From Pseudoalteromonas ulvae UL12 (lineage in GTDB: Bacteria; Pseudomonadota; Gammaproteobacteria; Enterobacterales; Alteromonadaceae), in contig NZ_AQHJ01000034.1 in assembly GCF_014925405.1 (NCBI RefSeq), positions 268,751-332,750 of the forward strand: a DNA stretch of 64,000 nucleotides. The letters run 5' to 3'. A model generated the notes under the pieces. The model was not told the DNA's origin. It made no database searches and was given only the letters and a program-made list of their open reading frames with translations. The number at the start of each line of letters is the position of its first letter. Position 1 is the stretch's first letter. Positions 1 to 64,000 of the stretch are shown here, in pieces. Both the position numbers and the translations under genes were made by a program.

Positions 1-295
1 CAGTCGAATACCCTGCTACGTTACACACTGCGACTCCCTTTGCTTTTGCTGCATTCAAGTCCACATTATTTGTACCCGTTGCGGCAATACAAATGAGCGT
101 TAAGTGAGGCAATTGATTAATCGTATCTTGATCAAGGACCACCTTATTGGTAATGATGACCTGTGCATCTTTACAGCGTTCAAGGATCTGTTGTGGTTGA
201 GTGTGCTCAAAACATGTCAGATGACGAGTTAATTGTTTAAGAGGTGTTAGGTCAGCGCAAGTGAGTGTGCCGTGATCAAGAATAACAATATTCAT
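1..295 (-). CDS. D-2-hydroxyacid dehydrogenase, N-terminal part (cut by window edge)
   Basis: The first 98 codons of a gene reading leftwards out of the window, starting at the ATG whose first base is 295. The peptide begins MNIVILDHGTL and ends in a segment reading CIAATGTNNVDLNAAKAKGV. That is typical of the first lobe of NAD(P)-dependent D-2-hydroxyacid dehydrogenases, and the start resembles hydroxypyruvate/glycerate reductases (HprA type). The Rossmann fold and catalytic Arg/Glu/His lie beyond the edge, so substrate cannot be judged. It is divergent from the MerR operon, with 120 bp between the two start codons. No strong ribosome binding site is visible. Confidence 0.8.
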   Translation of the reverse strand, partial: MNIVILDHGTLTCADLTPLKQLTRHLTCFEHTQPQQILERCKDAQVIITNKVVLDQDTINQLPHLTLICIAATGTNNVDLNAAKAKGVAVCNVAGYST

Positions 296-320
296 ATTTA
301 ATTTTTTTTGATAGCAACAG

Positions 321-351
321 TTGACCTTGGAGTTTACTCTAAGCTTTATAC
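321..351 (+). promoter_or_regulatory. MerR-family operator/promoter with 19-bp spacer
   Basis: A -35 hexamer TTGACC (321-326) and a -10 TTATAC (346-351) are separated by 19 bp. The spacer holds a near-perfect inverted repeat, CTTGGAGT-TT-ACTCTAAG. Over-long spacing with a dyad between the hexamers is the hallmark of promoters twisted open by metal-bound MerR-family activators. It lies about 65 bp upstream of the MerR gene at 416, so the regulator and the downstream permease are probably self-controlled. Confidence 0.85.
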
Positions 352-415
352 TGGGCTCAATAAATTAATCGCCTCAGCAAGGGCGCTAAACAATGGTGTG
401 AGTGAGGGAGGAAGC

Positions 416-829
416 ATGCAAATTGGACAATTAGCTAAAAAACTAGCGGTATCGACTGATACACTTCGCTATTACGAGAAAAATCAATTGCTTCAAGCTA
501 GTGAGCGAACAGCATCTGGTTACCGTATTTATGATCAAAGCAGTGTAAAACAGCTAGAGTTTGTTCTGCGAGCAAAAAGTGTTGGTTTTACATTGAACGA
601 AATTAAAGAGCTTCTGGCGATTAATGTTGAAAAAGCCAGCCATAGCTGTGCTGAAGTCAAAGGCTTAACAGCCAGCAAGATGGAAGATGTCGCCAATAAA
701 ATTGCAGAGCTGCAACGTTTCCATCAATCGTTGAGTTTACTGCATGCATCATGTTGTGGTGGTCCAGAATCTGCTCAGTATTGCTCTATTTTATCTGCAT
801 TGGAGAATGTTGATGACATTATTAACTAA
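416..829 (+). CDS. MerR-family metal-responsive regulator, ZntR-like
   Basis: A 137-residue transcriptional regulator. It opens with MQIGQLAKKLAVSTDTLRYY, the MerR winged-helix DNA-binding domain, followed by a dimerisation helix and a C-terminal metal loop. The layout matches the Zn(II) sensor ZntR: Cys78, Cys113-Cys114 and Cys123 sit where ZntR has Cys79, Cys114-Cys115 and Cys124. The position of ZntR His119 is Glu118 here, so the metal may differ (Zn, Cd, Pb or Cu). The ATG at 416 is preferred over an upstream in-frame start at 308 because it has a GGGAGGA ribosome site, begins at the conserved MxIGxLA, and the longer form would run through the operator. Its 3' end overlaps the permease gene by 17 bp. 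Confidence 0.9.
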   Translation: MQIGQLAKKLAVSTDTLRYYEKNQLLQASERTASGYRIYDQSSVKQLEFVLRAKSVGFTLNEIKELLAINVEKASHSCAEVKGLTASKMEDVANKIAELQRFHQSLSLLHASCCGGPESAQYCSILSALENVDDIIN

Positions 830-2102
830 TTTTTGGCAACTTTTTATGGTGTCGGCTCCATGGCTATTATTGGGGTTATTTATCGCAGCATTGATCAATG
901 TGTATTTACCCAAAGATTTTTTAAATAAGCACTTAGGAAAAGAAGGGTTTTGGACTACGGTCAAAGCGGCTTTAATTGGCGCACCAATGCCGCTGTGTTC
1001 ATGTGGAGTGATCCCCGCGGCTGTCGGGCTTCGTCGAGCTGGGGCATCAAAAAGTGCAACCACGGCATTTTTAGTTTCGACACCTGAGACAGGTGTTGAC
1101 TCAATTTCAGTTTCGTATGTGTTACTGGGCCCATTTATGGCGATTATTAGACCGATTGCAGCCATTGCCAGTGCGATTACCGCAGGTGTGCTGGTGGGTA
1201 AAGAGAACCAGCCTGAGCCTAAACATGACAAGCATGCTCATCCAGAGAAACAGAGCGCTTCATGCTGTGCAACCAAGGCAAGTAGCACATCAGTGCCAAC
1301 AGCGATTGAAAAAGAGGAGCAATTAGTTACTGATAGTTGCTGCGCAGCAAAAACCGAAGTGAAACCAAACACGACAAGCTGCTGTGCGAGTACGACGGCC
1401 GAAGTGGTAACAAAGGTTGAACCAGAACAGAAACAAACAAGTTGCTGTGCACCGGTGACACCCAGCAATAAAACCTTAATTGCTGAAGATGAAGCAAGCT
1501 GCTGTGACAGTCATAAAGCCATCCCCGAGAGCCGTTCACAATGGTCCAAACTTAAACAAGCATTTCACTTTAGTGCCACTAAGTTATTACAAGATACAGC
1601 GATATGGTTATTGATCGGCTTATTCTTTGCAGCCTTGGTACAAACATTTGTTCCTGAAGGATTCTTAGCGCAATGGGGAAGTGGTTTGTTAGCGATGACC
1701 GTGATGGTTTTAGTGAGTATCCCGATGTACATTTGTGCCACCGCTTCGACGCCCATTGCCGCAGGTTTATTGTTATCAGGTGTTTCACCGGGTGCTGTGT
1801 TGGTATTTATGTTGGCAGGTCCTGCCACTAACATTGCAACCTTAGGGGTGGTAGCCAACGAGTTAGGTAAAAGAGCCGTGGCTGCATATTTAACTGCGGT
1901 CGTAGGAGTGGCGTTAATATTCGGTTATCTAACCGATTATTTAGTGGCTGAATATGGTTTTGTGGTCGCGCCCAGCATAGCGAATGGTCATGAGGTTTTA
2001 CCCTATTGGCTAGAGTTAAGTGCGGCTATGTTACTGACTGGTTTATTGATCCGCTTGTTGGTTATATGGCTAAAAAATACATTCAAAACGTCAATGTTAT
2101 GA
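813..2102 (+). CDS. SO_0444-like Cu/Zn efflux permease (YraQ/UPF0718-type)
   Basis: A 429-residue inner-membrane permease. Two blocks of hydrophobic helices (about residues 10-130 and 255-425) flank a hydrophilic loop. The first block carries the PLCSCGVIPAA motif (residues 60-70) of the YraQ/ArsP-like permease superfamily. The second repeats the theme with a PMYICATASTPIAAG segment. The loop has a His-rich start and five CysCys pairs at residues 151, 176, 190, 211 and 230, each preceded by Ser in a roughly 15-25-residue repeat. The ATG at 813 is chosen because GGAG lies 7 nt upstream; the ATG at 807 is too close to it. Coupling to the MerR gene and the 5 CC motifs support soft-metal efflux. 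The exact ion is inferred. Confidence 0.85.
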   Translation: MTLLTNFWQLFMVSAPWLLLGLFIAALINVYLPKDFLNKHLGKEGFWTTVKAALIGAPMPLCSCGVIPAAVGLRRAGASKSATTAFLVSTPETGVDSISVSYVLLGPFMAIIRPIAAIASAITAGVLVGKENQPEPKHDKHAHPEKQSASCCATKASSTSVPTAIEKEEQLVTDSCCAAKTEVKPNTTSCCASTTAEVVTKVEPEQKQTSCCAPVTPSNKTLIAEDEASCCDSHKAIPESRSQWSKLKQAFHFSATKLLQDTAIWLLIGLFFAALVQTFVPEGFLAQWGSGLLAMTVMVLVSIPMYICATASTPIAAGLLLSGVSPGAVLVFMLAGPATNIATLGVVANELGKRAVAAYLTAVVGVALIFGYLTDYLVAEYGFVVAPSIANGHEVLPYWLELSAAMLLTGLLIRLLVIWLKNTFKTSML

Positions 2103-2112
2103 GTTACAAAAT

Positions 2113-2146
2113 AAAATGCACTCCTTATGCGAGTGCGCTTTATTTG
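2113..2146 (+). terminator. Rho-independent terminator, probable
   Basis: Stem GCACTC (2118-2123) / GAGTGC (2131-2136) with a 7-nt loop, preceded by A-rich and followed by T-rich sequence. It lies just after the permease stop and before the convergent small secreted protein gene. The T-tract is interrupted, so strength is uncertain. Confidence 0.6.
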
Positions 2147-2165
2147 TTCAATCTGAACCATAAAG

Positions 2166-2519
2166 TTATTTTAATTCATCGACTAAGTCCATTAGATTAT
2201 CAAATGCTTCTTTACAAGTTGGAGCGGTTGCTTCTATTTCTATTCCTCCAACCGAACCTTTCACCGTACAACTTCCTTGTAACTCATTTTCTAAACCGCT
2301 ATTTATAGCTAGCTTTTGATTGATAGACACAATTTTAAATTCTAATCCTTGTGCAGATAAATCATTTTTAAATAACTCGATGGTGTCAATGACTTCAGGT
2401 GAATCTTGAAGTACCTTCTTTAATAACAGTGGGCTTATTTCTTTTACTTGAACTTCAGCAACAGCTGTTGCGCTTAATGCTACGGAAATAAGTATCAGGG
2501 GTAATAACTTTATAGCCAT
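2166..2519 (-). CDS. Small secreted protein of unknown function
   Basis: A 117-residue protein with a clear signal peptide (MAIKLLPLILISVALSATAVA, cleavage probably after AVAE-like Ala). The mature part is about 95 residues, acidic, and contains two cysteines (in GSCTVKGS and TAPTCKEAF) that could form one disulfide. An AAGGA ribosome site precedes the ATG. It stands alone, convergent with the permease and divergent from the deacetylase gene. I do not recognise a family; the periplasm is the likely location. Confidence 0.7.
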   Translation of the reverse strand: MAIKLLPLILISVALSATAVAEVQVKEISPLLLKKVLQDSPEVIDTIELFKNDLSAQGLEFKIVSINQKLAINSGLENELQGSCTVKGSVGGIEIEATAPTCKEAFDNLMDLVDELK

Positions 2520-2637
2520 TTATCTATCCTTGTAGTTAATTCAATGTGTATTTTTGTCCCTTTTTTCACTATATGTTTTGTGTTTTTTATTGTCAAGTTG
2601 GCATTGTTAAAATTGACTTGTTTTAGTCGATCTTAGA

Positions 2638-2661
2638 GTGTCTCTTTATTTAAATAGACAC
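2638..2661. repeat. Inverted repeat in divergent intergenic region
   Basis: Arms GTGTCT (2638-2643) and AGACAC (2656-2661) enclose an inner TTTA/TAAA dyad. It lies 90 bp before the deacetylase start, between divergent genes, so it could be an operator. There is no T-tract right after it, so a terminator is less likely. Confidence 0.35.
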
Positions 2662-2750
2662 ATCTTCAGCTTTTATTCAGATAAATCTCATATCTAATAA
2701 AACGAAAAAATGGTGTAGTTCCAACATCAAATTAATCTGGAACTATTGCT

Positions 2751-3656
2751 ATGAAACTTGGTGTTTGTTCAGCCTTATTTATTCTCACTTCTTTATCGTC
2801 AGCCGTTAGTGTTGATGCGCACCAGCAAATAGGTGTGGCTCATGCCGACACAGTGCGTGTCAGTAAAGATGCATATCAAGGTTTTGTTTATCCAAATAAT
2901 GCTCAAAATGCGGTGAGCTTAAGCTTTGATGATGCACGGGTAAGTCAAGTTGATATTGGTTTGCCAATTTTGGATAAATACGGAGTGAAAGCTACTTTTT
3001 ATGTGGTTCCTAATGCGGTTGAAGAGCGTTTGGCTGGCTGGCAACAAGCAGCAAAAAACGGACATGAAATAGCGAATCACACTGCTAATCATGTCTGTAG
3101 TGGAAACTTTGAATGGCTCAGACAAAAAGGCCTTGGCTTGGAGCAAATCGATTTAAATTGGCTTGCTGAAGATATGGATATCACCAGCCGTTATATTGAA
3201 GAAAAACTCGCTGTTAAAGCGACAGGGTTTGCTTATCCGTGTGGCCATACATTTGTTGGGCAGGGTGAAAAAACACAAAGCTACGTCCCTCTAGTCGCAG
3301 AAAAATTTAACGTAGGGCGTACTTGGAATGATGAAACGGGTAATAATCCAAATTATGTTGATATGGCGCAAGTGGCTGCAATCCGAATGGACGGAATGAG
3401 CTTTGAGCAACTGGTTGAGATGATTGAATTCATGCGTGTGAATAACTCGTGGATTGTCTTGGCTGGTCATGAAGTAGGGAAAAGTGGCTGGTATACCGTT
3501 GATGAGCAAGTGTTAGTTCAATTAATTGCTTATTTTAACGACCCTAAAAATGGTTATTGGCTTGATACAATCGATAATGTTGCCACGCATATTACGAAGC
3601 AGCGCGCACATAACTCAGAAAAACGTGATTCATCTCAACTGTCTAGTGGTGATTAA
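2751..3656 (+). CDS. Secreted polysaccharide deacetylase (NodB homology, CE4)
   Basis: A 301-residue protein with a signal peptide (residues 1-23). A NodB/CE4 fold follows: SFDDA around residues 58-62 gives the catalytic base and metal Asp (Asp60/61), and GHEIANHTANH (104-114) gives the H-x3-H metal site (His110, His114). FAYPCGH and a late AGHEVG segment fit the later motifs. CE4 enzymes hydrolyse N- or O-acetyl groups of polysaccharides such as chitin, peptidoglycan or xylan. The substrate cannot be read from sequence. The next gene, 52 bp downstream on the same strand, is a secreted sugar dehydrogenase, so a role in carbohydrate handling is plausible. Confidence 0.85.
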   Translation: MKLGVCSALFILTSLSSAVSVDAHQQIGVAHADTVRVSKDAYQGFVYPNNAQNAVSLSFDDARVSQVDIGLPILDKYGVKATFYVVPNAVEERLAGWQQAAKNGHEIANHTANHVCSGNFEWLRQKGLGLEQIDLNWLAEDMDITSRYIEEKLAVKATGFAYPCGHTFVGQGEKTQSYVPLVAEKFNVGRTWNDETGNNPNYVDMAQVAAIRMDGMSFEQLVEMIEFMRVNNSWIVLAGHEVGKSGWYTVDEQVLVQLIAYFNDPKNGYWLDTIDNVATHITKQRAHNSEKRDSSQLSSGD

Positions 3657-3707
3657 TCAGTGTGCTAAAGTCGGGGTTTGTATTACTGATTTCACTTAGG
3701 AATGACT

Positions 3708-4850
3708 ATGAAAACCCCCACAATCTATCAAAAATCGGTTGTTTTGTTGGTAACTTCTTTTCTAAGTTGCGGCGCGTTTGCTGTCGACTACACGCAATTG
3801 CCTCAACAAGAAATTCGTTATGAAGCGCAATCAATGATCGACAACGTATCGATCCCTTGGGCCATGGTGCAGTTGCCAACAGGCCAGCTGCTAGTCAGTG
3901 ATCGTAACGGTGAGTTGTTACTTCAAAGCAGTGATCAGCAAGGCATCCGCATCAAAGGATTACCTAAGATTGATGTCAATGGCCAAGGTGGCTTGCTCGA
4001 TTTAGCCTTACACCCAGAGTTTGAAAGCAACGGCTGGTTATATTTCACCTTTTCAAGCTCAGAAGGTAAGGGAGAGGGCAGCCACACTGCGTTAATGCGA
4101 GCAAAATTAGACAGCAAAAAAGCACAACTGACAGAGCTTCAGTTGTTATATAAAGGCGAAGGGAATAGCAAAAAAGGCCAGCATTACGGCAGCCGAATTG
4201 CATTTGATAATCAAGGTTTTGTGTATTTTTCGATTGGCGATCGGGGTGCACGTGATGTCAATCCGCAAGATTTAGCTCGAGATGGCGGCAAAATTTATCG
4301 TTTGCATGATGATGGTCGCATGCCGACAGATAATCCGTTTGTCAGTCAAGCGGGCGCTAAAAAAGCGGTATGGTCATATGGTCATCGTAATCCACAAGGT
4401 ATGTGGTTTGATCAAACAACAAAGCAGCTTTGGGCGCACGAACATGGCCCCAAAGGTGGTGATGAGCTGAATCTTATCAAACCCGGACTTAACTATGGTT
4501 GGCCTGTCGTGAGTTATGGGGTCAATTACAGTGGCACTGAATTTACCGATTTGACTGAAAAACAAGGGATGGAAAATCCAGTTCTGCAGTGGACACCCTC
4601 AATTGCCCCTTCAGATATGGCTTATGTAAATAGTGACAAATACCCGCAATTAAAAGGCAAAGTGCTGTTAGCCTCAATGAAGTATTCGTTTTTAAGTGCA
4701 CTTGAGATCGCACAAGGCAAGGTTGTAAGCCAAGACAAAGTATTTCAAGGCATTGGCCGAGTCAGAAGTATTTTACAAGGACATGATGGCTATATTTATA
4801 TCGGCATTGATGGTCAAGGCGTGAAACGTTTGGTGATCCAAGCTCAGTAA
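3708..4850 (+). CDS. PQQ-dependent soluble aldose sugar dehydrogenase (YliI/Asd type)
   Basis: A 380-residue secreted six-bladed propeller enzyme. After a signal peptide ending SCGAFAVDY come family motifs: SIPWAMVQLPTGQLLVSDR early, GHRNPQGMWFD, HEHGPKGGDELN and GLNYGWPVVSYG in the middle, and GQGVKRL at the end. These match the glucose/sorbosone dehydrogenase family that binds PQQ and Ca2+ and oxidises aldoses in the periplasm. The ATG at 3708 is chosen over the one at 3702 because the AGGA at 3698 is then 7 nt away. It is followed by a strong bidirectional terminator. PQQ synthesis genes are not in this window. Confidence 0.85.
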   Translation: MKTPTIYQKSVVLLVTSFLSCGAFAVDYTQLPQQEIRYEAQSMIDNVSIPWAMVQLPTGQLLVSDRNGELLLQSSDQQGIRIKGLPKIDVNGQGGLLDLALHPEFESNGWLYFTFSSSEGKGEGSHTALMRAKLDSKKAQLTELQLLYKGEGNSKKGQHYGSRIAFDNQGFVYFSIGDRGARDVNPQDLARDGGKIYRLHDDGRMPTDNPFVSQAGAKKAVWSYGHRNPQGMWFDQTTKQLWAHEHGPKGGDELNLIKPGLNYGWPVVSYGVNYSGTEFTDLTEKQGMENPVLQWTPSIAPSDMAYVNSDKYPQLKGKVLLASMKYSFLSALEIAQGKVVSQDKVFQGIGRVRSILQGHDGYIYIGIDGQGVKRLVIQAQ

Positions 4851-4875
4851 CGATAATCTGAGACAAGTTAGCGCG

Positions 4876-4911
4876 AAAAAGGGTTGAATACACAGTATTC
4901 AGCCCTTTTTT
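4876..4911. terminator. Bidirectional rho-independent terminator
   Basis: An 11-bp stem (GGGTTGAATAC at 4881-4891, GTATTCAGCCC at 4895-4905) with a 3-nt loop is flanked by AAAAA on the left and TTTTTT on the right. It sits between the convergent dehydrogenase and DUF2999 genes and can serve both. Confidence 0.92.
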
Positions 4912-4918
4912 AATGCCA

Positions 4919-5179
4919 TTAATGTTTTTGGCTGTTTAACTTTTCTTTGGCTTCTTCGACTTTAGCAAAGTCGAGCCCAAGCTCTTCAACGGCTTCTTTG
5001 ATTAAATTAGGTTGCGTCATCACTAAGCCCATCAGCTGTTGTAGTTTTTCAGGTGCGATCCCGAGCTGCTGAACTAATGTCATCGCCATAAATGGGTTTT
5101 CAGTAAAAGATTGAAACAGCTCGTGGGTTTGTTGCTCACTCACATTGTGCTCTTTCAAAATTGCAATAATCGGGTTCAT
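4919..5179 (-). CDS. DUF2999-like small protein
   Basis: An 86-residue cytosolic protein beginning MNPIIAILKEHNVSEQQ, with the LGIAPEKLQQLMGLV and EAVEELGLDFAKVEEAK segments I associate with DUF2999, a family of short proteins in Vibrio and Pseudoalteromonas relatives. It is all-helical in appearance, with no signal peptide or cysteines. Function is unknown. It ends at a shared terminator with the sugar dehydrogenase. Confidence 0.7.
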   Translation of the reverse strand: MNPIIAILKEHNVSEQQTHELFQSFTENPFMAMTLVQQLGIAPEKLQQLMGLVMTQPNLIKEAVEELGLDFAKVEEAKEKLNSQKH

Positions 5180-5358
5180 AGTTGGCCTTGCTCTTAATGT
5201 TTAATACACAGATGTTTACTTAATATGGGCATGTTACACGGGTTTAAAGTCTTCGAGCTTATTTTAACGTGTACGCCTCTGATTGTGAGGTGTTCTGTGG
5301 TGTTTATGTGATTCTTTGTACTGAAATGGATTTAAGTTTTCTTTATATTTAATTTAAA

Positions 5359-5378
5359 CGATAGTTATTATCATTATT
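5359..5378. promoter_or_regulatory. Fur box 1 upstream of the imelysin operon
   Basis: Aligned to the 7-1-7 Fur consensus TGATAATNATTATCA, bases 5359-5373 match at 12 of 14 positions, with a perfect right half ATTATCA (5367-5373). The site continues with further AT steps to 5378. It lies about 80-95 bp upstream of the imelysin ATG, suiting iron repression of the operon. Confidence 0.75.
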
Positions 5379-5415
5379 GATCTGATTGTTATTACCGTGT
5401 AGCATCTGGCGCAAA

Positions 5416-5430
5416 TAACATTAATTATCA
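5416..5430. promoter_or_regulatory. Possible second Fur box
   Basis: A second perfect ATTATCA half-site (5424-5430) has a weaker left half (4 of 7 matches at 5416-5422). It lies 24-38 bp before the imelysin start codon. Tandem sites would fit tight iron control. Confidence 0.5.
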
Positions 5431-5453
5431 TTTAAATAATGAAAGGGAACGCA

Positions 5454-6869
5454 ATGAATACAATGAAAAATATCGCACTTTCTTTAATTGCAGCAGCAGT
5501 CTTAGCTGGATGTGGCGGCGATGATGGCAAAGACGGTGTGGCAGGCGCACAAGGTGTTGCAGGTCAAGATGGCGCTAACGGCACGAGTGTCTTTGTGACC
5601 ACGCAAGATGTGATCAACACTAACGCACAACATGCGTATGCTGTGTATGCCGATTCATTGATTGCGGCGAAAGCATTAAAAGAACAGCTTGCAATATTTG
5701 TTGCCAACCCTACAGATTCAAACTTTACCTTAGCTAAACAATCATGGTTAGCGGCACGTGAACCGTACGGTCAATCTGAAGTCTTTCGTTTTCGCGAAGG
5801 GCCGATTGATAATTTAACTAAAGATGATGCGGGCAACTGGGTACTAGAGCCAGAAGCAGGCCCTGAGGGGGCAATTAATGCTTGGCCACTTGCAGAAGCC
5901 TTGATTGATTACACCCAAGATATGGATGGTTTACAAAATCCAGAAAACCCAAGCTCGCTCCCTGCTGGTGGCAATATTATCGCTGATATAACAAGCTTTC
6001 CTGTAATCGACAAAGCGACGATCCAAGCGCAGTTTGAGCGCGGTGATGATGAAGCGAATGTGACCTCTGGATATCACGCCATTGAGTTTTTATTATGGGG
6101 TCAAGATTTAAACGCTGACGGTACTTATACAGCCAATCGTGATTATTCTGCTGGCTATCGTAAAGCCAGTGATTTTTATACGATTGAGAATCAAATGGGA
6201 CAATGTACGTCTGGCGAAGCCGGTGCTGCCAATGAAATTTGTTTGCGCCGCGCTGAGTATTTACTAGCTGCAGCTGACTTGTTAATTGATGATTTAAAAT
6301 CAGTTGTTGATGCGTGGACACCAGGCAGTGGCTTCCACTATGTTGCTTTTACACAAGCAGAAACGCAAAAACAGTCTTTAGCTAAAATTTTAGAAGGAAT
6401 GGGGCGCTTAAGTTACGGCGAATTGGCGGGCGAGCGCATGAGTATTGCCCTTCGTACTGACTCACAAGAAGATGAGCATTCATGTTTTTCAGATAATACG
6501 CACCGTGATATTTTCTTAAATGCCAAAGGGATTCAAAATGCCTTTAATGGCCAATACACTCGCTTTGATGGCGAAGTGTTACAAGGGGCCAGTGTTTACG
6601 ATTTACTTGTGGTTGCAGGACACCCTGAACTTGCGAATAAATTACGCGGTGCACTTGAAGAAACTATGGCTAAAGCTGCAGTAATCGACACCACAGCTAA
6701 ATTAGGGTATTCGTTTGATGTGCAAATTCAACAGCCTGAATTAAAAGGGGCTGTTACGCACACGATTGAAGCACTTAAAACACAAACTCAAGTTATTAAA
6801 GAAGTGATCGAAGCGCTTGAAGTCACGACAGGTGATCTTGAAGGTGATACTGACGAGTTTGGCGGTTAA
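5454..6869 (+). CDS. Imelysin-family iron-regulated lipoprotein (IrpA/ICMP-like)
   Basis: A 471-residue lipoprotein: signal peptide with lipobox LAGC (Cys20), then a short collagen-like run of Gly-X-Y triplets (residues 25-43), then an imelysin domain. The family GxHxxE motif is intact as Gly206-His208-Glu211 in GYHAIEFLLWGQD. Imelysins are periplasmic or surface helical-bundle proteins tied to iron uptake; protease activity is doubtful and their precise chemistry is unsettled. The ATG at 5454 is preferred over 5439 because AAAGGGA lies just upstream of it. It is the first gene of an apparent iron cluster behind one or two Fur boxes. A terminator at 6887 separates it from the di-haem genes and may reduce their expression. 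Confidence 0.88.
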   Translation: MNTMKNIALSLIAAAVLAGCGGDDGKDGVAGAQGVAGQDGANGTSVFVTTQDVINTNAQHAYAVYADSLIAAKALKEQLAIFVANPTDSNFTLAKQSWLAAREPYGQSEVFRFREGPIDNLTKDDAGNWVLEPEAGPEGAINAWPLAEALIDYTQDMDGLQNPENPSSLPAGGNIIADITSFPVIDKATIQAQFERGDDEANVTSGYHAIEFLLWGQDLNADGTYTANRDYSAGYRKASDFYTIENQMGQCTSGEAGAANEICLRRAEYLLAAADLLIDDLKSVVDAWTPGSGFHYVAFTQAETQKQSLAKILEGMGRLSYGELAGERMSIALRTDSQEDEHSCFSDNTHRDIFLNAKGIQNAFNGQYTRFDGEVLQGASVYDLLVVAGHPELANKLRGALEETMAKAAVIDTTAKLGYSFDVQIQQPELKGAVTHTIEALKTQTQVIKEVIEALEVTTGDLEGDTDEFGG

Positions 6870-6886
6870 TCCTAGCTTGCATATTT

Positions 6887-6912
6887 AGCCCATCCATTTG
6901 GATGGGCTTTTT
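6887..6912 (+). terminator. Rho-independent terminator inside the iron cluster
   Basis: Perfect 9-bp stem AGCCCATCC (6887-6895) / GGATGGGCT (6900-6908), loop ATTT, then TTTTT. It falls between the first imelysin gene and the first di-haem gene, so it probably sets unequal levels within the cluster. Confidence 0.88.
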
Positions 6913-6978
6913 GCGTTTATTGGAAAGGTTAAGCGAATTAAGTTAAATGGGTTATTTTTCATCTTGCGTGGGGCGACA

Positions 6979-8637
6979 ATGAAAAAGCAGTTTTGTGTAG
7001 TAAGTTGTGTTGTGTGGTTAGTGGCGTGTGGTGGTGGAGGTAATGAGCAAAAAACAGAAGTGATCCCTCCTGTGACTCCTCCTAGTGTGGTGATGCCGGG
7101 TCAACCTGACGATGGTTTAGCTGCGCTTAGCCCTATCACACCTGATAATGTTGAGCATTTAGCGGGTGGGGACGTCACCACCATAGTCAGCAATCAAGAT
7201 GCGTTTAGTCAGTCAGCTCCCGCAATCCGTAGTGACTTTGAACTCGATGGTGTGTTTAAGTCTGGCGATCATTTATTTCGGGGAGTGCATGCAGGGCAAG
7301 GGCCACTTTTTAATAACCCGACTTGCCAAGGCTGCCATATTAAAGATGGCCGCGGTGAGGTACCAAGTCACCCTTCAGAGGCAATGAGCAGTATGTTTTT
7401 GCGGATCAGCGATGCGCAAGGAAATGCGGATCCTATCTATGGCGATCAAATTCAGACATTTGGCTTAAAAACAGGTCAATCACAAGGCTTGTTACCTAAG
7501 CACAGAGGGGCGATAGAAGAAGGTATTGCCTATGGCGAGGCGTATGCGTGGGTTGAATATAAGTTAATCGAAGGAGTGTTTGATGATGGCACGCCTTATC
7601 AGTTACGCCAACCAACGTATAAAGTAAAAGACTTATCTTATGGTGATTTTAATCCAGATGTGCGGTTATCACCTCGGGTCACTCCAAGCATTTTTGGCGC
7701 AGGTTTGTTAGAAGCCATTCCTGAAGCGTCAATTCTCAGTTATGCCGATGCAGATGATGTGAATAAAGATGGGATTTCTGGTCGAGCTGTGTTTGTTACT
7801 GAGCCGATTTCTTTACAGTCGAAGTTAGCGCGCTTTGGTTATAAGGCTGTGACAGCCTCAGTGTTGCAGCAAATATCAGGCGCTTATCGCGGTGATATGG
7901 GGATCACTAATGTGGTCGCGACGCAAGAATCGTGTACTGACTTACAACCAGCTTGTATTGAGCAAGCCGCTCAAGAACAAGATAAAGAGCAAGATGGATT
8001 GGATTTAAGTGCTTTAGCGTTAGCGCAAGTTGAGTTTTACAATCGTTTATTGGCTGTACCAATGCGACGAGGATTTGATAGCAATAGCCAAAGTTGGCAA
8101 GCGGATGTGTTGGCTGGCCGCACTCTCTTTTTTAATGCGCAATGTGCCAGTTGCCATATTCCGCGACATAAAACCGGCGAAGCGCAAGGAAGCTTACTCG
8201 GTGATGCGGGTTTACTCGATTTGGCTGACAGCCGCACACCGATTGCAGCCTTAAGCAATCAAGTTATTTATCCCTATACTGACTTACTTTTGCACGACAT
8301 GGGGGGAGCTTGTGAGCTTATAGCGCGAGAAACAGCGCAAGGAGAGGCGTGTGATGACGGCGCGCAATGTTATTGGGTACAACGATGTCAGGGACTTGCA
8401 GATGATCGCCCAGAAGGCAGTGCATCAGGCACAGAATGGAAAACACCACCACTTTGGGGCCTAGGTTTAGTAAAAACAGTTAATCCAAGAGCGACTTTTT
8501 TACATGATGGCCGAGCTCGCTCAATCAGTGAGGCTGTGTTGTGGCATGGTGGAGAAGCAAGCGCGGCAAAAGATAACTTCAAAGCGATGACTTTAACTGA
8601 GCGTGATCAGTTACTGACATTTTTAAATTCGCTATAA
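6979..8637 (+). CDS. Di-haem DUF1111 oxidoreductase-like lipoprotein 1
   Basis: A 552-residue lipoprotein (VACGGGG, Cys17). Two c-type haem sites are visible: CQGCH (Cys116-Cys119-His120) and CASCH (Cys389-Cys392-His393). The DUF1111 signatures include DPIYGDQIQTFG, DGTPYQLRQPTY, LLEAIPEA, ISGRA, LLLHDMGG and FLHDGRARS...LWHGGEA. The family is related to di-haem cytochrome c peroxidases (MauG-like) and is often called thiol oxidoreductase without proof. The ATG at 6979 is used because the longer in-frame start at 6898 lies inside a terminator hairpin and would hide the signal peptide. With the next gene it makes a di-haem pair, plausibly passing electrons during ferrous/ferric iron handling by the flanking imelysins. 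Confidence 0.88.
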   Translation: MKKQFCVVSCVVWLVACGGGGNEQKTEVIPPVTPPSVVMPGQPDDGLAALSPITPDNVEHLAGGDVTTIVSNQDAFSQSAPAIRSDFELDGVFKSGDHLFRGVHAGQGPLFNNPTCQGCHIKDGRGEVPSHPSEAMSSMFLRISDAQGNADPIYGDQIQTFGLKTGQSQGLLPKHRGAIEEGIAYGEAYAWVEYKLIEGVFDDGTPYQLRQPTYKVKDLSYGDFNPDVRLSPRVTPSIFGAGLLEAIPEASILSYADADDVNKDGISGRAVFVTEPISLQSKLARFGYKAVTASVLQQISGAYRGDMGITNVVATQESCTDLQPACIEQAAQEQDKEQDGLDLSALALAQVEFYNRLLAVPMRRGFDSNSQSWQADVLAGRTLFFNAQCASCHIPRHKTGEAQGSLLGDAGLLDLADSRTPIAALSNQVIYPYTDLLLHDMGGACELIARETAQGEACDDGAQCYWVQRCQGLADDRPEGSASGTEWKTPPLWGLGLVKTVNPRATFLHDGRARSISEAVLWHGGEASAAKDNFKAMTLTERDQLLTFLNSL

Positions 8638-8642
8638 CAGTC

Positions 8643-10046
8643 ATGATTAAAAAATATAGTTTACTCGTTCTTATCACTTGGTTGTGCGCCTGCACCGATG
8701 CCTCAAAAGCCCCTGAATTTTCTGATTCAGAATTACGCCCGGGTGGCGAGGCAACCTTAAAAAGGGTCAATACCCGAACATTTATTCATCCGTCTGGCAA
8801 TCTTTCCATTGATCATGAATTGGAGTTTTGGGATGGACTGTCTTTTTTTCGTGATCCATGGGTGGCTTCACCTGCCATAACGGCAGATAGAGATGGCCTT
8901 GGGCCTTTGTATAATGCTCGTTCGTGTAAGGCATGTCATAGCCGAGGAGGTCGCGGTCGGTTGGTTACAGAAGGTGTGTCGAGTCCGATGGCGTTATTGT
9001 TTCGGTTAGGGCATGGCGAGCAACAGCGACCCGATCCTATTTATGGTGCTCAGTTGCAGACATTTGCGGTGCTCACCCCGACAAATTCACCTAAATTACA
9101 GGCTGAAGGACAAGTTGAATTGCAGTATGAATTCATTGAAGGGCAGTTTGCTGATGGTACGCGTTATCAATTACGTAAACCGAGTTATCGGATCGTTAAT
9201 TTGAGTCAGGGAGAGCTGCATCAAGAAACGCAGATATCGCCTCGTTATGCGCCGGCAATTTATGGCATGGGATTGTTAGATGCGATAGATACACAGGATT
9301 TGCTCAGCCTTGAAGATGAGTTCGATAGCAATAATGATGGAATTAGCGGCCGCTATAATCGTGTACCAGATGTACTGACGGGCGAGATGTCAGTCGGGCG
9401 ATTTGGCTTTAAAGGTTTGCACCCTACGTTGAATCAGCAAATTGCTGGTGCGTTTGTTAATGATATTGGGATTACTAATCCGTACTTTCGTAAAGAAACC
9501 TGCCAATCAACTCAGCTGGCTTGTTTAGCTGAAGCAAAGCGAGTTAAAGGGGAGGAGCAGCCTGAAATACCCACTAAGTTGTTGCAAACCACAGAATTTA
9601 TGAGTGCTCAATTAGCAGTCCAGCCTACTCGAAATTTAAAAAGTGCCGAAGCCCAGTCCGGGCGAGAAATTTTTTATCAACTCGGTTGTCACCTTTGTCA
9701 TCAGCCTCGCTTTAAGACGCGGGTGGACTATTCATTACCCGAATTAGCAGGGCAAGTGATTTGGCCTTACACCGATTTGGCATTGCATGATATGGGAGAA
9801 GAGTTAGCGGATGGTAAGCGTGAGCATTTGGCAAATGGCCGAGAATGGCGCACAGCGCCACTTTGGGGAATTGGCTTACAGCATCGAATTCAAGGCTATC
9901 AGGCATATTTACATGATGGTCGAGCACGAACCATCAATGAAGCCATTTTATGGCACGGCGGTGAAGCAAAAACATCTCAAGAGAAATATTTAGCCTTATC
10001 AGCAAGCGAGCGCCAAGCGTTACTTTTTTTCTTAACACAAATTTAA
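8643..10046 (+). CDS. Di-haem DUF1111 oxidoreductase-like lipoprotein 2
   Basis: A 467-residue paralogue of the preceding gene, 5 bp downstream of its stop. Signal peptide with lipobox LCAC, haem sites CKACH (Cys95-Cys98-His99) and CHLCH (Cys349-Cys352-His353). Shared segments include DPIYGAQLQTFAV, DGTRYQLRKPSYR, GMGLLDAI, NNDGISGRYN, LALHDMG and YLHDGRARTINEAILWHGGEA. It is about 85 residues shorter, lacking the acidic insertions and the extra Cys-rich stretch (GACELIARET to CQGLAD) before the C-terminal block. Anchoring at a membrane on the periplasmic or surface side is inferred from the lipobox. Confidence 0.88.
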   Translation: MIKKYSLLVLITWLCACTDASKAPEFSDSELRPGGEATLKRVNTRTFIHPSGNLSIDHELEFWDGLSFFRDPWVASPAITADRDGLGPLYNARSCKACHSRGGRGRLVTEGVSSPMALLFRLGHGEQQRPDPIYGAQLQTFAVLTPTNSPKLQAEGQVELQYEFIEGQFADGTRYQLRKPSYRIVNLSQGELHQETQISPRYAPAIYGMGLLDAIDTQDLLSLEDEFDSNNDGISGRYNRVPDVLTGEMSVGRFGFKGLHPTLNQQIAGAFVNDIGITNPYFRKETCQSTQLACLAEAKRVKGEEQPEIPTKLLQTTEFMSAQLAVQPTRNLKSAEAQSGREIFYQLGCHLCHQPRFKTRVDYSLPELAGQVIWPYTDLALHDMGEELADGKREHLANGREWRTAPLWGIGLQHRIQGYQAYLHDGRARTINEAILWHGGEAKTSQEKYLALSASERQALLFFLTQI

Positions 10047-10067
10047 TCAGTTTTGACAGGAACCAAT

Positions 10068-11204
10068 ATGAACAAATACCTATGTGTGATGCTGAGCGCA
10101 TCATTATTAACGGCATGCGGCGGTGGGAGCAAGCAAAGTACCCCTGTGGTCGTTGAGCCTCCCCCTGTTGTGGTTAAAACAAACGAACAAGCGATGAGTG
10201 CGATACTAACGGACTTAGCCGATAAAGTGATTATTCCTGACTATCAGCAATTTCAGCAGCGCAGTGAAGCATTTGAAGTGGCTTCGACGCAGTTTTGCTC
10301 GCTGAGTCAAGCAAACCAAAGCGATTTGACAGCATTACAACAAAGTTGGTTAGCGCTAAATGCAGCTTGGCATGCAACTCGTGCGACAAAGTTGGGCCCG
10401 GTATTTAAGCAATTTCGCTATTCACGTTTGCAAACTTGGCCAGACAACAATGCAGCTGTTTCGCGAGGAGTGGCAACGCTTTTAGCCTCTGATAATTTAA
10501 CTGCACAGGTTGTGGCCAATACTCAAGATGGTGCTCAGGGCTTACCTGCCTTAGAGTATTTAATTTTTGCTGAGCAATCAGAGAATAGCTTGCTCAATGC
10601 CACAGATAAAGCGAAGCGTTGTTTAGCTGTCATGGCTATTGCTGCCAATGTGACGCAACTGAGTACTGAACTCGTGACTGGCTGGCAAACTGAAGGAGAC
10701 AACTTTCGTGCTCAATACGTCGCTGGTAACGGTGATTTTGTATCAACCAAAGATGCACTAGAAGAGCAGCTCACAAATTGGTTTGAATTAGTCGAAATAA
10801 TTACGGATAACAAAATTGCTGAACCGCTAGATCTGTTATCGCCAGGGGTAATAACCAATGCTGAGCAATATCGCAGTCAAAGCTCGCTTATGAATATTGA
10901 ACAAAATTTGCTGTCATTACAGCGCATTTACTTAGGTGGCCAGGGATATGGTTTTGATGATTATTTAGCAGAAATTTATCAGGCGCAGACTCTTGATAAC
11001 GCAATCAAAGAAGCATTTAGCGGCGTTTTTACCACTTTGAATGATGTTAATGATGTGCTTGAAGTGGCCATCACAACCGATGACGGGCGCAGCCAATTAG
11101 TAGCGCTCAGTAACAAAATTAAGGCGCTGCGCACCATTATGGCCAGTGATTTTGTGCAAACAACGGGTCTTAATCCAAGCTTTAACTCTAATGACGGGGA
11201 TTAA
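10068..11204 (+). CDS. Second imelysin-family lipoprotein
   Basis: A 378-residue lipoprotein (lipobox LTAC, Cys17) with a Pro/Val linker and a helical imelysin domain. The equivalent of GxHxxE reads GLPALEYLIF (Gly158, Glu163); the His is replaced by Pro-context residues, as in the GLPALEYLL subgroup of imelysins. The ATG at 10068 has ACAGGA 7 nt upstream and is preferred over the in-frame TTG at 10053. It begins 21 bp after the second di-haem gene and is followed 1 bp after its stop by the DUF1513 gene, so the four genes from 6979 read as one operon. Pairs of the two imelysin types with DUF1111 and DUF1513 genes are a recurring Fur-linked arrangement in Pseudomonas and relatives. Confidence 0.85.
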   Translation: MNKYLCVMLSASLLTACGGGSKQSTPVVVEPPPVVVKTNEQAMSAILTDLADKVIIPDYQQFQQRSEAFEVASTQFCSLSQANQSDLTALQQSWLALNAAWHATRATKLGPVFKQFRYSRLQTWPDNNAAVSRGVATLLASDNLTAQVVANTQDGAQGLPALEYLIFAEQSENSLLNATDKAKRCLAVMAIAANVTQLSTELVTGWQTEGDNFRAQYVAGNGDFVSTKDALEEQLTNWFELVEIITDNKIAEPLDLLSPGVITNAEQYRSQSSLMNIEQNLLSLQRIYLGGQGYGFDDYLAEIYQAQTLDNAIKEAFSGVFTTLNDVNDVLEVAITTDDGRSQLVALSNKIKALRTIMASDFVQTTGLNPSFNSNDGD

Positions 11205-11205
11205 T

Positions 11206-12306
11206 ATGGTCGCTCTTTCGCGGCGTCGGTTTTGCCAATCAATAGCCGGTTTTGCTGGAATGATGATGTTGCCAAGCTGTTCATTGCAACAACGGGAAGA
11301 GCAGTTTGTTAGTGCTTACACCAATTCGCAAGGGCGACATTTTGTAGCTCGATTTAATCACCAAGCCAAGGTGCTCGCGCAAGTTGAGCTCCCGCTTCGT
11401 GGTCACGATATGGCGGTATCGCACACTGAATCTGGGCGCGTTTTGGTGTTTTCTCGGCGCCCAGGAAACTACATATTTGATGTTGATTTGAGTCGTGGCC
11501 ATCTTAATCAAGTTATAAAAGCGAATGCTGGTCGTCACTTTTTCGGCCATGGTGTTTTTAGCCCTGATGGGCTACGACTTTTTACGACCGAAAATGATTA
11601 TGACACTCAAACGGGCAAGGTTGTGGCTCGAGATGCGCAATCTTTGCAGGTGATTAATGAATTTGACAGTGGTGGAATTGGCCCACATCAGCTGGCGTGG
11701 TTAAATGATGGTCAAACTTTAGTGGTGGCCAATGGTGGGATTGCCACCCACCCTGATACGCCACGCAAAAAACTCAACTTAACAACCATGGCACCCAATC
11801 TTACTTATTTGGACGGTGTTAGTGGCGCAATCTTACAGCAGTTTTCTCCCCCTCATCATCAATTGAGTATTCGGCATTTAGCGGTCAATCAAGACAATAA
11901 AGTGGTAATTGGCATGCAGTTTCAAGGCGAACTCAGTGATATTAATCCGCTGGTGTTTACCCAACAAGGAAGTGGGCCGATCACAGCGTGCACTTCTTCA
12001 GTCGATGTTTGGCAAAAAATGAACCAGTATACGGCCAGTGTCAGTATTGATTTGGCGGCAAATATTGCAGCGGTCAGTTGCCCACGTGGTGGCTTTGTAA
12101 GTTTTTGGGATCTTAATCAAGACCTTCTGATTGATGAGTTTTCAATAAGAGACTGTGCAGGTATTTGCGTGACAAAAAACGGGTTTGTATTGAGTAACGG
12201 CAAAGGAGCGATACAGCAGGTTGCGCCTTTTTCGAGTAGTGCGTTGTCGCATTTTGAAGCTTCTGGGCACAAGTGGGACAATCATATGGTGAATTGGTTA
12301 AGTTAA
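11206..12306 (+). CDS. DUF1513 protein with Tat/lipobox signal, probable beta-propeller
   Basis: A 366-residue exported protein. The start reads VALSRRRFCQSIAGFAG, a twin-arginine motif (SRRRFC) followed by a hydrophobic run and LPSC, which could be a lipobox. The body has repeated WD/propeller-like blades (GHDMAVS, FGHGVFSPDG, GPHQLAWLNDGQTLVVANGG, LDGVSGAIL) characteristic of DUF1513. The ATG at 11206 follows GGGGA by 5 nt and lies 1 bp after the imelysin stop; an in-frame ATG at 11191 and the start at 11146 are less likely. It is the last gene of the iron cluster. The enzymatic role is unknown. Tat export suggests folding, perhaps with a cofactor, before transport. Confidence 0.82.
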   Translation: MVALSRRRFCQSIAGFAGMMMLPSCSLQQREEQFVSAYTNSQGRHFVARFNHQAKVLAQVELPLRGHDMAVSHTESGRVLVFSRRPGNYIFDVDLSRGHLNQVIKANAGRHFFGHGVFSPDGLRLFTTENDYDTQTGKVVARDAQSLQVINEFDSGGIGPHQLAWLNDGQTLVVANGGIATHPDTPRKKLNLTTMAPNLTYLDGVSGAILQQFSPPHHQLSIRHLAVNQDNKVVIGMQFQGELSDINPLVFTQQGSGPITACTSSVDVWQKMNQYTASVSIDLAANIAAVSCPRGGFVSFWDLNQDLLIDEFSIRDCAGICVTKNGFVLSNGKGAIQQVAPFSSSALSHFEASGHKWDNHMVNWLS

Positions 12307-12489
12307 CGCTCAATACTCATGTCCTTTTAAATCCACACTTTGACATTTTTGTGCAAAAGCGATGAATAAGCATTTAAAAACTTTAACTTTCTTCGCTACA
12401 TGTTAACTGGTAGGATTTGTTAATCTTCGCCTAGTTTAACCAAGCAGGTTAGAATAGCGTTCAAATTTTTAATTGGTGTAATAAGAGTA

Positions 12490-13605
12490 ATGACACAGGC
12501 AGTAGATCCATTTGCAGACATCCGTCCATACAACGATGATGAGGTCAGCGCTTCAATTCAACGTTTAGTGAATGACGATGCTTTTATTGCACTAATCGCA
12601 AAGCACAATCTGCCGAGTTGGTTAACCCCTTTTCATGGCTTACTTGCGCCATTTTTAAAGCGTTATTTAGCAAAGCGATGGTCAAAATTTACCACGGTTG
12701 ACCAAATTCAAAATATTGTCGCCCATTATTTGGGCCGAGTGATAAATGAAACCACGTCGCAAGTCACCTTTTCGGGCCTTGAGCATTTAGACGAGCAACA
12801 AGCGTATTTATTTATTTCAAATCACCGTGATATCGCCCTTGACCCAGCACTTATCAATTGGGGATTACACACCCATAAAATGAATACCGTGCGCATTGCG
12901 ATTGGTGATAATTTATTACAGATCCCATACATCACAGAGTTAATGAAGTTAAATAAGAGCTTTGTGGTTAAACGTTCAGCCAAAGCGCCAAAGGAAATGC
13001 TCAGAGCGTTATCGCAACTGTCGGCTTATATTTTTGATTCGTTAAAAAGTAATAACTCTATCTGGATCGCGCAACGAGAAGGGCGCACTAAAGATGGTGA
13101 TGATCAAACAGATCCTGCTTTATTAAAAATGCTTCAACTTAATGGCCGTAAACTGAAATTAGACTTTGCAGATTACGTACGAGAACTCAAAATTGTTCCT
13201 GTGTCTATTTCATATCAATTTGAACCATGTGCCATAGCTAAAGCCAAAGAGCGTTATCATAAAAGCACGTTTGGAGAGTACAAAAAAGCCCAAGGGGAAG
13301 ACATTGAAAGTATCATGGAAGGATTTCGCTCTAATAAAGGACATGTGCATGTCGCTTTTGGTCAGCCGATAACCGACAGATGTGATACACCTGAACAACT
13401 AGCTCAGACAATTGATGAACAAATTTTATCGTCTTATTATTTACATCCTGGCAATTATTTAGCGGCTAATTATCAGCTAGAGAATATCCCAGCTAGTCAA
13501 AAAGCGTTATTTGAACAGCGAATGGCCCAAGTGCCTGAAGAGTTAAGAGAGCTGGTCATGGCTATGTACGCAAAGCCCGTTACAAAGCAATTCGCGTCAC
13601 GTTAA
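12490..13605 (+). CDS. Lysophospholipid acyltransferase family protein (PlsC-like)
   Basis: A 371-residue protein with an acyltransferase core. SNHRDIALDPALINWG holds the catalytic His and Asp, KSFVVKRSAK the next block, and WIAQREGRTKDGDDQTDPALL the EGTR-like glycerophosphate-binding block (here EGRTKDG). It probably transfers acyl groups from acyl-ACP/CoA to a lysolipid or related acceptor at the inner membrane. The His-to-Asp distance in HRDIALD is five intervening residues rather than the usual four of HX4D, though the internal Asp two residues on could serve. It lies alone, with a terminator directly downstream. Confidence 0.8.
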   Translation: MTQAVDPFADIRPYNDDEVSASIQRLVNDDAFIALIAKHNLPSWLTPFHGLLAPFLKRYLAKRWSKFTTVDQIQNIVAHYLGRVINETTSQVTFSGLEHLDEQQAYLFISNHRDIALDPALINWGLHTHKMNTVRIAIGDNLLQIPYITELMKLNKSFVVKRSAKAPKEMLRALSQLSAYIFDSLKSNNSIWIAQREGRTKDGDDQTDPALLKMLQLNGRKLKLDFADYVRELKIVPVSISYQFEPCAIAKAKERYHKSTFGEYKKAQGEDIESIMEGFRSNKGHVHVAFGQPITDRCDTPEQLAQTIDEQILSSYYLHPGNYLAANYQLENIPASQKALFEQRMAQVPEELRELVMAMYAKPVTKQFASR

Positions 13606-13613
13606 GCACTAAG

Positions 13614-13637
13614 AAGCCGCAAAAGCGGCTTTTTTTG
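13614..13637 (+). terminator. Rho-independent terminator
   Basis: Perfect stem AAGCCGC (13614-13620) / GCGGCTT (13625-13631), loop AAAA, followed by seven T. It ends the acyltransferase transcript. Confidence 0.92.
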
Positions 13638-13742
13638 TACTTTTAGAAACGTTCAAATCATCCAATGTATTGATTATTCATCCTGACAGTTGTACAAAGT
13701 TCTACTAAGATTATTTAAGCCTGAATACTGCTTGGGGGGTTC

Positions 13743-13985
13743 ATGCAACAAATTGAAATTTTTGAAATTCCATCCCCTTGTATCGGTGTATGTCAAACTA
13801 ATAACCGCGGCTATTGCTTAGGATGTTTTAGAAGTCGTGATGAGCGTTTTAATTGGCAAACAATGTCAGATGTAGATAAAAAGCAGGTGATTGTTTTATG
13901 CCAACAACGTAAGCGACGGGCTGCGAACGCGACTAACACAAAAAAACCGACAGCCGAAGGTAAGCAAAATGATTTTGATTTTTAA
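13743..13985 (+). CDS. DUF1289 small Cys-rich protein
   Basis: An 80-residue protein with SPCIGVCQTNNRGYCLGCFR near residues 11-30. This gives four cysteines in the C-x3-C-x8-C-x2-C layout of DUF1289, followed by the RDERFNWQTMS segment and a basic tail. The four Cys probably bind Zn or an Fe-S cluster. The role is unknown. A GGGGGG-like ribosome site lies just before the ATG. It starts 105 bp after the acyltransferase terminator and is followed 18 bp later by the PAS receptor gene, possibly in one transcript. Confidence 0.85.
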   Translation: MQQIEIFEIPSPCIGVCQTNNRGYCLGCFRSRDERFNWQTMSDVDKKQVIVLCQQRKRRAANATNTKKPTAEGKQNDFDF

Positions 13986-14003
13986 CCATTACGTATTTGA
14001 AGC

Positions 14004-15587
14004 ATGACTATAACTGTAAAACCAGGCACATATTTTAAACTGACCATTGCACTGATTATTATACTCGGTTCGTTTGCTATGGCGGCCAATTGGTACATTG
14101 AAGAGCGAGCGAGTGCATTATTATTTCAAAATTTAGAAGAAGTTCACCGTAGTCAAAAAGCGTCCTATGAATACCTTGAAACAAAAAAAGAAATGGCACT
14201 GCTTGCACTCGCCTATGCAAATCAAGATCAAAAACAAGTGGTTAAATACCGAGACATTACGCGTCTTAAGATCCGTTCATTACGTAAAGAGCTCAATTTA
14301 TGGCGTTATGCAGTTGAAGCGGACTTAAGCCTTGCCACTGACTTTGTCCGTGAAGCTGAACAAGAAGAATTAGACGAGCTGATTGAATTGTCTGAGTTAG
14401 TCGTGGCATTACAGCAAAATACCAACTTATTGTTGGCCAAAACAACCACGTCTGAGCTCACCTTTGAGCAGTTTAATGATTCTTTTGTGCAGTGGACTGA
14501 AGAAAATAAACCACTTGATGTGGCATTTTCGGAGTTAGTTCGTGAAACAAAAGCTGAAAATTACCTCGAACTAGATGAGTTTGGAGAAAAACTAAAACTG
14601 GCAAAACAAGGCGATGTTATTTTATTGGTGTGTACGGTATTAATCGCTGGGTTATTCGCTTATTTAGAACGCCGAACTACCAGTGCACCTTTACAAAAAA
14701 TCAGCAACTTTTTGCTTAGTTTACGTAATCAACAAGCGCGAGAACTTGATTTAAGCGCATATGGTAATTTTTATCATCGGCTTGAGCAGCGCTTGAAAGC
14801 CGTTATCAGCTATCTTGAGAATGAAAAATTGCAACACCAAGATGAGATCAAACGCCTTCAGCATTCAGTAAATGATTTACATCAGCAACAAGAAATAAAT
14901 GGCTTTGTACTTGATAACATTGCAGAGGCAGTCATTAAGACGAATTTAAGTGGTGAGATTATCTTTTATAATCGCGCGTTTGAATCGCTTTTGCGTGGTA
15001 CTAAAATCGCTTTAATTCGTAATATTCAATCGATAGTTATTTTACGTTTACCCAGTGGGGAATTACTGCAGTTTGAACAGTTTATCAAAGAAGTGGCCGC
15101 GTTGAGTGAACAAAAAGCGCAGAAACATTTGTTATTAGATACGACTTCGGGTCAGCTTCAAGTCGAAGTGTCAATTCAGCTTTTAGATTCGGGAGTGTTA
15201 CTCACTGTTGCTGATGCATCTGTGGTCCATCTTCAAAAGGCGCAAGATAATTTACTTCATAGTTTGTATGAGAGTTTTGAACAACCTATCTGGCTGCTCG
15301 ATCAAAATTGGAACGTGTTGGATTTAAACAGTTACGCATGTAAGCAATTTGATAAAGAAAAACAGCAGTTTGTTGGATTTCGTATGCCCATGATTGACTT
15401 ACTTTTGACTAAGCAGTTGGATTATCAAAGTATTACGCAATCTCTTGAAGAACATGGGGTTTGGACTGGGCAATTACTTGATTACAGTAAAGATTACCAA
15501 ACAGTTCAAGTGGATGTTGAGATTAAAAAGTTAGCGACACCTTCATCGTTAGGCGTGTTTTTTGTAACGGTAAAATCAAAAGATTAA
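14004..15587 (+). CDS. Membrane PAS-domain receptor lacking a recognised output domain
   Basis: A 527-residue protein. TM1 (about residues 10-28) and TM2 (about 205-224) bracket a helical periplasmic sensor region rich in Glu/Leu. A cytoplasmic coiled coil (about 255-300) follows, then a PAS domain starting near NGFVLDNIAEAVIKTNLSGEI and a second PAS-like unit near NLLHSLYESFEQPIWLLDQNW. The protein ends at residue 527 without HATPase, GGDEF, EAL, HTH or methyl-accepting regions. It may signal by partner binding, or be a sensor whose output is a separate protein. The downstream gene is convergent, so no partner is encoded on the same strand within the next kilobase. Confidence 0.75.
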   Translation: MTITVKPGTYFKLTIALIIILGSFAMAANWYIEERASALLFQNLEEVHRSQKASYEYLETKKEMALLALAYANQDQKQVVKYRDITRLKIRSLRKELNLWRYAVEADLSLATDFVREAEQEELDELIELSELVVALQQNTNLLLAKTTTSELTFEQFNDSFVQWTEENKPLDVAFSELVRETKAENYLELDEFGEKLKLAKQGDVILLVCTVLIAGLFAYLERRTTSAPLQKISNFLLSLRNQQARELDLSAYGNFYHRLEQRLKAVISYLENEKLQHQDEIKRLQHSVNDLHQQQEINGFVLDNIAEAVIKTNLSGEIIFYNRAFESLLRGTKIALIRNIQSIVILRLPSGELLQFEQFIKEVAALSEQKAQKHLLLDTTSGQLQVEVSIQLLDSGVLLTVADASVVHLQKAQDNLLHSLYESFEQPIWLLDQNWNVLDLNSYACKQFDKEKQQFVGFRMPMIDLLLTKQLDYQSITQSLEEHGVWTGQLLDYSKDYQTVQVDVEIKKLATPSSLGVFFVTVKSKD

Positions 15588-15611
15588 AGTCAGTTACAAC
15601 GAACAAGCTGG

Positions 15612-16352
15612 CTACTTAACTTGGTGTTTTGCTTTGAGTGCGTTGAGTGTACCGTTGCTTTCATATTGCTTCAGTAAACTTGATATACGTTGATGCAGCT
15701 CTGGATGACTGTTATGAATATAATGGTAGCTGGAGGTGTTATTCACTGGTTGTACCTTATATCTATTGGCGGGCAAGGTACCGACTTCTGCTTGAAGGTG
15801 AAAATCTAATACTAAAATCGCATCTGTAAGCTCTTGATTCAAAAGAGTTAGTTGGCTCTTAATGCTGGTGACTTCTACTATCTCACCTAAAAAACCATGT
15901 TGTTCTAAAAAGTTATTGGCTGCGGGATAGGTCGGTACAATACTAATTTTATTAAAATCATTGATTTGGCAGGGGTCACATTGTGTTTTTTTGTGTATCA
16001 ACAGTAATTGAAAGCTAAATAACGCAGTTGGCACTCGTAGTAGATTGTTATAGGTTTTTTCAATATCAATCACTCGTGCGAGCTGCCCATCTAGCTCGCC
16101 TGTATTGGCTGCAGTTAATGCGCGTTCTCGTGGAAAATCGACTAGAGAGAGTTGATAACCTGATTGCTGATAAGCTTGAGAAATTAACTCAATCACGTAT
16201 CTTGATTGCGCTGTATCTGCAGGTCGATTGAATATTAGTGATTCAGTAGAGAGCAAGGGAGAGGTGAAAACGAAGGCAAAAATGAATAAGAGTCGATTTG
16301 AAATCATAGAGACCAATTTAATGATGACTGAGTCATGTTTGTATTTTTTCAT
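15612..16352 (-). CDS. Periplasmic substrate-binding-like protein (SBP family 3 fold)
   Basis: A 246-residue protein with a signal peptide after an N-terminal basic stretch (hydrophobic run SNRLLFIFAFVFTSPLLS). The mature part has features of extracellular solute-binding family 3 proteins: an early SRYVIELISQAYQQSGYQLSLVDFPRERAL and GELDGQLAR, then a hinge region. Genes of this kind without nearby ABC permease genes are common in Alteromonadales and often act as sensory or orphan binding proteins. There is no permease or ATPase gene beside it. An internal Met at residue 16 could be an alternative start. It is convergent with the PAS receptor, with only 24 bp between the stops. Confidence 0.75.
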   Translation of the reverse strand: MKKYKHDSVIIKLVSMISNRLLFIFAFVFTSPLLSTESLIFNRPADTAQSRYVIELISQAYQQSGYQLSLVDFPRERALTAANTGELDGQLARVIDIEKTYNNLLRVPTALFSFQLLLIHKKTQCDPCQINDFNKISIVPTYPAANNFLEQHGFLGEIVEVTSIKSQLTLLNQELTDAILVLDFHLQAEVGTLPANRYKVQPVNNTSSYHYIHNSHPELHQRISSLLKQYESNGTLNALKAKHQVK

Positions 16353-16420
16353 ATTTAAAGGTTATGGTAAGCTTCCTAGCTAAGCTAATATCTATACTCT
16401 CAGTGGGGCATTTTTAGTAT

Positions 16421-16618
16421 ATGAGTTATAACTTATGTCTTTTATCACGAAATGATAAATATCAAATTCAGCTAGAATATGAAGCATCTTATTGGGCTTA
16501 TCAAGTTAAAAAAGGTAAAAAAACCCGCGACGTTGTTTATAGCACTATTCTTTCTCGCTCTGTATCCGAGCAAGATTTTTTAAAGCGCCAGTTTGAGCAA
16601 TACCTAAGTATGATGTAA
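16421..16618 (+). CDS. Small hypothetical protein upstream of GNAT gene
   Basis: A 65-residue basic protein (SYNLCLLSRNDKYQIQLEYE...) with no signal peptide. I do not recognise a family. Its stop codon overlaps the next gene's start (TAATG), so the two are translationally coupled and it is likely real despite its length. Two-stranded beta plus helix is suggested by the residue pattern. Confidence 0.6.
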   Translation: MSYNLCLLSRNDKYQIQLEYEASYWAYQVKKGKKTRDVVYSTILSRSVSEQDFLKRQFEQYLSMM

Positions 16619-17040
16619 TGCAATTGACTGAGTGTGAAATCGTTCAACTTGATGCGCTTAAAACTCCCTTAGTCAATAAGTTTTATGATCGTTGCCGTGC
16701 CAAAGGACGAGCTAAAAAACATGACAATGTATGGGTTGTTTATTATCGAAGGCAAATAATTGCGGCATGTCGTATTCAGTCTATAGACTGTGAATACTTC
16801 TTATCAACCGTCATGGTTGAACCTGCGTATCGAGGGCAAGGGCTTGCTCGTTTTTTTATCTTGAATATTTTGTCTCAGTTGAGTCAGCCTCTTGTCACTT
16901 TTGCTTATTCTCATTTGCGTGATTTCTATTCAAGCCTTGGTTTTACTGAAGTTGATGGTTTGTCGACTTCGTTATCAAGTCGTTTCAATCAATATCAAAA
17001 ACAGCAAAGTAATCTATTAGCGATGAGCTTTGTGCCTTGA
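16618..17040 (+). CDS. GNAT-family N-acetyltransferase
   Basis: A 140-residue protein with the GNAT core: a central strand STVMVEPAYRGQGLARFF, where V-x-P-x-Y-R-G-Q-G-L-A is motif A with the Q/RxxGxG/A acetyl-CoA loop, and a later YSSLGF element. It would transfer an acetyl group from acetyl-CoA to an amine; the acceptor is unknown. Its ATG overlaps the stop of the 65-residue gene upstream by one base, so the pair form a small operon. Confidence 0.82.
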   Translation: MQLTECEIVQLDALKTPLVNKFYDRCRAKGRAKKHDNVWVVYYRRQIIAACRIQSIDCEYFLSTVMVEPAYRGQGLARFFILNILSQLSQPLVTFAYSHLRDFYSSLGFTEVDGLSTSLSSRFNQYQKQQSNLLAMSFVP

Positions 17041-17135
17041 AGTGGAAAAACACACAAATTTAGTTACAAATCACAGTGTTTATGTTCATAATTAGTTAAT
17101 CCTATTTACAAATCTTGCTTTTTAAAGGCCTAAAT

Positions 17136-20100
17136 TTGTTACTAATCGCGCGTATTTTCTTAGTATTCATTTTATTTAGTCTCCTATGTCCATCGGTGTT
17201 TGCAGCGCCAGTAAAACGGCTCTCGCCTGACGAAGGGCTCACCCAGAGTCATGTCAATGAATTATTAGTTGATAAACAAGGATACCTTTGGATTGCGACG
17301 CAAGGTGGGCTGAACAAGTATGACGGAATAATAAATCAAGCCGTCGAAGGGCCTGATGGGATCTTAAAAGACATGGCTATTGATCTCTTGTACCAAGATA
17401 TGTCTGGCACGATCTGGATTTTTTCATTGGCTCAAGGATTGTTAAGTTTCTCAGTAGATACTTCGCAGTATCGTCAGTATTTATTTCAACCTCAGTCTCT
17501 TGAGCAAAGCTACAGTCAGGCTGTTTATGCGATGCTCGATGTTGGTGATGACACTCATCTTTGGTTAGGGCGAGGCACTAATGTTGCGATATTAAATCGT
17601 CATACAGGTGAGATAAACACAGTACTTGAGATCCCAAATGCTGATTTTAAGGCATCTGCAGTTCGAAAATTATTGCAATTTGAGCGCTTTTTATTCGCTG
17701 CAACAACCGAAGGACTGTATGTATACGATGTGAAGTCTGGGCAATCACGTTTAGTCGAGCATACCGCTGAGACACCAACGTCCCTCAATCAAAACAATAC
17801 CAAAGAGTTAGCATTAATCGATAATGAAACTTTATTGCTTGGCACAGTACAAGGGCTGTATCAGGTTGATATTTCGAATCTGGCACAAATGATGGAAACC
17901 CCTGATGTGCCGTTTAAAAATATTGAGCTAATTTCTGACTTAAATATCTGGACCATTAATCAAAAGTCAGATTATTTACACTTAGCAACGAATCAGGGCT
18001 TGTATCAATTTTACTTAAAAGAGAACCACTTAGTTAAAAATAACCTTGTAAATGAGCAGTTTACGTTATCTGATCCAAGCTTTGTGAATATGATTGAAGA
18101 CCAGCATGGTTCAATGTGGCTGGGGACGAAAAATGATGGTGCCTTTTTCATTCCTGAAAACCGTAGTTTGTTTTTTAATTATCATAATGAAAACCTAAGA
18201 GGGCCTGGTTTATCTCATCACAATGTTTGGAGCATTGCAGAGCAAGGTGAATACGTCTGGTTAGGGACTAATAACGGCTTAACAAAGCTCAATTTAAGCA
18301 CATATGAATCAGAAGTTTATTTACAAAATTACTTTGCAGATGAGTTTAATAGTGAGTTTAATATTCAGCAGTTTTATTTGGTTGAGGATCATATTTACTT
18401 ATCTTCAGTCGAAGGAATGATGGCGTTTAATACGCAAACTTATCAACTTTCAGCCCTTGAAACGGTTACTGAGCAACATCAAGATTACTTAAAAGATTAT
18501 AGTTATGGTGGGTATATGCTCAATAACGAGCAATTGTACCTTATCCACATTGAGCTTGGCCCCTATATTTATAATATCCGCACCCGTGGAATTACACCGC
18601 TAGGAGGGGATTTTACTGACTTAGATATGGAATTAGCTCAGCGTTTTTTAGCGCCATTACCAGATAAACCCAACCAGGTGTTATTTTTTCAAGGTGGAAA
18701 ACTGTTTAGGGTGGACAGCGAACAACAAACGCTTGAAGTGATATATCAGCTTGATCGTATGGTACACAATAATTCAATCTGGTTGAGTAGCCACCTTGTC
18801 GATAAAAACAATATTTTATGGTTGTCGTTTACTACATTTGGTTTAATTGGCCTCGATGCCGATACGTTCCAAATTGTTCATCCATTTGAAGATGACAAAA
18901 AGGATATAGGCAGTCTGTTGTATGGGATGATCAGTGATGATGAGGGGATGATTTGGTTATCTACCCATCAAGGAATATTACGTTTTGATCCAGATAATGG
19001 GCATTTTCAGCGATTTACAGTCGATGAAGGTCTAGATACCAATGAGTTTAATGACAGTGCCAGTTTAAAATTATCAGATGGCCGGATAGCGTATGGATCA
19101 GTGAAAGGGTTAACAGTTTTTTCTCCTAAGCAAAACCGCCCACACCGCGATATTCTAAAGCAAGTGAATATTACATCAGTGAAGTTGATGTCACCGCGAA
19201 TGAACCTGTCTTCAATGAGCAAAGTATCCGAAATTGAATTAGATCATGATGTAGTTGGTTTAGAAATCGCTTACTCAGCGATGACGTTTAAACTACAAGA
19301 TCGAGTGGAATACCAGTATCAACTTGGTGAGCAAAAGCGCGTTTCAACAAAAAATAACAACGTTGTATTTCCTAAGTTTAACCCGGGAGTCTATGAATTT
19401 AAAATCCGCGCACGTGATCCTTTAACTGGCAATTACACCCCTTATACTTCGCTAAAAATTATTATTAAGCACCCGCCTTTTCGTTCGCCTATTTTTATGA
19501 CTTTATATGGCTTATTGTGTTTAGTTGCCTTGTTTACATGGTTTTATCGGCGCAATAAAATTCAATTACAACTTGTGCAAGCACATAAAGAAAGTCAAGA
19601 GAGTGAAGCGAGGTTAAAGCTTGCTTTGGAAGGAAGCCAATCAGGTGTGTGGGATTGGAATATTCATTCAGCGATGATTTATCAACCGCGTTTAATTAAT
19701 GAGCTTGGTTACGAATCAGAGCAATTATCATTAGAAGAGTATTTAAATAAAATTCATCCAGACGATAGGGCTAAATTTAGAATCGAGTGGTTGGAGTTTT
19801 TATCAACGAGCAAAGGTTTTTTTGAATGTGTGTATCGCGTCAAAGATCACCTTGGTCATTGGCGCTGGTATAAAGACTTTGGCAAAGTGATGGCATGGCA
19901 AAACGATATGCCTAGCCAAGTCGCGGGGACCTATACCAATATGACCCGAGAACTCGCGTTTGAAGAAAGTGCGCGGTTATTCAGTGCGGCTTTTGAGCAT
20001 ACACGTGACTGGGTACTCATTTTAGATAAACGGTACCGCGTTCGCGCGGTGAATAAAGTCCTGAGTGACGCGTTTTCATTTACATTAGAGTCTCAGACAA

Positions 20101-21635
20101 GTCGCTCATTAACTTTGGGGCTCAGTAAAGAAACGCGTCTTAATTATTTACGCATCATGGCTAAACTCAATTTAGGCGAACACTTTCAATCTGATGAGGT
20201 GGTAATAACTGCAGATGGTGTATCACATCCTGTTATTATTAAAGTCAGTACCATGGGTAATAAAGATGACTGTATTGATAACTATATTGTTGTTATTACA
20301 GATATTACTGAGCAAAAAGAGGCTGAAAAAGAGCTCAGAGTGCTTGCTAACTATGATCCATTAACAAAATTGCCCAATCGTTCACTACTCGTTGATCGCA
20401 TTGCTCATGCGACAGAGCTCGGTAAACGACATCATAGTCGAGTTGCACTGCTTTTTATTGATTTAGATCACTTCAAACAAGTCAATGACACTTTAGGTCA
20501 TGACTATGGTGACAAGTTATTGATCACTGTGGCTAATCGGTTGAAAAACATTTTAAGAGAGCAAGATACGGTCGCACGTCTGGGCGGCGATGAGTTTGTG
20601 ATCTTAATAGAAGACATTGACGAGATTGATGAACTCATACCGGTTTGTCGTAAAATTTGCCATGAAGTAGGGCTACCTGTGCAGCTGGGTAATCACCTGA
20701 TGAATGTCACTCCAAGTGTTGGTGTTGCGATTTACCCTGATGACAGTAAAGATCCAATGGGATTGTTGAAGTCATCTGACATTGCGATGTATCACGCTAA
20801 AAAGCAGGGTGGAAGTACCTATCAATTTTTCCACCAAGAGATGAATCAAAAAATTCAACGTAAATTGCAACTTGAAATTGAACTCAAAGAGGGCGTGCAA
20901 CACGACGAGTTTATCAATTACTATCAACCAATTATTTGTGCCACAGAGCATAAACTTAAAGGCTTTGAAGTATTATTGCGTTGGCAACAGCTTACAGGCG
21001 TGGTGTCACCTGGGGAATTTATTCCTGTGGCTGAAAGTATGGGAATTATTACCACACTAACGTTAGCAACTTTGGAGCGAGCGCTAAAAGATTTGGCACA
21101 TTGGCTGACAGTACAACCAGATTGTTATATATCCATTAACTTGTCGGCGCGAGATTTTGATTTTGAAGGCATTGCCGAGCAGTTAACCTTACGTATTGAG
21201 CAGGCAGGCATTAAAGCACAGCATGTGGTATTTGAAATAACAGAAAGTGCGCTGATGCAAGATACAGAAAAAGCACTCGAAGTCATGCTGAAATTAAAAG
21301 AGTTGGGTTGTCGAATTTATATGGATGACTTTGGTACAGGTTATTCCTCATTGGCTTACTTAAAGCGCTTTCCTATTGATGTACTTAAAATAGATCAAAG
21401 CTTTGTGCATGACATAGGTCAAGATGTGAGTGATGAGGCGATTATTCATTCGACGCTGGCTTTAGCGCATAGTTTGGGCAAAGCTTGTGTTGCAGAAGGT
21501 GTTGAAACACAAGTACAGGCTGAGTTTTTACAAATGTTTGGTTGTGATTACCTGCAAGGGTATTTGCTCTCTAAACCACAGCCAGCCGAGAATATTGAAT
21601 CATTGTTAAACACTGATTGGCGAACGTATTTTTAA
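17136..21635 (+). CDS. Two-component-type propeller sensor with PAS-PAS-GGDEF-EAL output
   Basis: A 1499-residue single-pass sensor. A signal peptide is followed by two seven-bladed regulator-propeller halves (repeats of the type DKQGYLWIATQGGLNKYD), a Y_Y_Y immunoglobulin-like domain, a TM at about 785-805, two PAS domains (about 826-1060), a GGDEF domain (motif GGDEF near 1149, with I-site REQD five residues before it) and an EAL domain (about 1246-1488). The EAL signature is EVL, but the other catalytic blocks are present: NLSARDF, FEITES, DDFGTGYSSLAYLK and AEGVET. Synthesis and breakdown of c-di-GMP both look possible. No ATG is available; the TTG at 17136 has AAAGG 7 nt upstream and begins the signal peptide. 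A TTG at 17115 is the alternative. Confidence 0.85.
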   Translation: MLLIARIFLVFILFSLLCPSVFAAPVKRLSPDEGLTQSHVNELLVDKQGYLWIATQGGLNKYDGIINQAVEGPDGILKDMAIDLLYQDMSGTIWIFSLAQGLLSFSVDTSQYRQYLFQPQSLEQSYSQAVYAMLDVGDDTHLWLGRGTNVAILNRHTGEINTVLEIPNADFKASAVRKLLQFERFLFAATTEGLYVYDVKSGQSRLVEHTAETPTSLNQNNTKELALIDNETLLLGTVQGLYQVDISNLAQMMETPDVPFKNIELISDLNIWTINQKSDYLHLATNQGLYQFYLKENHLVKNNLVNEQFTLSDPSFVNMIEDQHGSMWLGTKNDGAFFIPENRSLFFNYHNENLRGPGLSHHNVWSIAEQGEYVWLGTNNGLTKLNLSTYESEVYLQNYFADEFNSEFNIQQFYLVEDHIYLSSVEGMMAFNTQTYQLSALETVTEQHQDYLKDYSYGGYMLNNEQLYLIHIELGPYIYNIRTRGITPLGGDFTDLDMELAQRFLAPLPDKPNQVLFFQGGKLFRVDSEQQTLEVIYQLDRMVHNNSIWLSSHLVDKNNILWLSFTTFGLIGLDADTFQIVHPFEDDKKDIGSLLYGMISDDEGMIWLSTHQGILRFDPDNGHFQRFTVDEGLDTNEFNDSASLKLSDGRIAYGSVKGLTVFSPKQNRPHRDILKQVNITSVKLMSPRMNLSSMSKVSEIELDHDVVGLEIAYSAMTFKLQDRVEYQYQLGEQKRVSTKNNNVVFPKFNPGVYEFKIRARDPLTGNYTPYTSLKIIIKHPPFRSPIFMTLYGLLCLVALFTWFYRRNKIQLQLVQAHKESQESEARLKLALEGSQSGVWDWNIHSAMIYQPRLINELGYESEQLSLEEYLNKIHPDDRAKFRIEWLEFLSTSKGFFECVYRVKDHLGHWRWYKDFGKVMAWQNDMPSQVAGTYTNMTRELAFEESARLFSAAFEHTRDWVLILDKRYRVRAVNKVLSDAFSFTLESQTSRSLTLGLSKETRLNYLRIMAKLNLGEHFQSDEVVITADGVSHPVIIKVSTMGNKDDCIDNYIVVITDITEQKEAEKELRVLANYDPLTKLPNRSLLVDRIAHATELGKRHHSRVALLFIDLDHFKQVNDTLGHDYGDKLLITVANRLKNILREQDTVARLGGDEFVILIEDIDEIDELIPVCRKICHEVGLPVQLGNHLMNVTPSVGVAIYPDDSKDPMGLLKSSDIAMYHAKKQGGSTYQFFHQEMNQKIQRKLQLEIELKEGVQHDEFINYYQPIICATEHKLKGFEVLLRWQQLTGVVSPGEFIPVAESMGIITTLTLATLERALKDLAHWLTVQPDCYISINLSARDFDFEGIAEQLTLRIEQAGIKAQHVVFEITESALMQDTEKALEVMLKLKELGCRIYMDDFGTGYSSLAYLKRFPIDVLKIDQSFVHDIGQDVSDEAIIHSTLALAHSLGKACVAEGVETQVQAEFLQMFGCDYLQGYLLSKPQPAENIESLLNTDWRTYF

Positions 21636-21651
21636 GTACTTATCCAACTTT

Positions 21652-21707
21652 ATTTAACCATTTAACCATTTAACCATTTAACCATTTAACCATTTAACCA
21701 TTTAACT
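21652..21707. repeat. Octanucleotide tandem repeat (ATTTAACC)
   Basis: Six perfect copies of ATTTAACC (21652-21699) followed by a seventh ATTTAACT. It lies in the 86-bp gap between the convergent c-di-GMP sensor gene and the ion-channel gene, just after the former stop. It codes for nothing and is prone to slippage. Confidence 0.95.
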
Positions 21708-21721
21708 ATCTAAAGCATAGC

Positions 21722-22732
21722 TCAGTGATTGAGCTTTTCTCCGCAGTGAGGGCAGTAGTTTAATTGGCTGTTAGCGTTGAGTTCATTACGGATAGCCGCT
21801 TTTGTTTCTAGTTTGCTTAAGCCTAAATTTAATCGTAATTCTTCAAGCTTCATAAGCTCATCTTTGGTTATTTTACCGTCTTCTAATGCAGCATGGACAT
21901 GGTCAGCAAATAATGCGCGACGTTTTCGTATTTGTTCAGAAAAACTAGAGGCAAGTAAACCGGTAGGGATAGCGACCATACCCATACTTAATACGGTGAT
22001 CACACCTCCAAAAAATTTACCAACAGGGGTAATTGGCACAACGTCACCGTATCCAACGGTGGTGAGGGTCGCCATTGCCCACCACATTGCCGCAGGAATT
22101 GACCCAAATTTGTCTGGTTGAATATCATGTTCGAGTAAATATATGCCGCACGAAGCCATGATTAAAACAACAGCCATAATAAAAAAAGCAGCGAGGAGTG
22201 AGTTACTTTCTTCTTTAAATGATTGCAACAGTAGTTGCATCGCACGGGAGTAGCGAGTGAGTTTGAAGATCCGCAATAAACGTAAAGCACGTAAAAATCT
22301 TAAATCAAGATTAATAAAAAACATTAAATAAAATGGCAAAATAGCTATTAGGTCAATAAGGGCTAGCGGGCTAAACATATACTTGATACGAATTTTGAAT
22401 GGGCTATCTGTTGCGTGTTCATATTGCTCTAAATCAACGCTCACCCAAATTCGGGTGAAATATTCAATCGTAAATATCGCGACAGAAATTATTTCAATCC
22501 AAATAAACAATTGTTTGTGCGCTTGGGCGATGGAGCTGACGGACTCAAGCACTATGGCAATAATATTAATACTAATCAGTAGCACTAATACAGCATCAAG
22601 CCAGCGACCTTTGTTTACATTTTTGCCAGAGCCTTCAAGGATCTCGGCGAGAACTTGTCGAATCGCGCGCACAGTGTAATCCAATCTATTTAAATTATTG
22701 ATTAGTTTAAGAACTATAAGCCTTTGATACAA
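21722..22732 (-). CDS. Voltage-gated potassium channel-like protein with C-terminal zinc ribbon
   Basis: A 336-residue six-TM ion channel. S4 reads FLRALRLLRIFKLTRYSRAM with regularly spaced Arg. The pore helix and filter are TLTTVGYGDVVP, the K+ signature. After S6 comes a cytoplasmic helix pair containing DGKITKDELMKLEELR, a SHOCT-like short domain, and a terminal CPHCGEKL (one CxxC), half a zinc ribbon. The start is a TTG at 22732, since no ATG is in frame; nearby TTG/GTG codons are alternatives. It starts 25 bp after the stop of the Pat-like acetyltransferase gene on the same strand, so co-transcription is likely. Confidence 0.82.
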   Translation of the reverse strand: MYQRLIVLKLINNLNRLDYTVRAIRQVLAEILEGSGKNVNKGRWLDAVLVLLISINIIAIVLESVSSIAQAHKQLFIWIEIISVAIFTIEYFTRIWVSVDLEQYEHATDSPFKIRIKYMFSPLALIDLIAILPFYLMFFINLDLRFLRALRLLRIFKLTRYSRAMQLLLQSFKEESNSLLAAFFIMAVVLIMASCGIYLLEHDIQPDKFGSIPAAMWWAMATLTTVGYGDVVPITPVGKFFGGVITVLSMGMVAIPTGLLASSFSEQIRKRRALFADHVHAALEDGKITKDELMKLEELRLNLGLSKLETKAAIRNELNANSQLNYCPHCGEKLNH

Positions 22733-22757
22733 TCTTTAGACTACTTTTTTTGAAGCG

Positions 22758-25427
22758 TCAGGTGGTGAGATCGAGCGCCATAGTAACGGTGCCCTCTTCA
22801 AAGTCTCGCTTCACGATAAACCCTAGTTTTTTGGCTAATGCAATCATACCGGTATTTTCAGGTAACGTAATGCCGCTAATGATAGACACTTGCTGATTTT
22901 TACAATGGTCGATTGCACTTTGCATCAATACTCTACCAAGGCCTAAACCTTTTAGGTCTGATCGGATCACAATCGCAAATTCGGCTTCATGGTTATCAGG
23001 ATCCATTAGCACACGTGACACCCCTAGAGTTTGCCAACCTTGTGATGTTTCTTTAGACACAATAAAGGCCATTTCACGGTCATAATCAATCTGAGTCATT
23101 TTTGCTAGTTGTTCATGGCTAAAATCAGGCAACTCCCCAAAGAAACGCTTGTAGCGATCTTCTTTGCTGAGGGATAAATCAAATTCTCTGTGGGCCGCTT
23201 CATCTTCTGGTTTTATTGGCCGCAGTAAAGCTGTCGAACCATCTTTTAAGGTAATGATCTGCTCTAATTCTTTCGGATACGGGCGAATACAGAGGCGTTT
23301 CGTGCCTTTAATTTGATATTTTTTTAGCGTCATCATTGCATCAAGCACTAAAAATTGACCATCAATAGCCAGCACAGGATTGAGCTCAAGAGAAGCAATA
23401 TCGGGTTGATCAACAATCAGTTGTGACACACGAGTCAATAAGGCGCATAAAGTGTATTTATCAATTTTATCAGGAAGGTGTTTGTCTTTGATAAAGCCTT
23501 TATCGTGAGCGGCAGCAATTAAATACTTAGCTAAGTTCATATTAAGAGGGGGAAGCGCAACAGCCGCCTGAGCGTAACTCAAACCTGTCCCGGATTCGCC
23601 GAGCAAGATAACGGGTCCAAAACAGGGATCACTCTTGATTGCGATGCGAAGCTCTTGTGCACCCGCTCTTGGCGCCATTTTTTGTAATGAAAAGCCCTCA
23701 ATAATGGCATCCGGATAGGTTTGTTTGATGCGTAACAACATCGCAAAAGCTGTTTGCTCGACTTCATCGCCATCATTTAAATTAAGCACAACTCCACCCA
23801 CATCAGATTTTGATTCAATACTGGGGCTAATCAGTTTGAGTGCGATTGGGAACCCTAATTCTTGGGCTTGCTCCTTTGCTTCACTTGGAGTGAGTGCCAC
23901 TTCGGTTTGAATGATATCAATGCCGTAATGTTGCAAAATAGGTCGGGTTTGATAGGTTGATAAATAGCTTTGTTCGTCGAGTAAATGCTGTTTAATCATT
24001 TTTTTGGCTGAACGATTATCAACACTGTACGACTGTGGCAATGATTCAGGTGTTTGGGTTAAATGCTTTTGGTTGCGACGATATTGCACTAAATGCATAA
24101 ACGCCCCAACAGCACCTTCAGGGGTGCGATAGGTTGGGATCCCACCCAAATTACACACTTTGCGTGCAGCATAAGCGGCATCTTCACCCATGAAATTAGT
24201 CAAAACATAAGGGCGCTGCATTTTTGGAAGGGCATTAACGGTATCGACGATAATTTTTGCGTACTCTTCGCTGGGGGCTAACGCAGATGGGCTGTGTAAA
24301 ATTAATAAATTATCAACCTCAGGCGCTTTTAGCAGTATTTCAAGGGTTTTTTGATAGCGGCTCGGATCAGAATCACCAAAAATATCAACAGGGTTTGCAA
24401 TCATGTCATCTTGCGGCATGACTTTATTGAGTTGCTGAATGGTATCCTCACTAAGTGTCGCAAGGCGACCTGAGCTTTGGATTAAGGTATCAACAGACAT
24501 TACACCTGGGCCACCGCCGTTCGTTAACACAGTTAAGTGCTCTTTTTTAAGAAGTTTTGGATGAAGTGCTAGGGTCTGCGTGGCAGCAAAGAGCTCTCGT
24601 AAGTCGTTTACTCGTAGCATACCTGCGCGTTGGAACATCGCATCGTAAACAGCATCTGCGCTGGTATAACCGCCTGTATGCAGTTGAGCAGCCGCTGCAC
24701 CTAAATTGGTTTTGCCGGTTTTAATCGCAATAACGGGCTTATTGACTGCTGCAGCGCGTGCGGCCGAGATAAAGCTGCGTGCATTGGCGATATTATCGAT
24801 ATACAACAAGATGGCTTGGGTTTTAGGGTCGCGCCCTAAAAAGTCAATTAACTCGTGGAAATCTATGTCGCAGCAATCACCCATAGAAACAAAATAAGAA
24901 AAGCCAATGCCTTTATTTTGTGCCCAGTCCAAAATGGTTGAGCACACCGCAGCTGATTGAGAAATAAAAGCTAATTTACCAGGGCTTGCGATAGTATGAG
25001 AAAAGCTCGCATTCAGGCCAATACTTGGGATCAGCAGACCCAAGCAGTTTGGGCCAAGTAAGTTAACCCCATGTTCTTTCGCAGCTTGTTGTAATGCTTG
25101 TTTTTGCGCTTCTTTAAAACCTGAGGCGATTAAAATGGCATGCTTACAGCCTTTTTCGCCGAGCGCTTTGATTAATGCGATTGAGATATGTTTATTGGTG
25201 CATAAAATAGCTAAATCAGGGACTTGCGGCAAAGAAGCGATATCAGGGTAAGCGAGTACGCCATGAACGGCTTTATATTTTGGTGTAACAGGCATAATGG
25301 GCCCATTAAATCCGCCCTGTAGTAAATTTCTCATCACAACAAACCCAGCTCGGTTCGTTTGATTCGAAGCGCCAATGACCGCGACAGAGCGAGGATTAAA
25401 AAACTGACTGATCCGCTTTACACTCAT
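22758..25427 (-). CDS. pat: Pat-type protein lysine acetyltransferase (acyl-CoA synthetase-like/GNAT fusion)
   Basis: An 889-residue fusion. The first 700 residues follow ADP-forming acyl-CoA synthetases: CoA-binding RSVAVIGASNQTNRAG, a succinyl-CoA-ligase flavodoxin-like part with LLGPNCLGLL, and an ATP-grasp region with GFPIALKLISPSIESKSDVGG. A GNAT domain (about 740-885) follows, with the acetyl-CoA loop RSDLKGLGLGRVLM. This order matches Pat/YfiQ (PatZ), which acetylates lysines of acetyl-CoA synthetase and other enzymes. Whether the ligase half binds but does not turn over acyl-CoA, as in known Pat proteins, cannot be decided here. It is the first gene of a minus-strand pair with the ion channel. 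Confidence 0.87.
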   Translation of the reverse strand: MSVKRISQFFNPRSVAVIGASNQTNRAGFVVMRNLLQGGFNGPIMPVTPKYKAVHGVLAYPDIASLPQVPDLAILCTNKHISIALIKALGEKGCKHAILIASGFKEAQKQALQQAAKEHGVNLLGPNCLGLLIPSIGLNASFSHTIASPGKLAFISQSAAVCSTILDWAQNKGIGFSYFVSMGDCCDIDFHELIDFLGRDPKTQAILLYIDNIANARSFISAARAAAVNKPVIAIKTGKTNLGAAAAQLHTGGYTSADAVYDAMFQRAGMLRVNDLRELFAATQTLALHPKLLKKEHLTVLTNGGGPGVMSVDTLIQSSGRLATLSEDTIQQLNKVMPQDDMIANPVDIFGDSDPSRYQKTLEILLKAPEVDNLLILHSPSALAPSEEYAKIIVDTVNALPKMQRPYVLTNFMGEDAAYAARKVCNLGGIPTYRTPEGAVGAFMHLVQYRRNQKHLTQTPESLPQSYSVDNRSAKKMIKQHLLDEQSYLSTYQTRPILQHYGIDIIQTEVALTPSEAKEQAQELGFPIALKLISPSIESKSDVGGVVLNLNDGDEVEQTAFAMLLRIKQTYPDAIIEGFSLQKMAPRAGAQELRIAIKSDPCFGPVILLGESGTGLSYAQAAVALPPLNMNLAKYLIAAAHDKGFIKDKHLPDKIDKYTLCALLTRVSQLIVDQPDIASLELNPVLAIDGQFLVLDAMMTLKKYQIKGTKRLCIRPYPKELEQIITLKDGSTALLRPIKPEDEAAHREFDLSLSKEDRYKRFFGELPDFSHEQLAKMTQIDYDREMAFIVSKETSQGWQTLGVSRVLMDPDNHEAEFAIVIRSDLKGLGLGRVLMQSAIDHCKNQQVSIISGITLPENTGMIALAKKLGFIVKRDFEEGTVTMALDLTT

Positions 25428-25583
25428 ATTCTTCCCTCAAATATGCTGTTTAGAGGCCTTGTTTGGCCGATTTAGCCATAAACTAGCGTGTTTAGAATTA
25501 GATTCCAATTAGCGGTTAGTTTATAGTGTCGTTATATTGTAACAAGCTAAACGCTTATTTTTATTTATCTTACAGGCGTCAAC

Positions 25584-25919
25584 ATGACCTTATTGCTTAT
25601 TTGTGCAGCCTTAGGTGCAAGTGCTATTGATTTAAAACACATGATCCCATCCCATCAACAAGATTTAGTCACTGTTCATTCCTTAGGATCGCCTGAAACG
25701 GGCACAGAGCATTTGATGTTTATCAAAAAGTCGATACCTTTAATGGTTAATTACCAAAAAACTGAACGCATTTATGTACTCAGCGGTCATGGCACGGTGA
25801 CTGTCGATGGTTCATCACTTTCGGTAAAACAAGGTGATTACATTTCGGTGCCAACTTCAGAGTTAGATGTATTGCTTGGTTTTGACCAAGATGTCAAAGT
25901 GTTATCTGTATTAGGTTAA
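25584..25919 (+). CDS. Cupin-domain protein
   Basis: A 111-residue protein with one small cupin barrel: KTERIYVLSGHGTVTVDGSS and KQGDYISVPTSELD are the two cupin motifs. The usual metal-binding HxH of motif 1 is absent (TERIYVL), and the site may be degenerate. The N-terminal MTLLLICAALGASA could be a signal sequence or a buried strand. Divergent from pat, followed by a SIMPL gene 27 bp on. Function unknown. Confidence 0.72.
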   Translation: MTLLLICAALGASAIDLKHMIPSHQQDLVTVHSLGSPETGTEHLMFIKKSIPLMVNYQKTERIYVLSGHGTVTVDGSSLSVKQGDYISVPTSELDVLLGFDQDVKVLSVLG

Positions 25920-25946
25920 AAAATTAGATAATAAAGGAAGAACGCC

Positions 25947-26666
25947 ATGGAGAGATTTTCGATTAAACAACCGCTGATTTTAGGGGCGTTATTGGCTATT
26001 GGTTTGAGTTCATTAGGCTGGCAAATCAAAACGGGTTTACTTGAGTACAAAGCGATGGAGCGTACCGTTTTAGTCAAAGGGCTTGCTGAACAAGAAGTAC
26101 TCGCCGACACCGTTATTTGGCCAATTCAATTTAGCGACACAGGCAATGATTTAGCTGAGCTTATTGAACAGGTTCAATCCAAAAATGAAGCGATTAATGC
26201 ATTTTTGGCTCTACATGGCTTTGATCCAAATGACGTGTCGTTAGGGGCGTTGGCGGTGATTGATAAGTTGGCCGATCAATATAGTAATAATCAAGGCGTT
26301 CAATATCGTTATCTAGTTCGCTCAACCATCACGGTGCATAGCCAAGAGCCTGAAAAAGTAAATAATGCATTAAGTAAAATTAGCCAGCTAGCGAAGCAAA
26401 ATATTGCGATAGCAGGACAAAATTACGAAAGCAGAGTGCAATATTCTTTTACCGGTTTAAATGATCTCAAACCACAGATGATCCAAACGGCGACCGAGCA
26501 AGCACGCGAAGTTGCCGAGAAATTTGCAAATGACTCGAAATCGAAATTAGGTAAAATAAAATCTGCGCGACAAGGGCAATTTAGCATATCAGATCGCGAT
26601 TCCAATACCCCACACATTAAACACGTGCGTGTAGTTTCAACCGTCGAATATTACTTATCAGATTAA
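25947..26666 (+). CDS. SIMPL-domain (DUF541) protein
   Basis: A 239-residue protein with an N-terminal membrane anchor (QPLILGALLAIGLSSLGWQI) and the SIMPL fold: RTVLVKGLAEQEVLADTVIWPIQF, then RYLVRSTITVHSQEPEKVNNAL and LKPQMIQTATEQAREVAEKFA. SIMPL proteins are periplasmic and associated with oxidative-stress phenotypes in some bacteria. A GGAAGAACGCC region precedes the ATG. It lies 27 bp after the cupin gene and 14 bp before the DUF1835-like gene, so the three look co-transcribed. Confidence 0.8.
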   Translation: MERFSIKQPLILGALLAIGLSSLGWQIKTGLLEYKAMERTVLVKGLAEQEVLADTVIWPIQFSDTGNDLAELIEQVQSKNEAINAFLALHGFDPNDVSLGALAVIDKLADQYSNNQGVQYRYLVRSTITVHSQEPEKVNNALSKISQLAKQNIAIAGQNYESRVQYSFTGLNDLKPQMIQTATEQAREVAEKFANDSKSKLGKIKSARQGQFSISDRDSNTPHIKHVRVVSTVEYYLSD

Positions 26667-26680
26667 TGGGCTAATCAGCG

Positions 26681-27514
26681 ATGCTTCATATTACCAATGG
26701 CGATAATGCGAATTTATACCTTAAAAGAATCGGTATTCAAGGTGAGTTTCAGGCTTGGCAAGATGCTTTACATGAAGGGCAAATTACGGCTCATACTGAC
26801 TTAAAAGACATCAGCGAAATACGCGGTCATTTTTTGGCTGAATATTTTTGTATTGATTTAAAAATTGTACAAGAAAAATTCGCTGAGCGTGATGATACAC
26901 TGCTTCAATTACCTGAGCATGAAGCTATCACGCTATGGCTGACTCCAGAACTATTTGATGCCTTAATAGGGTTGCAGTTTTTAGCTTGGTACCGAGCAAC
27001 GGGTCGACCATTAAACCAGCTTTTTATCGTGATGCTTCCGGAGTATTTGCCGCCTCACGATTTAAATCCAGAACAAATATCACAACATTATCAAAGTCGT
27101 TTTAATCCCAGCGCTGAGTTTATTCAATTAGCTGAACAAGTGTGGTTAGGGCTGGTGACTTCTCTGAGTATGCTCGAGCATACATTGACACTTGATTTTA
27201 AGTTTTGGCCAAATCTTAAACCTGCGATGATACGTTACTTAGAAGAGAAGCGTTTGAATCATGGTTATAATCGGACTCAATGGCAAATTATAGAAGCCCT
27301 CGCGAATGGGCCTTTATCATTGGCGCAATTATTTGGTGCGAATCAAAACCAAGAAGAAGTGATATTTATGGGCGATCTCAGCTTTTGGTGTTTACTTGAA
27401 CAAATGCGCGATATTATTAATATCGATACTGATGAATGTATTTTGCATCAAGATATTGAGTTTTATCACGGACATCGGTGCGAGCTTAACTCCAAAGGTT
27501 GCTCTTTGTTATAA
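26681..27514 (+). CDS. DUF1835-like domain protein
   Basis: A 277-residue cytosolic protein whose first 110 residues (MLHITNGDNANLYLKRIGI..GEFQAWQDALHEGQI...) resemble DUF1835, a domain of unknown function with an HxxNGD start. The rest is helical and ends in a short HRCELNSKGCSLL tail. I cannot assign a role. Third gene after the cupin and SIMPL genes. Its stop is 82 bp from the convergent LuxR gene; no strong terminator is visible between them. Confidence 0.65.
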   Translation: MLHITNGDNANLYLKRIGIQGEFQAWQDALHEGQITAHTDLKDISEIRGHFLAEYFCIDLKIVQEKFAERDDTLLQLPEHEAITLWLTPELFDALIGLQFLAWYRATGRPLNQLFIVMLPEYLPPHDLNPEQISQHYQSRFNPSAEFIQLAEQVWLGLVTSLSMLEHTLTLDFKFWPNLKPAMIRYLEEKRLNHGYNRTQWQIIEALANGPLSLAQLFGANQNQEEVIFMGDLSFWCLLEQMRDIINIDTDECILHQDIEFYHGHRCELNSKGCSLL

Positions 27515-27595
27515 ATCACTAGATATACATGTTGATTTTAGTCAATAACAGTTTTTTATACTGGCATTGAAAGGGGAATATATTTAACAATTAAT

Positions 27596-28288
27596 CTATA
27601 CAAAACCCATGGCACAAAACTTTGCGATAGCTTGTTGCCTATTCGTGCTATTAGTTTTTCGAATGCAATTAGCAATATGATAATTAACTGTTCGGTCTGT
27701 GATGGTTAATATTTGGCTTATTTCCCACGATGTTTTTCCTTCAGTTGCCCATTTTAAGCACTCAATCTCCCGTTTCGTGAATTTTATTTCATTTGCTTTA
27801 CCTTTTTTACTTCTTTTAAATGCATCATACATATATTGAACACGGACAATAGATTTAAAATACTCGTCTTTTAGTGTTTTTTCATCTTTTGTTCTTAATA
27901 TTAAGCAGCCATATTCATATGCTGAACCTTTAAAAGGAATGAGTAATGTGTCGCTAAAAATATAAAAAGCTTTTTTCTTTTTTAAATCTTTTAATTGGTA
28001 GTAATTACTTATTTCGTTGATTCTAATTGGTTTGAAATCTGATTGACAATAAGATTTAATTAACTGACTTTCTATGATTAATTGAGAAAGTGCACTGCCT
28101 AGAGTTCCATATATATTTACAGAATCTTTCTCTGGTAGATCGACAGAAAAAACACAGAGTGCGTAACTGATAGCGTTTAAATTTTTTGCTATGCACTTTA
28201 TTTCACATTCTAACTCAGCTAGCGAATTCACTATTTCGAGTTTTCTTGTTGAGCCTTTTAGGTTATTAGTTGTTACTTCAGAGAGCAC
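27596..28288 (-). CDS. LuxR-type solo regulator with divergent ligand domain
   Basis: A 230-residue regulator. The C-terminal half has a LuxR/GerE HTH (about residues 165-225): FTKREIECLKWATEGKTSWEIS and TVNYHIANCIRKTN. The N-terminal 160 residues look like an autoinducer-binding fold (Y-A-L-C-V-F...NIYGTL) but lack the obvious W-x3-Y and D-P pair of acyl-homoserine-lactone receptors, so another signal is likely. The start is a GTG at 28288 with GGTGA 6-8 nt upstream; an ATG just before it runs into a stop. No luxI-like gene is present. It is AT-rich relative to its neighbours and stands divergent from the secreted-protein/cytochrome operon at 29070, which it may control (inference from position). 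Confidence 0.75.
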   Translation of the reverse strand: MLSEVTTNNLKGSTRKLEIVNSLAELECEIKCIAKNLNAISYALCVFSVDLPEKDSVNIYGTLGSALSQLIIESQLIKSYCQSDFKPIRINEISNYYQLKDLKKKKAFYIFSDTLLIPFKGSAYEYGCLILRTKDEKTLKDEYFKSIVRVQYMYDAFKRSKKGKANEIKFTKREIECLKWATEGKTSWEISQILTITDRTVNYHIANCIRKTNSTNRQQAIAKFCAMGFV

Positions 28289-29069
28289 TTAGTTCACCAT
28301 TAATTTAAATAAAGTTGCAAGTAATAAAAGCTAAAAATGAAAGTTAACATATTAATTTAGAATTTTAGCGAATTAATAGCATGTATGAATAGCTATTTTT
28401 AATGGTTGCATAGGATGGTTTTTGGATTTAATAAAATTAATTATTGATGTTAATGCCAATTTAATTATTAAGTTGGGACTGTGATTAATAGTTGAAGATT
28501 TCTTATTGTAAATACTGGTTTTGTTTATTTTTATATAAATTTCAATTTCAATTTCGGATTTGTGACCGTTTGATGTCAATTTTAAGTCAGTTTGGTAATC
28601 TGATTTTTTTACTTTAAAGTTACTAATTAGAGATTTTTTAGTTGTTTTTCTTTTAAACAAGTACGAACTTATTGCTGGTTTTAAACTGTTTAATTTGACT
28701 CGTGCCCACGCCGTATTAATCATTTCAATTAATCTAATAAAAACTTCTTATAAATAATGATAACAAGAATTATTAGTGATTCATAGTGCCTTTTATGGGT
28801 ACTGGTATATTTATCAGGTTTAATTGTTTTTAAAATTTTCATCCCAGAGAATCATATCGAGCTTTCATGTCGGTTTAATGAAGATTAAATCATCTTTGGG
28901 CTTAAGAACCTTTGTACATTGAATTTATGAAAATATTTATCTGATTACTGAGGGATTTAAATATATGTAATCAGGTAGGTGCTTTATAGGTTTGAGTTGT
29001 AACAAGTATTTGTCAAGGGAACGTTAATTTAAACAATACACTTAAAATTTAAGAGATTAGATAAATATC
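28289..29069. other. AT-rich intergenic region before the secreted-protein/cytochrome operon
   Basis: This 781-bp stretch is clearly more AT-rich than the rest of the window. I see no convincing gene: one minus-strand open frame (28373-28723, 116 codons) lacks a ribosome site and reads as low-complexity Lys/Ile/Asn. A perfect short dyad CTTAAA-A-TTTAAG lies at 29041-29053, 17 bp before the start of the next gene. The region is large enough to hold the promoter and operators of both the LuxR-type gene and the operon. Confidence 0.6.
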
Positions 29070-30332
29070 ATGACATCAACAATCAAAAAATCGAAACTAG
29101 CATTAGCATTGACTGCTGCTGCTTTTTCAGCATTTGCAACCGCTGCGCCATTAGATCAATCAGAAAAAGATGTTCAAGGCTTTTTCTCTGTCGATACTCA
29201 GCAAGCATATAATTTATATGCTGATTCTGCTGATCAAAACTTAGTTTGGTATGTTCCTAAAGTAGGCCAAATTGCTTTGTCGGGAGCCAGCACTTCCGCC
29301 CCTAAACCTCGTTTTTCAGTTTATTCTCGCGCACCTTGGACGGGTATTTTTGCAGGCCAAAATTTAGTTCATTTTGGTGGTGCATTTAATACCTCAGGTG
29401 ACCGTGGTGCGCTTTTAAAGCTAGAAAGTGAAGCACAAGCTCAAGGATTTCGAGTCGCTCCAGCTCAAGCTGCAAAAGTAACAACTAAGTTTTTATTAAC
29501 TGATTTGGTTGTTGGTAATGATGGTCGAATTGACACTCATTGTGATACTGAAGAGTGGACAGGCCCTAATGGCACTGTGCTTATTCCGGTATGTAAGGCA
29601 TTAAATAACCAAGGAGAGTGGGTTAATACTGACTTCCTGTCGAAATTTAGAGCTGCGACCCCACGAGGGAATAGCACTGTATCGACTTATATCCCATTCC
29701 AAGCGACCAGCATGCCTGATTGGGATTTCACGATTCAAGAGTGGATGGAAACGGGCTCAAACTGGGATGCGAATATTCAAGCTGTAGCTGAGTGGGAACT
29801 GACCACAGTCAAAAAAGTGCGTGTAGCAAGAATCAATATTGATTGGTCACGTACTTTTGAGCAAGCGAGCACTTTTTTTGCAATTCATAATAATGCTTGC
29901 TTAGAAGTTGAAATTGGGACTTTCTTCAAGCGTTTACTTGATAACCAAAATGGTGAATCGGGTATTACAGTTGAGTATTTACAAGCAGATGGTTCATATG
30001 CCAAAGAACCAACTTCTGAAGAGCACTTCATTCAAACAGTTGAAGCAGTTCGCAAAGAAATGCGTGATGAATTGTTTAATGAGATGCGTGATTATGGCCA
30101 ATCTCAAATTGGTGATGTGAATAGAGAAGCCACAGCCATGTACACCTTAAGAGCTAATTATGAAAAATTAGTATTTAAACGTAACGAAACTCGTTACGTA
30201 TCTTGGAATCCAGGTTCAAGTGTGACTAATGCCGCTACAAATATGAATATTCAATGTGTTCGTGGTGGATTTGGTACGCAAGTAACTTGGGATATGGATG
30301 ATGCTGCGTGTAGAAATATCGCGGGTCAATAA
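29070..30332 (+). CDS. Secreted protein of unknown family, paralogue of the 32479 gene
   Basis: A 420-residue protein with a signal peptide ending ATAAPLD. I recognise no domain. Segments shared with the 492-residue protein at 32479 include FSVDTQQAYNLYADS, VWYVPKVG, a Cys pair in HCDTEEW..PNG..IPVCKAL..QGEW, PDWDFTIQEWMETGSNWDA and a late MNIQC. This marks a two-domain paralogous family with probable disulfides. It is predicted periplasmic or surface-exposed and soluble. Start ATG has only a weak AAGAG far upstream. It is the first gene of four on this strand that also contain a tetra-haem cytochrome; the next gene begins 85 bp later. No catalytic motif is visible. Confidence 0.75.
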   Translation: MTSTIKKSKLALALTAAAFSAFATAAPLDQSEKDVQGFFSVDTQQAYNLYADSADQNLVWYVPKVGQIALSGASTSAPKPRFSVYSRAPWTGIFAGQNLVHFGGAFNTSGDRGALLKLESEAQAQGFRVAPAQAAKVTTKFLLTDLVVGNDGRIDTHCDTEEWTGPNGTVLIPVCKALNNQGEWVNTDFLSKFRAATPRGNSTVSTYIPFQATSMPDWDFTIQEWMETGSNWDANIQAVAEWELTTVKKVRVARINIDWSRTFEQASTFFAIHNNACLEVEIGTFFKRLLDNQNGESGITVEYLQADGSYAKEPTSEEHFIQTVEAVRKEMRDELFNEMRDYGQSQIGDVNREATAMYTLRANYEKLVFKRNETRYVSWNPGSSVTNAATNMNIQCVRGGFGTQVTWDMDDAACRNIAGQ

Positions 30333-30417
30333 TTATCCACAGTACATATTGAGCTTGAAACCCAGTTAAGGTTTCAAGCTTTATGGCCTTATTTATCAGC
30401 TCCAAGTAGGAAGAAAA

Positions 30418-31281
30418 ATGAATACAAAAATAGTATTGAGCACGCTACTTTTTAGTGGTTTAACATGTATCAACGTTGGTGCGACGACATTAGATGAAAT
30501 AGATTTTGCCAGCGCAATCGAAACGCAAGACTTACTGTATGCGCCAATAAAAGGTACAACCTCCAATCGTGGTGCCTTTTGGTATAAAGATATACAACAA
30601 AAAGTAGTGGGACCTTCTAGCGCCGGTTGGGGAATAAAACGAATTACGGTTAGAGCTTTTCCACAAAGCCATAATAATAATGTCTATACTGATTTTGTTT
30701 CTGCTAATAGCATCCTTGATATTCGACAAAACATTTTACCAACAGACGCTATTTTATGTGAAGCAACAGACGCATTGGTCAATAAATTGAAGGATTATGG
30801 AATTTATTACAACCTTCAATCTAATACAGGGAATTACCCGAGCGTCTGTTCTTTACAGTTAAAATATCAAACTAGTAATGAACAACAAGAAGCTGAGATA
30901 GTTGATTTTATTAATCAAAATAAAGTCATCAATGTTAGTTACAATATTTTAAGTTCAGCGACACCTGCTGTTTATATGGATGCACCTGCTATTGTGTCTG
31001 CATTAGTGGATGACTCCATCTTGGTGCTGGATGTGCCAAAAGAGCGCTATACAGGCGATGCATACAAGGTGCTTTTTCAAAGTGCTCAATATGCGAGCTC
31101 ATTGTTTCGAAGTGATAAAACCAATGGTGAGCAGCTTGAATATACTGATTGGAAACGCTTCATCGATTTACATGAGTTTTCGACTTCAGCCACATTATTA
31201 CTTGATAAAAGCAAGGTGGAACAGCAGGTTGAAGTGACTGTCCCAGGTAGTCAAGAGCAAATTTTGAGTGTGAACTTTTAA
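30418..31281 (+). CDS. Secreted protein of unknown function in cytochrome operon
   Basis: A 287-residue protein with a signal peptide (ends CINVGATTLDE). The mature part contains LLYAPIKGTTSNRGAFWYKD, a distant echo of the WYVPKVG segment of the flanking paralogues, and two Cys in ILCEATDAL and SVCSLQL that could pair. A C-terminal LLLDKSKVEQQVEVTVPGS is beta-rich. I do not recognise a family. AGGAAGA precedes the ATG. The cytochrome gene starts 1 bp after its stop, which indicates co-translation. Confidence 0.72.
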   Translation: MNTKIVLSTLLFSGLTCINVGATTLDEIDFASAIETQDLLYAPIKGTTSNRGAFWYKDIQQKVVGPSSAGWGIKRITVRAFPQSHNNNVYTDFVSANSILDIRQNILPTDAILCEATDALVNKLKDYGIYYNLQSNTGNYPSVCSLQLKYQTSNEQQEAEIVDFINQNKVINVSYNILSSATPAVYMDAPAIVSALVDDSILVLDVPKERYTGDAYKVLFQSAQYASSLFRSDKTNGEQLEYTDWKRFIDLHEFSTSATLLLDKSKVEQQVEVTVPGSQEQILSVNF

Positions 31282-31282
31282 G

Positions 31283-32482
31283 TTGATTCGTTACTTAATA
31301 CTGATTTGGGCTCTACTTTTGCTTTCACTTTCTTATGAGAGCCAAGCCGAAGTAGACACCTTAATTAGTGAGTGCCAAGGATGTCATACCGACAACCGTA
31401 TCGTGGTCGAAGAGCGCTTTTCTAATGGGTTTGGTAAATGGACAGATGCGCAATGTTTTGGTTGTCATCAAGAAATTACCCAGATTGCGGTTAAGTTTAA
31501 TTCAGGAGAAAAAGATAAACGCTATTTTAGCTTGCCTGTTAGTGACACTAAATTGAAGCTAATCGGCCATCATGCTTTATCTTATTTAAATGCGCCTCTT
31601 AACCCAGTGAGACATTCCGCCAAACGAGAGCGATTTGATCGTGTTTCTTTGGAAGGTTTTTTGAAAAGACCGTTCGGCAAGTGTGATCAGTCTGGAAGTT
31701 GCCAAGCACCAACGATGATGGCATACCCAAAATTATCAAAGCAAAGCTTAGAGCATTTCGCTCAATGGCTAGCCCCATCAACAAAAAGTAGCAGTAATAA
31801 TGTAACTCCATCAGATGATGCCACTGCTACTTTAGTTGGCGAGACTGTTTTTGAAAGAAAATGCGCAGCGTGTCATAGAGATAGTGTTGTGAGTGGTTAC
31901 AACACTGTCGGGCTTAGCTTATTTTCGGAGCGGTGGTTATTTAAGTATGCCAATAAATTGTCAACTACTGATACGCCCGAACGTAATATGCCAACTGTTG
32001 CAATAACTAAAGCTGAAGCTACGCAATTGGCTGCTTTTTTTAATATTGAGCGCGCCAATCAAGAGCGTCAACTAGATAATTCACTCCGCGATATTCCCAC
32101 TATTTTTAAACAAGATGAGAGTTCCCCACTTTCAAAGGGAGAGCGTTTTTATCTTTGGAAACGACTGTGGCGAGATAATAGCTGCGTTCATTGTCATGGT
32201 ATTGAAGGGCGAGCAAATCGTGCTTTTGATACCTCTGAAGCTGGTATTACTCGTTGGGTAACCACCAATGACCCGTTTGATTTATATGCTCGGTTAGTGA
32301 CTCGGAAAAAAGAATCTCAATTTGGGATTGGAGCTAAGCGCCCTGGCATGCCAATGACCAAACCCCCAGTCCCCATGGAAGTGACTTCTTTAATTAGCCG
32401 TTGGATAAAAAATGGCTGTGTTGATTTACACAACGAAGTGCTTTGCAAAAATAATAAATTGAATAATAAGAAGGTTAAATGA
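31283..32482 (+). CDS. Tetra-haem secreted cytochrome c
   Basis: A 399-residue exported protein with four CxxCH haem c sites: CQGCH (Cys31), CFGCH (Cys58), CAACH (Cys194) and CVHCH (Cys301). Possible distal Met ligands are in PTMMAYP (145-146), ERNMPTV (236) and RPGMPMTKPP (356-358). The layout suggests an N-terminal di-haem part and two mono-haem cytochrome c domains. Two further Cys pairs (134/140 and 379/388) could be disulfides. The start is a TTG at 31283, 1 bp after the upstream stop. It overlaps the next gene by 4 bp. Role: electron transfer in or outside the periplasm, partner unknown; the flanking secreted proteins are the obvious candidates. Confidence 0.85.
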   Translation: MIRYLILIWALLLLSLSYESQAEVDTLISECQGCHTDNRIVVEERFSNGFGKWTDAQCFGCHQEITQIAVKFNSGEKDKRYFSLPVSDTKLKLIGHHALSYLNAPLNPVRHSAKRERFDRVSLEGFLKRPFGKCDQSGSCQAPTMMAYPKLSKQSLEHFAQWLAPSTKSSSNNVTPSDDATATLVGETVFERKCAACHRDSVVSGYNTVGLSLFSERWLFKYANKLSTTDTPERNMPTVAITKAEATQLAAFFNIERANQERQLDNSLRDIPTIFKQDESSPLSKGERFYLWKRLWRDNSCVHCHGIEGRANRAFDTSEAGITRWVTTNDPFDLYARLVTRKKESQFGIGAKRPGMPMTKPPVPMEVTSLISRWIKNGCVDLHNEVLCKNNKLNNKKVK

Positions 32483-33957
32483 AAGTCATGTATTTCAAGC
32501 TGCAGCTGATATGCGCCATTGTATTGTGCTTAATCGTTAGCAATCAGAGCAGTGCAACTCCAGTATCGCCTGAAGTTGATAATATCGCCAGCCGATTTAG
32601 CGTTGATATCCAAAGAGAATTTCATTTATTCTCTGATTCGTTAAATCGCCGAACCGTGTGGTATATCCCTAAAGTTGGCGGCATTAAAAGGGTCGGTAAT
32701 AGTCCGGCGTTTTCAGTGTTTGCAACCACCATCGAAACAGGCCCTTTTTCTGGTGAAAGTGCGGTGAATTTTGAAGGAAAGTTTAATGCATTGAGTCGCA
32801 CTTCTTTGATTGCAAGATTAAATGCAGAAGCGTCAAGCAAAGGTTTGTTGATTAAACCGGCTGAGATATCAGCCGCGGATACTCGTGTATTATTGGCAGG
32901 TTTTCAGTTAGATAATGACGGACAACTAAAAACCACTTGTGACATTGAAATATGGCAAAGCCCAAATGGGCCAATTCAAATCCCTGTTTGTAAGGCTTTG
33001 GACGATCAAGGAAACTGGCAAGAAGTTGACTTTTTATCTTCATTTTTAGCCATGTTGCCCATCGCAGGGAGTATCAATCAAGATATTCCATTTAAGGGGC
33101 AAACACTTCCTGGTTGGGATATGGCTATTTCAGATTTATTGGTGACAGGTTCTAGTTGGGATGCTGAAATCCAATTATTAACAGATTGGAAATTGAAAAC
33201 GAATACTCAACTTAGAGATGCGCGCGTTACTGTAAAATGGCGTGATTTAGTTAAGTATATGATTACAAAAATGATAGAGAATCGTTATTGGTCAATTACT
33301 AAAAGTAAACTAGATAGAATATTAACCCAAGCCATAAATAACCGCAGTGGTATCTCAGTACTGTATTTCCATAGTAATGGCTTAACTTCACAATCACCGC
33401 AAGACGCGAGTCAAAAAAATAGAATAAAAAACAACTTATTACATGTATTAAGAAAAGAGTTATTCATCCCTGTTTTTAGCCCGCGAAATGTGCTGACTAA
33501 TTTAGTGTCAAAACCGGATCCGATTAACCCACACTTACCTTACACAACACCTAGTTTTGAAGAGGTGGAAAGAAAGTGGCGTAAAAACTCTGATCATGTT
33601 TACGAAAGAGTTGTTCAACCAGTTTACAGTATCAATGTCAATAAGGCTTCAGCTTATTACCCGCCTCCTCAGTGCCCATACACCAGCGCTGTTAATTCGA
33701 CAAGAGCTTACCAATGTCATGATCCTGAGCCTTGTTTATATTCAGCTAGAGGTGAGTGTTACCCACCACCACCTCCAATTTGGGAAGCGCGATATATCTT
33801 AAAATCAAATTATTGGCGATTGTTAAGCAAGCCATCATCTAGCTTTAATGTTTACTTGAACGGAATAGAGATGCTCAATGCTTCAACTTATATGACCATT
33901 GACTGTATTGAAGGGGATATTGATGTGCCGCTCAGGTATGTCGCTAATTGCCAATAA
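32479..33957 (+). CDS. Secreted paralogue of the 29070 protein with Cys/Pro-rich insert
   Basis: A 492-residue protein with a signal peptide (ends QSSATPVS). It aligns with the 420-residue protein across its length: FSVDIQREFHLFSDS, VWYIPKVGGI, TCDIEIW..PNG..IPVCKALDDQGNW, PGWDMAISDLLVTGSSWDA and a C-terminal YMTIDC. It differs by an insert around residues 393-433 containing PPPQC, YQCHDPEPC and GECYPPPPP, that is four Cys within a proline-rich stretch. The start overlaps the tetra-haem gene by 4 bp (ATGA) with AAGG upstream, so it is translationally coupled. Family and role are unknown. A strong terminator closes the operon. Confidence 0.75.
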   Translation: MKVMYFKLQLICAIVLCLIVSNQSSATPVSPEVDNIASRFSVDIQREFHLFSDSLNRRTVWYIPKVGGIKRVGNSPAFSVFATTIETGPFSGESAVNFEGKFNALSRTSLIARLNAEASSKGLLIKPAEISAADTRVLLAGFQLDNDGQLKTTCDIEIWQSPNGPIQIPVCKALDDQGNWQEVDFLSSFLAMLPIAGSINQDIPFKGQTLPGWDMAISDLLVTGSSWDAEIQLLTDWKLKTNTQLRDARVTVKWRDLVKYMITKMIENRYWSITKSKLDRILTQAINNRSGISVLYFHSNGLTSQSPQDASQKNRIKNNLLHVLRKELFIPVFSPRNVLTNLVSKPDPINPHLPYTTPSFEEVERKWRKNSDHVYERVVQPVYSINVNKASAYYPPPQCPYTSAVNSTRAYQCHDPEPCLYSARGECYPPPPPIWEARYILKSNYWRLLSKPSSSFNVYLNGIEMLNASTYMTIDCIEGDIDVPLRYVANCQ

Positions 33958-33971
33958 CGATTTCATGAAAC

Positions 33972-34008
33972 AAAAAAACCAGTCATAACAATGACTGGTT
34001 TTTTATTA
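33972..34008. terminator. Bidirectional rho-independent terminator
   Basis: Perfect 10-bp stem AACCAGTCAT (33977-33986) / ATGACTGGTT (33991-34000) with loop AACA, A-run on the left and T-run on the right. It ends both the cytochrome operon and the convergent DUF885 gene. Confidence 0.95.
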
Positions 34009-34031
34009 GCTTAAGCTTTGTTTGTATTGAA

Positions 34032-35870
34032 TTAAGCTTTTCCGGCTGAAGCGATATACTCATCAACATAACGTTCTAAAACATTAAGTGGAAGCGGTCC
34101 ATTTTTTAGTACAACATCATGGAATTGGCGAATATCAAACTTATCACCCAACTGCTTTTTAGCATGTTCGCGTAGCTCTTGAATTTTCAGCATACCGATT
34201 TTATAAGCCGTTGCTTGTGATGGCATGACAACATGACGCTCAACCATTTTGACACCGTCAGACGTCGCATTCGGCGTGTTGTTTACATAGTAATCAATCC
34301 CTTCTTGGCGAGTCCATTTCATCGCGTGAATACCTGTGTCGACGACTAAGCGACAGGCGCGCCAGAGTTCCATCGCGAGGCGACCAAAATCAGAGTACGG
34401 ATCTGCATATAAGCCCATCTCTTTTGGAACAAGTTCAGAGTATAAACCCCAACCTTCAACATAGGCTGTGTAACCACCAAACTTACGGAATTTTGGAATA
34501 CCCTCTAACTCTTGCGCAATCGCAATTTGCATATGGTGGCCTGGCACACCTTCATGATAAGCCAGTGCTTCTAACTGATAAGTTGGCATTGCTTCCATGT
34601 CATACAAGTTCGCATAGTAAATGCCTGGACGCGAACCATCTGGCGCTGGTTGTTGATAAAACGCTTTACCGGCGGCTTTTTCACGGAATGCTTCAACGGC
34701 TTTAACTTGTAAATCCGCTTTAGGTTTGATGATAAATAACTCGTCTAAACGTGCTTTCATATCGTCAATGACTTTAACAGCTTCATCTAAATACGCTTGC
34801 TTACCTTCTGCGGTATTGGGGTAATAGAATTGCTTGTCAGTTTTCATGAATTCCATAAAAGCAGCTAAGTCACCTTTAAAGCCAACTTTTTCTTTTATTT
34901 CACGCATTTCATCATGAATACGGGCTACTTCACTTAAACCAATCGCGTGGATTTCTTTCGCGGTAAGAGCGGTTGTAGTGGTACGGGCTAGGGCGTTGTT
35001 ATAAAACGCTTCGCCATCAGGGAATTTCCACGCACCATCACGTTCATCAGCGCGTTTTTCAAGTTGCTCTAAGTAGCTAATTAACTTGCTATAAGCCGGT
35101 TTGATCGCCACTTTAAGGCTTTGTGTAGCTTCACTGATTAAAGCTTTTTTTTCTGACTCTTCAATGTCGAGTGCTGTCACTTTTCGAGTAAAGTCAGCAA
35201 GAAGTGTAGAATCTTCACCTTGTTCAAATGGTGCACCTTTAATGATGTTTTTACTTGAATCAATTACATGAGGAAAGACAAACTTTGGAGCGATAATGCC
35301 TTTTTGCGCACGGACTTCGAGGTCTTTTTCAAGCTGCTCAAATACAGTCGGCACACCATTTAGACGAGAAATATAAGCTTTTGCATCGGCTACGTCGCTG
35401 ATCTGGTGTTGGTTAATCAAAAATGCCGGTACCATAGAATGTGTGCCGAACATTTGATTCACTGGATAGTTATGATAACGCCATTTGAAATCCGCGATGT
35501 TCTCTTCTAACCCTTGTTTGAATAGGTCATAACTGGTTTGTGTAATAGGATCCAGTTGATCGCGATTAATGGTCATTAAAGTGGCTAAATCTTTCTTGGT
35601 CAGTGCTAAGTCTTCAAGGGCACGCTCTTCTGAACCATCATCCCATTTATCGTAATCTTGTTTAATGCCCATGTATGTTTGATAGACAGGGCTTCGCATG
35701 ACGCCGCGCATGAAGACTTCTTCAAAAAATGCATTCGCTTTTTCGACTTCGCTGGCCACAACTTGAACTTGAGCGGGCGCAGGTGTGCTTTGTGCGTTTG
35801 GCGCTTGTTGGCAGCCAGCCAAAAGAGCAGCACTAATAGTGGCTGCTATGAGAGTCATTTTACGCATCAT
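34032..35870 (-). CDS. DUF885 peptidase-like lipoprotein
   Basis: A 612-residue lipoprotein (signal peptide with LLAGCQQ). The DUF885 domain carries HEGVPGHHMQIA, the HExxxHH-like metal motif of this family, and YVEGWGLYSE, which supplies the later Glu. The family is treated as zinc metallopeptidase-like, with substrates mostly unproven. AAGGTAAT lies before the ATG at 35870. It is separated from hemW by 89 bp and is probably monocistronic. Confidence 0.88.
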   Translation of the reverse strand: MMRKMTLIAATISAALLAGCQQAPNAQSTPAPAQVQVVASEVEKANAFFEEVFMRGVMRSPVYQTYMGIKQDYDKWDDGSEERALEDLALTKKDLATLMTINRDQLDPITQTSYDLFKQGLEENIADFKWRYHNYPVNQMFGTHSMVPAFLINQHQISDVADAKAYISRLNGVPTVFEQLEKDLEVRAQKGIIAPKFVFPHVIDSSKNIIKGAPFEQGEDSTLLADFTRKVTALDIEESEKKALISEATQSLKVAIKPAYSKLISYLEQLEKRADERDGAWKFPDGEAFYNNALARTTTTALTAKEIHAIGLSEVARIHDEMREIKEKVGFKGDLAAFMEFMKTDKQFYYPNTAEGKQAYLDEAVKVIDDMKARLDELFIIKPKADLQVKAVEAFREKAAGKAFYQQPAPDGSRPGIYYANLYDMEAMPTYQLEALAYHEGVPGHHMQIAIAQELEGIPKFRKFGGYTAYVEGWGLYSELVPKEMGLYADPYSDFGRLAMELWRACRLVVDTGIHAMKWTRQEGIDYYVNNTPNATSDGVKMVERHVVMPSQATAYKIGMLKIQELREHAKKQLGDKFDIRQFHDVVLKNGPLPLNVLERYVDEYIASAGKA

Positions 35871-35959
35871 TTATTACCTTTTTGATTTTTGATAATGGAT
35901 TGTAGTGTATTTGGCTCTTTGCCTTAAGAGCCATTTTGTAACAATTTTTTAACTTTAGG

Positions 35960-37096
35960 TTAGACAAACAATTCTAACAAGTTGTTGAGATATCGGTGCC
36001 CTTTTACGGTTACTTGCCATTGTTGCGCGGTATGCTGCAGTAATCCCTGTTTTATAGCGTGTTCAAATGCAGCTTCAACTTGGTGCAGAGGCAATCCCGT
36101 CAATTCATGAAAAGCTGTTTTGTCACAGGCTTCAAATAGACGTAAGCGATTCATAAAAAATTCAAATGCTAAATCTGAATGTTCAACTTGCCAACGTTTA
36201 TAAATATAGGGTTTGGTTAAATCCATATACCCTTTGGGGTGCTTCACTTTTTCTGTGCGAATTAAGCATTCTTTTTCGGGTAAAGTGATTTTACCATGCG
36301 CGCCGCAGCCTATACCTAAATAGTCACCAAAGCGCCAATAATTGAGGTTGTGCTGACATTGGTAGCCGGGCTGGCTATAGCCTGAAATTTCATATTGTTC
36401 ATACCCAGCTTTGGCAAGCATAGCCTGACCTTGTTCCTGAATGTCCCATAAAATGTCATCTTCGGGCAAAGTTGGGGGTTTAGAGTGAAATTGCGTATTG
36501 GGCTCAATAGTCAGTTGATACCACGAAATGTGTTTGGGCTTTAACTCGATAATCGTTTTTAAATCATTCAAGGCATCATCAAGACTTTGTCCAGGTAAAC
36601 CGTGCATTAAATCAAGGTTAAAGCTGTTAAGCCCCGCTAAGTGAGCATGCTCTGCAGCTTTGATGGCTTCGTTGGCATCATGGATTCGGCCCAGAGCTTT
36701 GAGCTTGTCATTTTGCATGCTCTGAACACCAATCGAGATTCGATTGACGCCAGCACGCACATAACCTTCAAAGCGCCCTGCTTCGACGGTGCCAGGGTTA
36801 GCTTCGAGCGTGATTTCGATGTTTTCAGTGAAGGGTATTGCTTGCTCAATGCCAGCGAGTAAATCATGAATAGCTTGCTCAGACATTAAGCTAGGAGTGC
36901 CGCCGCCAATAAATATAGAGTGAAGTTTTCGCCCTTGTACAAAGTGTAAATCTTGATGTAAATCATCTAATAAATGCTGAACATAGGCGGTTTCTGGTAT
37001 CTCACCTTTTTGGCCGTGGCTGTTGAAGTCACAGTACGGGCATTTTTGCACGCACCACGGAATATGAACATATAAGCTCAGAGGGGGTAAAATCAC
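35960..37096 (-). CDS. hemW: HemW, radical SAM haem chaperone
   Basis: A 378-residue radical SAM protein. The [10 protein letters not shown] segment holds the CxxxCxxC iron-sulfur cysteines, with the extra Cys-Asp-Phe characteristic of HemW/HemN-like proteins. [40 protein letters not shown] and the C-terminal HemN domain follow. HemW is now regarded as a haem trafficking chaperone rather than a coproporphyrinogen oxidase. The start is a GTG at 37096, overlapping the rdgB stop by 4 bp (GTGA), an arrangement common in gammaproteobacteria. Confidence 0.95.
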
Positions 37097-37689
37097 AGTT
37101 GAGCCTGCAAATGAGTGAGAAGTTGTTGTAATGCTTGGCCACGGTGGCTAATTGCGTTTTTATCCGCTTTTGAAAGCTCTGCAGAGGTCGTGTTTAAGTT
37201 TGGAATATAAAAGACCGGATCATAGCCAAACCCAGCGTCACCCACTGGTTGTTCGGTAATCATTCCTTCCCAGCTGGCTTGACATATCAGCGGCGTAGGA
37301 TCATCAGCATGGCGCATCAAAACCAGTACACACCAAAAACGAGCGGTGCGTTTTTGCTTTGGTACGCCCTTTAACTCTGAGAGTAATTTGTCAATATTAT
37401 CGCGATCACTGGCATTGTCACCGGCAAAGCGTGCCGAGTAAATACCCGGCGCACCGCGTAAGGCATCCACTTCTAGGCCTGAATCATCAGCGATAGCAGG
37501 TAAACCAGTAATTTTTGCGGCATGGCGTGCTTTGATGATCGCATTTTCAATAAAGGTAGTGCCAGTTTCGGCAACGTCAGGCACGCTGAATTCACTTTGT
37601 GCAATCACTTCGATTTTGAGATTATCCAGCATCGCCGCTAGCTCGTTCACTTTGCCTTGATTACCTGTTGCGAGTACTATTTTTTGCAT
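37093..37689 (-). CDS. rdgB: RdgB/HAM1 non-canonical purine NTP pyrophosphatase
   Basis: A 198-residue nucleotide-cleaning enzyme. [11 protein letters not shown] at the start, the catalytic [11 protein letters not shown] near residue 67-77, [14 protein letters not shown], and the C-terminal SHRGQAL are the HAM1 family landmarks. It hydrolyses dITP/XTP to keep deaminated purines out of DNA. Full length. Translationally coupled to hemW downstream. Confidence 0.96.
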
Positions 37690-37777
37690 GGGATTGACCC
37701 TAAATCATGAATGTGATGATCATACGTATCCCATTTAAAAAAGCCAGCGATAAACTGGGTTTGATTGAGGGAAATGC

Positions 37778-39070
37778 TCAAAAATGGACTTGTATGTAAA
37801 GGGTATTATAGTTACTGCCTCCTTTTATTCTGCCAAATTGTGAGGCCGACTCAAAAATAGCTGAGCGGTGATGGATACTGTAGCCGAGCCACGTTTTTTT
37901 CCATTGCGAAATATTAAATACATCGCCCAAATTTACATCAATTGTAAAGTCGAGATAATTTAATAGCTCACTAGGTCGATAGCCTTTTCGCTCCATTTCA
38001 CTTCGTTCGATGTAAGTAATATCAGAGACATAGGATAGTCCTTCAGCAACGCCAAGGCGCCAGCGTACCGGCCAAGAAAAAGTGTAGTACGCTTTAATAC
38101 CCAGTACGTACTCTTCAATGCGCTCCTGCACTTGAGATTCATGATGAAAAACAAATCCAGGGGTAAGGTAAACATCTAGGGGCATTCCCAGCACTTCGTC
38201 GGTTAAAGGCAACCCATAGAAAATAGATGTTAATTGATTATTATATTGGTCTTTAACTGTGTTACCACTGAGGATCTCGCCAATGTTTGATGGGGTAGCC
38301 CAGCCATGGGCTGCACGAATATAGCCAGATTGTCGCAAATGTTTTTTCTTTGTTTGAGTTTTATCATTGAACAGAGCGAAGCCCAAATAGGCCTCAGCTT
38401 GCCAATCTTTGTCGGTAGCACTGGCATGCTTGGCATTTTGATCGAGAGTATTGGCGCCTATTGAGCCCAGTAAATAAAAATTAGACCCTACATGGTAACG
38501 GCCTGTTAGTTTAGTATTAAACTCAATGCCAGCTCCGATAGATTCATTTGTTAAAAGCTCTAGGGCATAATAACGACTGTTAAATGCACTGGTTTTGAGC
38601 CTTGCGCCAATTTCAGGCATCCATTCCCAGCGGCCAGATTCATAGCGTTGCTTTGCTGTAAATTGACCATAAATATCGCCATTTAAATCACTTAATATTT
38701 CGCTATCAAGGTGGGTCTGAGCGTTTAGTTGATGGTGCCATTGCAGACCAATGTCGATAGTGTCTCCTTGGACTGCATTTTGATATTGAGCAGGAATATC
38801 AAAAAAGCGAAGCCTACCGATAACATTTATTTCGTTGTGAGAGTCTTGCCAAAAGTGCATTCCACCTTCGGTGCCTTTAATAAAAAAATGCTCGCCTTGA
38901 TAAAACATCATAGGGACAAAGCTTGTGACAGTATCTGATTGAGTCGCAAATGGTATCTCAGCGTGCCGAACAAAAGCACCAAGCCCCCAATCTTGCTCTG
39001 TTGCCCAAAGCGCAGAGTGATAGCCAATAAGAATAATAAAAAGGTGTAAGCGAGTTAAAATAATACGCAC
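37778..39070 (-). CDS. Long MipA/OmpV-like outer-membrane protein
   Basis: A 430-residue beta-barrel-like protein, nearly twice the usual MipA/OmpV length. The GTG at 39070 begins a clean signal peptide (MRIILTRLHLFIILIGY..ALWA) with GGAA upstream; the longer TTG start at 39112 falls in the hairpin before it. The first half (DWGLGAFVRHAEIPF, FVPMMFYQGEHFFIKG..GG, IGLQWHH) looks MipA-like. The second half contains an outer-membrane-strand pattern ending GYSIHHRSAIFE and a terminal aromatic residue. The HRS triplet recalls the HxS active site of PagL-type lipid A deacylases, but the match is short. Location in the outer membrane is likely; enzyme activity is speculation. Confidence 0.65.
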   Translation of the reverse strand: MRIILTRLHLFIILIGYHSALWATEQDWGLGAFVRHAEIPFATQSDTVTSFVPMMFYQGEHFFIKGTEGGMHFWQDSHNEINVIGRLRFFDIPAQYQNAVQGDTIDIGLQWHHQLNAQTHLDSEILSDLNGDIYGQFTAKQRYESGRWEWMPEIGARLKTSAFNSRYYALELLTNESIGAGIEFNTKLTGRYHVGSNFYLLGSIGANTLDQNAKHASATDKDWQAEAYLGFALFNDKTQTKKKHLRQSGYIRAAHGWATPSNIGEILSGNTVKDQYNNQLTSIFYGLPLTDEVLGMPLDVYLTPGFVFHHESQVQERIEEYVLGIKAYYTFSWPVRWRLGVAEGLSYVSDITYIERSEMERKGYRPSELLNYLDFTIDVNLGDVFNISQWKKTWLGYSIHHRSAIFESASQFGRIKGGSNYNTLYIQVHF

Positions 39071-39091
39071 GAGATAAGGTTCCAAACGAAA

Positions 39092-39112
39092 GAGGCTGCA
39101 ATTTGCAGCCAA
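39092..39112 (-). terminator. Hairpin after the PilZ gene, probable terminator
   Basis: Perfect 8-bp arms GGCTGCAA (39094-39101) and TTGCAGCC (39103-39110). Read leftwards, the stem is followed by TCTTT. It sits between the PilZ stop and the start of the MipA-like gene; its right arm overlaps the codons of the longer start, arguing against that start. Confidence 0.6.
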
Positions 39113-39120
39113 AAAGTAGC

Positions 39121-39483
39121 TTATTCTGGGTGGACTAGGTTTTCAAGGTCGCGGTCGAGTAAAGAGTCATCACCGACATTAAGGGCAATTAAGCGTTTTA
39201 GGTGGGTCGCGCTATCGATGTCTATTTGTTCACATTGCAAGCCTAAGTGATGCTGTGCTTCATGGCTCACATTCATATTCATTGTGATTTCGATATCCGT
39301 ATCGGCCAAAGTGAAAGTGAGAAGCACATTTTTGACTTCACCATCACGCCAGTTATCGGGTTTATCAACTAATGCACCTTTTAGCGACAGGTCGATAAGC
39401 GTGCATGACCAGATGATGCCCATGTTCGATAGGAAAGCGGGCGTTGAAAAAATAATGCGAGTAAAGCGACGTCTATCTTCCAT
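39121..39483 (-). CDS. PilZ-domain c-di-GMP-binding protein
   Basis: A 120-residue single-domain PilZ protein. EDRRRFTR supplies the RxxxR motif, and IDLSLKGALV the D/NxSxxG motif, both needed to grip c-di-GMP. Start taken at the ATG at 39483 (AAGAG upstream); a GTG 9 bp earlier is possible. It has no partner domain, so it probably signals by binding another protein. Two c-di-GMP-metabolising proteins in this window could affect its ligand. Confidence 0.85.
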   Translation of the reverse strand: MEDRRRFTRIIFSTPAFLSNMGIIWSCTLIDLSLKGALVDKPDNWRDGEVKNVLLTFTLADTDIEITMNMNVSHEAQHHLGLQCEQIDIDSATHLKRLIALNVGDDSLLDRDLENLVHPE

Positions 39484-39653
39484 TATTAACACTCTTGTTT
39501 TAGTGGTTAATTTCTCTTAATTATTAACTCAATAATAGCAGTTATATTCGTTTTAACATCTTAGAGATTTAAAAACAAACTGAGTGAGATAGCGCTAGGG
39601 TGTTTTAAATTGCTTGAACAGAGATACAGGTGAAATTTGATTGAATAAATAGT

Positions 39654-39680
39654 AAAAACGCCCATAAAAGGGCGTTTTAG
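39654..39680 (-). terminator. Rho-independent terminator of ettA
   Basis: Stem ACGCCC (39658-39663) / GGGCGT (39670-39675) with loop ATAAAA, flanked by A-run on the left and T-run on the right. It terminates the minus-strand ettA transcript and can act in both directions. Confidence 0.9.
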
Positions 39681-39688
39681 AGAGGGGG

Positions 39689-41353
39689 TTAACCAATGCG
39701 TTTATATTTAATTCGTTTTGGTTGAATTGACTCCGCACCGTATGTTTTCTTCATCCAATCTTCATATTCAGTAAAGTTACCTTCGAAGAAATTGACTTGG
39801 CCTTCATCACGGTAATCTAAAATATGCGTTGCGATGCGGTCTAAGAACCAACGGTCATGTGAGATACACATTACATTACCAGGGAATTCTAAAATCGCAT
39901 TTTCAAGGGCACGTAATGTTTCAACATCAAGGTCATTGGTTGGCTCATCGAGTAAGATCATGTTGCCACCGGCTTTTAATAGCTTAGCTAAGTGTAAACG
40001 GTTACGCTCACCACCAGAGAGTTCTTTAACGAACTTTTGTTGATCATTGCCTTTAAAGTTAAAGCGGCTGACGTATGCACGGCTTGGAATTTCAAAATTA
40101 CCAATTTTTAGCATATCCAGTCCATCAGAGACTTCGTTGAAAACGGTATTGTTTTCATTCATGTCATCACGGAACTGCTCGACTGTTGCAAGTTGGACTG
40201 TTTCACCTAAGACAATCTCACCGGCATCAGCTTGCTCTTGGCCACTTAACATTCTGAATAAAGTTGATTTACCAGCACCATTGGCACCGATGATCCCGAC
40301 AATTGCACCTTTAGGAATAGAGAAGCTCAAGTCGTCAATTAAGACGCGATCGCCGTAGCTCTTACGTAAATTGGTAACGTCGAGTACTTTATCACCTAAG
40401 CGAGGACCAGGCGGAATGAACAGCTCGTTGGTTTCATTTCGTTTTTGGTAATCAGATTGCTGCATTTCAGTAAATTGAGCCATGCGCGCTTTTGATTTTG
40501 CTTGGCGGCCTTTAGGGTTTGAGCGCACCCATTCAAGCTCTTGCGCAATTGATTTTTGTCGAGCTTGCTCGGCTTTTTCTTCTTGCTTAAGACGTGCGTC
40601 TTTTTGCTCTAACCAAGAAGAGTAATTACCTTCCCACGGAATACCATGGCCACGGTCCAGCTCTAAAATCCAACCCGCTACATTATCAAGGAAATATCGG
40701 TCATGGGTAATGGCCACGACGGTACCTTCGTAATCATGTAAGAAACGCTCTAACCATGCGACAGACTCAGCATCTAAATGGTTGGTCGGTTCATCCAGTA
40801 AAAGCATATCTGGTTTTTCAAGCAATAAACGACAAATAGCAACACGGCGGCGCTCACCACCAGACAGAGTTGCGACTTTAGCGTCCCATTCAGGTAAGCG
40901 AAGTGCATCGGCAGCGCGCTCAAGTACGTTATCAATGTTATGACCATCATGAGCTTGAATAATGGCTTCGAGCTCACCTTGCTCTTTGGCTAATGCATCA
41001 AAATCAGCGCCGTCTAATGCATATTCGTTATACACTTCATCAAGGCGAGACAGGGCATTTTTAACTTCACTGACGGCTTCTTCAACCACTTCGCGCACTG
41101 TTTTTGATTCATCCAATACCGGCTCTTGCGGCAGGTAACCAATTTTAGTACCAGGCTGTGGACGTGCCTCACCTTCAAATTCTTTGTCTATGCCGGCCAT
41201 AATGCGTAGCAGGGTTGATTTACCTGAACCATTTAAACCGAGTACGCCAATTTTGGCTCCAGGGAAAAAACATAAAGAAATATCTTTTAAAATTGTACGT
41301 TTCGGCGGCACAACTTTGCTCACCCGAGACATAGTATAAATATACTGAGCCAT
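39689..41353 (-). CDS. ettA: EttA, energy-dependent translational throttle (ABC-F)
   Basis: A 554-residue ABC-F protein with two ATP-binding cassettes. Walker A motifs are GLNGSGKST and GANGAGKST, signature motifs LSGGERRR and LSGGERNR, Walker B LLLDEPTNHLD and ILLDEPTNDLD. A linker and the arm region lie between. The length and the MAQYIYTMSRVSKVVPPKR start match EttA, which binds the ribosomal E site and gates entry into elongation by ATP/ADP ratio. The ATG at 41353 is chosen over one 12 bp upstream because the conserved N-terminus begins there. No transmembrane segments. Confidence 0.95.
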   Translation of the reverse strand: MAQYIYTMSRVSKVVPPKRTILKDISLCFFPGAKIGVLGLNGSGKSTLLRIMAGIDKEFEGEARPQPGTKIGYLPQEPVLDESKTVREVVEEAVSEVKNALSRLDEVYNEYALDGADFDALAKEQGELEAIIQAHDGHNIDNVLERAADALRLPEWDAKVATLSGGERRRVAICRLLLEKPDMLLLDEPTNHLDAESVAWLERFLHDYEGTVVAITHDRYFLDNVAGWILELDRGHGIPWEGNYSSWLEQKDARLKQEEKAEQARQKSIAQELEWVRSNPKGRQAKSKARMAQFTEMQQSDYQKRNETNELFIPPGPRLGDKVLDVTNLRKSYGDRVLIDDLSFSIPKGAIVGIIGANGAGKSTLFRMLSGQEQADAGEIVLGETVQLATVEQFRDDMNENNTVFNEVSDGLDMLKIGNFEIPSRAYVSRFNFKGNDQQKFVKELSGGERNRLHLAKLLKAGGNMILLDEPTNDLDVETLRALENAILEFPGNVMCISHDRWFLDRIATHILDYRDEGQVNFFEGNFTEYEDWMKKTYGAESIQPKRIKYKRIG

Positions 41354-41693
41354 TAAAAAATCCACTTTTGAATGATGAAATTAGCGCTATTTTAGAAGAA
41401 CCCGCAAGTTGGGGCAATGTTTGAAATGGAAATAGCTGTACTTGGGTGTGTTTAGTCATTTGATTTGTATTTTATGGGAGAGCTTTATCTGGATAGTCTG
41501 TTGTCGGTGAGATTAAAGATAGCGGCTACTCGCGTAATCAAAAGAGTTATTTATATCTTAAACATTAGGGAGTGTTATTCATCAATGGAATTGAATAGAT
41601 CATTTCTTTTGCCATTGCTTGAGTCAACATGCTTCGCATTTTGTGTTTATTTTGTGTAAGTTACTTATTAAATGTATTGATCATCGTGCCCAC
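41354..41693. other. Divergent intergenic region between ettA and the patatin gene
   Basis: This 340-bp gap must hold promoters for both genes. An open frame from 41465 to 41659 begins with TTG or an ATG at 41474 and lacks convincing protein character. I saw no terminator or clear operator. Confidence 0.5.
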
Positions 41694-43913
41694 ATGTTCC
41701 GAATTATAAGTGTCATTAGTTTTTTACTCATTTTTTCAATTGAGCTAGCTGCTCAAGAGCGATTAAAAGTCGGTTTAGTGCTTGGCGGCGGAGGGGCAAA
41801 AGGCAGTGCCCATGTCGGTGTATTAAAAGAGCTAGAGCAGTTAAATATCCCGATTGATTACATAGCAGGAACCAGTATTGGGGCGTATGTTGGTGGTATG
41901 TATGCGTTAGGTTATAGCCCTGCTCAAATTGAGCAAGTGATGCTTGATTCAAATTGGGATGAAGGGTATTCAGATACGATTCCGCGTAACTCACTTAATG
42001 TTCGTAACAAACAACATCGTGATACCTATAACTTACCGCTGCGATTAGGCATTGAAGAGCAGCAATTAAAAATACCCAAAGGGTTACTTGCTGGGCAAAA
42101 TGTTAATCGATTACTGAGAAGCTCAACTAATTTAGTCCGCTCATTTGATAGTTTCGATGATTTAGCCATTCCATTTCGAGCCATTGCTACTGATTTAGTC
42201 ACCAGTCACGCAGTGATTATTTCATCAGGCAGTATTATTGATGCTATGCAGGCATCGGCCGCAGTACCGGGGGTTGTCCAACCCATCGAATTAGAGGGGA
42301 AAACGCTGGTGGATGGCGGGATTGCCAATAATTTACCTATCGATGTCGTTAAGGCGATGGGTGCCGATGTGGTAATTGCTGTCGATATTGGATCTTCACT
42401 GGCTCAAAAAGAGCATATTCAAAATTCTGTGGATGTGCTGATGCAGCTCTCCACGATTTTAACCCGCGCTTCTACAGAGCATCAGCTGCTAAAAATGACT
42501 CCTGAAGATATTTTAATTCGACCCGATGTGGGAGCATTGAGCACAACTGACTGGGCGGTTTTACCGCTAGCCCTTGAACGTGGTCAGCAAGCGGCTATAG
42601 AAAAAAAGTCACAGTTAAGTCAGTTAAGTATGGAGGAAGCACAATACCTTACCTTGAAACAGCAAGCTTTTGAGCGCAGCGAAGTGTGGTTTGCATCTAT
42701 GAATCGTCCGTTGGTGGCGATTGAACTAAACAATCAATCGTCTGTGCATAATGATCTTATTTTGCGGGAATTTGCCATCAAACAAAGTGCATTAGTGACA
42801 GAGCGTGATGTCCAAGACGCCATTGATCGTGTGTATGGTTTAGATGCGTTTGAAACGGTTGATGCCACGTTTAAAGAAACGCCGACAGGGCGTATACTGT
42901 TGCTTAATACCCAAGCTAAGTCGTGGGGTCCAAACTTTCTTGATGTGGGCGCAAGTTACCAAGATGATTTTCAAAGTGACTCCGTACTCTCGTTAGATAT
43001 TGCTTACACAAAAAGTGGCCTTAACCAGTTAGGTGCTCAGTGGCGAAATCAGCTTTCACTAGGCTACGAAAAGGCACTTAAATCTGAGTTTTATCAGCCA
43101 TTGAATAGCACTGAAGATTTTTATGGTATTGCTTCAATTGGATATTTAAAAGAAGAGCGGCGGTTGAAAAACTCAGAAAGTATTTATGTTGATTTACAAA
43201 AAACGTCCCTGTTGGGGCAGGTAGCGGCAGGGTACTATTTCAATAATGACTGGGTTGTTGAAGTTGGTTTTGCTGCTGAGTCAGGGGAACTACGTAACCA
43301 AGATTGGGCGAAGCAGGTGTCTGATTATAATCAGCAAGGGTATTACCTCTCGCTTAATTTCGATGATTTAAATAGCATTAATTTTCCAACTGATGGCAAT
43401 AAATTTGCATTCACTGTGCACCAACGCCAAGAAGAATATGATGATTACTTTGCTCCTATCGAAGACGCCGATTCATTACAATTAACAGTTGATTGGCGAG
43501 GCGCTATGACCCTTAATAATCATGCACTGGTCGGCGCAGCGTCTTTTTCAACAATAGATAAAAGGGGCGAGTTTACAGCCAATGTGACTGAGTTAGGTGG
43601 TTTTTTAAATTTGTCAGGCTACGGTAAAAATACGCTGATTGGTGCGCATAAAGCCTTTGCTGCTGTCATTTATCAATATGATGTAGGGCGCGATATATTG
43701 AATCTCAGCAATTACCCCTTGTATTCGGGATTAAGTGTTGAGGCTGGCAATGTCTGGTCGCTTGCTGAGCAAATTGATTTAGATGACTTGTTGCTGTCCG
43801 GGAGTGTTTACTTAGGAACAGATACCGGCGCAGGGCCAATTGCGTTGGGTGTTGGGTTTGCAAAGGGGGGTGAAACAAGTGTGTTTATTTCACTTGGAAA
43901 AAATTGGTGGTGA
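41694..43913 (+). CDS. Patatin-like phospholipase with C-terminal beta-barrel (PlpD-like, type Vd)
   Basis: A 739-residue exported protein. Signal peptide (MFRIISVISFLLIFSIELAAQ), then a patatin domain: GGGGAKG oxyanion loop (31-37), nucleophile Ser61 in GTSIG, and Asp207 in VDGG. A POTRA-like region follows at about 330-410, then a 16-strand-like barrel resembling BamA/Omp85, ending SVFISLGKNWW with a terminal Trp. This is the type Vd autotransporter layout of PlpD, where the lipase is exported by its own barrel. The ATG at 41694 is preferred over the in-frame TTG at 41619, as the signal peptide then starts properly, though no strong ribosome site is visible. Confidence 0.85.
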   Translation: MFRIISVISFLLIFSIELAAQERLKVGLVLGGGGAKGSAHVGVLKELEQLNIPIDYIAGTSIGAYVGGMYALGYSPAQIEQVMLDSNWDEGYSDTIPRNSLNVRNKQHRDTYNLPLRLGIEEQQLKIPKGLLAGQNVNRLLRSSTNLVRSFDSFDDLAIPFRAIATDLVTSHAVIISSGSIIDAMQASAAVPGVVQPIELEGKTLVDGGIANNLPIDVVKAMGADVVIAVDIGSSLAQKEHIQNSVDVLMQLSTILTRASTEHQLLKMTPEDILIRPDVGALSTTDWAVLPLALERGQQAAIEKKSQLSQLSMEEAQYLTLKQQAFERSEVWFASMNRPLVAIELNNQSSVHNDLILREFAIKQSALVTERDVQDAIDRVYGLDAFETVDATFKETPTGRILLLNTQAKSWGPNFLDVGASYQDDFQSDSVLSLDIAYTKSGLNQLGAQWRNQLSLGYEKALKSEFYQPLNSTEDFYGIASIGYLKEERRLKNSESIYVDLQKTSLLGQVAAGYYFNNDWVVEVGFAAESGELRNQDWAKQVSDYNQQGYYLSLNFDDLNSINFPTDGNKFAFTVHQRQEEYDDYFAPIEDADSLQLTVDWRGAMTLNNHALVGAASFSTIDKRGEFTANVTELGGFLNLSGYGKNTLIGAHKAFAAVIYQYDVGRDILNLSNYPLYSGLSVEAGNVWSLAEQIDLDDLLLSGSVYLGTDTGAGPIALGVGFAKGGETSVFISLGKNWW

Positions 43914-44041
43914 TAAAATTTATTTATGGTTTATTGTAAGTGTATATTTATTATTTATGTAAATGATTAAAAAATATCATTATTAAAGCACTGTGAAAAA
44001 ATTTCAATTGCTGTTTAAATATGCTCACCTTGTCAATGTAG

Positions 44042-44058
44042 GCAAATACGCTATTTGC
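44042..44058. promoter_or_regulatory. Inverted repeat upstream of glyA
   Basis: Seven-base arms GCAAATA and TATTTGC flank a CGC centre, 54 bp before the glyA start. A -10-like TACAAT follows at 44062-44067. It could be an operator for glyA; it does not fit the 16-bp PurR consensus. Confidence 0.5.
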
Positions 44059-44111
44059 GCGTACAATATCGCCTTCTTTGATCCTTTATTACGTTGCAAC
44101 TAGGAGAACCC

Positions 44112-45368
44112 ATGTTAGAACGCAGCATGAACATCGCAGATTTTGATCCAGAGTTATTTGAAGCTATTAATAAAGAAACTGCTCGCCAAGAAGAGCATAT
44201 TGAACTGATCGCTTCAGAAAACTACTGTAGCCCACGCGTTTTAGAGGCTCAAGGCTCTCAACTTACTAACAAATATGCAGAAGGTTACCCTGGTAAGCGT
44301 TACTATGGTGGTTGTGAGCATGTTGACGTTGTTGAGCAGTTAGCGATTGATCGCGCAAATGAGTTATTTGGTACTGATTACGCAAACGTTCAGCCGCATG
44401 CTGGTTCTCAAGCAAATGCTGCAGTATTCCAAGCATTGTTACAGCCACACGATACCGTATTGGGTATGAGCTTAGCCCATGGCGGTCACTTAACTCATGG
44501 TTCTCATGTTAACTTTTCAGGTAAAACATACAATGCGATTCAGTATGGTTTAAATGAAGAAACAGGCGAAATCGATTACGCACAAGTTGAAGCGTTAGCG
44601 CTTGAGCACAAACCAAAAATGATTATTGCTGGTTTTTCTGCGTATTCAGGGATCGTTGATTGGGCTAAATTCCGCGAAATCGCTGATAAAGTCGATGCAT
44701 ATTTGTTTGTTGATATGGCTCACGTTGCAGGTCTGATTGCTGCGGGTGTATACCCAAGCCCAGTGCCACACGCACATGTTGTTTCAACAACAACTCATAA
44801 AACGTTAGCCGGCCCTCGTGGTGGTTTGATTATCTCTGCGTGTGGTGATCAAGAGATTTATAAAAAATTAAATAGTGCAGTGTTCCCTGGTGGCCAAGGT
44901 GGTCCTTTATGTCACATTATTGCAGCTAAAGCCGTCGCATTTAAAGAAGCGTTACAACCAGAGTTTAAAACGTATCAAGCTCAAGTTGTTAAAAATGCAC
45001 AAGCTATGGTTGAAGTGTTGCAAGAGCGTGGTTACAAAGTGGTATCAGGCAAAACAGATAACCACCTATTTTTGCTTGATTTGATCGATAAAGACATCAC
45101 AGGTAAAGATGCAGATGCAGCGTTAGGTAATGCAAACATTACTGTTAACAAAAATTCAGTGCCAAATGATCCACGTTCGCCATTTGTAACATCTGGTTTG
45201 CGTATTGGTTCACCTGCTATTACTCGTCGTGGTTTTAAAGAAGCAGAATCAAAAGAGCTAGCTGGCTGGATTTGTGATGTTCTTGACAACATTGAAGATG
45301 CGTCAGTTCAGGCACAAGTGAAAGAAAAAGTACAAGCAATTTGTAAGAAGTTACCTGTTTACGCATAA
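44112..45368 (+). CDS. glyA: Serine hydroxymethyltransferase
   Basis: A 418-residue PLP enzyme that interconverts serine and glycine with tetrahydrofolate, feeding one-carbon metabolism. The opening [19 protein letters not shown] and [21 protein letters not shown], and the PLP-lysine segment [16 protein letters not shown] are all present. The ATG at 44112 follows TAGGAGA by 4-5 nt and matches the family N-terminus; the longer frame from 44094 is rejected. Full length. A strong terminator lies 55 bp after the stop. Confidence 0.98.
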
Positions 45369-45422
45369 TTGTTTCTTGCAAAATTAATTTAGCTCACAAG
45401 CTAACTATTTTTTGCTATGATA

Positions 45423-45449
45423 AGGCCGCTTTTTAAAGCGGCTTTTTTT
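45423..45449 (+). terminator. Rho-independent terminator of glyA
   Basis: Stem GCCGCTTT (45425-45432) / AAAGCGGC (45435-45442) followed by seven T. Confidence 0.93.
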
Positions 45450-45520
45450 ATGTCAACGCCATGAAAGCACTTCGGTTTAGGTCTTGTGTTTCAATCTGCT
45501 TATTTGAACGGGAATTCAGA

Positions 45521-45970
45521 ATGTATTGTCCATTTTGTTCTGCAAAAGATACGAAAGTCATCGACTCGCGATTGGTGGGTGGTGGCCATCAGGTGCGTCG
45601 ACGTCGTGAGTGCATTGATTGTCATGAGCGATTTACTACATTTGAAGGGGCTGAATTGGTGATGCCTCGTGTTATTAAGCAAGATGGCAGCCGCGAACCT
45701 TTTAACGAAGATAAGTTGCTTAATGGCTTACATCGCGCCCTTGAAAAACGCCCTGTTAGTACAGAGCAAGTTGAAGAAGTCGTTCATCAAATTAAATCTC
45801 AACTTAGGGCAACGGGTGAGCGAGAAATATCCAGCCACATTGTCGGTGAATGTATTATGGAAGCACTGAAAAAGCTCGATAAAGTAGCGTATGTCCGATT
45901 TGCATCTGTTTATCGTTCCTTCGAAGATATTAAAGAATTTGGCGAAGAAATCGCCCGCTTAGGTGAATAA
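45521..45970 (+). CDS. nrdR: NrdR, transcriptional repressor of ribonucleotide reductase
   Basis: A 149-residue regulator, the usual length. An N-terminal zinc ribbon (CPFC then CIDC) is followed by RFTTFE and an ATP-cone domain ([20 protein letters not shown]). NrdR senses ATP/dATP and represses nrd operons by binding NrdR boxes. The ATG at 45521 begins MYCPFC, the family start, rather than 45461. It ends where ribD begins, and nrdR-ribD linkage is typical of gammaproteobacteria. Confidence 0.97.
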
Positions 45971-45971
45971 C

Positions 45972-47090
45972 GTGAGCCAATTCACAGCCCAAGATCATCA
46001 TTATATGACGCTGGCGATTAATCTTGCCGCCAATGGAATGTACACCACAACACCAAACCCCAATGTTGGCTGCGTGTTAGTCAACAATGGTGAAATTGTC
46101 GGCCAGGGGTACCATAAAAAAGCAGGCGAAGGCCATGCCGAAGTCAATGCCCTTGCCGAAGCACAAGATAAAGCTCAAGGGGCGGTTGCGTATGTGACTT
46201 TAGAGCCTTGCTCCCATACGGGGCGCACAGGTCCGTGCGCTGTTGCATTAGTCGAGGCGGGTGTGTCCAAAGTCATTGCAGCGATGGTCGACCCTAACCC
46301 TGCAGTCAGCGGTAAAGGGCTCGCTATTTTAAATCAAGCGGGCATAGAAACGGCGTTTGGTTTGATGCAAACGCAAGCAGAAGCGCTGAACCGTGGTTTT
46401 TTAAAACGAATGCGTACAGGCATGCCTTTTATTCAGTGCAAATTAGCCGCTAGTTTAGATGGTAAAACGGCATTAAAAAATGGTGCCAGCAAGTGGATTA
46501 CCGGACCGCAAGCTCGGGCGCAGGTGCAAGACTATCGAGCAAAAAGTTGTGCGATTCTAACCGGTGCCGACACGATACTCGTTGATAATGCAAAGATGAA
46601 TGTGCGCTATGCTGAGTTGCTCGAACCGCCTTTCCCTGCTGAGCAGTTACGACAACCAATCCGCGTTGTGGTTGACTCAAAACACCGCTTAACGCCTGAT
46701 TTGGCTTTTTTTCAAATCAACAGTCCAATTATCATTCTGACCACAGAGCTTGAAAATAACCATCATTGGCCGCATTACGTTCAGCATCTGGTTGTCAAAG
46801 AGTTAAATGGATTTGTTGACTTGACGGATGCGTGTCAGCAACTTGGGAAATTAGGGGTGAATCAGCTTTGGTTAGAAGCAGGCCATACTTTGGCTGGTAA
46901 ATTTGCCGAATTAGCCTTGGTTGATGAGTTTATTTTTTATCTTGCACCAAAATTAATAGGTGCCAGTGGACAAAGCCTTTTACAGCTTCCCGTGTTAGAA
47001 TCTATGGATCAGGTTTATGATTTGGCCATTGATGAAGTGAGCCTTATAGACTCAGATCTTAAAATTATTGCGTCTCCAAAAAGAGTATGA
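45972..47090 (+). CDS. ribD: RibD, bifunctional riboflavin deaminase/reductase
   Basis: A 372-residue bifunctional enzyme that deaminates and reduces the pyrimidine intermediate in riboflavin synthesis. The deaminase zinc site is GHAEVNAL and EPCSHTGRTGPC. The reductase domain starts near QCKLAASLDGKTALKNGASKWITG. The GTG at 45972 has AGGTG 6 nt upstream and is preferred over the GTG at 45963, which would overlap the nrdR stop by 8 bp. Followed 9 bp later by ribE. Part of the nrdR-rib-nusB cluster. Confidence 0.96.
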   Translation: MSQFTAQDHHYMTLAINLAANGMYTTTPNPNVGCVLVNNGEIVGQGYHKKAGEGHAEVNALAEAQDKAQGAVAYVTLEPCSHTGRTGPCAVALVEAGVSKVIAAMVDPNPAVSGKGLAILNQAGIETAFGLMQTQAEALNRGFLKRMRTGMPFIQCKLAASLDGKTALKNGASKWITGPQARAQVQDYRAKSCAILTGADTILVDNAKMNVRYAELLEPPFPAEQLRQPIRVVVDSKHRLTPDLAFFQINSPIIILTTELENNHHWPHYVQHLVVKELNGFVDLTDACQQLGKLGVNQLWLEAGHTLAGKFAELALVDEFIFYLAPKLIGASGQSLLQLPVLESMDQVYDLAIDEVSLIDSDLKIIASPKRV

Positions 47091-47099
47091 AAGAACTAA

Positions 47100-47762
47100 A
47101 TGTTTACAGGAATTATTGAGGCCGTAGGCCAGTTAACCACTTTACAAAAAGTGGGAGGTGATCTCAGTGTGACTGTGACCAGTACTGAGCTTGATTTAAG
47201 CGACGTTAAACTCGGTGATAGCATCGCCACAAATGGGGTGTGCTTAACAGTCGTAAAACTTAAAAGTGATGGTTTTGTTGCTGATGTTTCTCATGAGACT
47301 TTAAGTTTAACTGGGTTTGCTGAGTACAAAGTAGGTCAGAAAGTGAATTTAGAAAAAGCCCTGACTCCTACATCTCGTTTAGGAGGACATTTAGTATCGG
47401 GGCACATTGATGGCATTGCAACGGTTGTCGCGATTGAACAAAATGCCCGTGCCACCGATTATTGGCTAAGTGCCCCTCATGGATTATTAAAATACATTCC
47501 GTACAAAGGTTCGGTGTGTATTGATGGGATTAGTTTAACAGTCAATGGGATTGAACAAGATCGCTTTAAGCTAACGATTGTGCCACATACAGCGCAACAA
47601 ACGACTATTGTTGACTTTAGAGTTGGCAGTCAGGTGAATTTAGAAGTGGATCAACTTGCTCGTTATATGGAACGCCTGCTCAGTTCGGGTGCGAATGAGC
47701 AAACACAAACCAGTAATGTCTCAATGGACTTATTAGCTCAAGCGGGTTTTATAAAGTCTTAA
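47100..47762 (+). CDS. ribE: Riboflavin synthase alpha subunit
   Basis: A 220-residue protein opening MFTGIIEAVGQL with two tandem lumazine-binding halves; GDSIATNGVCLTV and GSVCIDGISLTVNG are the repeated segments. It dismutates two lumazines to riboflavin. Starts 9 bp after ribD. Naming differs between species (ribE or ribC). Confidence 0.96.
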   Translation: MFTGIIEAVGQLTTLQKVGGDLSVTVTSTELDLSDVKLGDSIATNGVCLTVVKLKSDGFVADVSHETLSLTGFAEYKVGQKVNLEKALTPTSRLGGHLVSGHIDGIATVVAIEQNARATDYWLSAPHGLLKYIPYKGSVCIDGISLTVNGIEQDRFKLTIVPHTAQQTTIVDFRVGSQVNLEVDQLARYMERLLSSGANEQTQTSNVSMDLLAQAGFIKS

Positions 47763-47821
47763 ACATATTTTAACCTTAAATAGCCTGCTATTTAGATGAC
47801 AACAGCAAAAGCGAGTATGCA

Positions 47822-48931
47822 ATGAAACTCAACAGCGCAGCAGAAATTATTGATGATATCCGTGCCGGTAAAATGGTTATCTTGATGGATGATGAAGATC
47901 GAGAAAATGAAGGCGATTTAATTATGGCTGCCGAGCACATCAGTGCCGAAGCAATCAATTTTATGGCGACATATGGACGTGGATTAATTTGTTTGACGTT
48001 GACACAAGAACGTTGTCAGCAGCTTGATTTACCTTTAATGGTACGTAACAACGGTGCACAGTTCTCGACTAACTTCACCATGTCTATTGAAGCTGCAAAA
48101 GGGGTCACAACCGGAATATCAGCTGCCGATCGTGCGCGAACTGTTCAAGCTGCTGTTGCCAAAGGTGCAGTCCCTGCAGATATCGTTCAGCCGGGTCATA
48201 TTTTTCCAATTATGGCGCAGCCGGGGGGCGTTTTGACCCGTGCTGGGCACACTGAGGCGGGTTGTGATTTAGCGCGTTTAGCAGGTTGTGAACCATCGTC
48301 TGTGATTGTAGAGATTTTAAACCCTGATGGCACCATGGCACGACGCCCTGATTTAGAAATTGTCGCCAAAGAGCACGGTATTAAAATTGGTACTATCGCT
48401 GATTTAATTGAATACCGTAATTTGAATGAAGCGACCATTGAGCGAGTTGCAACCTGCAAACTCCCCACAGAGCATGGTGATTTTGATTTAGTTACTTATA
48501 AAGATACCATTGATGGTCAGCTTCATTATGCATTAGTTAAAGGCAGTGTGAATTCAGATGAAGCAACTTTAGTAAGGGTTCACTTACAAAGTACTTTTAA
48601 CGATATTTTACTTTCTGATCGTGTTGCAGATCGCAGCTGGACACTCAGTCATGCAATGCAACGTGTTGCTCAAGAAAATGGCGTAGTGGTTATTTTAGGT
48701 AAGCAAGAAACGTCAGAAGAGCTTGAATCAATTGTGAAAGCATTTGAAGCACAAGATAAAGGCGAATCCACTCAGTTACGTAAATTCCAAGGGACATCAC
48801 GCACTGTGGGTGTCGGTTCTCAGATTTTGGCGGATTTAGGTATTCATAAAATGCGTTTAATGAGTTTACCGAAAAAATACCATGCAATTTCAGGGTTTGG
48901 CTTAGAAGTGGTGGAATACGTCGAACCATAA
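47822..48931 (+). CDS. ribB: DHBP synthase with degenerate GTP cyclohydrolase II-like half
   Basis: A 369-residue protein. The first 200 residues are 3,4-dihydroxy-2-butanone 4-phosphate synthase: [18 protein letters not shown] and [16 protein letters not shown]. The rest aligns with GTP cyclohydrolase II in outline ([34 protein letters not shown]), but the zinc-binding CDCG cysteines are missing, so this half is unlikely to hydrolyse GTP. Such RibBX-like fusions are known in gammaproteobacteria with a separate ribA. The 59-bp gap before it is too short for an FMN riboswitch. Confidence 0.92.
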
Positions 48932-48946
48932 TTTACTAAAAAAGAG

Positions 48947-48981
48947 AGCTCATTATTAACGCTAATAAAGTTGAGCTTTCT
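48947..48981 (+). terminator. Hairpin between ribB and ribH, possible weak terminator
   Basis: Nested arms AGCTCA/TGAGCT and TTATTA/TAATAA form a long stem across 48947-48977, then TTTCT. A second small dyad TGATGC/GCATCA (48988-49013) lies in the ribH leader. Neither resembles an FMN riboswitch. Confidence 0.45.
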
Positions 48982-49039
48982 ATGTTATGATGCGCGCCGA
49001 TTTTTGTGCATCAGATTAAAACCAGTTTAAGGGCTTCGG

Positions 49040-49504
49040 ATGAAAATTATTGAAGGTAACATGAATGCAACTGGCAAAAAATTTGCCATTGTCATCTCTC
49101 GTTTTAATAGCTTTATTGGTAGTAGCTTACTAGAAGGCGCTGTAGATACGTTAAAACGTACTGGTGGTGTAAATGATGACGATATCACCGTTGTCTATGT
49201 ACCCGGTGCAGTAGAATTACCCTTAGTTGCAAAGCGTGTTGCAGCTAAAAAAGAATATGATGCGATTATTGCGCTTGGCGTGGTAATTCGTGGTGGTACG
49301 CCGCACTTTGACCTTGTTGCTGGTGAATCAAACAAAGGGTTAGCTCAAGTATCACTTGAGTATGATATCCCAGTCGCTTTTGGTGTATTAACCACTGAAA
49401 GTATTGAACAAGCAATTGAACGAGCAGGCACCAAAATGGGTAACAAAGGCGGTGAAGCAGCCCTTGGTGCACTTGAAATGGTAAATGTTCTTGACCAAAT
49501 TTAA
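49040..49504 (+). CDS. ribH: 6,7-dimethyl-8-ribityllumazine synthase
   Basis: A 154-residue enzyme that condenses the two riboflavin precursors. [36 protein letters not shown] and [18 protein letters not shown] carry the substrate loops and the catalytic His. Normal length. Followed 9 bp later by nusB, the usual pairing. Confidence 0.97.
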
Positions 49505-49513
49505 GGATTTGAT

Positions 49514-49924
49514 GTGAAACCTGCAGCAAGGCGTAAAGCCCGTATTTTAGCACTTCAAGCTATTTATTCATGGCAAGTAAGTGGTAACAATATTTCAAAT
49601 ATTGAACAGCAGATGCTACTTGAAAATGACATCACTAAAGTCGATGTTGAGTATTTTAAAGATTTAGCATGTGGTGTCGCTGTACAGCATAAAGTGCTAG
49701 ACGAAATTCTAGCTCCTCATTTAGCTCGTCCTTATGAAGATATCGATTTTGTGGAAAAAGCTATTTTGCGCTTATCAGCGTATGAGTTGAAATTCCGCGA
49801 AGATGTTCCTTATAAAGTTGCTATTAATGAGGGAATTGAGTTAGCTAAGATGTTTGGTGCTGAAGATAGCCATAAGTTTGTTAATGGTGTCTTAGATAAA
49901 GCAGTAAAAGAGCTTAGAGCTTAA
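49514..49924 (+). CDS. nusB: NusB, transcription antitermination factor
   Basis: A 136-residue helical protein ([18 protein letters not shown] start, [12 protein letters not shown] and [24 protein letters not shown] end). NusB with NusE binds boxA of rRNA leaders; a boxA-like element is present in the rrn leader at the end of this window. Start is a GTG at 49514. Confidence 0.96.
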
Positions 49925-49936
49925 TTAATTAGAGGG

Positions 49937-49959
49937 AGCCGGCTTAGCCCGGCTTTTTT
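49937..49959 (+). terminator. Rho-independent terminator abutting thiL
   Basis: Stem AGCCGG (49937-49942) / CCGGCT (49949-49954), then T-run to 49959. The ATG of thiL is at 49964, four bases after the T-run, so thiL must depend on readthrough or an unseen promoter. Confidence 0.85.
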
Positions 49960-49963
49960 GTGT

Positions 49964-50932
49964 ATGCGTGAATTTGAATTAATAAGCCGATATTTCAAAG
50001 GCCGAGGCATCACTCGCAAAGATGTAAAGTTAGGAATTGGTGATGATGCGGCAGTGATGAATGTACCTGAAAACTGTCAATTAGTCGTCACTACAGATAC
50101 GCTTGTTGAAGGTGTTCACTTTTTTAAAGATATGTCGCCAAGAGCACTTGGTCATCGAGCGCTTGCCGTTAATTTAAGTGATCTGGCTGCCATGGGCGCA
50201 GAACCTGCTTGGATTTCTTTGGCATTAACTTTGCCCCATGCCGATATCGATTGGCTGGAAGAGTTTACCGCTGGTATGCATGAAATCGCAGAGTACTTTA
50301 ATGTACAAATTATCGGTGGCGATACGACTCAAGGCCCTCTTACAATCAGTATTTGTGCTAAAGGAACCGTGCCAAAAGATAAAGCGTTAACGCGTTCTGG
50401 CGCTAAAAATGGTGACTGGATCTATCTCTCTGGACCGTTAGGTGATGCAGGTCTTGCAATTGAAGCGCACAAAGGGCGTTTTGATGTGCGCCCTGAAAAC
50501 CTTGCTAAACTCAAACAACGTTTTGAATATCCAAATCCACGGGTAGCTGCAGGTCAGGTGTTACGTAACCTGGCGTCCTCGTGTATTGATATCTCTGATG
50601 GTTTACTTGCTGATTTAAAGCATATTTTATCGATGTCTATGGTGGGGGCGACCATCAATGTGGACAAAATACCGGTATCGCAGGCGTTGGCAGAGTCACT
50701 AACAGAAGATGAGCGCTGGCCATTTTTACTCGCCTATGGTGATGACTATGAGCTGTTGTTTACTGTGCCAGAAGATAAAAAAGGCATGCTTGATTTGAGT
50801 TTACGTCAATATGGTGTTGAAGCTGTATGTATTGGTCAAATCAAAGGCACAGAAGGACAGATTGAATTACTCAATCAAGGTGAAAAATTTACTTTTGTTG
50901 GTCAAGGCTATCAACATTTCGCTGAGGAATAG
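49964..50932 (+). CDS. thiL: ThiL, thiamine-monophosphate kinase
   Basis: A 322-residue AIR-synthase-fold kinase that makes thiamine pyrophosphate. GIGDDAAVM, TTDTLVEGVHF, NLSDLAAMGAEP, IGGDTTQG and DISDGLLADL are present. Starts at MREFELISRYF, as in other ThiL; the TTG at 49958 is rejected. Strikingly, no ribosome site is visible, since the upstream bases are the terminator T-run. Overlaps nothing; pgpA starts 2 bp after its stop. Confidence 0.95.
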   Translation: MREFELISRYFKGRGITRKDVKLGIGDDAAVMNVPENCQLVVTTDTLVEGVHFFKDMSPRALGHRALAVNLSDLAAMGAEPAWISLALTLPHADIDWLEEFTAGMHEIAEYFNVQIIGGDTTQGPLTISICAKGTVPKDKALTRSGAKNGDWIYLSGPLGDAGLAIEAHKGRFDVRPENLAKLKQRFEYPNPRVAAGQVLRNLASSCIDISDGLLADLKHILSMSMVGATINVDKIPVSQALAESLTEDERWPFLLAYGDDYELLFTVPEDKKGMLDLSLRQYGVEAVCIGQIKGTEGQIELLNQGEKFTFVGQGYQHFAEE

Positions 50933-50934
50933 TT

Positions 50935-51417
50935 TTGCAGCAAAAAATTGCATTTAACCTAAAAAAGCCGCATCAATTTTTGGCATTAGGTTTTGGTTTA
51001 GGGCTTGCTCCTAAAGCGCCCGGCACCTTTGGTACCTTAGCAGCCTTACCATTTATATTTGCCACGGCACAGGCTAGTTTAATGGTGCAAATAGCATTAG
51101 CTATTTTTATCAGCATAGTTGGCGTGTGGTTGTGCGCAAAAACCGCAAAGGATGTGCAAGTGCATGATCATCCTGCGATCGTGTGGGATGAAATAGCTGG
51201 TTTTTACATAACCATGATAGGCGCTGCGATTAGTTGGCAGTCATTACTCGTGGGTTTTGTGTTATTTAGATTTTTTGATATCTTAAAGCCTTGGCCTATC
51301 AAGTTACTTGATAAAAAGGTGAAAGGTGGTTTTGGTATTATGATTGATGATGTGCTTGCGGGGATTTTTTCATTAATTATTATTCAAGCCTTATTTAAAG
51401 TTGGTTACTTAATCTAA
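50935..51417 (+). CDS. pgpA: Phosphatidylglycerophosphatase A
   Basis: A 160-residue membrane enzyme with APKAPGTFGTLAALP and VWDEIAGF, the PgpA phosphatase signatures, and four hydrophobic segments. It dephosphorylates phosphatidylglycerophosphate. Starts with TTG at 50935 with GAGGAA upstream in the thiL 3' end. The thiL-pgpA order is conserved. Confidence 0.94.
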   Translation: MQQKIAFNLKKPHQFLALGFGLGLAPKAPGTFGTLAALPFIFATAQASLMVQIALAIFISIVGVWLCAKTAKDVQVHDHPAIVWDEIAGFYITMIGAAISWQSLLVGFVLFRFFDILKPWPIKLLDKKVKGGFGIMIDDVLAGIFSLIIIQALFKVGYLI

Positions 51418-51428
51418 AAGAGTCAAAC

Positions 51429-54400
51429 GTGCTTAGACTGCTCACTTTTATTTGCTTATGTATTTTTGCACACAGCGCTGTAGCAATTAATGATTATGTC
51501 GTTAAACAGTGGAGTACAAGTGACGGTCTAGCATCACAATCAGTAACGAGTATCGTTCAAGACAAACAAGGTTACATCTGGGTAGGCACTCAGTTTGGCT
51601 TAAGCCGATTTGATGGCATGAATTTTAGTAATTTCAGTACATCTAACTCGGACTTCCTGCAAAGCAACTCCATCACTAAGCTATTACTTGATCAACAAGG
51701 TTATCTGTGGATTGGCACTAAGCTTGGCTTGGTTCGTCTAAATCCAGATACCTTTGAATTCACCCAATATAATGTAAAAGGCGCGGTTCATGATTTATTA
51801 GCCGATGATGAAGGCCGGATCTGGATTGCGGCCAATGGCCTGTATTTTTATTTCAATGATGTGTTTATGCCTCTCAATCAATTGCTTGATAATAATCAAA
51901 CTATGGGTTGGCCAAATACAAACACATCTCGTGGGCAGCATCGCATTAGCCGAATTATTGGCTCGGTGAGTAAAATGGCGCTGTCGCCAGATGGGATATG
52001 GTTAGTTAATGATCGAACCTTACTGCGACTTTCTTATCAGTTGAGCTCTAAATCGGCGATTAAACTAGAAGTGTCAGCCACAATTAGCCTCCCTGAAAGC
52101 TTAGCGCAAACTCCTGTCACTGACTTAAGCTGGCTTGAAGGTAATTTATTCTTAGCATCTGAAGCTGGGGCATTTAAGCTCGATGTGGAAGATGAACTCA
52201 GACCGATTAATTTACCGCTCGCGATTAATAAAGCCACTTATAAAATCATGAGCGATCCTGATGGCGCGCTGTGGGTCTCTACTGAAGGACGGCTGTTATA
52301 CCGTGATACTTCGAGTGATTGGGAAGCTGTTGATGCCGCAGAGTTAGAGCAAACATGGTTCAGCGATATTATCCGTGACCGCCAAGATAATATTTGGCTT
52401 GGCAGCTCAAGCGATGGTTTATGGCAGGCTTATAAAGGTCAGGTCGAGCGTCATAGCACGTTTGCGGGTATCAAAGAACAAATAGAAGCCGTTACTCTCT
52501 CTGCTCGAGGCGAGCTTTGGGTCGCAAGTCGCTCTGGGGTTGGTTATTTTAATGATGATAATGAGTTTATCAATCAGATCCCTTATGAGAAGTTAGGAAA
52601 CGCCAAAGTCAGTACCTTGCACTTTCAGGGAAATCGATTATTCATAGGTACCTCTAAAAATGGTGCATTTTATTGGCAAAATGGTCAATTGAACCGAGTG
52701 CCCGGTAGGGCGCTGCGTTTTAATGGTGTCAATGCCATTGAGCCGAGTCCATTTGGATTGTGGTTTGGTACCGAGCGAGGGTTATTTCGCCAAGGCTTTG
52801 ATGGTGTCTTTAAATCATTTATTTATAATGCCAAGCTGGACAGTAAAAATATTACTTATTTGATTGATAAGGGTAGCGAAGTTTGGATTGGCACGACCAA
52901 AGGTGCATACCATTACAACGTAAATGGATTAAAGCAGTTAGGTCAATCATTAGCGCTTGAAGGGGCGAATGTCAGTAGTATTCTTGAAGCGCCGAATAAT
53001 ATTATGTTCATCGGCACGATCACTGATGGCTTGTTTTATCGGACTGCTGAAGGGGTTTGGCATCAACTCGATGCTTCAAAAGGCCTTCCTTATGGTGCAA
53101 TTTTAAGCCTTTATTATGATCAAACAATGGATCGAGTGTGGGTGAGTAACCTTAAGGGCGTGTATCGTATGCCTTTGTCTCAATTTTCAAGCCAAGTCGA
53201 AAATGTTCAAGTCGAGCTAGTCATTAACTCTCTAGACCGTAAATTTGACGGAAAGCTGAGCCAATGCTGCGCCGGAAAAGGGCAAAGTGCAGTGATGTCT
53301 ACTGGCTCATCACTATGGTACCCAAGCTTACAAGGCTTAGTCGCCATTCCTAAAAATATTGAATTATTTGGCGACACAGAGCTGTCGCCGATGATAGAAA
53401 GTATTTCTTCTGAGCAGGGAATAACGCCAGTTAATAACCAGCAAGAGACATTATCGCTCGATCAGCGAGATTTAACCATCAATTATACAGCAATTGATTT
53501 TTATGCGCCTAATAGCCTGGAGTTTAGGTACAAGCTGGTTAATTTTGACGATACATGGCGCATAGCCAATAAACGCAGAGAAGCCATTTATACCAATTTA
53601 CCCCCTGGAGTGTTTACGTTTGAACTCGAAGTAAAGCGACAAAGTATGACGTGGGATAACAGCGTGAAAACTCGTTTTACTTTTGAGATAGCCAAACGAT
53701 TTGATGAAACGGTTTATTTTCGCTTATTGATAGTGAGCTTGTTTATTTCTTTATTGTACGTTAGCTTTTTACTTTATCGCTCACAAGAAAGAAGAAAACA
53801 AGCTGAACTCGAAAAGCTCGTTGAAGCACGCACCCATGAGTTAACTGAAACAAATAGCAAGCTGAACCAAGCTAACTCACAACTTAAGCAAGTGAGTCAT
53901 TCAGATGAGCTTACAGGCCTAAGAAGCCGACGTTTTTTATTCGATCAATTGCCTAAAGATATTGAGCATTATCAACGAAATCGTCAAAGCCTTGAGGAGC
54001 AAGGGAAAGCACTGGCATTAGTGATTTTGAACTTGGATGATTTTAGTCGGATCAACGATGCCTACGGCCCTATTTCTGGAGATAGCTGCTTACAGCAAGT
54101 CGCCACCTTACTCAACAGTAAAACCCAAGGCTCAGATTATGTGGTGCGATGGAGTGGCGATGAGTTCTTACTGCTATTACGGGATATGCGCCGCAATGCG
54201 ATTGATGATTATGTGAAAAATTTGTGCCGTGCGATTTCAGAGCACCAATTTAAACTTCCAAATGGTAAGTCAATTCAACTTACGTCTTCGCTTGGTTGGG
54301 CTTTTTATCCTCTACCTTTAGTCGGTGGGCAAATTATTGGCTGGGAAACATCGATTAATTTAGCGGATCTTGCTTTACATAAAGTAAAAGAAAAAGGTCG

Positions 54401-54554
54401 TAATGGTGTCGCGACATTCACGTTTGATGAGCAGCTTGACGCATTTGAATTTGAAGATAGTGAAATGATAGAGACGCAGCTGACCCATCTGCTCACTAGT
54501 AATTTAGCGACGCTACAATTGTGGATGCAAGAACGTTGGACGATGAACGTTTAG
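51429..54554 (+). CDS. Two-component-type propeller sensor with GGDEF output (SGDEF variant)
   Basis: A 1041-residue single-pass sensor starting at GTG 51429. Signal peptide, propeller repeats (DKQGYIWVGTQFGLSRFDG, DQQGYLWIGTKLGLVRL), a Y_Y_Y domain about 680-755, TM about 762-782, coiled coil, and a GGDEF domain. The signature is SGDEF (near residue 909), a variant that can be active. The RxxD inhibitory I-site is absent (QGSD). It shares its architecture with the larger sensor at 17136 but lacks PAS and EAL domains. Its ligand is unknown; related propellers sense carbohydrates. Confidence 0.85.
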   Translation: MLRLLTFICLCIFAHSAVAINDYVVKQWSTSDGLASQSVTSIVQDKQGYIWVGTQFGLSRFDGMNFSNFSTSNSDFLQSNSITKLLLDQQGYLWIGTKLGLVRLNPDTFEFTQYNVKGAVHDLLADDEGRIWIAANGLYFYFNDVFMPLNQLLDNNQTMGWPNTNTSRGQHRISRIIGSVSKMALSPDGIWLVNDRTLLRLSYQLSSKSAIKLEVSATISLPESLAQTPVTDLSWLEGNLFLASEAGAFKLDVEDELRPINLPLAINKATYKIMSDPDGALWVSTEGRLLYRDTSSDWEAVDAAELEQTWFSDIIRDRQDNIWLGSSSDGLWQAYKGQVERHSTFAGIKEQIEAVTLSARGELWVASRSGVGYFNDDNEFINQIPYEKLGNAKVSTLHFQGNRLFIGTSKNGAFYWQNGQLNRVPGRALRFNGVNAIEPSPFGLWFGTERGLFRQGFDGVFKSFIYNAKLDSKNITYLIDKGSEVWIGTTKGAYHYNVNGLKQLGQSLALEGANVSSILEAPNNIMFIGTITDGLFYRTAEGVWHQLDASKGLPYGAILSLYYDQTMDRVWVSNLKGVYRMPLSQFSSQVENVQVELVINSLDRKFDGKLSQCCAGKGQSAVMSTGSSLWYPSLQGLVAIPKNIELFGDTELSPMIESISSEQGITPVNNQQETLSLDQRDLTINYTAIDFYAPNSLEFRYKLVNFDDTWRIANKRREAIYTNLPPGVFTFELEVKRQSMTWDNSVKTRFTFEIAKRFDETVYFRLLIVSLFISLLYVSFLLYRSQERRKQAELEKLVEARTHELTETNSKLNQANSQLKQVSHSDELTGLRSRRFLFDQLPKDIEHYQRNRQSLEEQGKALALVILNLDDFSRINDAYGPISGDSCLQQVATLLNSKTQGSDYVVRWSGDEFLLLLRDMRRNAIDDYVKNLCRAISEHQFKLPNGKSIQLTSSLGWAFYPLPLVGGQIIGWETSINLADLALHKVKEKGRNGVATFTFDEQLDAFEFEDSEMIETQLTHLLTSNLATLQLWMQERWTMNV

Positions 54555-54588
54555 CAAATAGCCACTTCATGAATAATAGTTTACTTAT

Positions 54589-54616
54589 AAAAAACCTAGC
54601 AGCTGCTAGGTTTTTT
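54589..54616. terminator. Bidirectional rho-independent terminator
   Basis: Near-perfect palindrome AACCTAGC-AGCT-GCTAGGTT flanked by A-run and T-run, between convergent sensor and dxs genes. Confidence 0.93.
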
Positions 54617-54635
54617 ATAATATTAACAGGTGAGG

Positions 54636-56498
54636 CTAATTTAAAAACTGTTCAATCGCTTGTGTTAAGCCATTGCTGTCTAACCCCATTTCTGCATGCA
54701 TTTCATCTTGGGTGCCATGCTTGATAAATTCATCTGGAATCCCAAGGTTCAATACTTGTATTGCTAACTGATTGTTTAGAACAAACTCATTAACAGCAGA
54801 GCCAGCGCCACCCATAATGGCATTGTCTTCGAGTGTCACGAAAACAGTGTGATCAGAAGCGAGTTCAGTTAATAAAGCTTGATCAATCGGTTTTATAAAA
54901 CGCATATCAACTAAAGTTGCATCTAAGTTTTCGGCAACAGACTTAGCATTTTCAAGCAAAGTTCCAAAAGATAGAATAGCGATATGCTTGCCTTTGCGAA
55001 TGACATTCGCTCGGCCAATTGCTATTTTTTCCATTGGTTTAGTCGCATCGAATTCACCTGCGCTGCCTCTAGGATAGCGAACGGCAGCGGGTTGATTGAG
55101 CTGATGACCCGTGAAGAGCATATTTCGACACTCGTTCGTATCACTGGGCGCCATAATCACCATATTCGGAATGCAGCGCATAAAGCTTAAATCATAAGCA
55201 CCTTGGTGTGTTTCGCCATCGGCACCGACAATACCCGCTCTATCGATTGCAAACAACACAGGTAAATTCTGCAAAGCGACATCGTGAATGAGTTGATCAT
55301 ACGCACGTTGTAAAAAGCTAGAGTAAATTGCAACGACAGGATTTAGTCCTTCACAGGCAAAACCAGCAGCTAACGTAACCGCATGTTGCTCAGCAATGGC
55401 AACGTCAAAGTATTGCTCTGGGTATTCTTTAGAGAATCGCACCATGCCTGAGCCTTCACGCATTGCAGGTGTAATTGCCATGAGTTTACTATCTTGAGCT
55501 GCCATGTCACAAAGCCAATCGCCAAAGACTTTTGAAAAGGTTGGTTCGCTAGGTTTTGATTTTGGTAAACTTAATTCACTCGGGTCAAACTTTGGCACGC
55601 CATGGTAACCAATTGGATCCGCTTCAGCCGGCTGATATCCTTTCCCTTTTTGGGTGCGGACATGGAGAAGCTGAGGACCTTTCAGGTTTCGCATATTTCG
55701 AAGAGTATCACACAACATGGTGACATCATGGCCATCAATTGGACCGATGTAGTTAAAGCCTAACTCTTCAAAAAAAGTGCCAGGTACAACCATGCCTTTG
55801 AGGTGCTCTTCCATTTTACTGGCGAGTTCTTTTACTGGAGGCATACCGGAGAGTAGCTTTTTCCCACCCTCGCGGATGTTGGTATAAAAGCTGCCGGATA
55901 AAATTCGCGCCAAATGATTATTCAGTGCGCCAACATTTTCCGAAATTGACATCTCGTTGTCATTTAAAATCACTAACATGTCAGCGTCAATGTCACCAGC
56001 ATGATTCATGGCTTCAAATGCCATGCCAGCAGTTACAGCACCATCACCAATAACGGCAACTACTTTGCGGTTTTGCGCTTCTTTTTTTGCCGCTATCGCC
56101 ATACCAAGCGCGGCAGAAATTGACGTACTTGAATGACCTACACTAAAGGTATCGTATTGACTTTCTTCGCGATAAGGAAAAGGGTGCAAGCCATCTTTTT
56201 GACGAATGCTGTGCATTAAGTCACGGCGACCGGTTAAGATTTTATGTGGGTATGCTTGGTGACCAACATCCCAAATGACGCGATCAAATGGTGTGTTATA
56301 TACGTAATGTAATGCAACTGTGAGTTCGACAGTGCCTAGGCCTGACGCTAAATGACCACTGCTTTTTGATACTGAGTTGAGAAGATAATCTCTTAACTCA
56401 TGGCTCAATGCTGGTAATTTATCTTGTGCTAACTCCCGTAACTGCGGGGGTTCATCAATTAAGCCCAATAAGGGATAGTTGTTATTATCAATTGTCAT
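54636..56498 (-). CDS. dxs: 1-deoxy-D-xylulose-5-phosphate synthase
   Basis: A 620-residue thiamine-diphosphate enzyme that condenses pyruvate and glyceraldehyde 3-phosphate at the head of the MEP isoprenoid pathway. [56 protein letters not shown] and the second half [15 protein letters not shown] are present. Full length. First-pathway enzyme clustered with ispA; this also uses the thiamine cofactor made through thiL nearby. Confidence 0.98.
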
Positions 56499-56605
56499 GA
56501 CAGGTATTGATTATCCTTTGATTACTGACCCGATTATACATCAATTTAAGCGGTAATCTTTTTCTTTTATATTCTTATTACCGTGTATAGCCAGAGTGAT
56601 GACCT

Positions 56606-57496
56606 TTAATGGTCTCTCGAAATAATATAATGCGCCAGTTCTTCAAGTTTAGTTGTGTCTGCTGGGATTTTGCTAAGTGATAGTAAGGCTTCTTGGTAAA
56701 GAGATTGTGTTAAATCTTTTGCACCTTGAAGGCCCATAAATGCTGGATAAGTAGATTTATTCGCTTCAACATCAGATCCTTGGGGTTTTCCTAATGTTAT
56801 TGTGTCTCCTTCGATATCCAGGATGTCATCATGGACCTGAAAGGCTAATCCTATTTTATGACCAAACTCAGCTAAATGCTGTAATGTCGCTTGAGATGTG
56901 CCTTTTGCACATAAAGCTCCCATGGTGATAGCTGAGACTAACAATGCCCCAGTTTTTAACTTATGAATTTGCTCAAGTTCCTGCACTGTGATTGATTTGC
57001 CTGTGGCTGATAAATCCAGAGCTTGCCCACCACACATCCCAACTAAACCAGATGCTTTAGCTAATTCGGAAATAATTTTCAGCTGAGTAGCGGCTTCGAC
57101 TTGAGGGAGTGGTTGTTCAGACAAAATATCAAATGCAAGTGTTTGCAATGCATCGCCTGCCAAGATGGCGGTCGCTTCATCAAAAGCAATGTGACAGGTT
57201 GGTTTACCTCTTCGCAGATCATCATCATCCATGGCAGGCAAATCATCGTGAACTAAAGAGTAACTATGGATACACTCAATTGCAGCCGCCACTTTTTGCA
57301 AAGCCTGCATGTCGGCTCCAAGCATTTGCCCTGTTAAAAATACTAAATGGGGTCTTAAGCGTTTGCCGCCATTGAATAAGCTATAACGTGCTGCTGATAG
57401 TAGCTGTTTATCACCAGCCGTTTGCGTAGATAAAATATTTATTAAAGTTTGCTCTACTTGTAGTTGGCTCTGATGTAAATCGTCTTGAATCGTCAC
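56606..57496 (-). CDS. ispA: Farnesyl diphosphate synthase
   Basis: A 296-residue prenyl transferase with both Asp-rich motifs: DDLPAMDDDDLRRG and DDILDIEGD. It builds farnesyl diphosphate from dimethylallyl and isopentenyl units. Start is a GTG at 57496, overlapping the xseB stop by one base (TAGTG), so coupled. The xseB-ispA-dxs order is the usual gammaproteobacterial one. Confidence 0.97.
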   Translation of the reverse strand: MTIQDDLHQSQLQVEQTLINILSTQTAGDKQLLSAARYSLFNGGKRLRPHLVFLTGQMLGADMQALQKVAAAIECIHSYSLVHDDLPAMDDDDLRRGKPTCHIAFDEATAILAGDALQTLAFDILSEQPLPQVEAATQLKIISELAKASGLVGMCGGQALDLSATGKSITVQELEQIHKLKTGALLVSAITMGALCAKGTSQATLQHLAEFGHKIGLAFQVHDDILDIEGDTITLGKPQGSDVEANKSTYPAFMGLQGAKDLTQSLYQEALLSLSKIPADTTKLEELAHYIISRDH

Positions 57497-57741
57497 TATT
57501 TCTGCTCTGTAGAATCAAATGGGATGAGTTCACTATCTGTAGAATTTCCCATTAAAATACTCACTTTTTGCTCTGCTTGTTGCAGTTTTGCTGAAGATGC
57601 TTGGGCAAGTTGAATGCCGCGCTCAAACTGTTTTAAAGATTGCTCTAGGGTGAGAGCACCGTTTTCCATTTCTGAAACTATGTGCCCTAATTCGCCCATT
57701 GCATCTTCAAAACTAAGGTTTTCTGCTTTTTTTGTGGCCAT
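57496..57741 (-). CDS. xseB: Exodeoxyribonuclease VII small subunit
   Basis: An 81-residue helical protein with LSFEDAMGELGHIVSEMENG and LTLEQSLKQFERGIQLA, the XseB family signature. It partners XseA (not in this window) in a single-strand exonuclease. Overlaps ispA by one base. Confidence 0.96.
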   Translation of the reverse strand: MATKKAENLSFEDAMGELGHIVSEMENGALTLEQSLKQFERGIQLAQASSAKLQQAEQKVSILMGNSTDSELIPFDSTEQK

Positions 57742-57897
57742 TATATTACTTCAAGCTTATATACGAGTGGGAGGGATTTTAGGGGGATTCTCGAACTATT
57801 TCAATTTATCTCCCTGAGTCTTGCAAAAATAGTGGCGGCGAAGTGAGATCTTCACTTGAAAATTGCCGTCATTACAAAAATGACGCTATAGTTGAAT

Positions 57898-57924
57898 TTA
57901 AGTTATTAAATCTTTTGCCGATAC
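57898..57924 (+). promoter_or_regulatory. Sigma-28 (FliA) promoter of pomAB
   Basis: A -35 element TTAAGTTA (57898-57905, 6 of 8 to TAAAGTTT) and a -10 element GCCGATAC (57917-57924, 7 of 8 to GCCGATAA) are separated by exactly 11 bp, the sigma-28 spacing. The start of pomA is 75 bp downstream. It fits late flagellar control of motor genes. Confidence 0.8.
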
Positions 57925-57943
57925 TAAAAACTAAATTATGATA

Positions 57944-57959
57944 AGCACTTTAAAGTGCT
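57944..57959. repeat. Perfect 16-bp palindrome in the pomA leader
   Basis: AGCACTTTAAAGTGCT (57944-57959) is a perfect palindrome between the sigma-28 promoter and the pomA start. It could be an operator or a leader hairpin. Confidence 0.7.
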
Positions 57960-57998
57960 AACTTACCAATTTTAATTAAAATTTCCCTTGGAGGGCCA

Positions 57999-58760
57999 GT
58001 GGATTTAGCAACGTTAATAGGAATGCTTGGTGCGATCGGTTTTATTGTTATGGCAATGATCCTCGGTGGCGACTTGGGAATGTTCGTTGATATTCCTTCC
58101 GTGCTCATTGTTTTTTGTGGTTCACTATTTGTTGTCTTGTCAAACTTCACCATGGGTCAATTCTTTGGTATTGGTAAAGTTGCGGGCAAAGCCTTTATGT
58201 TCAAGCTTGAGACACCTGAAGAACTTATCGACAAAGCTGTTGAGCTTGCTGATTCTGCCAGAAAAGGGGGGTTTCTCGCCCTAGAAGAAGCTGAAATTCC
58301 GAATGCTTTTATGCAAAAAGGGGTCGACATGTTGGTTGATGGTCATGATGCCGATGTCGTCAGAGAAACACTGCAAAAAGATATCTCTTTAACATCGACT
58401 AGGCATGATGCCGGTGCAACGTTATTTAAAGCATTAGGTGATGTGGCTCCAGCAATGGGAATGATTGGTACGCTTATCGGTTTGGTTGCGATGTTATCAA
58501 ACATGGATGATCCAAAAGCGATTGGACCTGCAATGGCGGTAGCATTATTGACTACACTCTACGGCGCCTTTTTAGCCAATGTTATCGCGATTCCAATCCA
58601 AGCGAAATTAGAAAAACGTAAAGATGAGGAAGAGCTGAATCAGAAGTTAATTTTAGATGCAGTTTTAGGAATACAAGATGGTCAAAACCCGAAAGTAATT
58701 GAGGGGATCCTGAAAAATTACCTGCCAGAATCTAAACGCCAAATAGACACTGAGGGTTAG
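57999..58760 (+). CDS. pomA: PomA, sodium-driven flagellar motor stator
   Basis: A 253-residue MotA-like protein with four TM segments. The MDLATLIGMLGAIGF start and TMGQFFGIGKVAGKAFMFK match Vibrio-type PomA; the proline-bearing DVAPAMGMIGTLIGLVAML near TM3 and a charged cytoplasmic loop are present. It forms the stator with PomB, coupling Na+ flow to rotation. GTG start with GGAGGG upstream. Behind a sigma-28 promoter. Followed 5 bp later by pomB. Confidence 0.96.
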   Translation: MDLATLIGMLGAIGFIVMAMILGGDLGMFVDIPSVLIVFCGSLFVVLSNFTMGQFFGIGKVAGKAFMFKLETPEELIDKAVELADSARKGGFLALEEAEIPNAFMQKGVDMLVDGHDADVVRETLQKDISLTSTRHDAGATLFKALGDVAPAMGMIGTLIGLVAMLSNMDDPKAIGPAMAVALLTTLYGAFLANVIAIPIQAKLEKRKDEEELNQKLILDAVLGIQDGQNPKVIEGILKNYLPESKRQIDTEG

Positions 58761-58765
58761 TAACT

Positions 58766-59692
58766 ATGTCTGATGAAGCTGAAGACTGTAAATGCCCCCC
58801 TCCGGGTCTGCCTGCTTGGATGGGGACATTCGCTGATTTAATGTCATTGCTGATGTGTTTCTTCGTATTGCTTTTGGCTATGTCTGAAATGGATGTACTT
58901 AAATTCAAGCAAATAGCCGGTTCGATGAAGTTTGCATTTGGTGTTCAAAATAAGCTCGAAGTAAAAGATATCCCAAAAGGTACTAGTGTAATCGCTATGG
59001 AGTTTCGCCCTGGCAAGCCTGAACCTTCACCAATTGAGACAATTCAGCAGCAAACAGTGGAAATGACTCAGCAGATGTTGGAATTTCAAGCGGGTGATGA
59101 AGATTCGGCCGGTGGACGTCAAGAACAACGCGGTAATAAACGCGGTGGTGAATCTCAAAGCACAGCTAAAAATGAGTCGAGTCAAGCTGAAAGTGCTGCC
59201 GATCAAGAGCAAGTTAATGAGTTGGTTAAAAAGATTGCTCAGCAACTTGAAGAGCAAATTATGGATGGTGCAATTGAGCTTGAGTCACTAGGTCAACAAA
59301 TTATTATCCGTATCCGTGAGAATGGGTCTTTTCCATCAGGAAGTGCCTTTTTACAGCCACAATTTAAGCCTATCATTCAACAAATTGCTGAATTATTGAA
59401 AGATGTGCCGGGTGAGATTACTGTCTCAGGCCATACGGATGATTATCAAGTTAGCAATGAACTGTATTTTAATAATTGGGATTTATCCGCTAAGCGCTCG
59501 GTGGCCGTTGCGAGTGAAATGCAAAAAGTCAGAGGGTTTGATAAAAATCGCATGATGGTCATCGGTCACGCAGATACTCGTCCGTTAGTGCCAAATGAAG
59601 ATACAGATTCGCGCAAACGTAATCGACGAGTTGAGATTTCAATTATGCAGGGTAAAGCGAAAGAGTCTGACCCTATTGAGGTACAAAAGTAA
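58766..59692 (+). CDS. pomB: PomB, sodium-driven flagellar motor stator
   Basis: A 308-residue protein with one TM whose ADLMSLLMCFFVLLLA carries the ion-binding Asp (Asp24), a plug and linker region rich in Gln/Glu, and a C-terminal OmpA-like peptidoglycan-binding domain (ITVSGHTDDYQVSN, NRMMVIGHADTRPL, RKRNRRVEISI). N-terminal CKCPPPGLPAWMGTFADL matches PomB. Coupled to pomA. Confidence 0.96.
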   Translation: MSDEAEDCKCPPPGLPAWMGTFADLMSLLMCFFVLLLAMSEMDVLKFKQIAGSMKFAFGVQNKLEVKDIPKGTSVIAMEFRPGKPEPSPIETIQQQTVEMTQQMLEFQAGDEDSAGGRQEQRGNKRGGESQSTAKNESSQAESAADQEQVNELVKKIAQQLEEQIMDGAIELESLGQQIIIRIRENGSFPSGSAFLQPQFKPIIQQIAELLKDVPGEITVSGHTDDYQVSNELYFNNWDLSAKRSVAVASEMQKVRGFDKNRMMVIGHADTRPLVPNEDTDSRKRNRRVEISIMQGKAKESDPIEVQK

Positions 59693-59716
59693 ATTTGCGG
59701 TTGATTTTTTTCATAA

Positions 59717-59761
59717 AAGACGATTTACTGCTACCGCTAAGTAATTGTCTTAGTTTTATTT
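59717..59761 (+). terminator. Imperfect hairpin after pomB, possible weak terminator
   Basis: AAGAC-G-ATTTAC (59717-59728) pairs imperfectly with GTAATTGTCTT (59741-59751), followed by AGTTTTATTT. It lies between pomB and the small peptide gene. Confidence 0.45.
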
Positions 59762-59774
59762 AAGGATAAATGAA

Positions 59775-59861
59775 ATGAAAAAAATTGATAAGTATACTTA
59801 TATGCCTGGCAATGGTGGTGGTGCGGATGAGCCACCACCAAAGAAGAAAACGTCTAAGTAA
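59775..59861 (+). CDS. 28-residue Gly/Pro/Lys peptide
   Basis: A short frame missed by simple length cut-offs. ATG at 59775, stop TAA ending 59861, with AAGGA 8 nt upstream. The peptide starts MKKIDKYTYMPGNGGGADEP and continues with Pro-Pro and a Lys-rich tail. It has a GNGGG turn, an acidic pair, a run of three Pro and a basic end, so it is not random-looking. It could be a small signalling peptide, a precursor of a modified peptide, or a membrane-protein partner. The next gene starts 5 bp after its stop. Whether it is translated is unproven. Confidence 0.6.
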   Translation: MKKIDKYTYMPGNGGGADEPPPKKKTSK

Positions 59862-59866
59862 CGTTA

Positions 59867-60355
59867 ATGATAGATATAAATAGCGTTTTAATTTATATCT
59901 ATAATGGCCATGCAGTGTTTGTGTGCTTGGCCTTTTTTGCATTTATTTATATTAAAGATTACAAAGCTGCCACTTTTTCTTTTTGCACCGCGATTTCATT
60001 CCTAATCGGCATTGCTGCGCAAGGCTTTCTTTATGAGAATGATAATTCATTTGTTTACCGTTATATCTTCTGGGCCTCTAATGATTTAATTTGGATGGCT
60101 TGCATTGCTTATCTTGCAATCAAAGACAAGGTGTATTTATTGCAGAGCATAATAGGGCAGTTAGTGGTAGCGTTATCACCAATCATTCAAATCTTTAGAT
60201 TGCTAGATAGGCACTTATGGGATTTATCTTATTCTGATTTATTGTACAAATCGATTTTACCATTGATAAACTTCGCGATTGTATTTATTTGTTTCATTCC
60301 CTTCTTTACATTTTTTTTCAATAAATCAAAATCCCAAAAACAGCTAGCTAAATAA
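59867..60355 (+). CDS. Small multi-pass membrane protein downstream of the 28-residue peptide gene
   Basis: A 162-residue protein with four or five hydrophobic segments and a basic C-terminal tail (FFNKSKSQKQLAK). The charged loops contain KDYKAATF and RYIFWASNDL. I recognise no family. Starts 5 bp after the 28-residue peptide gene, suggesting a functional pair. No catalytic motif is visible. Confidence 0.7.
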   Translation: MIDINSVLIYIYNGHAVFVCLAFFAFIYIKDYKAATFSFCTAISFLIGIAAQGFLYENDNSFVYRYIFWASNDLIWMACIAYLAIKDKVYLLQSIIGQLVVALSPIIQIFRLLDRHLWDLSYSDLLYKSILPLINFAIVFICFIPFFTFFFNKSKSQKQLAK

Positions 60356-60405
60356 CTTATCCAGATTTATCATTACTGTTATTATATACAGTTAAAAGTT
60401 CAACA

Positions 60406-62328
60406 ATGAAACTCTATATTGCCGAAAAACCTTCATTAGGGCGTGCTATTGCAGATGTACTGCCTAAGCCTTTGCAAAAAGGTGATGGTTTTATTAAGGC
60501 CAGTAATGGCGATGTCGTTTCATGGTGTATCGGCCACTTGTTAGAACAAGCCGAGCCTGATTTTTATGACCCTCGATTTAAAAAATGGCAGATCGATCAC
60601 TTGCCTATCATTCCGTTAAAATGGCAACTTAAAGTAAAACCAAAAACAAAAAAGCAGTTTACTATACTTAAAAAGTTAATTTTACAAGCTGATGAGCTAA
60701 TTAATGCTGGCGATCCTGATAGAGAGGGGCAGTTGCTTGTAGATGAAATGATTGAGTTTGTAGGCGTTAATGAGCAAAAAAAAGCCAGTGTACAGCGATT
60801 ATTAATTAGTGACTTAAACCCAAGTGCAGTGAAAAAATCCCTACAGAATCAGAAAAGAAATCACGATTTTGTACCGTTATCTGTTTCAGCTTTAGCTCGC
60901 TCTCGTGCTGATTGGCTCTTTGGGATGAATCTTACTCGCGCATTTACCTTGGCTGGCCAAAGGTTTGGAAGTCATCGCGTTTTATCTGTTGGTCGAGTGC
61001 AAACACCTATTTTAGGTTTGGTGGTTCGCCGAGATTTAGAAATAGAAAACTTTATTGCGCGTCCTTTCTATGACGTTATAGCGCATTTTAATACTGACCA
61101 AGCTGAGACATTTACTGCTAAGTGGCGACCGAGCACGGCTTGTGAACCCTATCAAGATGAAGATGGGCGTATTTTATCAAAGGCATTAGCTGAAAATGTA
61201 ATCAAAAGAATTGCAAACCAACCTGCAGAAGTAACACAGCTCTCTCATAAGGAAAAACGACATTCTGCCCCGTTACCTTATAATTTATCGTCGTTACAAA
61301 TAGATGCGGCAAAAGCATATGGCATGTCAGCTCAAACTGTTTTAGATGTCTGTCAAAGTTTATATGAAAAACATAAAGCAATTACTTATCCGCGCTCAGA
61401 TAATCGATATTTACCCACCGGGCATTTTTCAGAGGCAGAGCAAGTCTTTAACGCAATTAAGCACAATAAAGGTCAGTCAGACTATCTAATTGAGCAAGCT
61501 GATTTAACGATTCGCTCAAAGTGCTGGAGTGATACGAAAGTGGAAGCGCACCATGCCATCATTCCTACGAGTAAAAAGCTAGCTGCGGGTAGTCTTGATA
61601 AAGATGAATTAAAACTTTATCAACTAATAGCTCGGCATTATCTGATTCAATTTTTTCCTCCATATATATTCAATGAAACTAAAGTTGAAGTAGAAGTGTC
61701 TGGTGGAAAGTTTATTACAACAGCTAAGCAAGAACTTCAGCTTGGGTTTAAGGCTCTTATGGGGAAAACAGAACTTCAACCTGAACAGCTTTTGCCTTCG
61801 CTTACTTTAGGTCAACGTTTACTTTGTTCCCACGGGGAGCTTCTCGAAAAAATGACCCAACCGCCATCTCATTTTAATGATGCTAGTTTATTGGCCGCGA
61901 TGACTGGCATTAGCCGATTTGTCACTGATCCTGATATTAAAAAAATACTCAAAGAAACCGATGGATTAGGAACTGAAGCGACGAGGGCGGGAATTATTGA
62001 ATTGCTTTTTAGGCGTGATTTTTTAAAACGAGAAGGTAAAAAAATTGTATCGACAATAGCGGGTCGAAGTTTGATAGCTATGCTCCCTGATTTGATTACT
62101 CGGCCAGACTTAACGGCTAAATGGGAGGCAACGCTAGCAAATATTGCTCGTAAAGAGCAAAACTACCAAGGATTTATGCAACCATTATTAGAGCAACTAA
62201 AGCAACTGATATTGCTATCATCGAGTTGTGATGCGAGTGCTTTTAAAGCGATTAAAGGGCCAATGCCTTCCAAGCGCTATAAACGTAAAAGAAAAACTCC
62301 AATAAAGAAACCCTATAAAAAAGACTAA
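60406..62328 (+). CDS. topB: DNA topoisomerase III
   Basis: A 640-residue type IA topoisomerase. The TOPRIM start IAEKPSLGRAIADVL, metal-binding INAGDPDREGQL, RVQTPILGLVV, and the active-site Tyr in ITYPRSDNRYLP (near residue 325) are present. Ends in a Lys/Arg-rich tail; length is close to the E. coli enzyme. It decatenates DNA at replication forks. The TOPRIM, tyrosine and gate regions look intact. Confidence 0.96.
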   Translation: MKLYIAEKPSLGRAIADVLPKPLQKGDGFIKASNGDVVSWCIGHLLEQAEPDFYDPRFKKWQIDHLPIIPLKWQLKVKPKTKKQFTILKKLILQADELINAGDPDREGQLLVDEMIEFVGVNEQKKASVQRLLISDLNPSAVKKSLQNQKRNHDFVPLSVSALARSRADWLFGMNLTRAFTLAGQRFGSHRVLSVGRVQTPILGLVVRRDLEIENFIARPFYDVIAHFNTDQAETFTAKWRPSTACEPYQDEDGRILSKALAENVIKRIANQPAEVTQLSHKEKRHSAPLPYNLSSLQIDAAKAYGMSAQTVLDVCQSLYEKHKAITYPRSDNRYLPTGHFSEAEQVFNAIKHNKGQSDYLIEQADLTIRSKCWSDTKVEAHHAIIPTSKKLAAGSLDKDELKLYQLIARHYLIQFFPPYIFNETKVEVEVSGGKFITTAKQELQLGFKALMGKTELQPEQLLPSLTLGQRLLCSHGELLEKMTQPPSHFNDASLLAAMTGISRFVTDPDIKKILKETDGLGTEATRAGIIELLFRRDFLKREGKKIVSTIAGRSLIAMLPDLITRPDLTAKWEATLANIARKEQNYQGFMQPLLEQLKQLILLSSSCDASAFKAIKGPMPSKRYKRKRKTPIKKPYKKD

Positions 62329-62499
62329 TGGTGTACAGAAGCGCTATTATTTAGTGAAATGTATTTTGCAGCAACCTTCATAATATGAAAGTAACTTTCG
62401 ACATTTTGAATTGGTAAAATAGATTAAGAGCCTCTTTGTTGCTTGTAAAATCAAGCTTTACCACCATATAACATATCATATTCAAATAATTGGCAAATA

Positions 62500-63360
62500 A
62501 TGATGAGCAATATCCTAGATTTAACCGCAGATAATTTTCAACAAATATTAGGTGAAGTATCACAAACTAAATTGGTGGCGTTGATGTTCTGGTCTCCGCA
62601 AAGCCCTGAGTGCCAAGTTTTTAATCAATTAATTGAAAAGGTTGTTGCTGATTATCCAGATCATCTAGTGCTCGCTAAGTTAAATTGTGATGTAGAGCAA
62701 GCATTGGCTTCTCAATTAGCTCAGCAAATTGGTTTGCAAGCTATTCCAACAACTGTGTTGTTAAAAAATGCAGGACCAGTTGATATGTTGTCTGGGCCGC
62801 AAACAGAACTTCAATTAAAAGAAGCACTATCGAAGCATTTACCTAACCCAATCGACATATTACTAGAAAATGCAAAACAAGCGCTGTTATCTGAAGATCA
62901 TAATCAAGCGTTTATATATGCAAAACAAGCTTACGAAATGGATTCAAACAATACCAAAGTAAAGCTAGTCTTTGCTGATATATGTGTAAACATTAAAAAG
63001 CTAGATGATGCAAGTGCCTTATTAGAGACGATCGCAGAAAATGAAAGAGATCCTTATTTTTTAAACATCCAAAGTAAATTAACACATGCAAAAGAAGAAT
63101 TAGATTCGCCAGAAATTAAGCTAGCACAGTTAAATGTTGAAACGAATCCAGAAGATTTATCTTTAAAAGTAGAGTTAGCATCATTACTGTCAGAAGCAGG
63201 TCGAAAAGAAGATGCGTTGAGCGAGCTGTTTATTGTGCTTAAAAAAGATCTAAGTTTTGGCGAAGCTAAAAAAGACTACTTAGCCATTATAGAATCCCTA
63301 CCCCAAGGAGATTCGATAGCGGCAACATTTAGAAGAAAACTATACAGCCTGTTATATTAA
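62500..63360 (+). CDS. CnoX/YbbN-like thioredoxin-TPR chaperone
   Basis: A 286-residue protein: thioredoxin-like N-terminal domain (about 1-110; MFWSPQSPECQVFNQLIEK in place of the CxxC, leaving one Cys) followed by tetratricopeptide-like helices. This layout matches YbbN/CnoX, a holdase that guards proteins from HOCl and hands them to GroEL. The lone Cys and lack of CxxC are normal for the family. ATG at 62500, with a second ATG three bases later equally possible. Confidence 0.88.
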   Translation: MMSNILDLTADNFQQILGEVSQTKLVALMFWSPQSPECQVFNQLIEKVVADYPDHLVLAKLNCDVEQALASQLAQQIGLQAIPTTVLLKNAGPVDMLSGPQTELQLKEALSKHLPNPIDILLENAKQALLSEDHNQAFIYAKQAYEMDSNNTKVKLVFADICVNIKKLDDASALLETIAENERDPYFLNIQSKLTHAKEELDSPEIKLAQLNVETNPEDLSLKVELASLLSEAGRKEDALSELFIVLKKDLSFGEAKKDYLAIIESLPQGDSIAATFRRKLYSLLY

Positions 63361-63461
63361 TTCACGCAGAAAAATATAATCAGTATTATTAAGGTGTTGT
63401 AATTTATTTGTCATCAAGCCTTGAAATAATAAAAGGTTGAGCGATACTTAATCTCCACCTT

Positions 63462-63507
63462 AAAAAAGCAATGTTAAGTAGTTTAATTATACTTAACATG
63501 CTTTTTT
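63462..63507. terminator. Bidirectional terminator before rrn
   Basis: Long stem TGTTAAGTA / TACTTAACA with loop GTTTAATTA; arms extended by AAAAAAGCA left and TGCTTTTTT right. It ends the YbbN transcript and insulates the rRNA promoters. Confidence 0.9.
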
Positions 63508-63569
63508 GAGTGGTTTATAGGCAATTTTTACTGAAAGTGAACTTTTTTACATTTTTATTAAAATAACCC

Positions 63570-63597
63570 TTGCCAAAAAAGTTCGCCGCTCTATAAT
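63570..63597 (+). promoter_or_regulatory. rRNA promoter P1
   Basis: TTGCCA (63570-63575), 16-bp spacer and TATAAT (63592-63597), with an AT-rich upstream (UP-like) run and GCGACCCC discriminator, suited to growth-rate control. Confidence 0.85.
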
Positions 63598-63702
63598 GCG
63601 ACCCCACTGAGACGGCAGACAGCAACGCTTAGCGAGGCAAGAGTCGAATCAGAGAGTTACGTAAAACTGAGTTTGGTTTCAAAAAGAAATTCAAATTAAG
63701 TG

Positions 63703-63730
63703 TTGACTTGAAAAGTGAAGCGTTTATTAT
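63703..63730 (+). promoter_or_regulatory. rRNA promoter P2
   Basis: TTGACT (63703-63708), 16-bp spacer and TATTAT (63725-63730), GC-rich GGCGCTCC after it. It lies 133 bp after P1, as in other tandem rrn promoters. Confidence 0.85.
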
Positions 63731-63773
63731 GGCGCTCCACTTCGCAGCAAGCTCCTAGAGTTGGCGCTGCAAC

Positions 63774-63785
63774 GTTCTTTAACAA
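63774..63785 (+). promoter_or_regulatory. boxA-like antitermination element
   Basis: GTTCTTTAACAA resembles the boxA consensus TGCTCTTTAACAA in rRNA leaders, bound by NusB/NusE. Confidence 0.75.
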
Positions 63786-63981
63786 TATAAAGCAATCATC
63801 TGTGTGGGCACTCGTACAGGTTGAGTTCTAACAGCTACGTTACTTCGGTAATGAAGCAAAAAATTTAGAGTCTCAATAATGAAAGAGTGGCTATACAGTC
63901 AATTTGATTTCACTTTCTCTTTTTATTAAGAGTTGTGGAAAAAATCAGAATTCATTGAGCAGTCGAAAGACTAAAAACTTT

Positions 63982-64000
63982 TAATTGAAGAGTTTGATCA
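63982..64000 (+). rRNA. rrs: 16S rRNA gene, 5' end (cut by window edge)
   Basis: The last 19 bases read into AATTGAAGAGTTTGATCA, the conserved 5' end of bacterial 16S rRNA. The mature end is placed at about 63982 by alignment to the E. coli start; plus or minus two bases. The rest is outside the window. Confidence 0.93.

Follow-up and report, generated by a model that had tools for sequence, protein, structure and literature searches.

Among the described systems closest to the locus reported here are CorA-CorB of Methylomicrobium album and MopE-SACCP of Methylococcus capsulatus, where an exported protein and a c-type cytochrome are encoded in one operon (PMC3912023). According to the same paper, CorA shares its transcript with CorB, a c-type cytochrome that is suggested to oxidise a tryptophan of CorA to kynurenine. 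Another exported protein formerly without a known family comes from the same bacterial group as our locus: Slr4 of Pseudoalteromonas tunicata, an S-layer protein of ~59 kDa, beta-helical by prediction and encoded beside type II secretion genes (PMC7821379). On the cytochrome side, MtrC/OmcA of the Gammaproteobacteria are exported multihaem c-type cytochromes with about ten haems.

In the 64,000-nucleotide stretch of Pseudoalteromonas ulvae UL12 DNA analysed here (the window), four genes, A to D, follow each other on one strand behind a divergent regulator:

27596..28288, minus strand: LuxR-type (GerE) regulator, 230 aa, divergent from A (ORF and Pfam GerE match)
28289..29069, no strand: AT-rich gap of 781 bp between the regulator and A
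29070..30332, plus strand: gene A, predicted exported 420-aa protein with five invariant Cys (ORF, alignment)
30351..30381, plus strand: stem-loop with a 12-bp stem in the A-B gap (hairpin scan)
30418..31281, plus strand: gene B, predicted exported 287-aa acidic protein with two invariant Cys (ORF, alignment)
31283..32482, plus strand: gene C, predicted exported tetrahaem c-type cytochrome, 399 aa, TTG start (ORF, Pfam, CxxCH)
31373-31387, 31454-31468, 31862-31876 and 32183-32197, plus strand: CxxCH sites of C (motif)
32479..33957, plus strand: gene D, paralogue of A, 492 aa, predicted exported, with a Cys/Pro-rich insert ahead of the last conserved segment (ORF, alignment)
33973..34004, no strand given (listed by the scan on the minus strand, for the DUF885 gene): terminator-like stem-loop, 14 bp, 3' of D

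The open reading frames, their lengths and their spacing (A-B 85 bp, B-C 1 bp, C-D -4 bp) are as given in the preliminary description, and so is the AT-rich gap of about 780 bp, with 26% GC in the 822-bp stretch upstream of A (41 bp of A counted in). Export signals of A-D were judged by eye, and by these all four products would be exported. The A-proximal part of the gap (28761-29069, 309 bp) together with the start of A is 77% identical over 344 bp to a second locus of the genus (L012, see below), and therefore the 781-bp gap is in part a conserved upstream region. Promoter-like sites in the site scan are no commoner than in shuffles (17 vs 21.8), and Rfam gave four matches over 27500-34100, every one far below its gathering score. 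The stem-loop at 33973-34004 appears by eye symmetrical enough to serve D too.

The order A-B-C-D on one strand is conserved at seven loci. Four are in the genus, namely the window and L012, L013 and L014 (genomes G493, G472 and G489, respectively), and three are outside it, in an uncultured Shewanella (L001), in Algicola sagamiensis (L002, genome G509) and on plasmid pSU1 of Agarilytica rhodophyticola (L011), the one plasmid record with the set. Co-occurrence, which the preliminary description had named as a check, is borne out in the same four of about 107 genus genomes: A was found in 4/108, B in 4/107 and C, at E<=1e-20, in 4/107, and the D paralogue is the second match of the A search in each of the four. 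The family sample contains A in 4 of 295 genomes (three of the genus plus G509), and the samples of the order (1/394, single-sequence query), class (1/369) and phylum (1/398) each gave a single match, the window's own genome. Searching 5.8 billion proteins, by a method that reaches only relatives with shared short words, returned 23 relatives of A, among them two entries named Photobacterium, and four of B, one being the window's own; none of them carries a Pfam domain. With the A+D profile, a protein search returned 18 proteins, the sole new one being D of Agarilytica. The protein nearest to A, P0001, is named from P. tunicata; it is 91% identical to A of the window and identical to A of L012.

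When the seven loci are compared in pairs, the identities of the four genes A to D correlate with each other (r 0.79-0.97, a value reached by no more than 6 of 2000 permutations), as expected if the genes are inherited together. Since the A/D, B and E families (E is a further gene described below), for which no described relative was found, move from genus to genus and onto a plasmid in a single block with C, a cytochrome of unusual architecture, it is very probable that they act together. The A-B-C-D set has no mention in the literature searched, which took in parts of PMC12153261, PMC7821379, PMC2536512, PMC11784148 and PMC3912023, supplements and most subscription journals being outside its scope. 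As a gene set it may be new, and its chemistry could still be of a known kind.

In the window the block stands between a gene for a 277-aa protein on the left, present in 6 of 40 genus genomes including the window's own, and a DUF885 gene. Because the DUF885 gene directly follows the 277-aa gene, without the block, in three of the five other genomes (G452, G462 and G406, at distances of ~460, ~215 and ~1640 bp by match coordinates), the block is taken to have been inserted at this site. The two genes are far apart in G490 and on different contigs in G487, and none of the five relatives is among the four A-bearing genomes. In G472 and G489 the block is found between other genes, and genus genomes carry it at three different sites. 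The window's A shares 83% identity with A of Shewanella but 58% and 54% with A of its congeners G472 and G489. For DUF885, the best match in each genome stays at 79-84% (39 other genomes; G472 and G489 not shown). Together these figures point to spread of the block by horizontal transfer. Among viral contigs, none of the 6 pattern stretches encodes a relative. A distribution this patchy, mobile and rare, together with the stand-alone paralogue retained by Algicola, is what might be expected of a secreted antagonism or attack factor of a family not yet described. We consider such a role very unlikely, as a tetrahaem cytochrome would fit it poorly, A is the most conserved member in five of six comparisons, and A, B, C and D are without a match to any toxin, immunity, defence or phage family (with one E included, there was none at E<=0.01 in PADLOC and PHROGs).

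A and D are clear paralogues, as had been proposed from the shared VWYxPKVG, Cys pair and late Cys. They are 34% identical over 314 residues (E=1e-64; profile-profile probability 100, E=8e-66) and have in common VWYVPKVG/VWYIPKVG, the Cys pair (C158/C175, numbered as in A) and, further on, two late Cys (C396/C414). Two tryptophans, W242 and W259, are invariant in 23/23 rows of the A alignment (A1), made of the window and 22 of 23 database relatives, with the near-duplicates P0020-P0022 kept and the fragment P0004 left out; Agarilytica D is left out of alignment A4 (6/7) and Agarilytica B of alignment A6. D varies in length from 468 to 556 aa across the loci via the insert before the last conserved segment, and in Agarilytica it has, by eye, an apparent lipobox.

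Conservation, a hairpin and codon usage suggest that A is probably the abundant subunit, and that D is a variable paralogue of minor abundance. In five of the six comparisons with the window, A shows stronger conservation than any of B, C and D, the exception being L011 (39% for A vs 40% for C). The gap between A and B contains a stem of at least 9 bp at all seven loci, with differing sequences, compared to 7/22 control gaps, and the stem reaches z<=-2.9 at five of seven loci vs 4/22 controls. The scan does not list the A-B stem as a terminator-like site, and these hairpins might simply stabilise mRNA. Codon adaptation, measured at all loci against the ribosomal genes of one genome, is best for A among A-D at five of seven loci and fails for A at L014, where A is lowest, and at L001. 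The calculated pI over the seven loci is 4.6-5.2 for A, 4.1-4.8 for B and 7.2-9.4 for C; exported acidic proteins are common in marine bacteria.

The preliminary description placed the paralogues in no recognised family, and a match to a described one was sought in Pfam, NCBIfam and PDB sequences with none found: A, B and D of the window reach the cut-off of no Pfam or NCBIfam family, nor do they match any PDB sequence at E<=0.1. Against all PDB sequences, A alone gave nothing at E<=1 and the A+D profile nothing at E<=5; CorA and MopE being solved, this sets the A/D family apart from both at the level of sequence. From Slr4, A (420 aa, in 4/108 genus genomes) would be set apart by the published description of that protein. 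Among 22 A/D proteins, the best NCBIfam match is NF058595 (E 0.0046, one row only), and a THxN PEP-CTERM match of A has E 0.025, likewise in one row. For B the best PDB match of the profile, a fimbrial-subunit fusion, is chance-like (E 0.38). Fold searches with A (PDB, viral) and B (PDB) gave nothing at E<=0.001, an absence that says nothing for a new fold. B as a distant relative of A is not supported (BLASTP E 0.062, hhalign probability 11).

The structure model of A has a weak Ig-like resemblance, and an extra A paralogue of Agarilytica, encoded upstream of A, contains two F5/8-type-C-like stretches (PF22633, E 1.5e-14, over the cut-off). These features would fit a complex that binds polysaccharide or a host surface, with D-type proteins recognising the sugar or surface and C providing an oxidative step or its electron supply, and yet the F5/8-type-C-like domains are confined to that single protein among the 22 A/D-type proteins scanned, and a carbohydrate-enzyme gene was not recognised in the set. 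A mature N-terminal histidine, forming the copper brace, is the criterion for a lytic polysaccharide monooxygenase. In the A rows showing a signal region, the predicted mature protein, read by eye, starts with AP, VP, YP or TP and not with His, so A was rejected as such an enzyme, and this too speaks against the surface-binding role, which we regard as unlikely.

In C, the four CxxCH noted originally are kept in 7/7 homologues, and an electron-transfer role for the set is what we, like the preliminary description, infer from these haems. The two C-terminal haem regions match Cytochrom_C (PF00034) and Cytochrome_CBB3 (PF13442) over the Pfam cut-off, in common with class I and cbb3-type c cytochromes, and the N-terminal haem pair gives c3/c7-type matches over the cut-off. 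What sets C apart from the class I and cbb3-type proteins is a di-haem region joined to these two on their N-terminal side, which carries an extra Cys pair and an invariant MMxYP; C134, C140, C379 and C388 are invariant in 7/7. The plausible Met ligands also stand up: when His and Met conserved in at least 5/7 homologues are listed, with the start Met set aside, M145, M146, M356 and M358 are invariant in 7/7 beyond the CxxCH motifs, H303, within the fourth motif, is kept in 7/7, and M236 is found in 5/7 (V and H in the other two). The seven homologues have no further conserved His for bis-His ligation of the N-terminal haem pair. With so few conserved His/Met ligands, one haem of C may be open or unusually ligated, although these candidates could still be enough for all four.

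Four haems in C, weak matches to multihaem families such as OmcA/MtrC (TIGR03507) and the presence of a Shewanella among the seven loci raise the prospect of an extracellular electron-transfer conduit, as in Shewanella multihaem systems, where C would send respiratory electrons outward and A, B and D would serve as surface scaffold or matrix. We view this as rather unlikely, since C has four haems only, A, the most conserved protein in five of six comparisons, is without CxxCH, and no porin or further multihaem gene was recognised beside the set at the seven loci (by eye, the neighbours being mostly not family-scanned). C itself was rejected as an MtrC/OmcA decahaem cytochrome, as it has four CxxCH and its TIGR03507 score is 23.9 bits vs a cut-off of 209.3; a porin partner was not recognised in the set. 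C also differs from the cytochromes of the CorA-CorB and MopE-SACCP pairs: next to its four CxxCH it has no di-haem CCP_MauG match at E<=1 in Pfam, and its one peroxidase-type NCBIfam match, NF040606, reaches 10.9 bits (cut-off 150). The extra genes B, D and E are a further difference. Of the Trp-derived kynurenine and copper site that mark those systems, the first could have a counterpart in the invariant W242 or W259. Membership of the set in these systems was rejected, since its proteins show no homology to any solved sequence and its cytochrome stays below every peroxidase-type cut-off.

Gene E encodes a protein of 514-625 aa with a lipobox by eye and no Pfam match over the cut-off, and accompanies the block at four loci, 3' of D at L013 and L014, and at L001 and L002 upstream of A in divergent orientation. 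In the P. tunicata-like L012 (G493) E is broken, with a 229-aa open frame left (tblastn E 9e-32). Five E sequences found no match at E<=1 in 27500-29300 of the window by tblastn, and four E sequences none at E<=0.01 on Agarilytica L011. With E broken in L012 and no E recognised either in the window or on L011, the gene is not required by the other members of the set. The antisense ORF at 28373-28723 in the window gap was rejected as a decayed E, because it scores 41 against E of L012 while 300 shuffles average 38.3 (98/300 as high; 31/300 against E of L013).

The explanation that we favour, tentatively, is a horizontally moving operon for an exported A/B/D assembly, located in the periplasm or at the surface, with C as its redox partner or maturing oxidase, similar to CorA-CorB without belonging to it. 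Its observed grounds are the gene order, co-occurrence, paralogy, conservation of A, the hairpin after A, the haem motifs and the ligand candidates; export, the abundance of A, the assembly, the C-A partnership and the chemistry we infer. The exported assembly would be disulfide-bonded, with A as its abundant main subunit, B as a partner and D as the minor paralogue that, as anchor or tip, would anchor or target it via its variable part, while lipoprotein E, where kept, would tie it to the membrane. 'Assembly' is not read from structure, as A and B have no convincing fold match. C, neutral to basic, would be the redox partner of the acidic A and B proteins, and would either exchange electrons with the assembly or mature it oxidatively, by modification of Trp/Tyr or Cys in the CorA-CorB manner. 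A further and quite unlikely reading is a new class of surface redox material, in which abundant A is capped or anchored by D and acquires a protein-derived cofactor or conductivity made by an open-haem C, the set being mobile as a block among marine Gammaproteobacteria. If C matures or wires A, the favoured operon would add to the instances in which a c-type cytochrome acts on its exported partner, and would stand beside the MbnH-MbnP case. As P. tunicata carries an A identical to that of L012, the question should be directly testable there; PMC12153261 and PMC7821379 describe this species as a biofilm model in which single-gene deletions were made.

The preliminary description called the regulator a LuxR solo. 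The divergent LuxR-type gene stands, with GerE at 62.3 bits (cut-off 23.5) and TBPIP and HTH_40 below cut-off in Pfam at E<=1, but the quorum-sensing sense of the term does not, as the protein has no autoinducer-binding domain in the same search. Against the PEP-CTERM-associated LuxR family EpsA (TIGR03020), it scores 59.9 bits over residues 146-224 only (cut-off 170). In G472 (where the nearest GerE gene on that contig is ~35 kb off), G489 and G509 a search for GerE turned up none close to the set, and on the plasmid it turned up none at all. A LuxR-type gene is near the set at three of seven loci: in the window, at L012 (66% identity) and at the Shewanella locus L001, where E lies in between and the regulator is 35% identical over 132 residues to that of the window.

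A stand-alone 407-aa paralogue of A and D, the related proteins of the exported four-gene block A-B-C-D, is found in the Algicola genome G509 (locus L025, 8212-9435, + strand) apart from that genome's own A-B-C-D set, flanked by a beta/gamma-crystallin-like gene on one side and on the other by a gene for a 436-aa protein with no Pfam match at E<=1e-5. The Agarilytica rhodophyticola plasmid pSU1 carries a longer paralogue of 725 aa, containing two F5/8-type-C-like stretches, immediately 5' of A (L011, 9419-11596, + strand).

In the P. tunicata-like locus L012, the lipoprotein-like gene E, which accompanies the block at some loci, retains an open frame of 229 aa (7803-8492, - strand) and looks broken, since its lipobox-like start is found upstream of this frame as a separate weak piece (tblastn, E 0.33). 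The interval between the flanking gene and luxR in this locus holds an exported-looking protein of 319 aa (5752-6711, - strand), which has no Pfam match and no similar ORF at the equivalent place in the window.

Directly 3' of D in the uncultured Shewanella locus L001 sits a gene judged by eye to be IS200/IS605-type transposase-like (13096-13491, + strand), possibly a trace of the way in which the block moves.

The window contains a second group of exported proteins and c-type cytochromes, of known families, at 5439-12306, in the order imelysin, di-haem oxidoreductase, di-haem oxidoreductase, imelysin and DUF1513. At 308-2102, an SO_0444-family Cu/Zn efflux transporter gene is overlapped by that of a ZntR-type zinc regulator.
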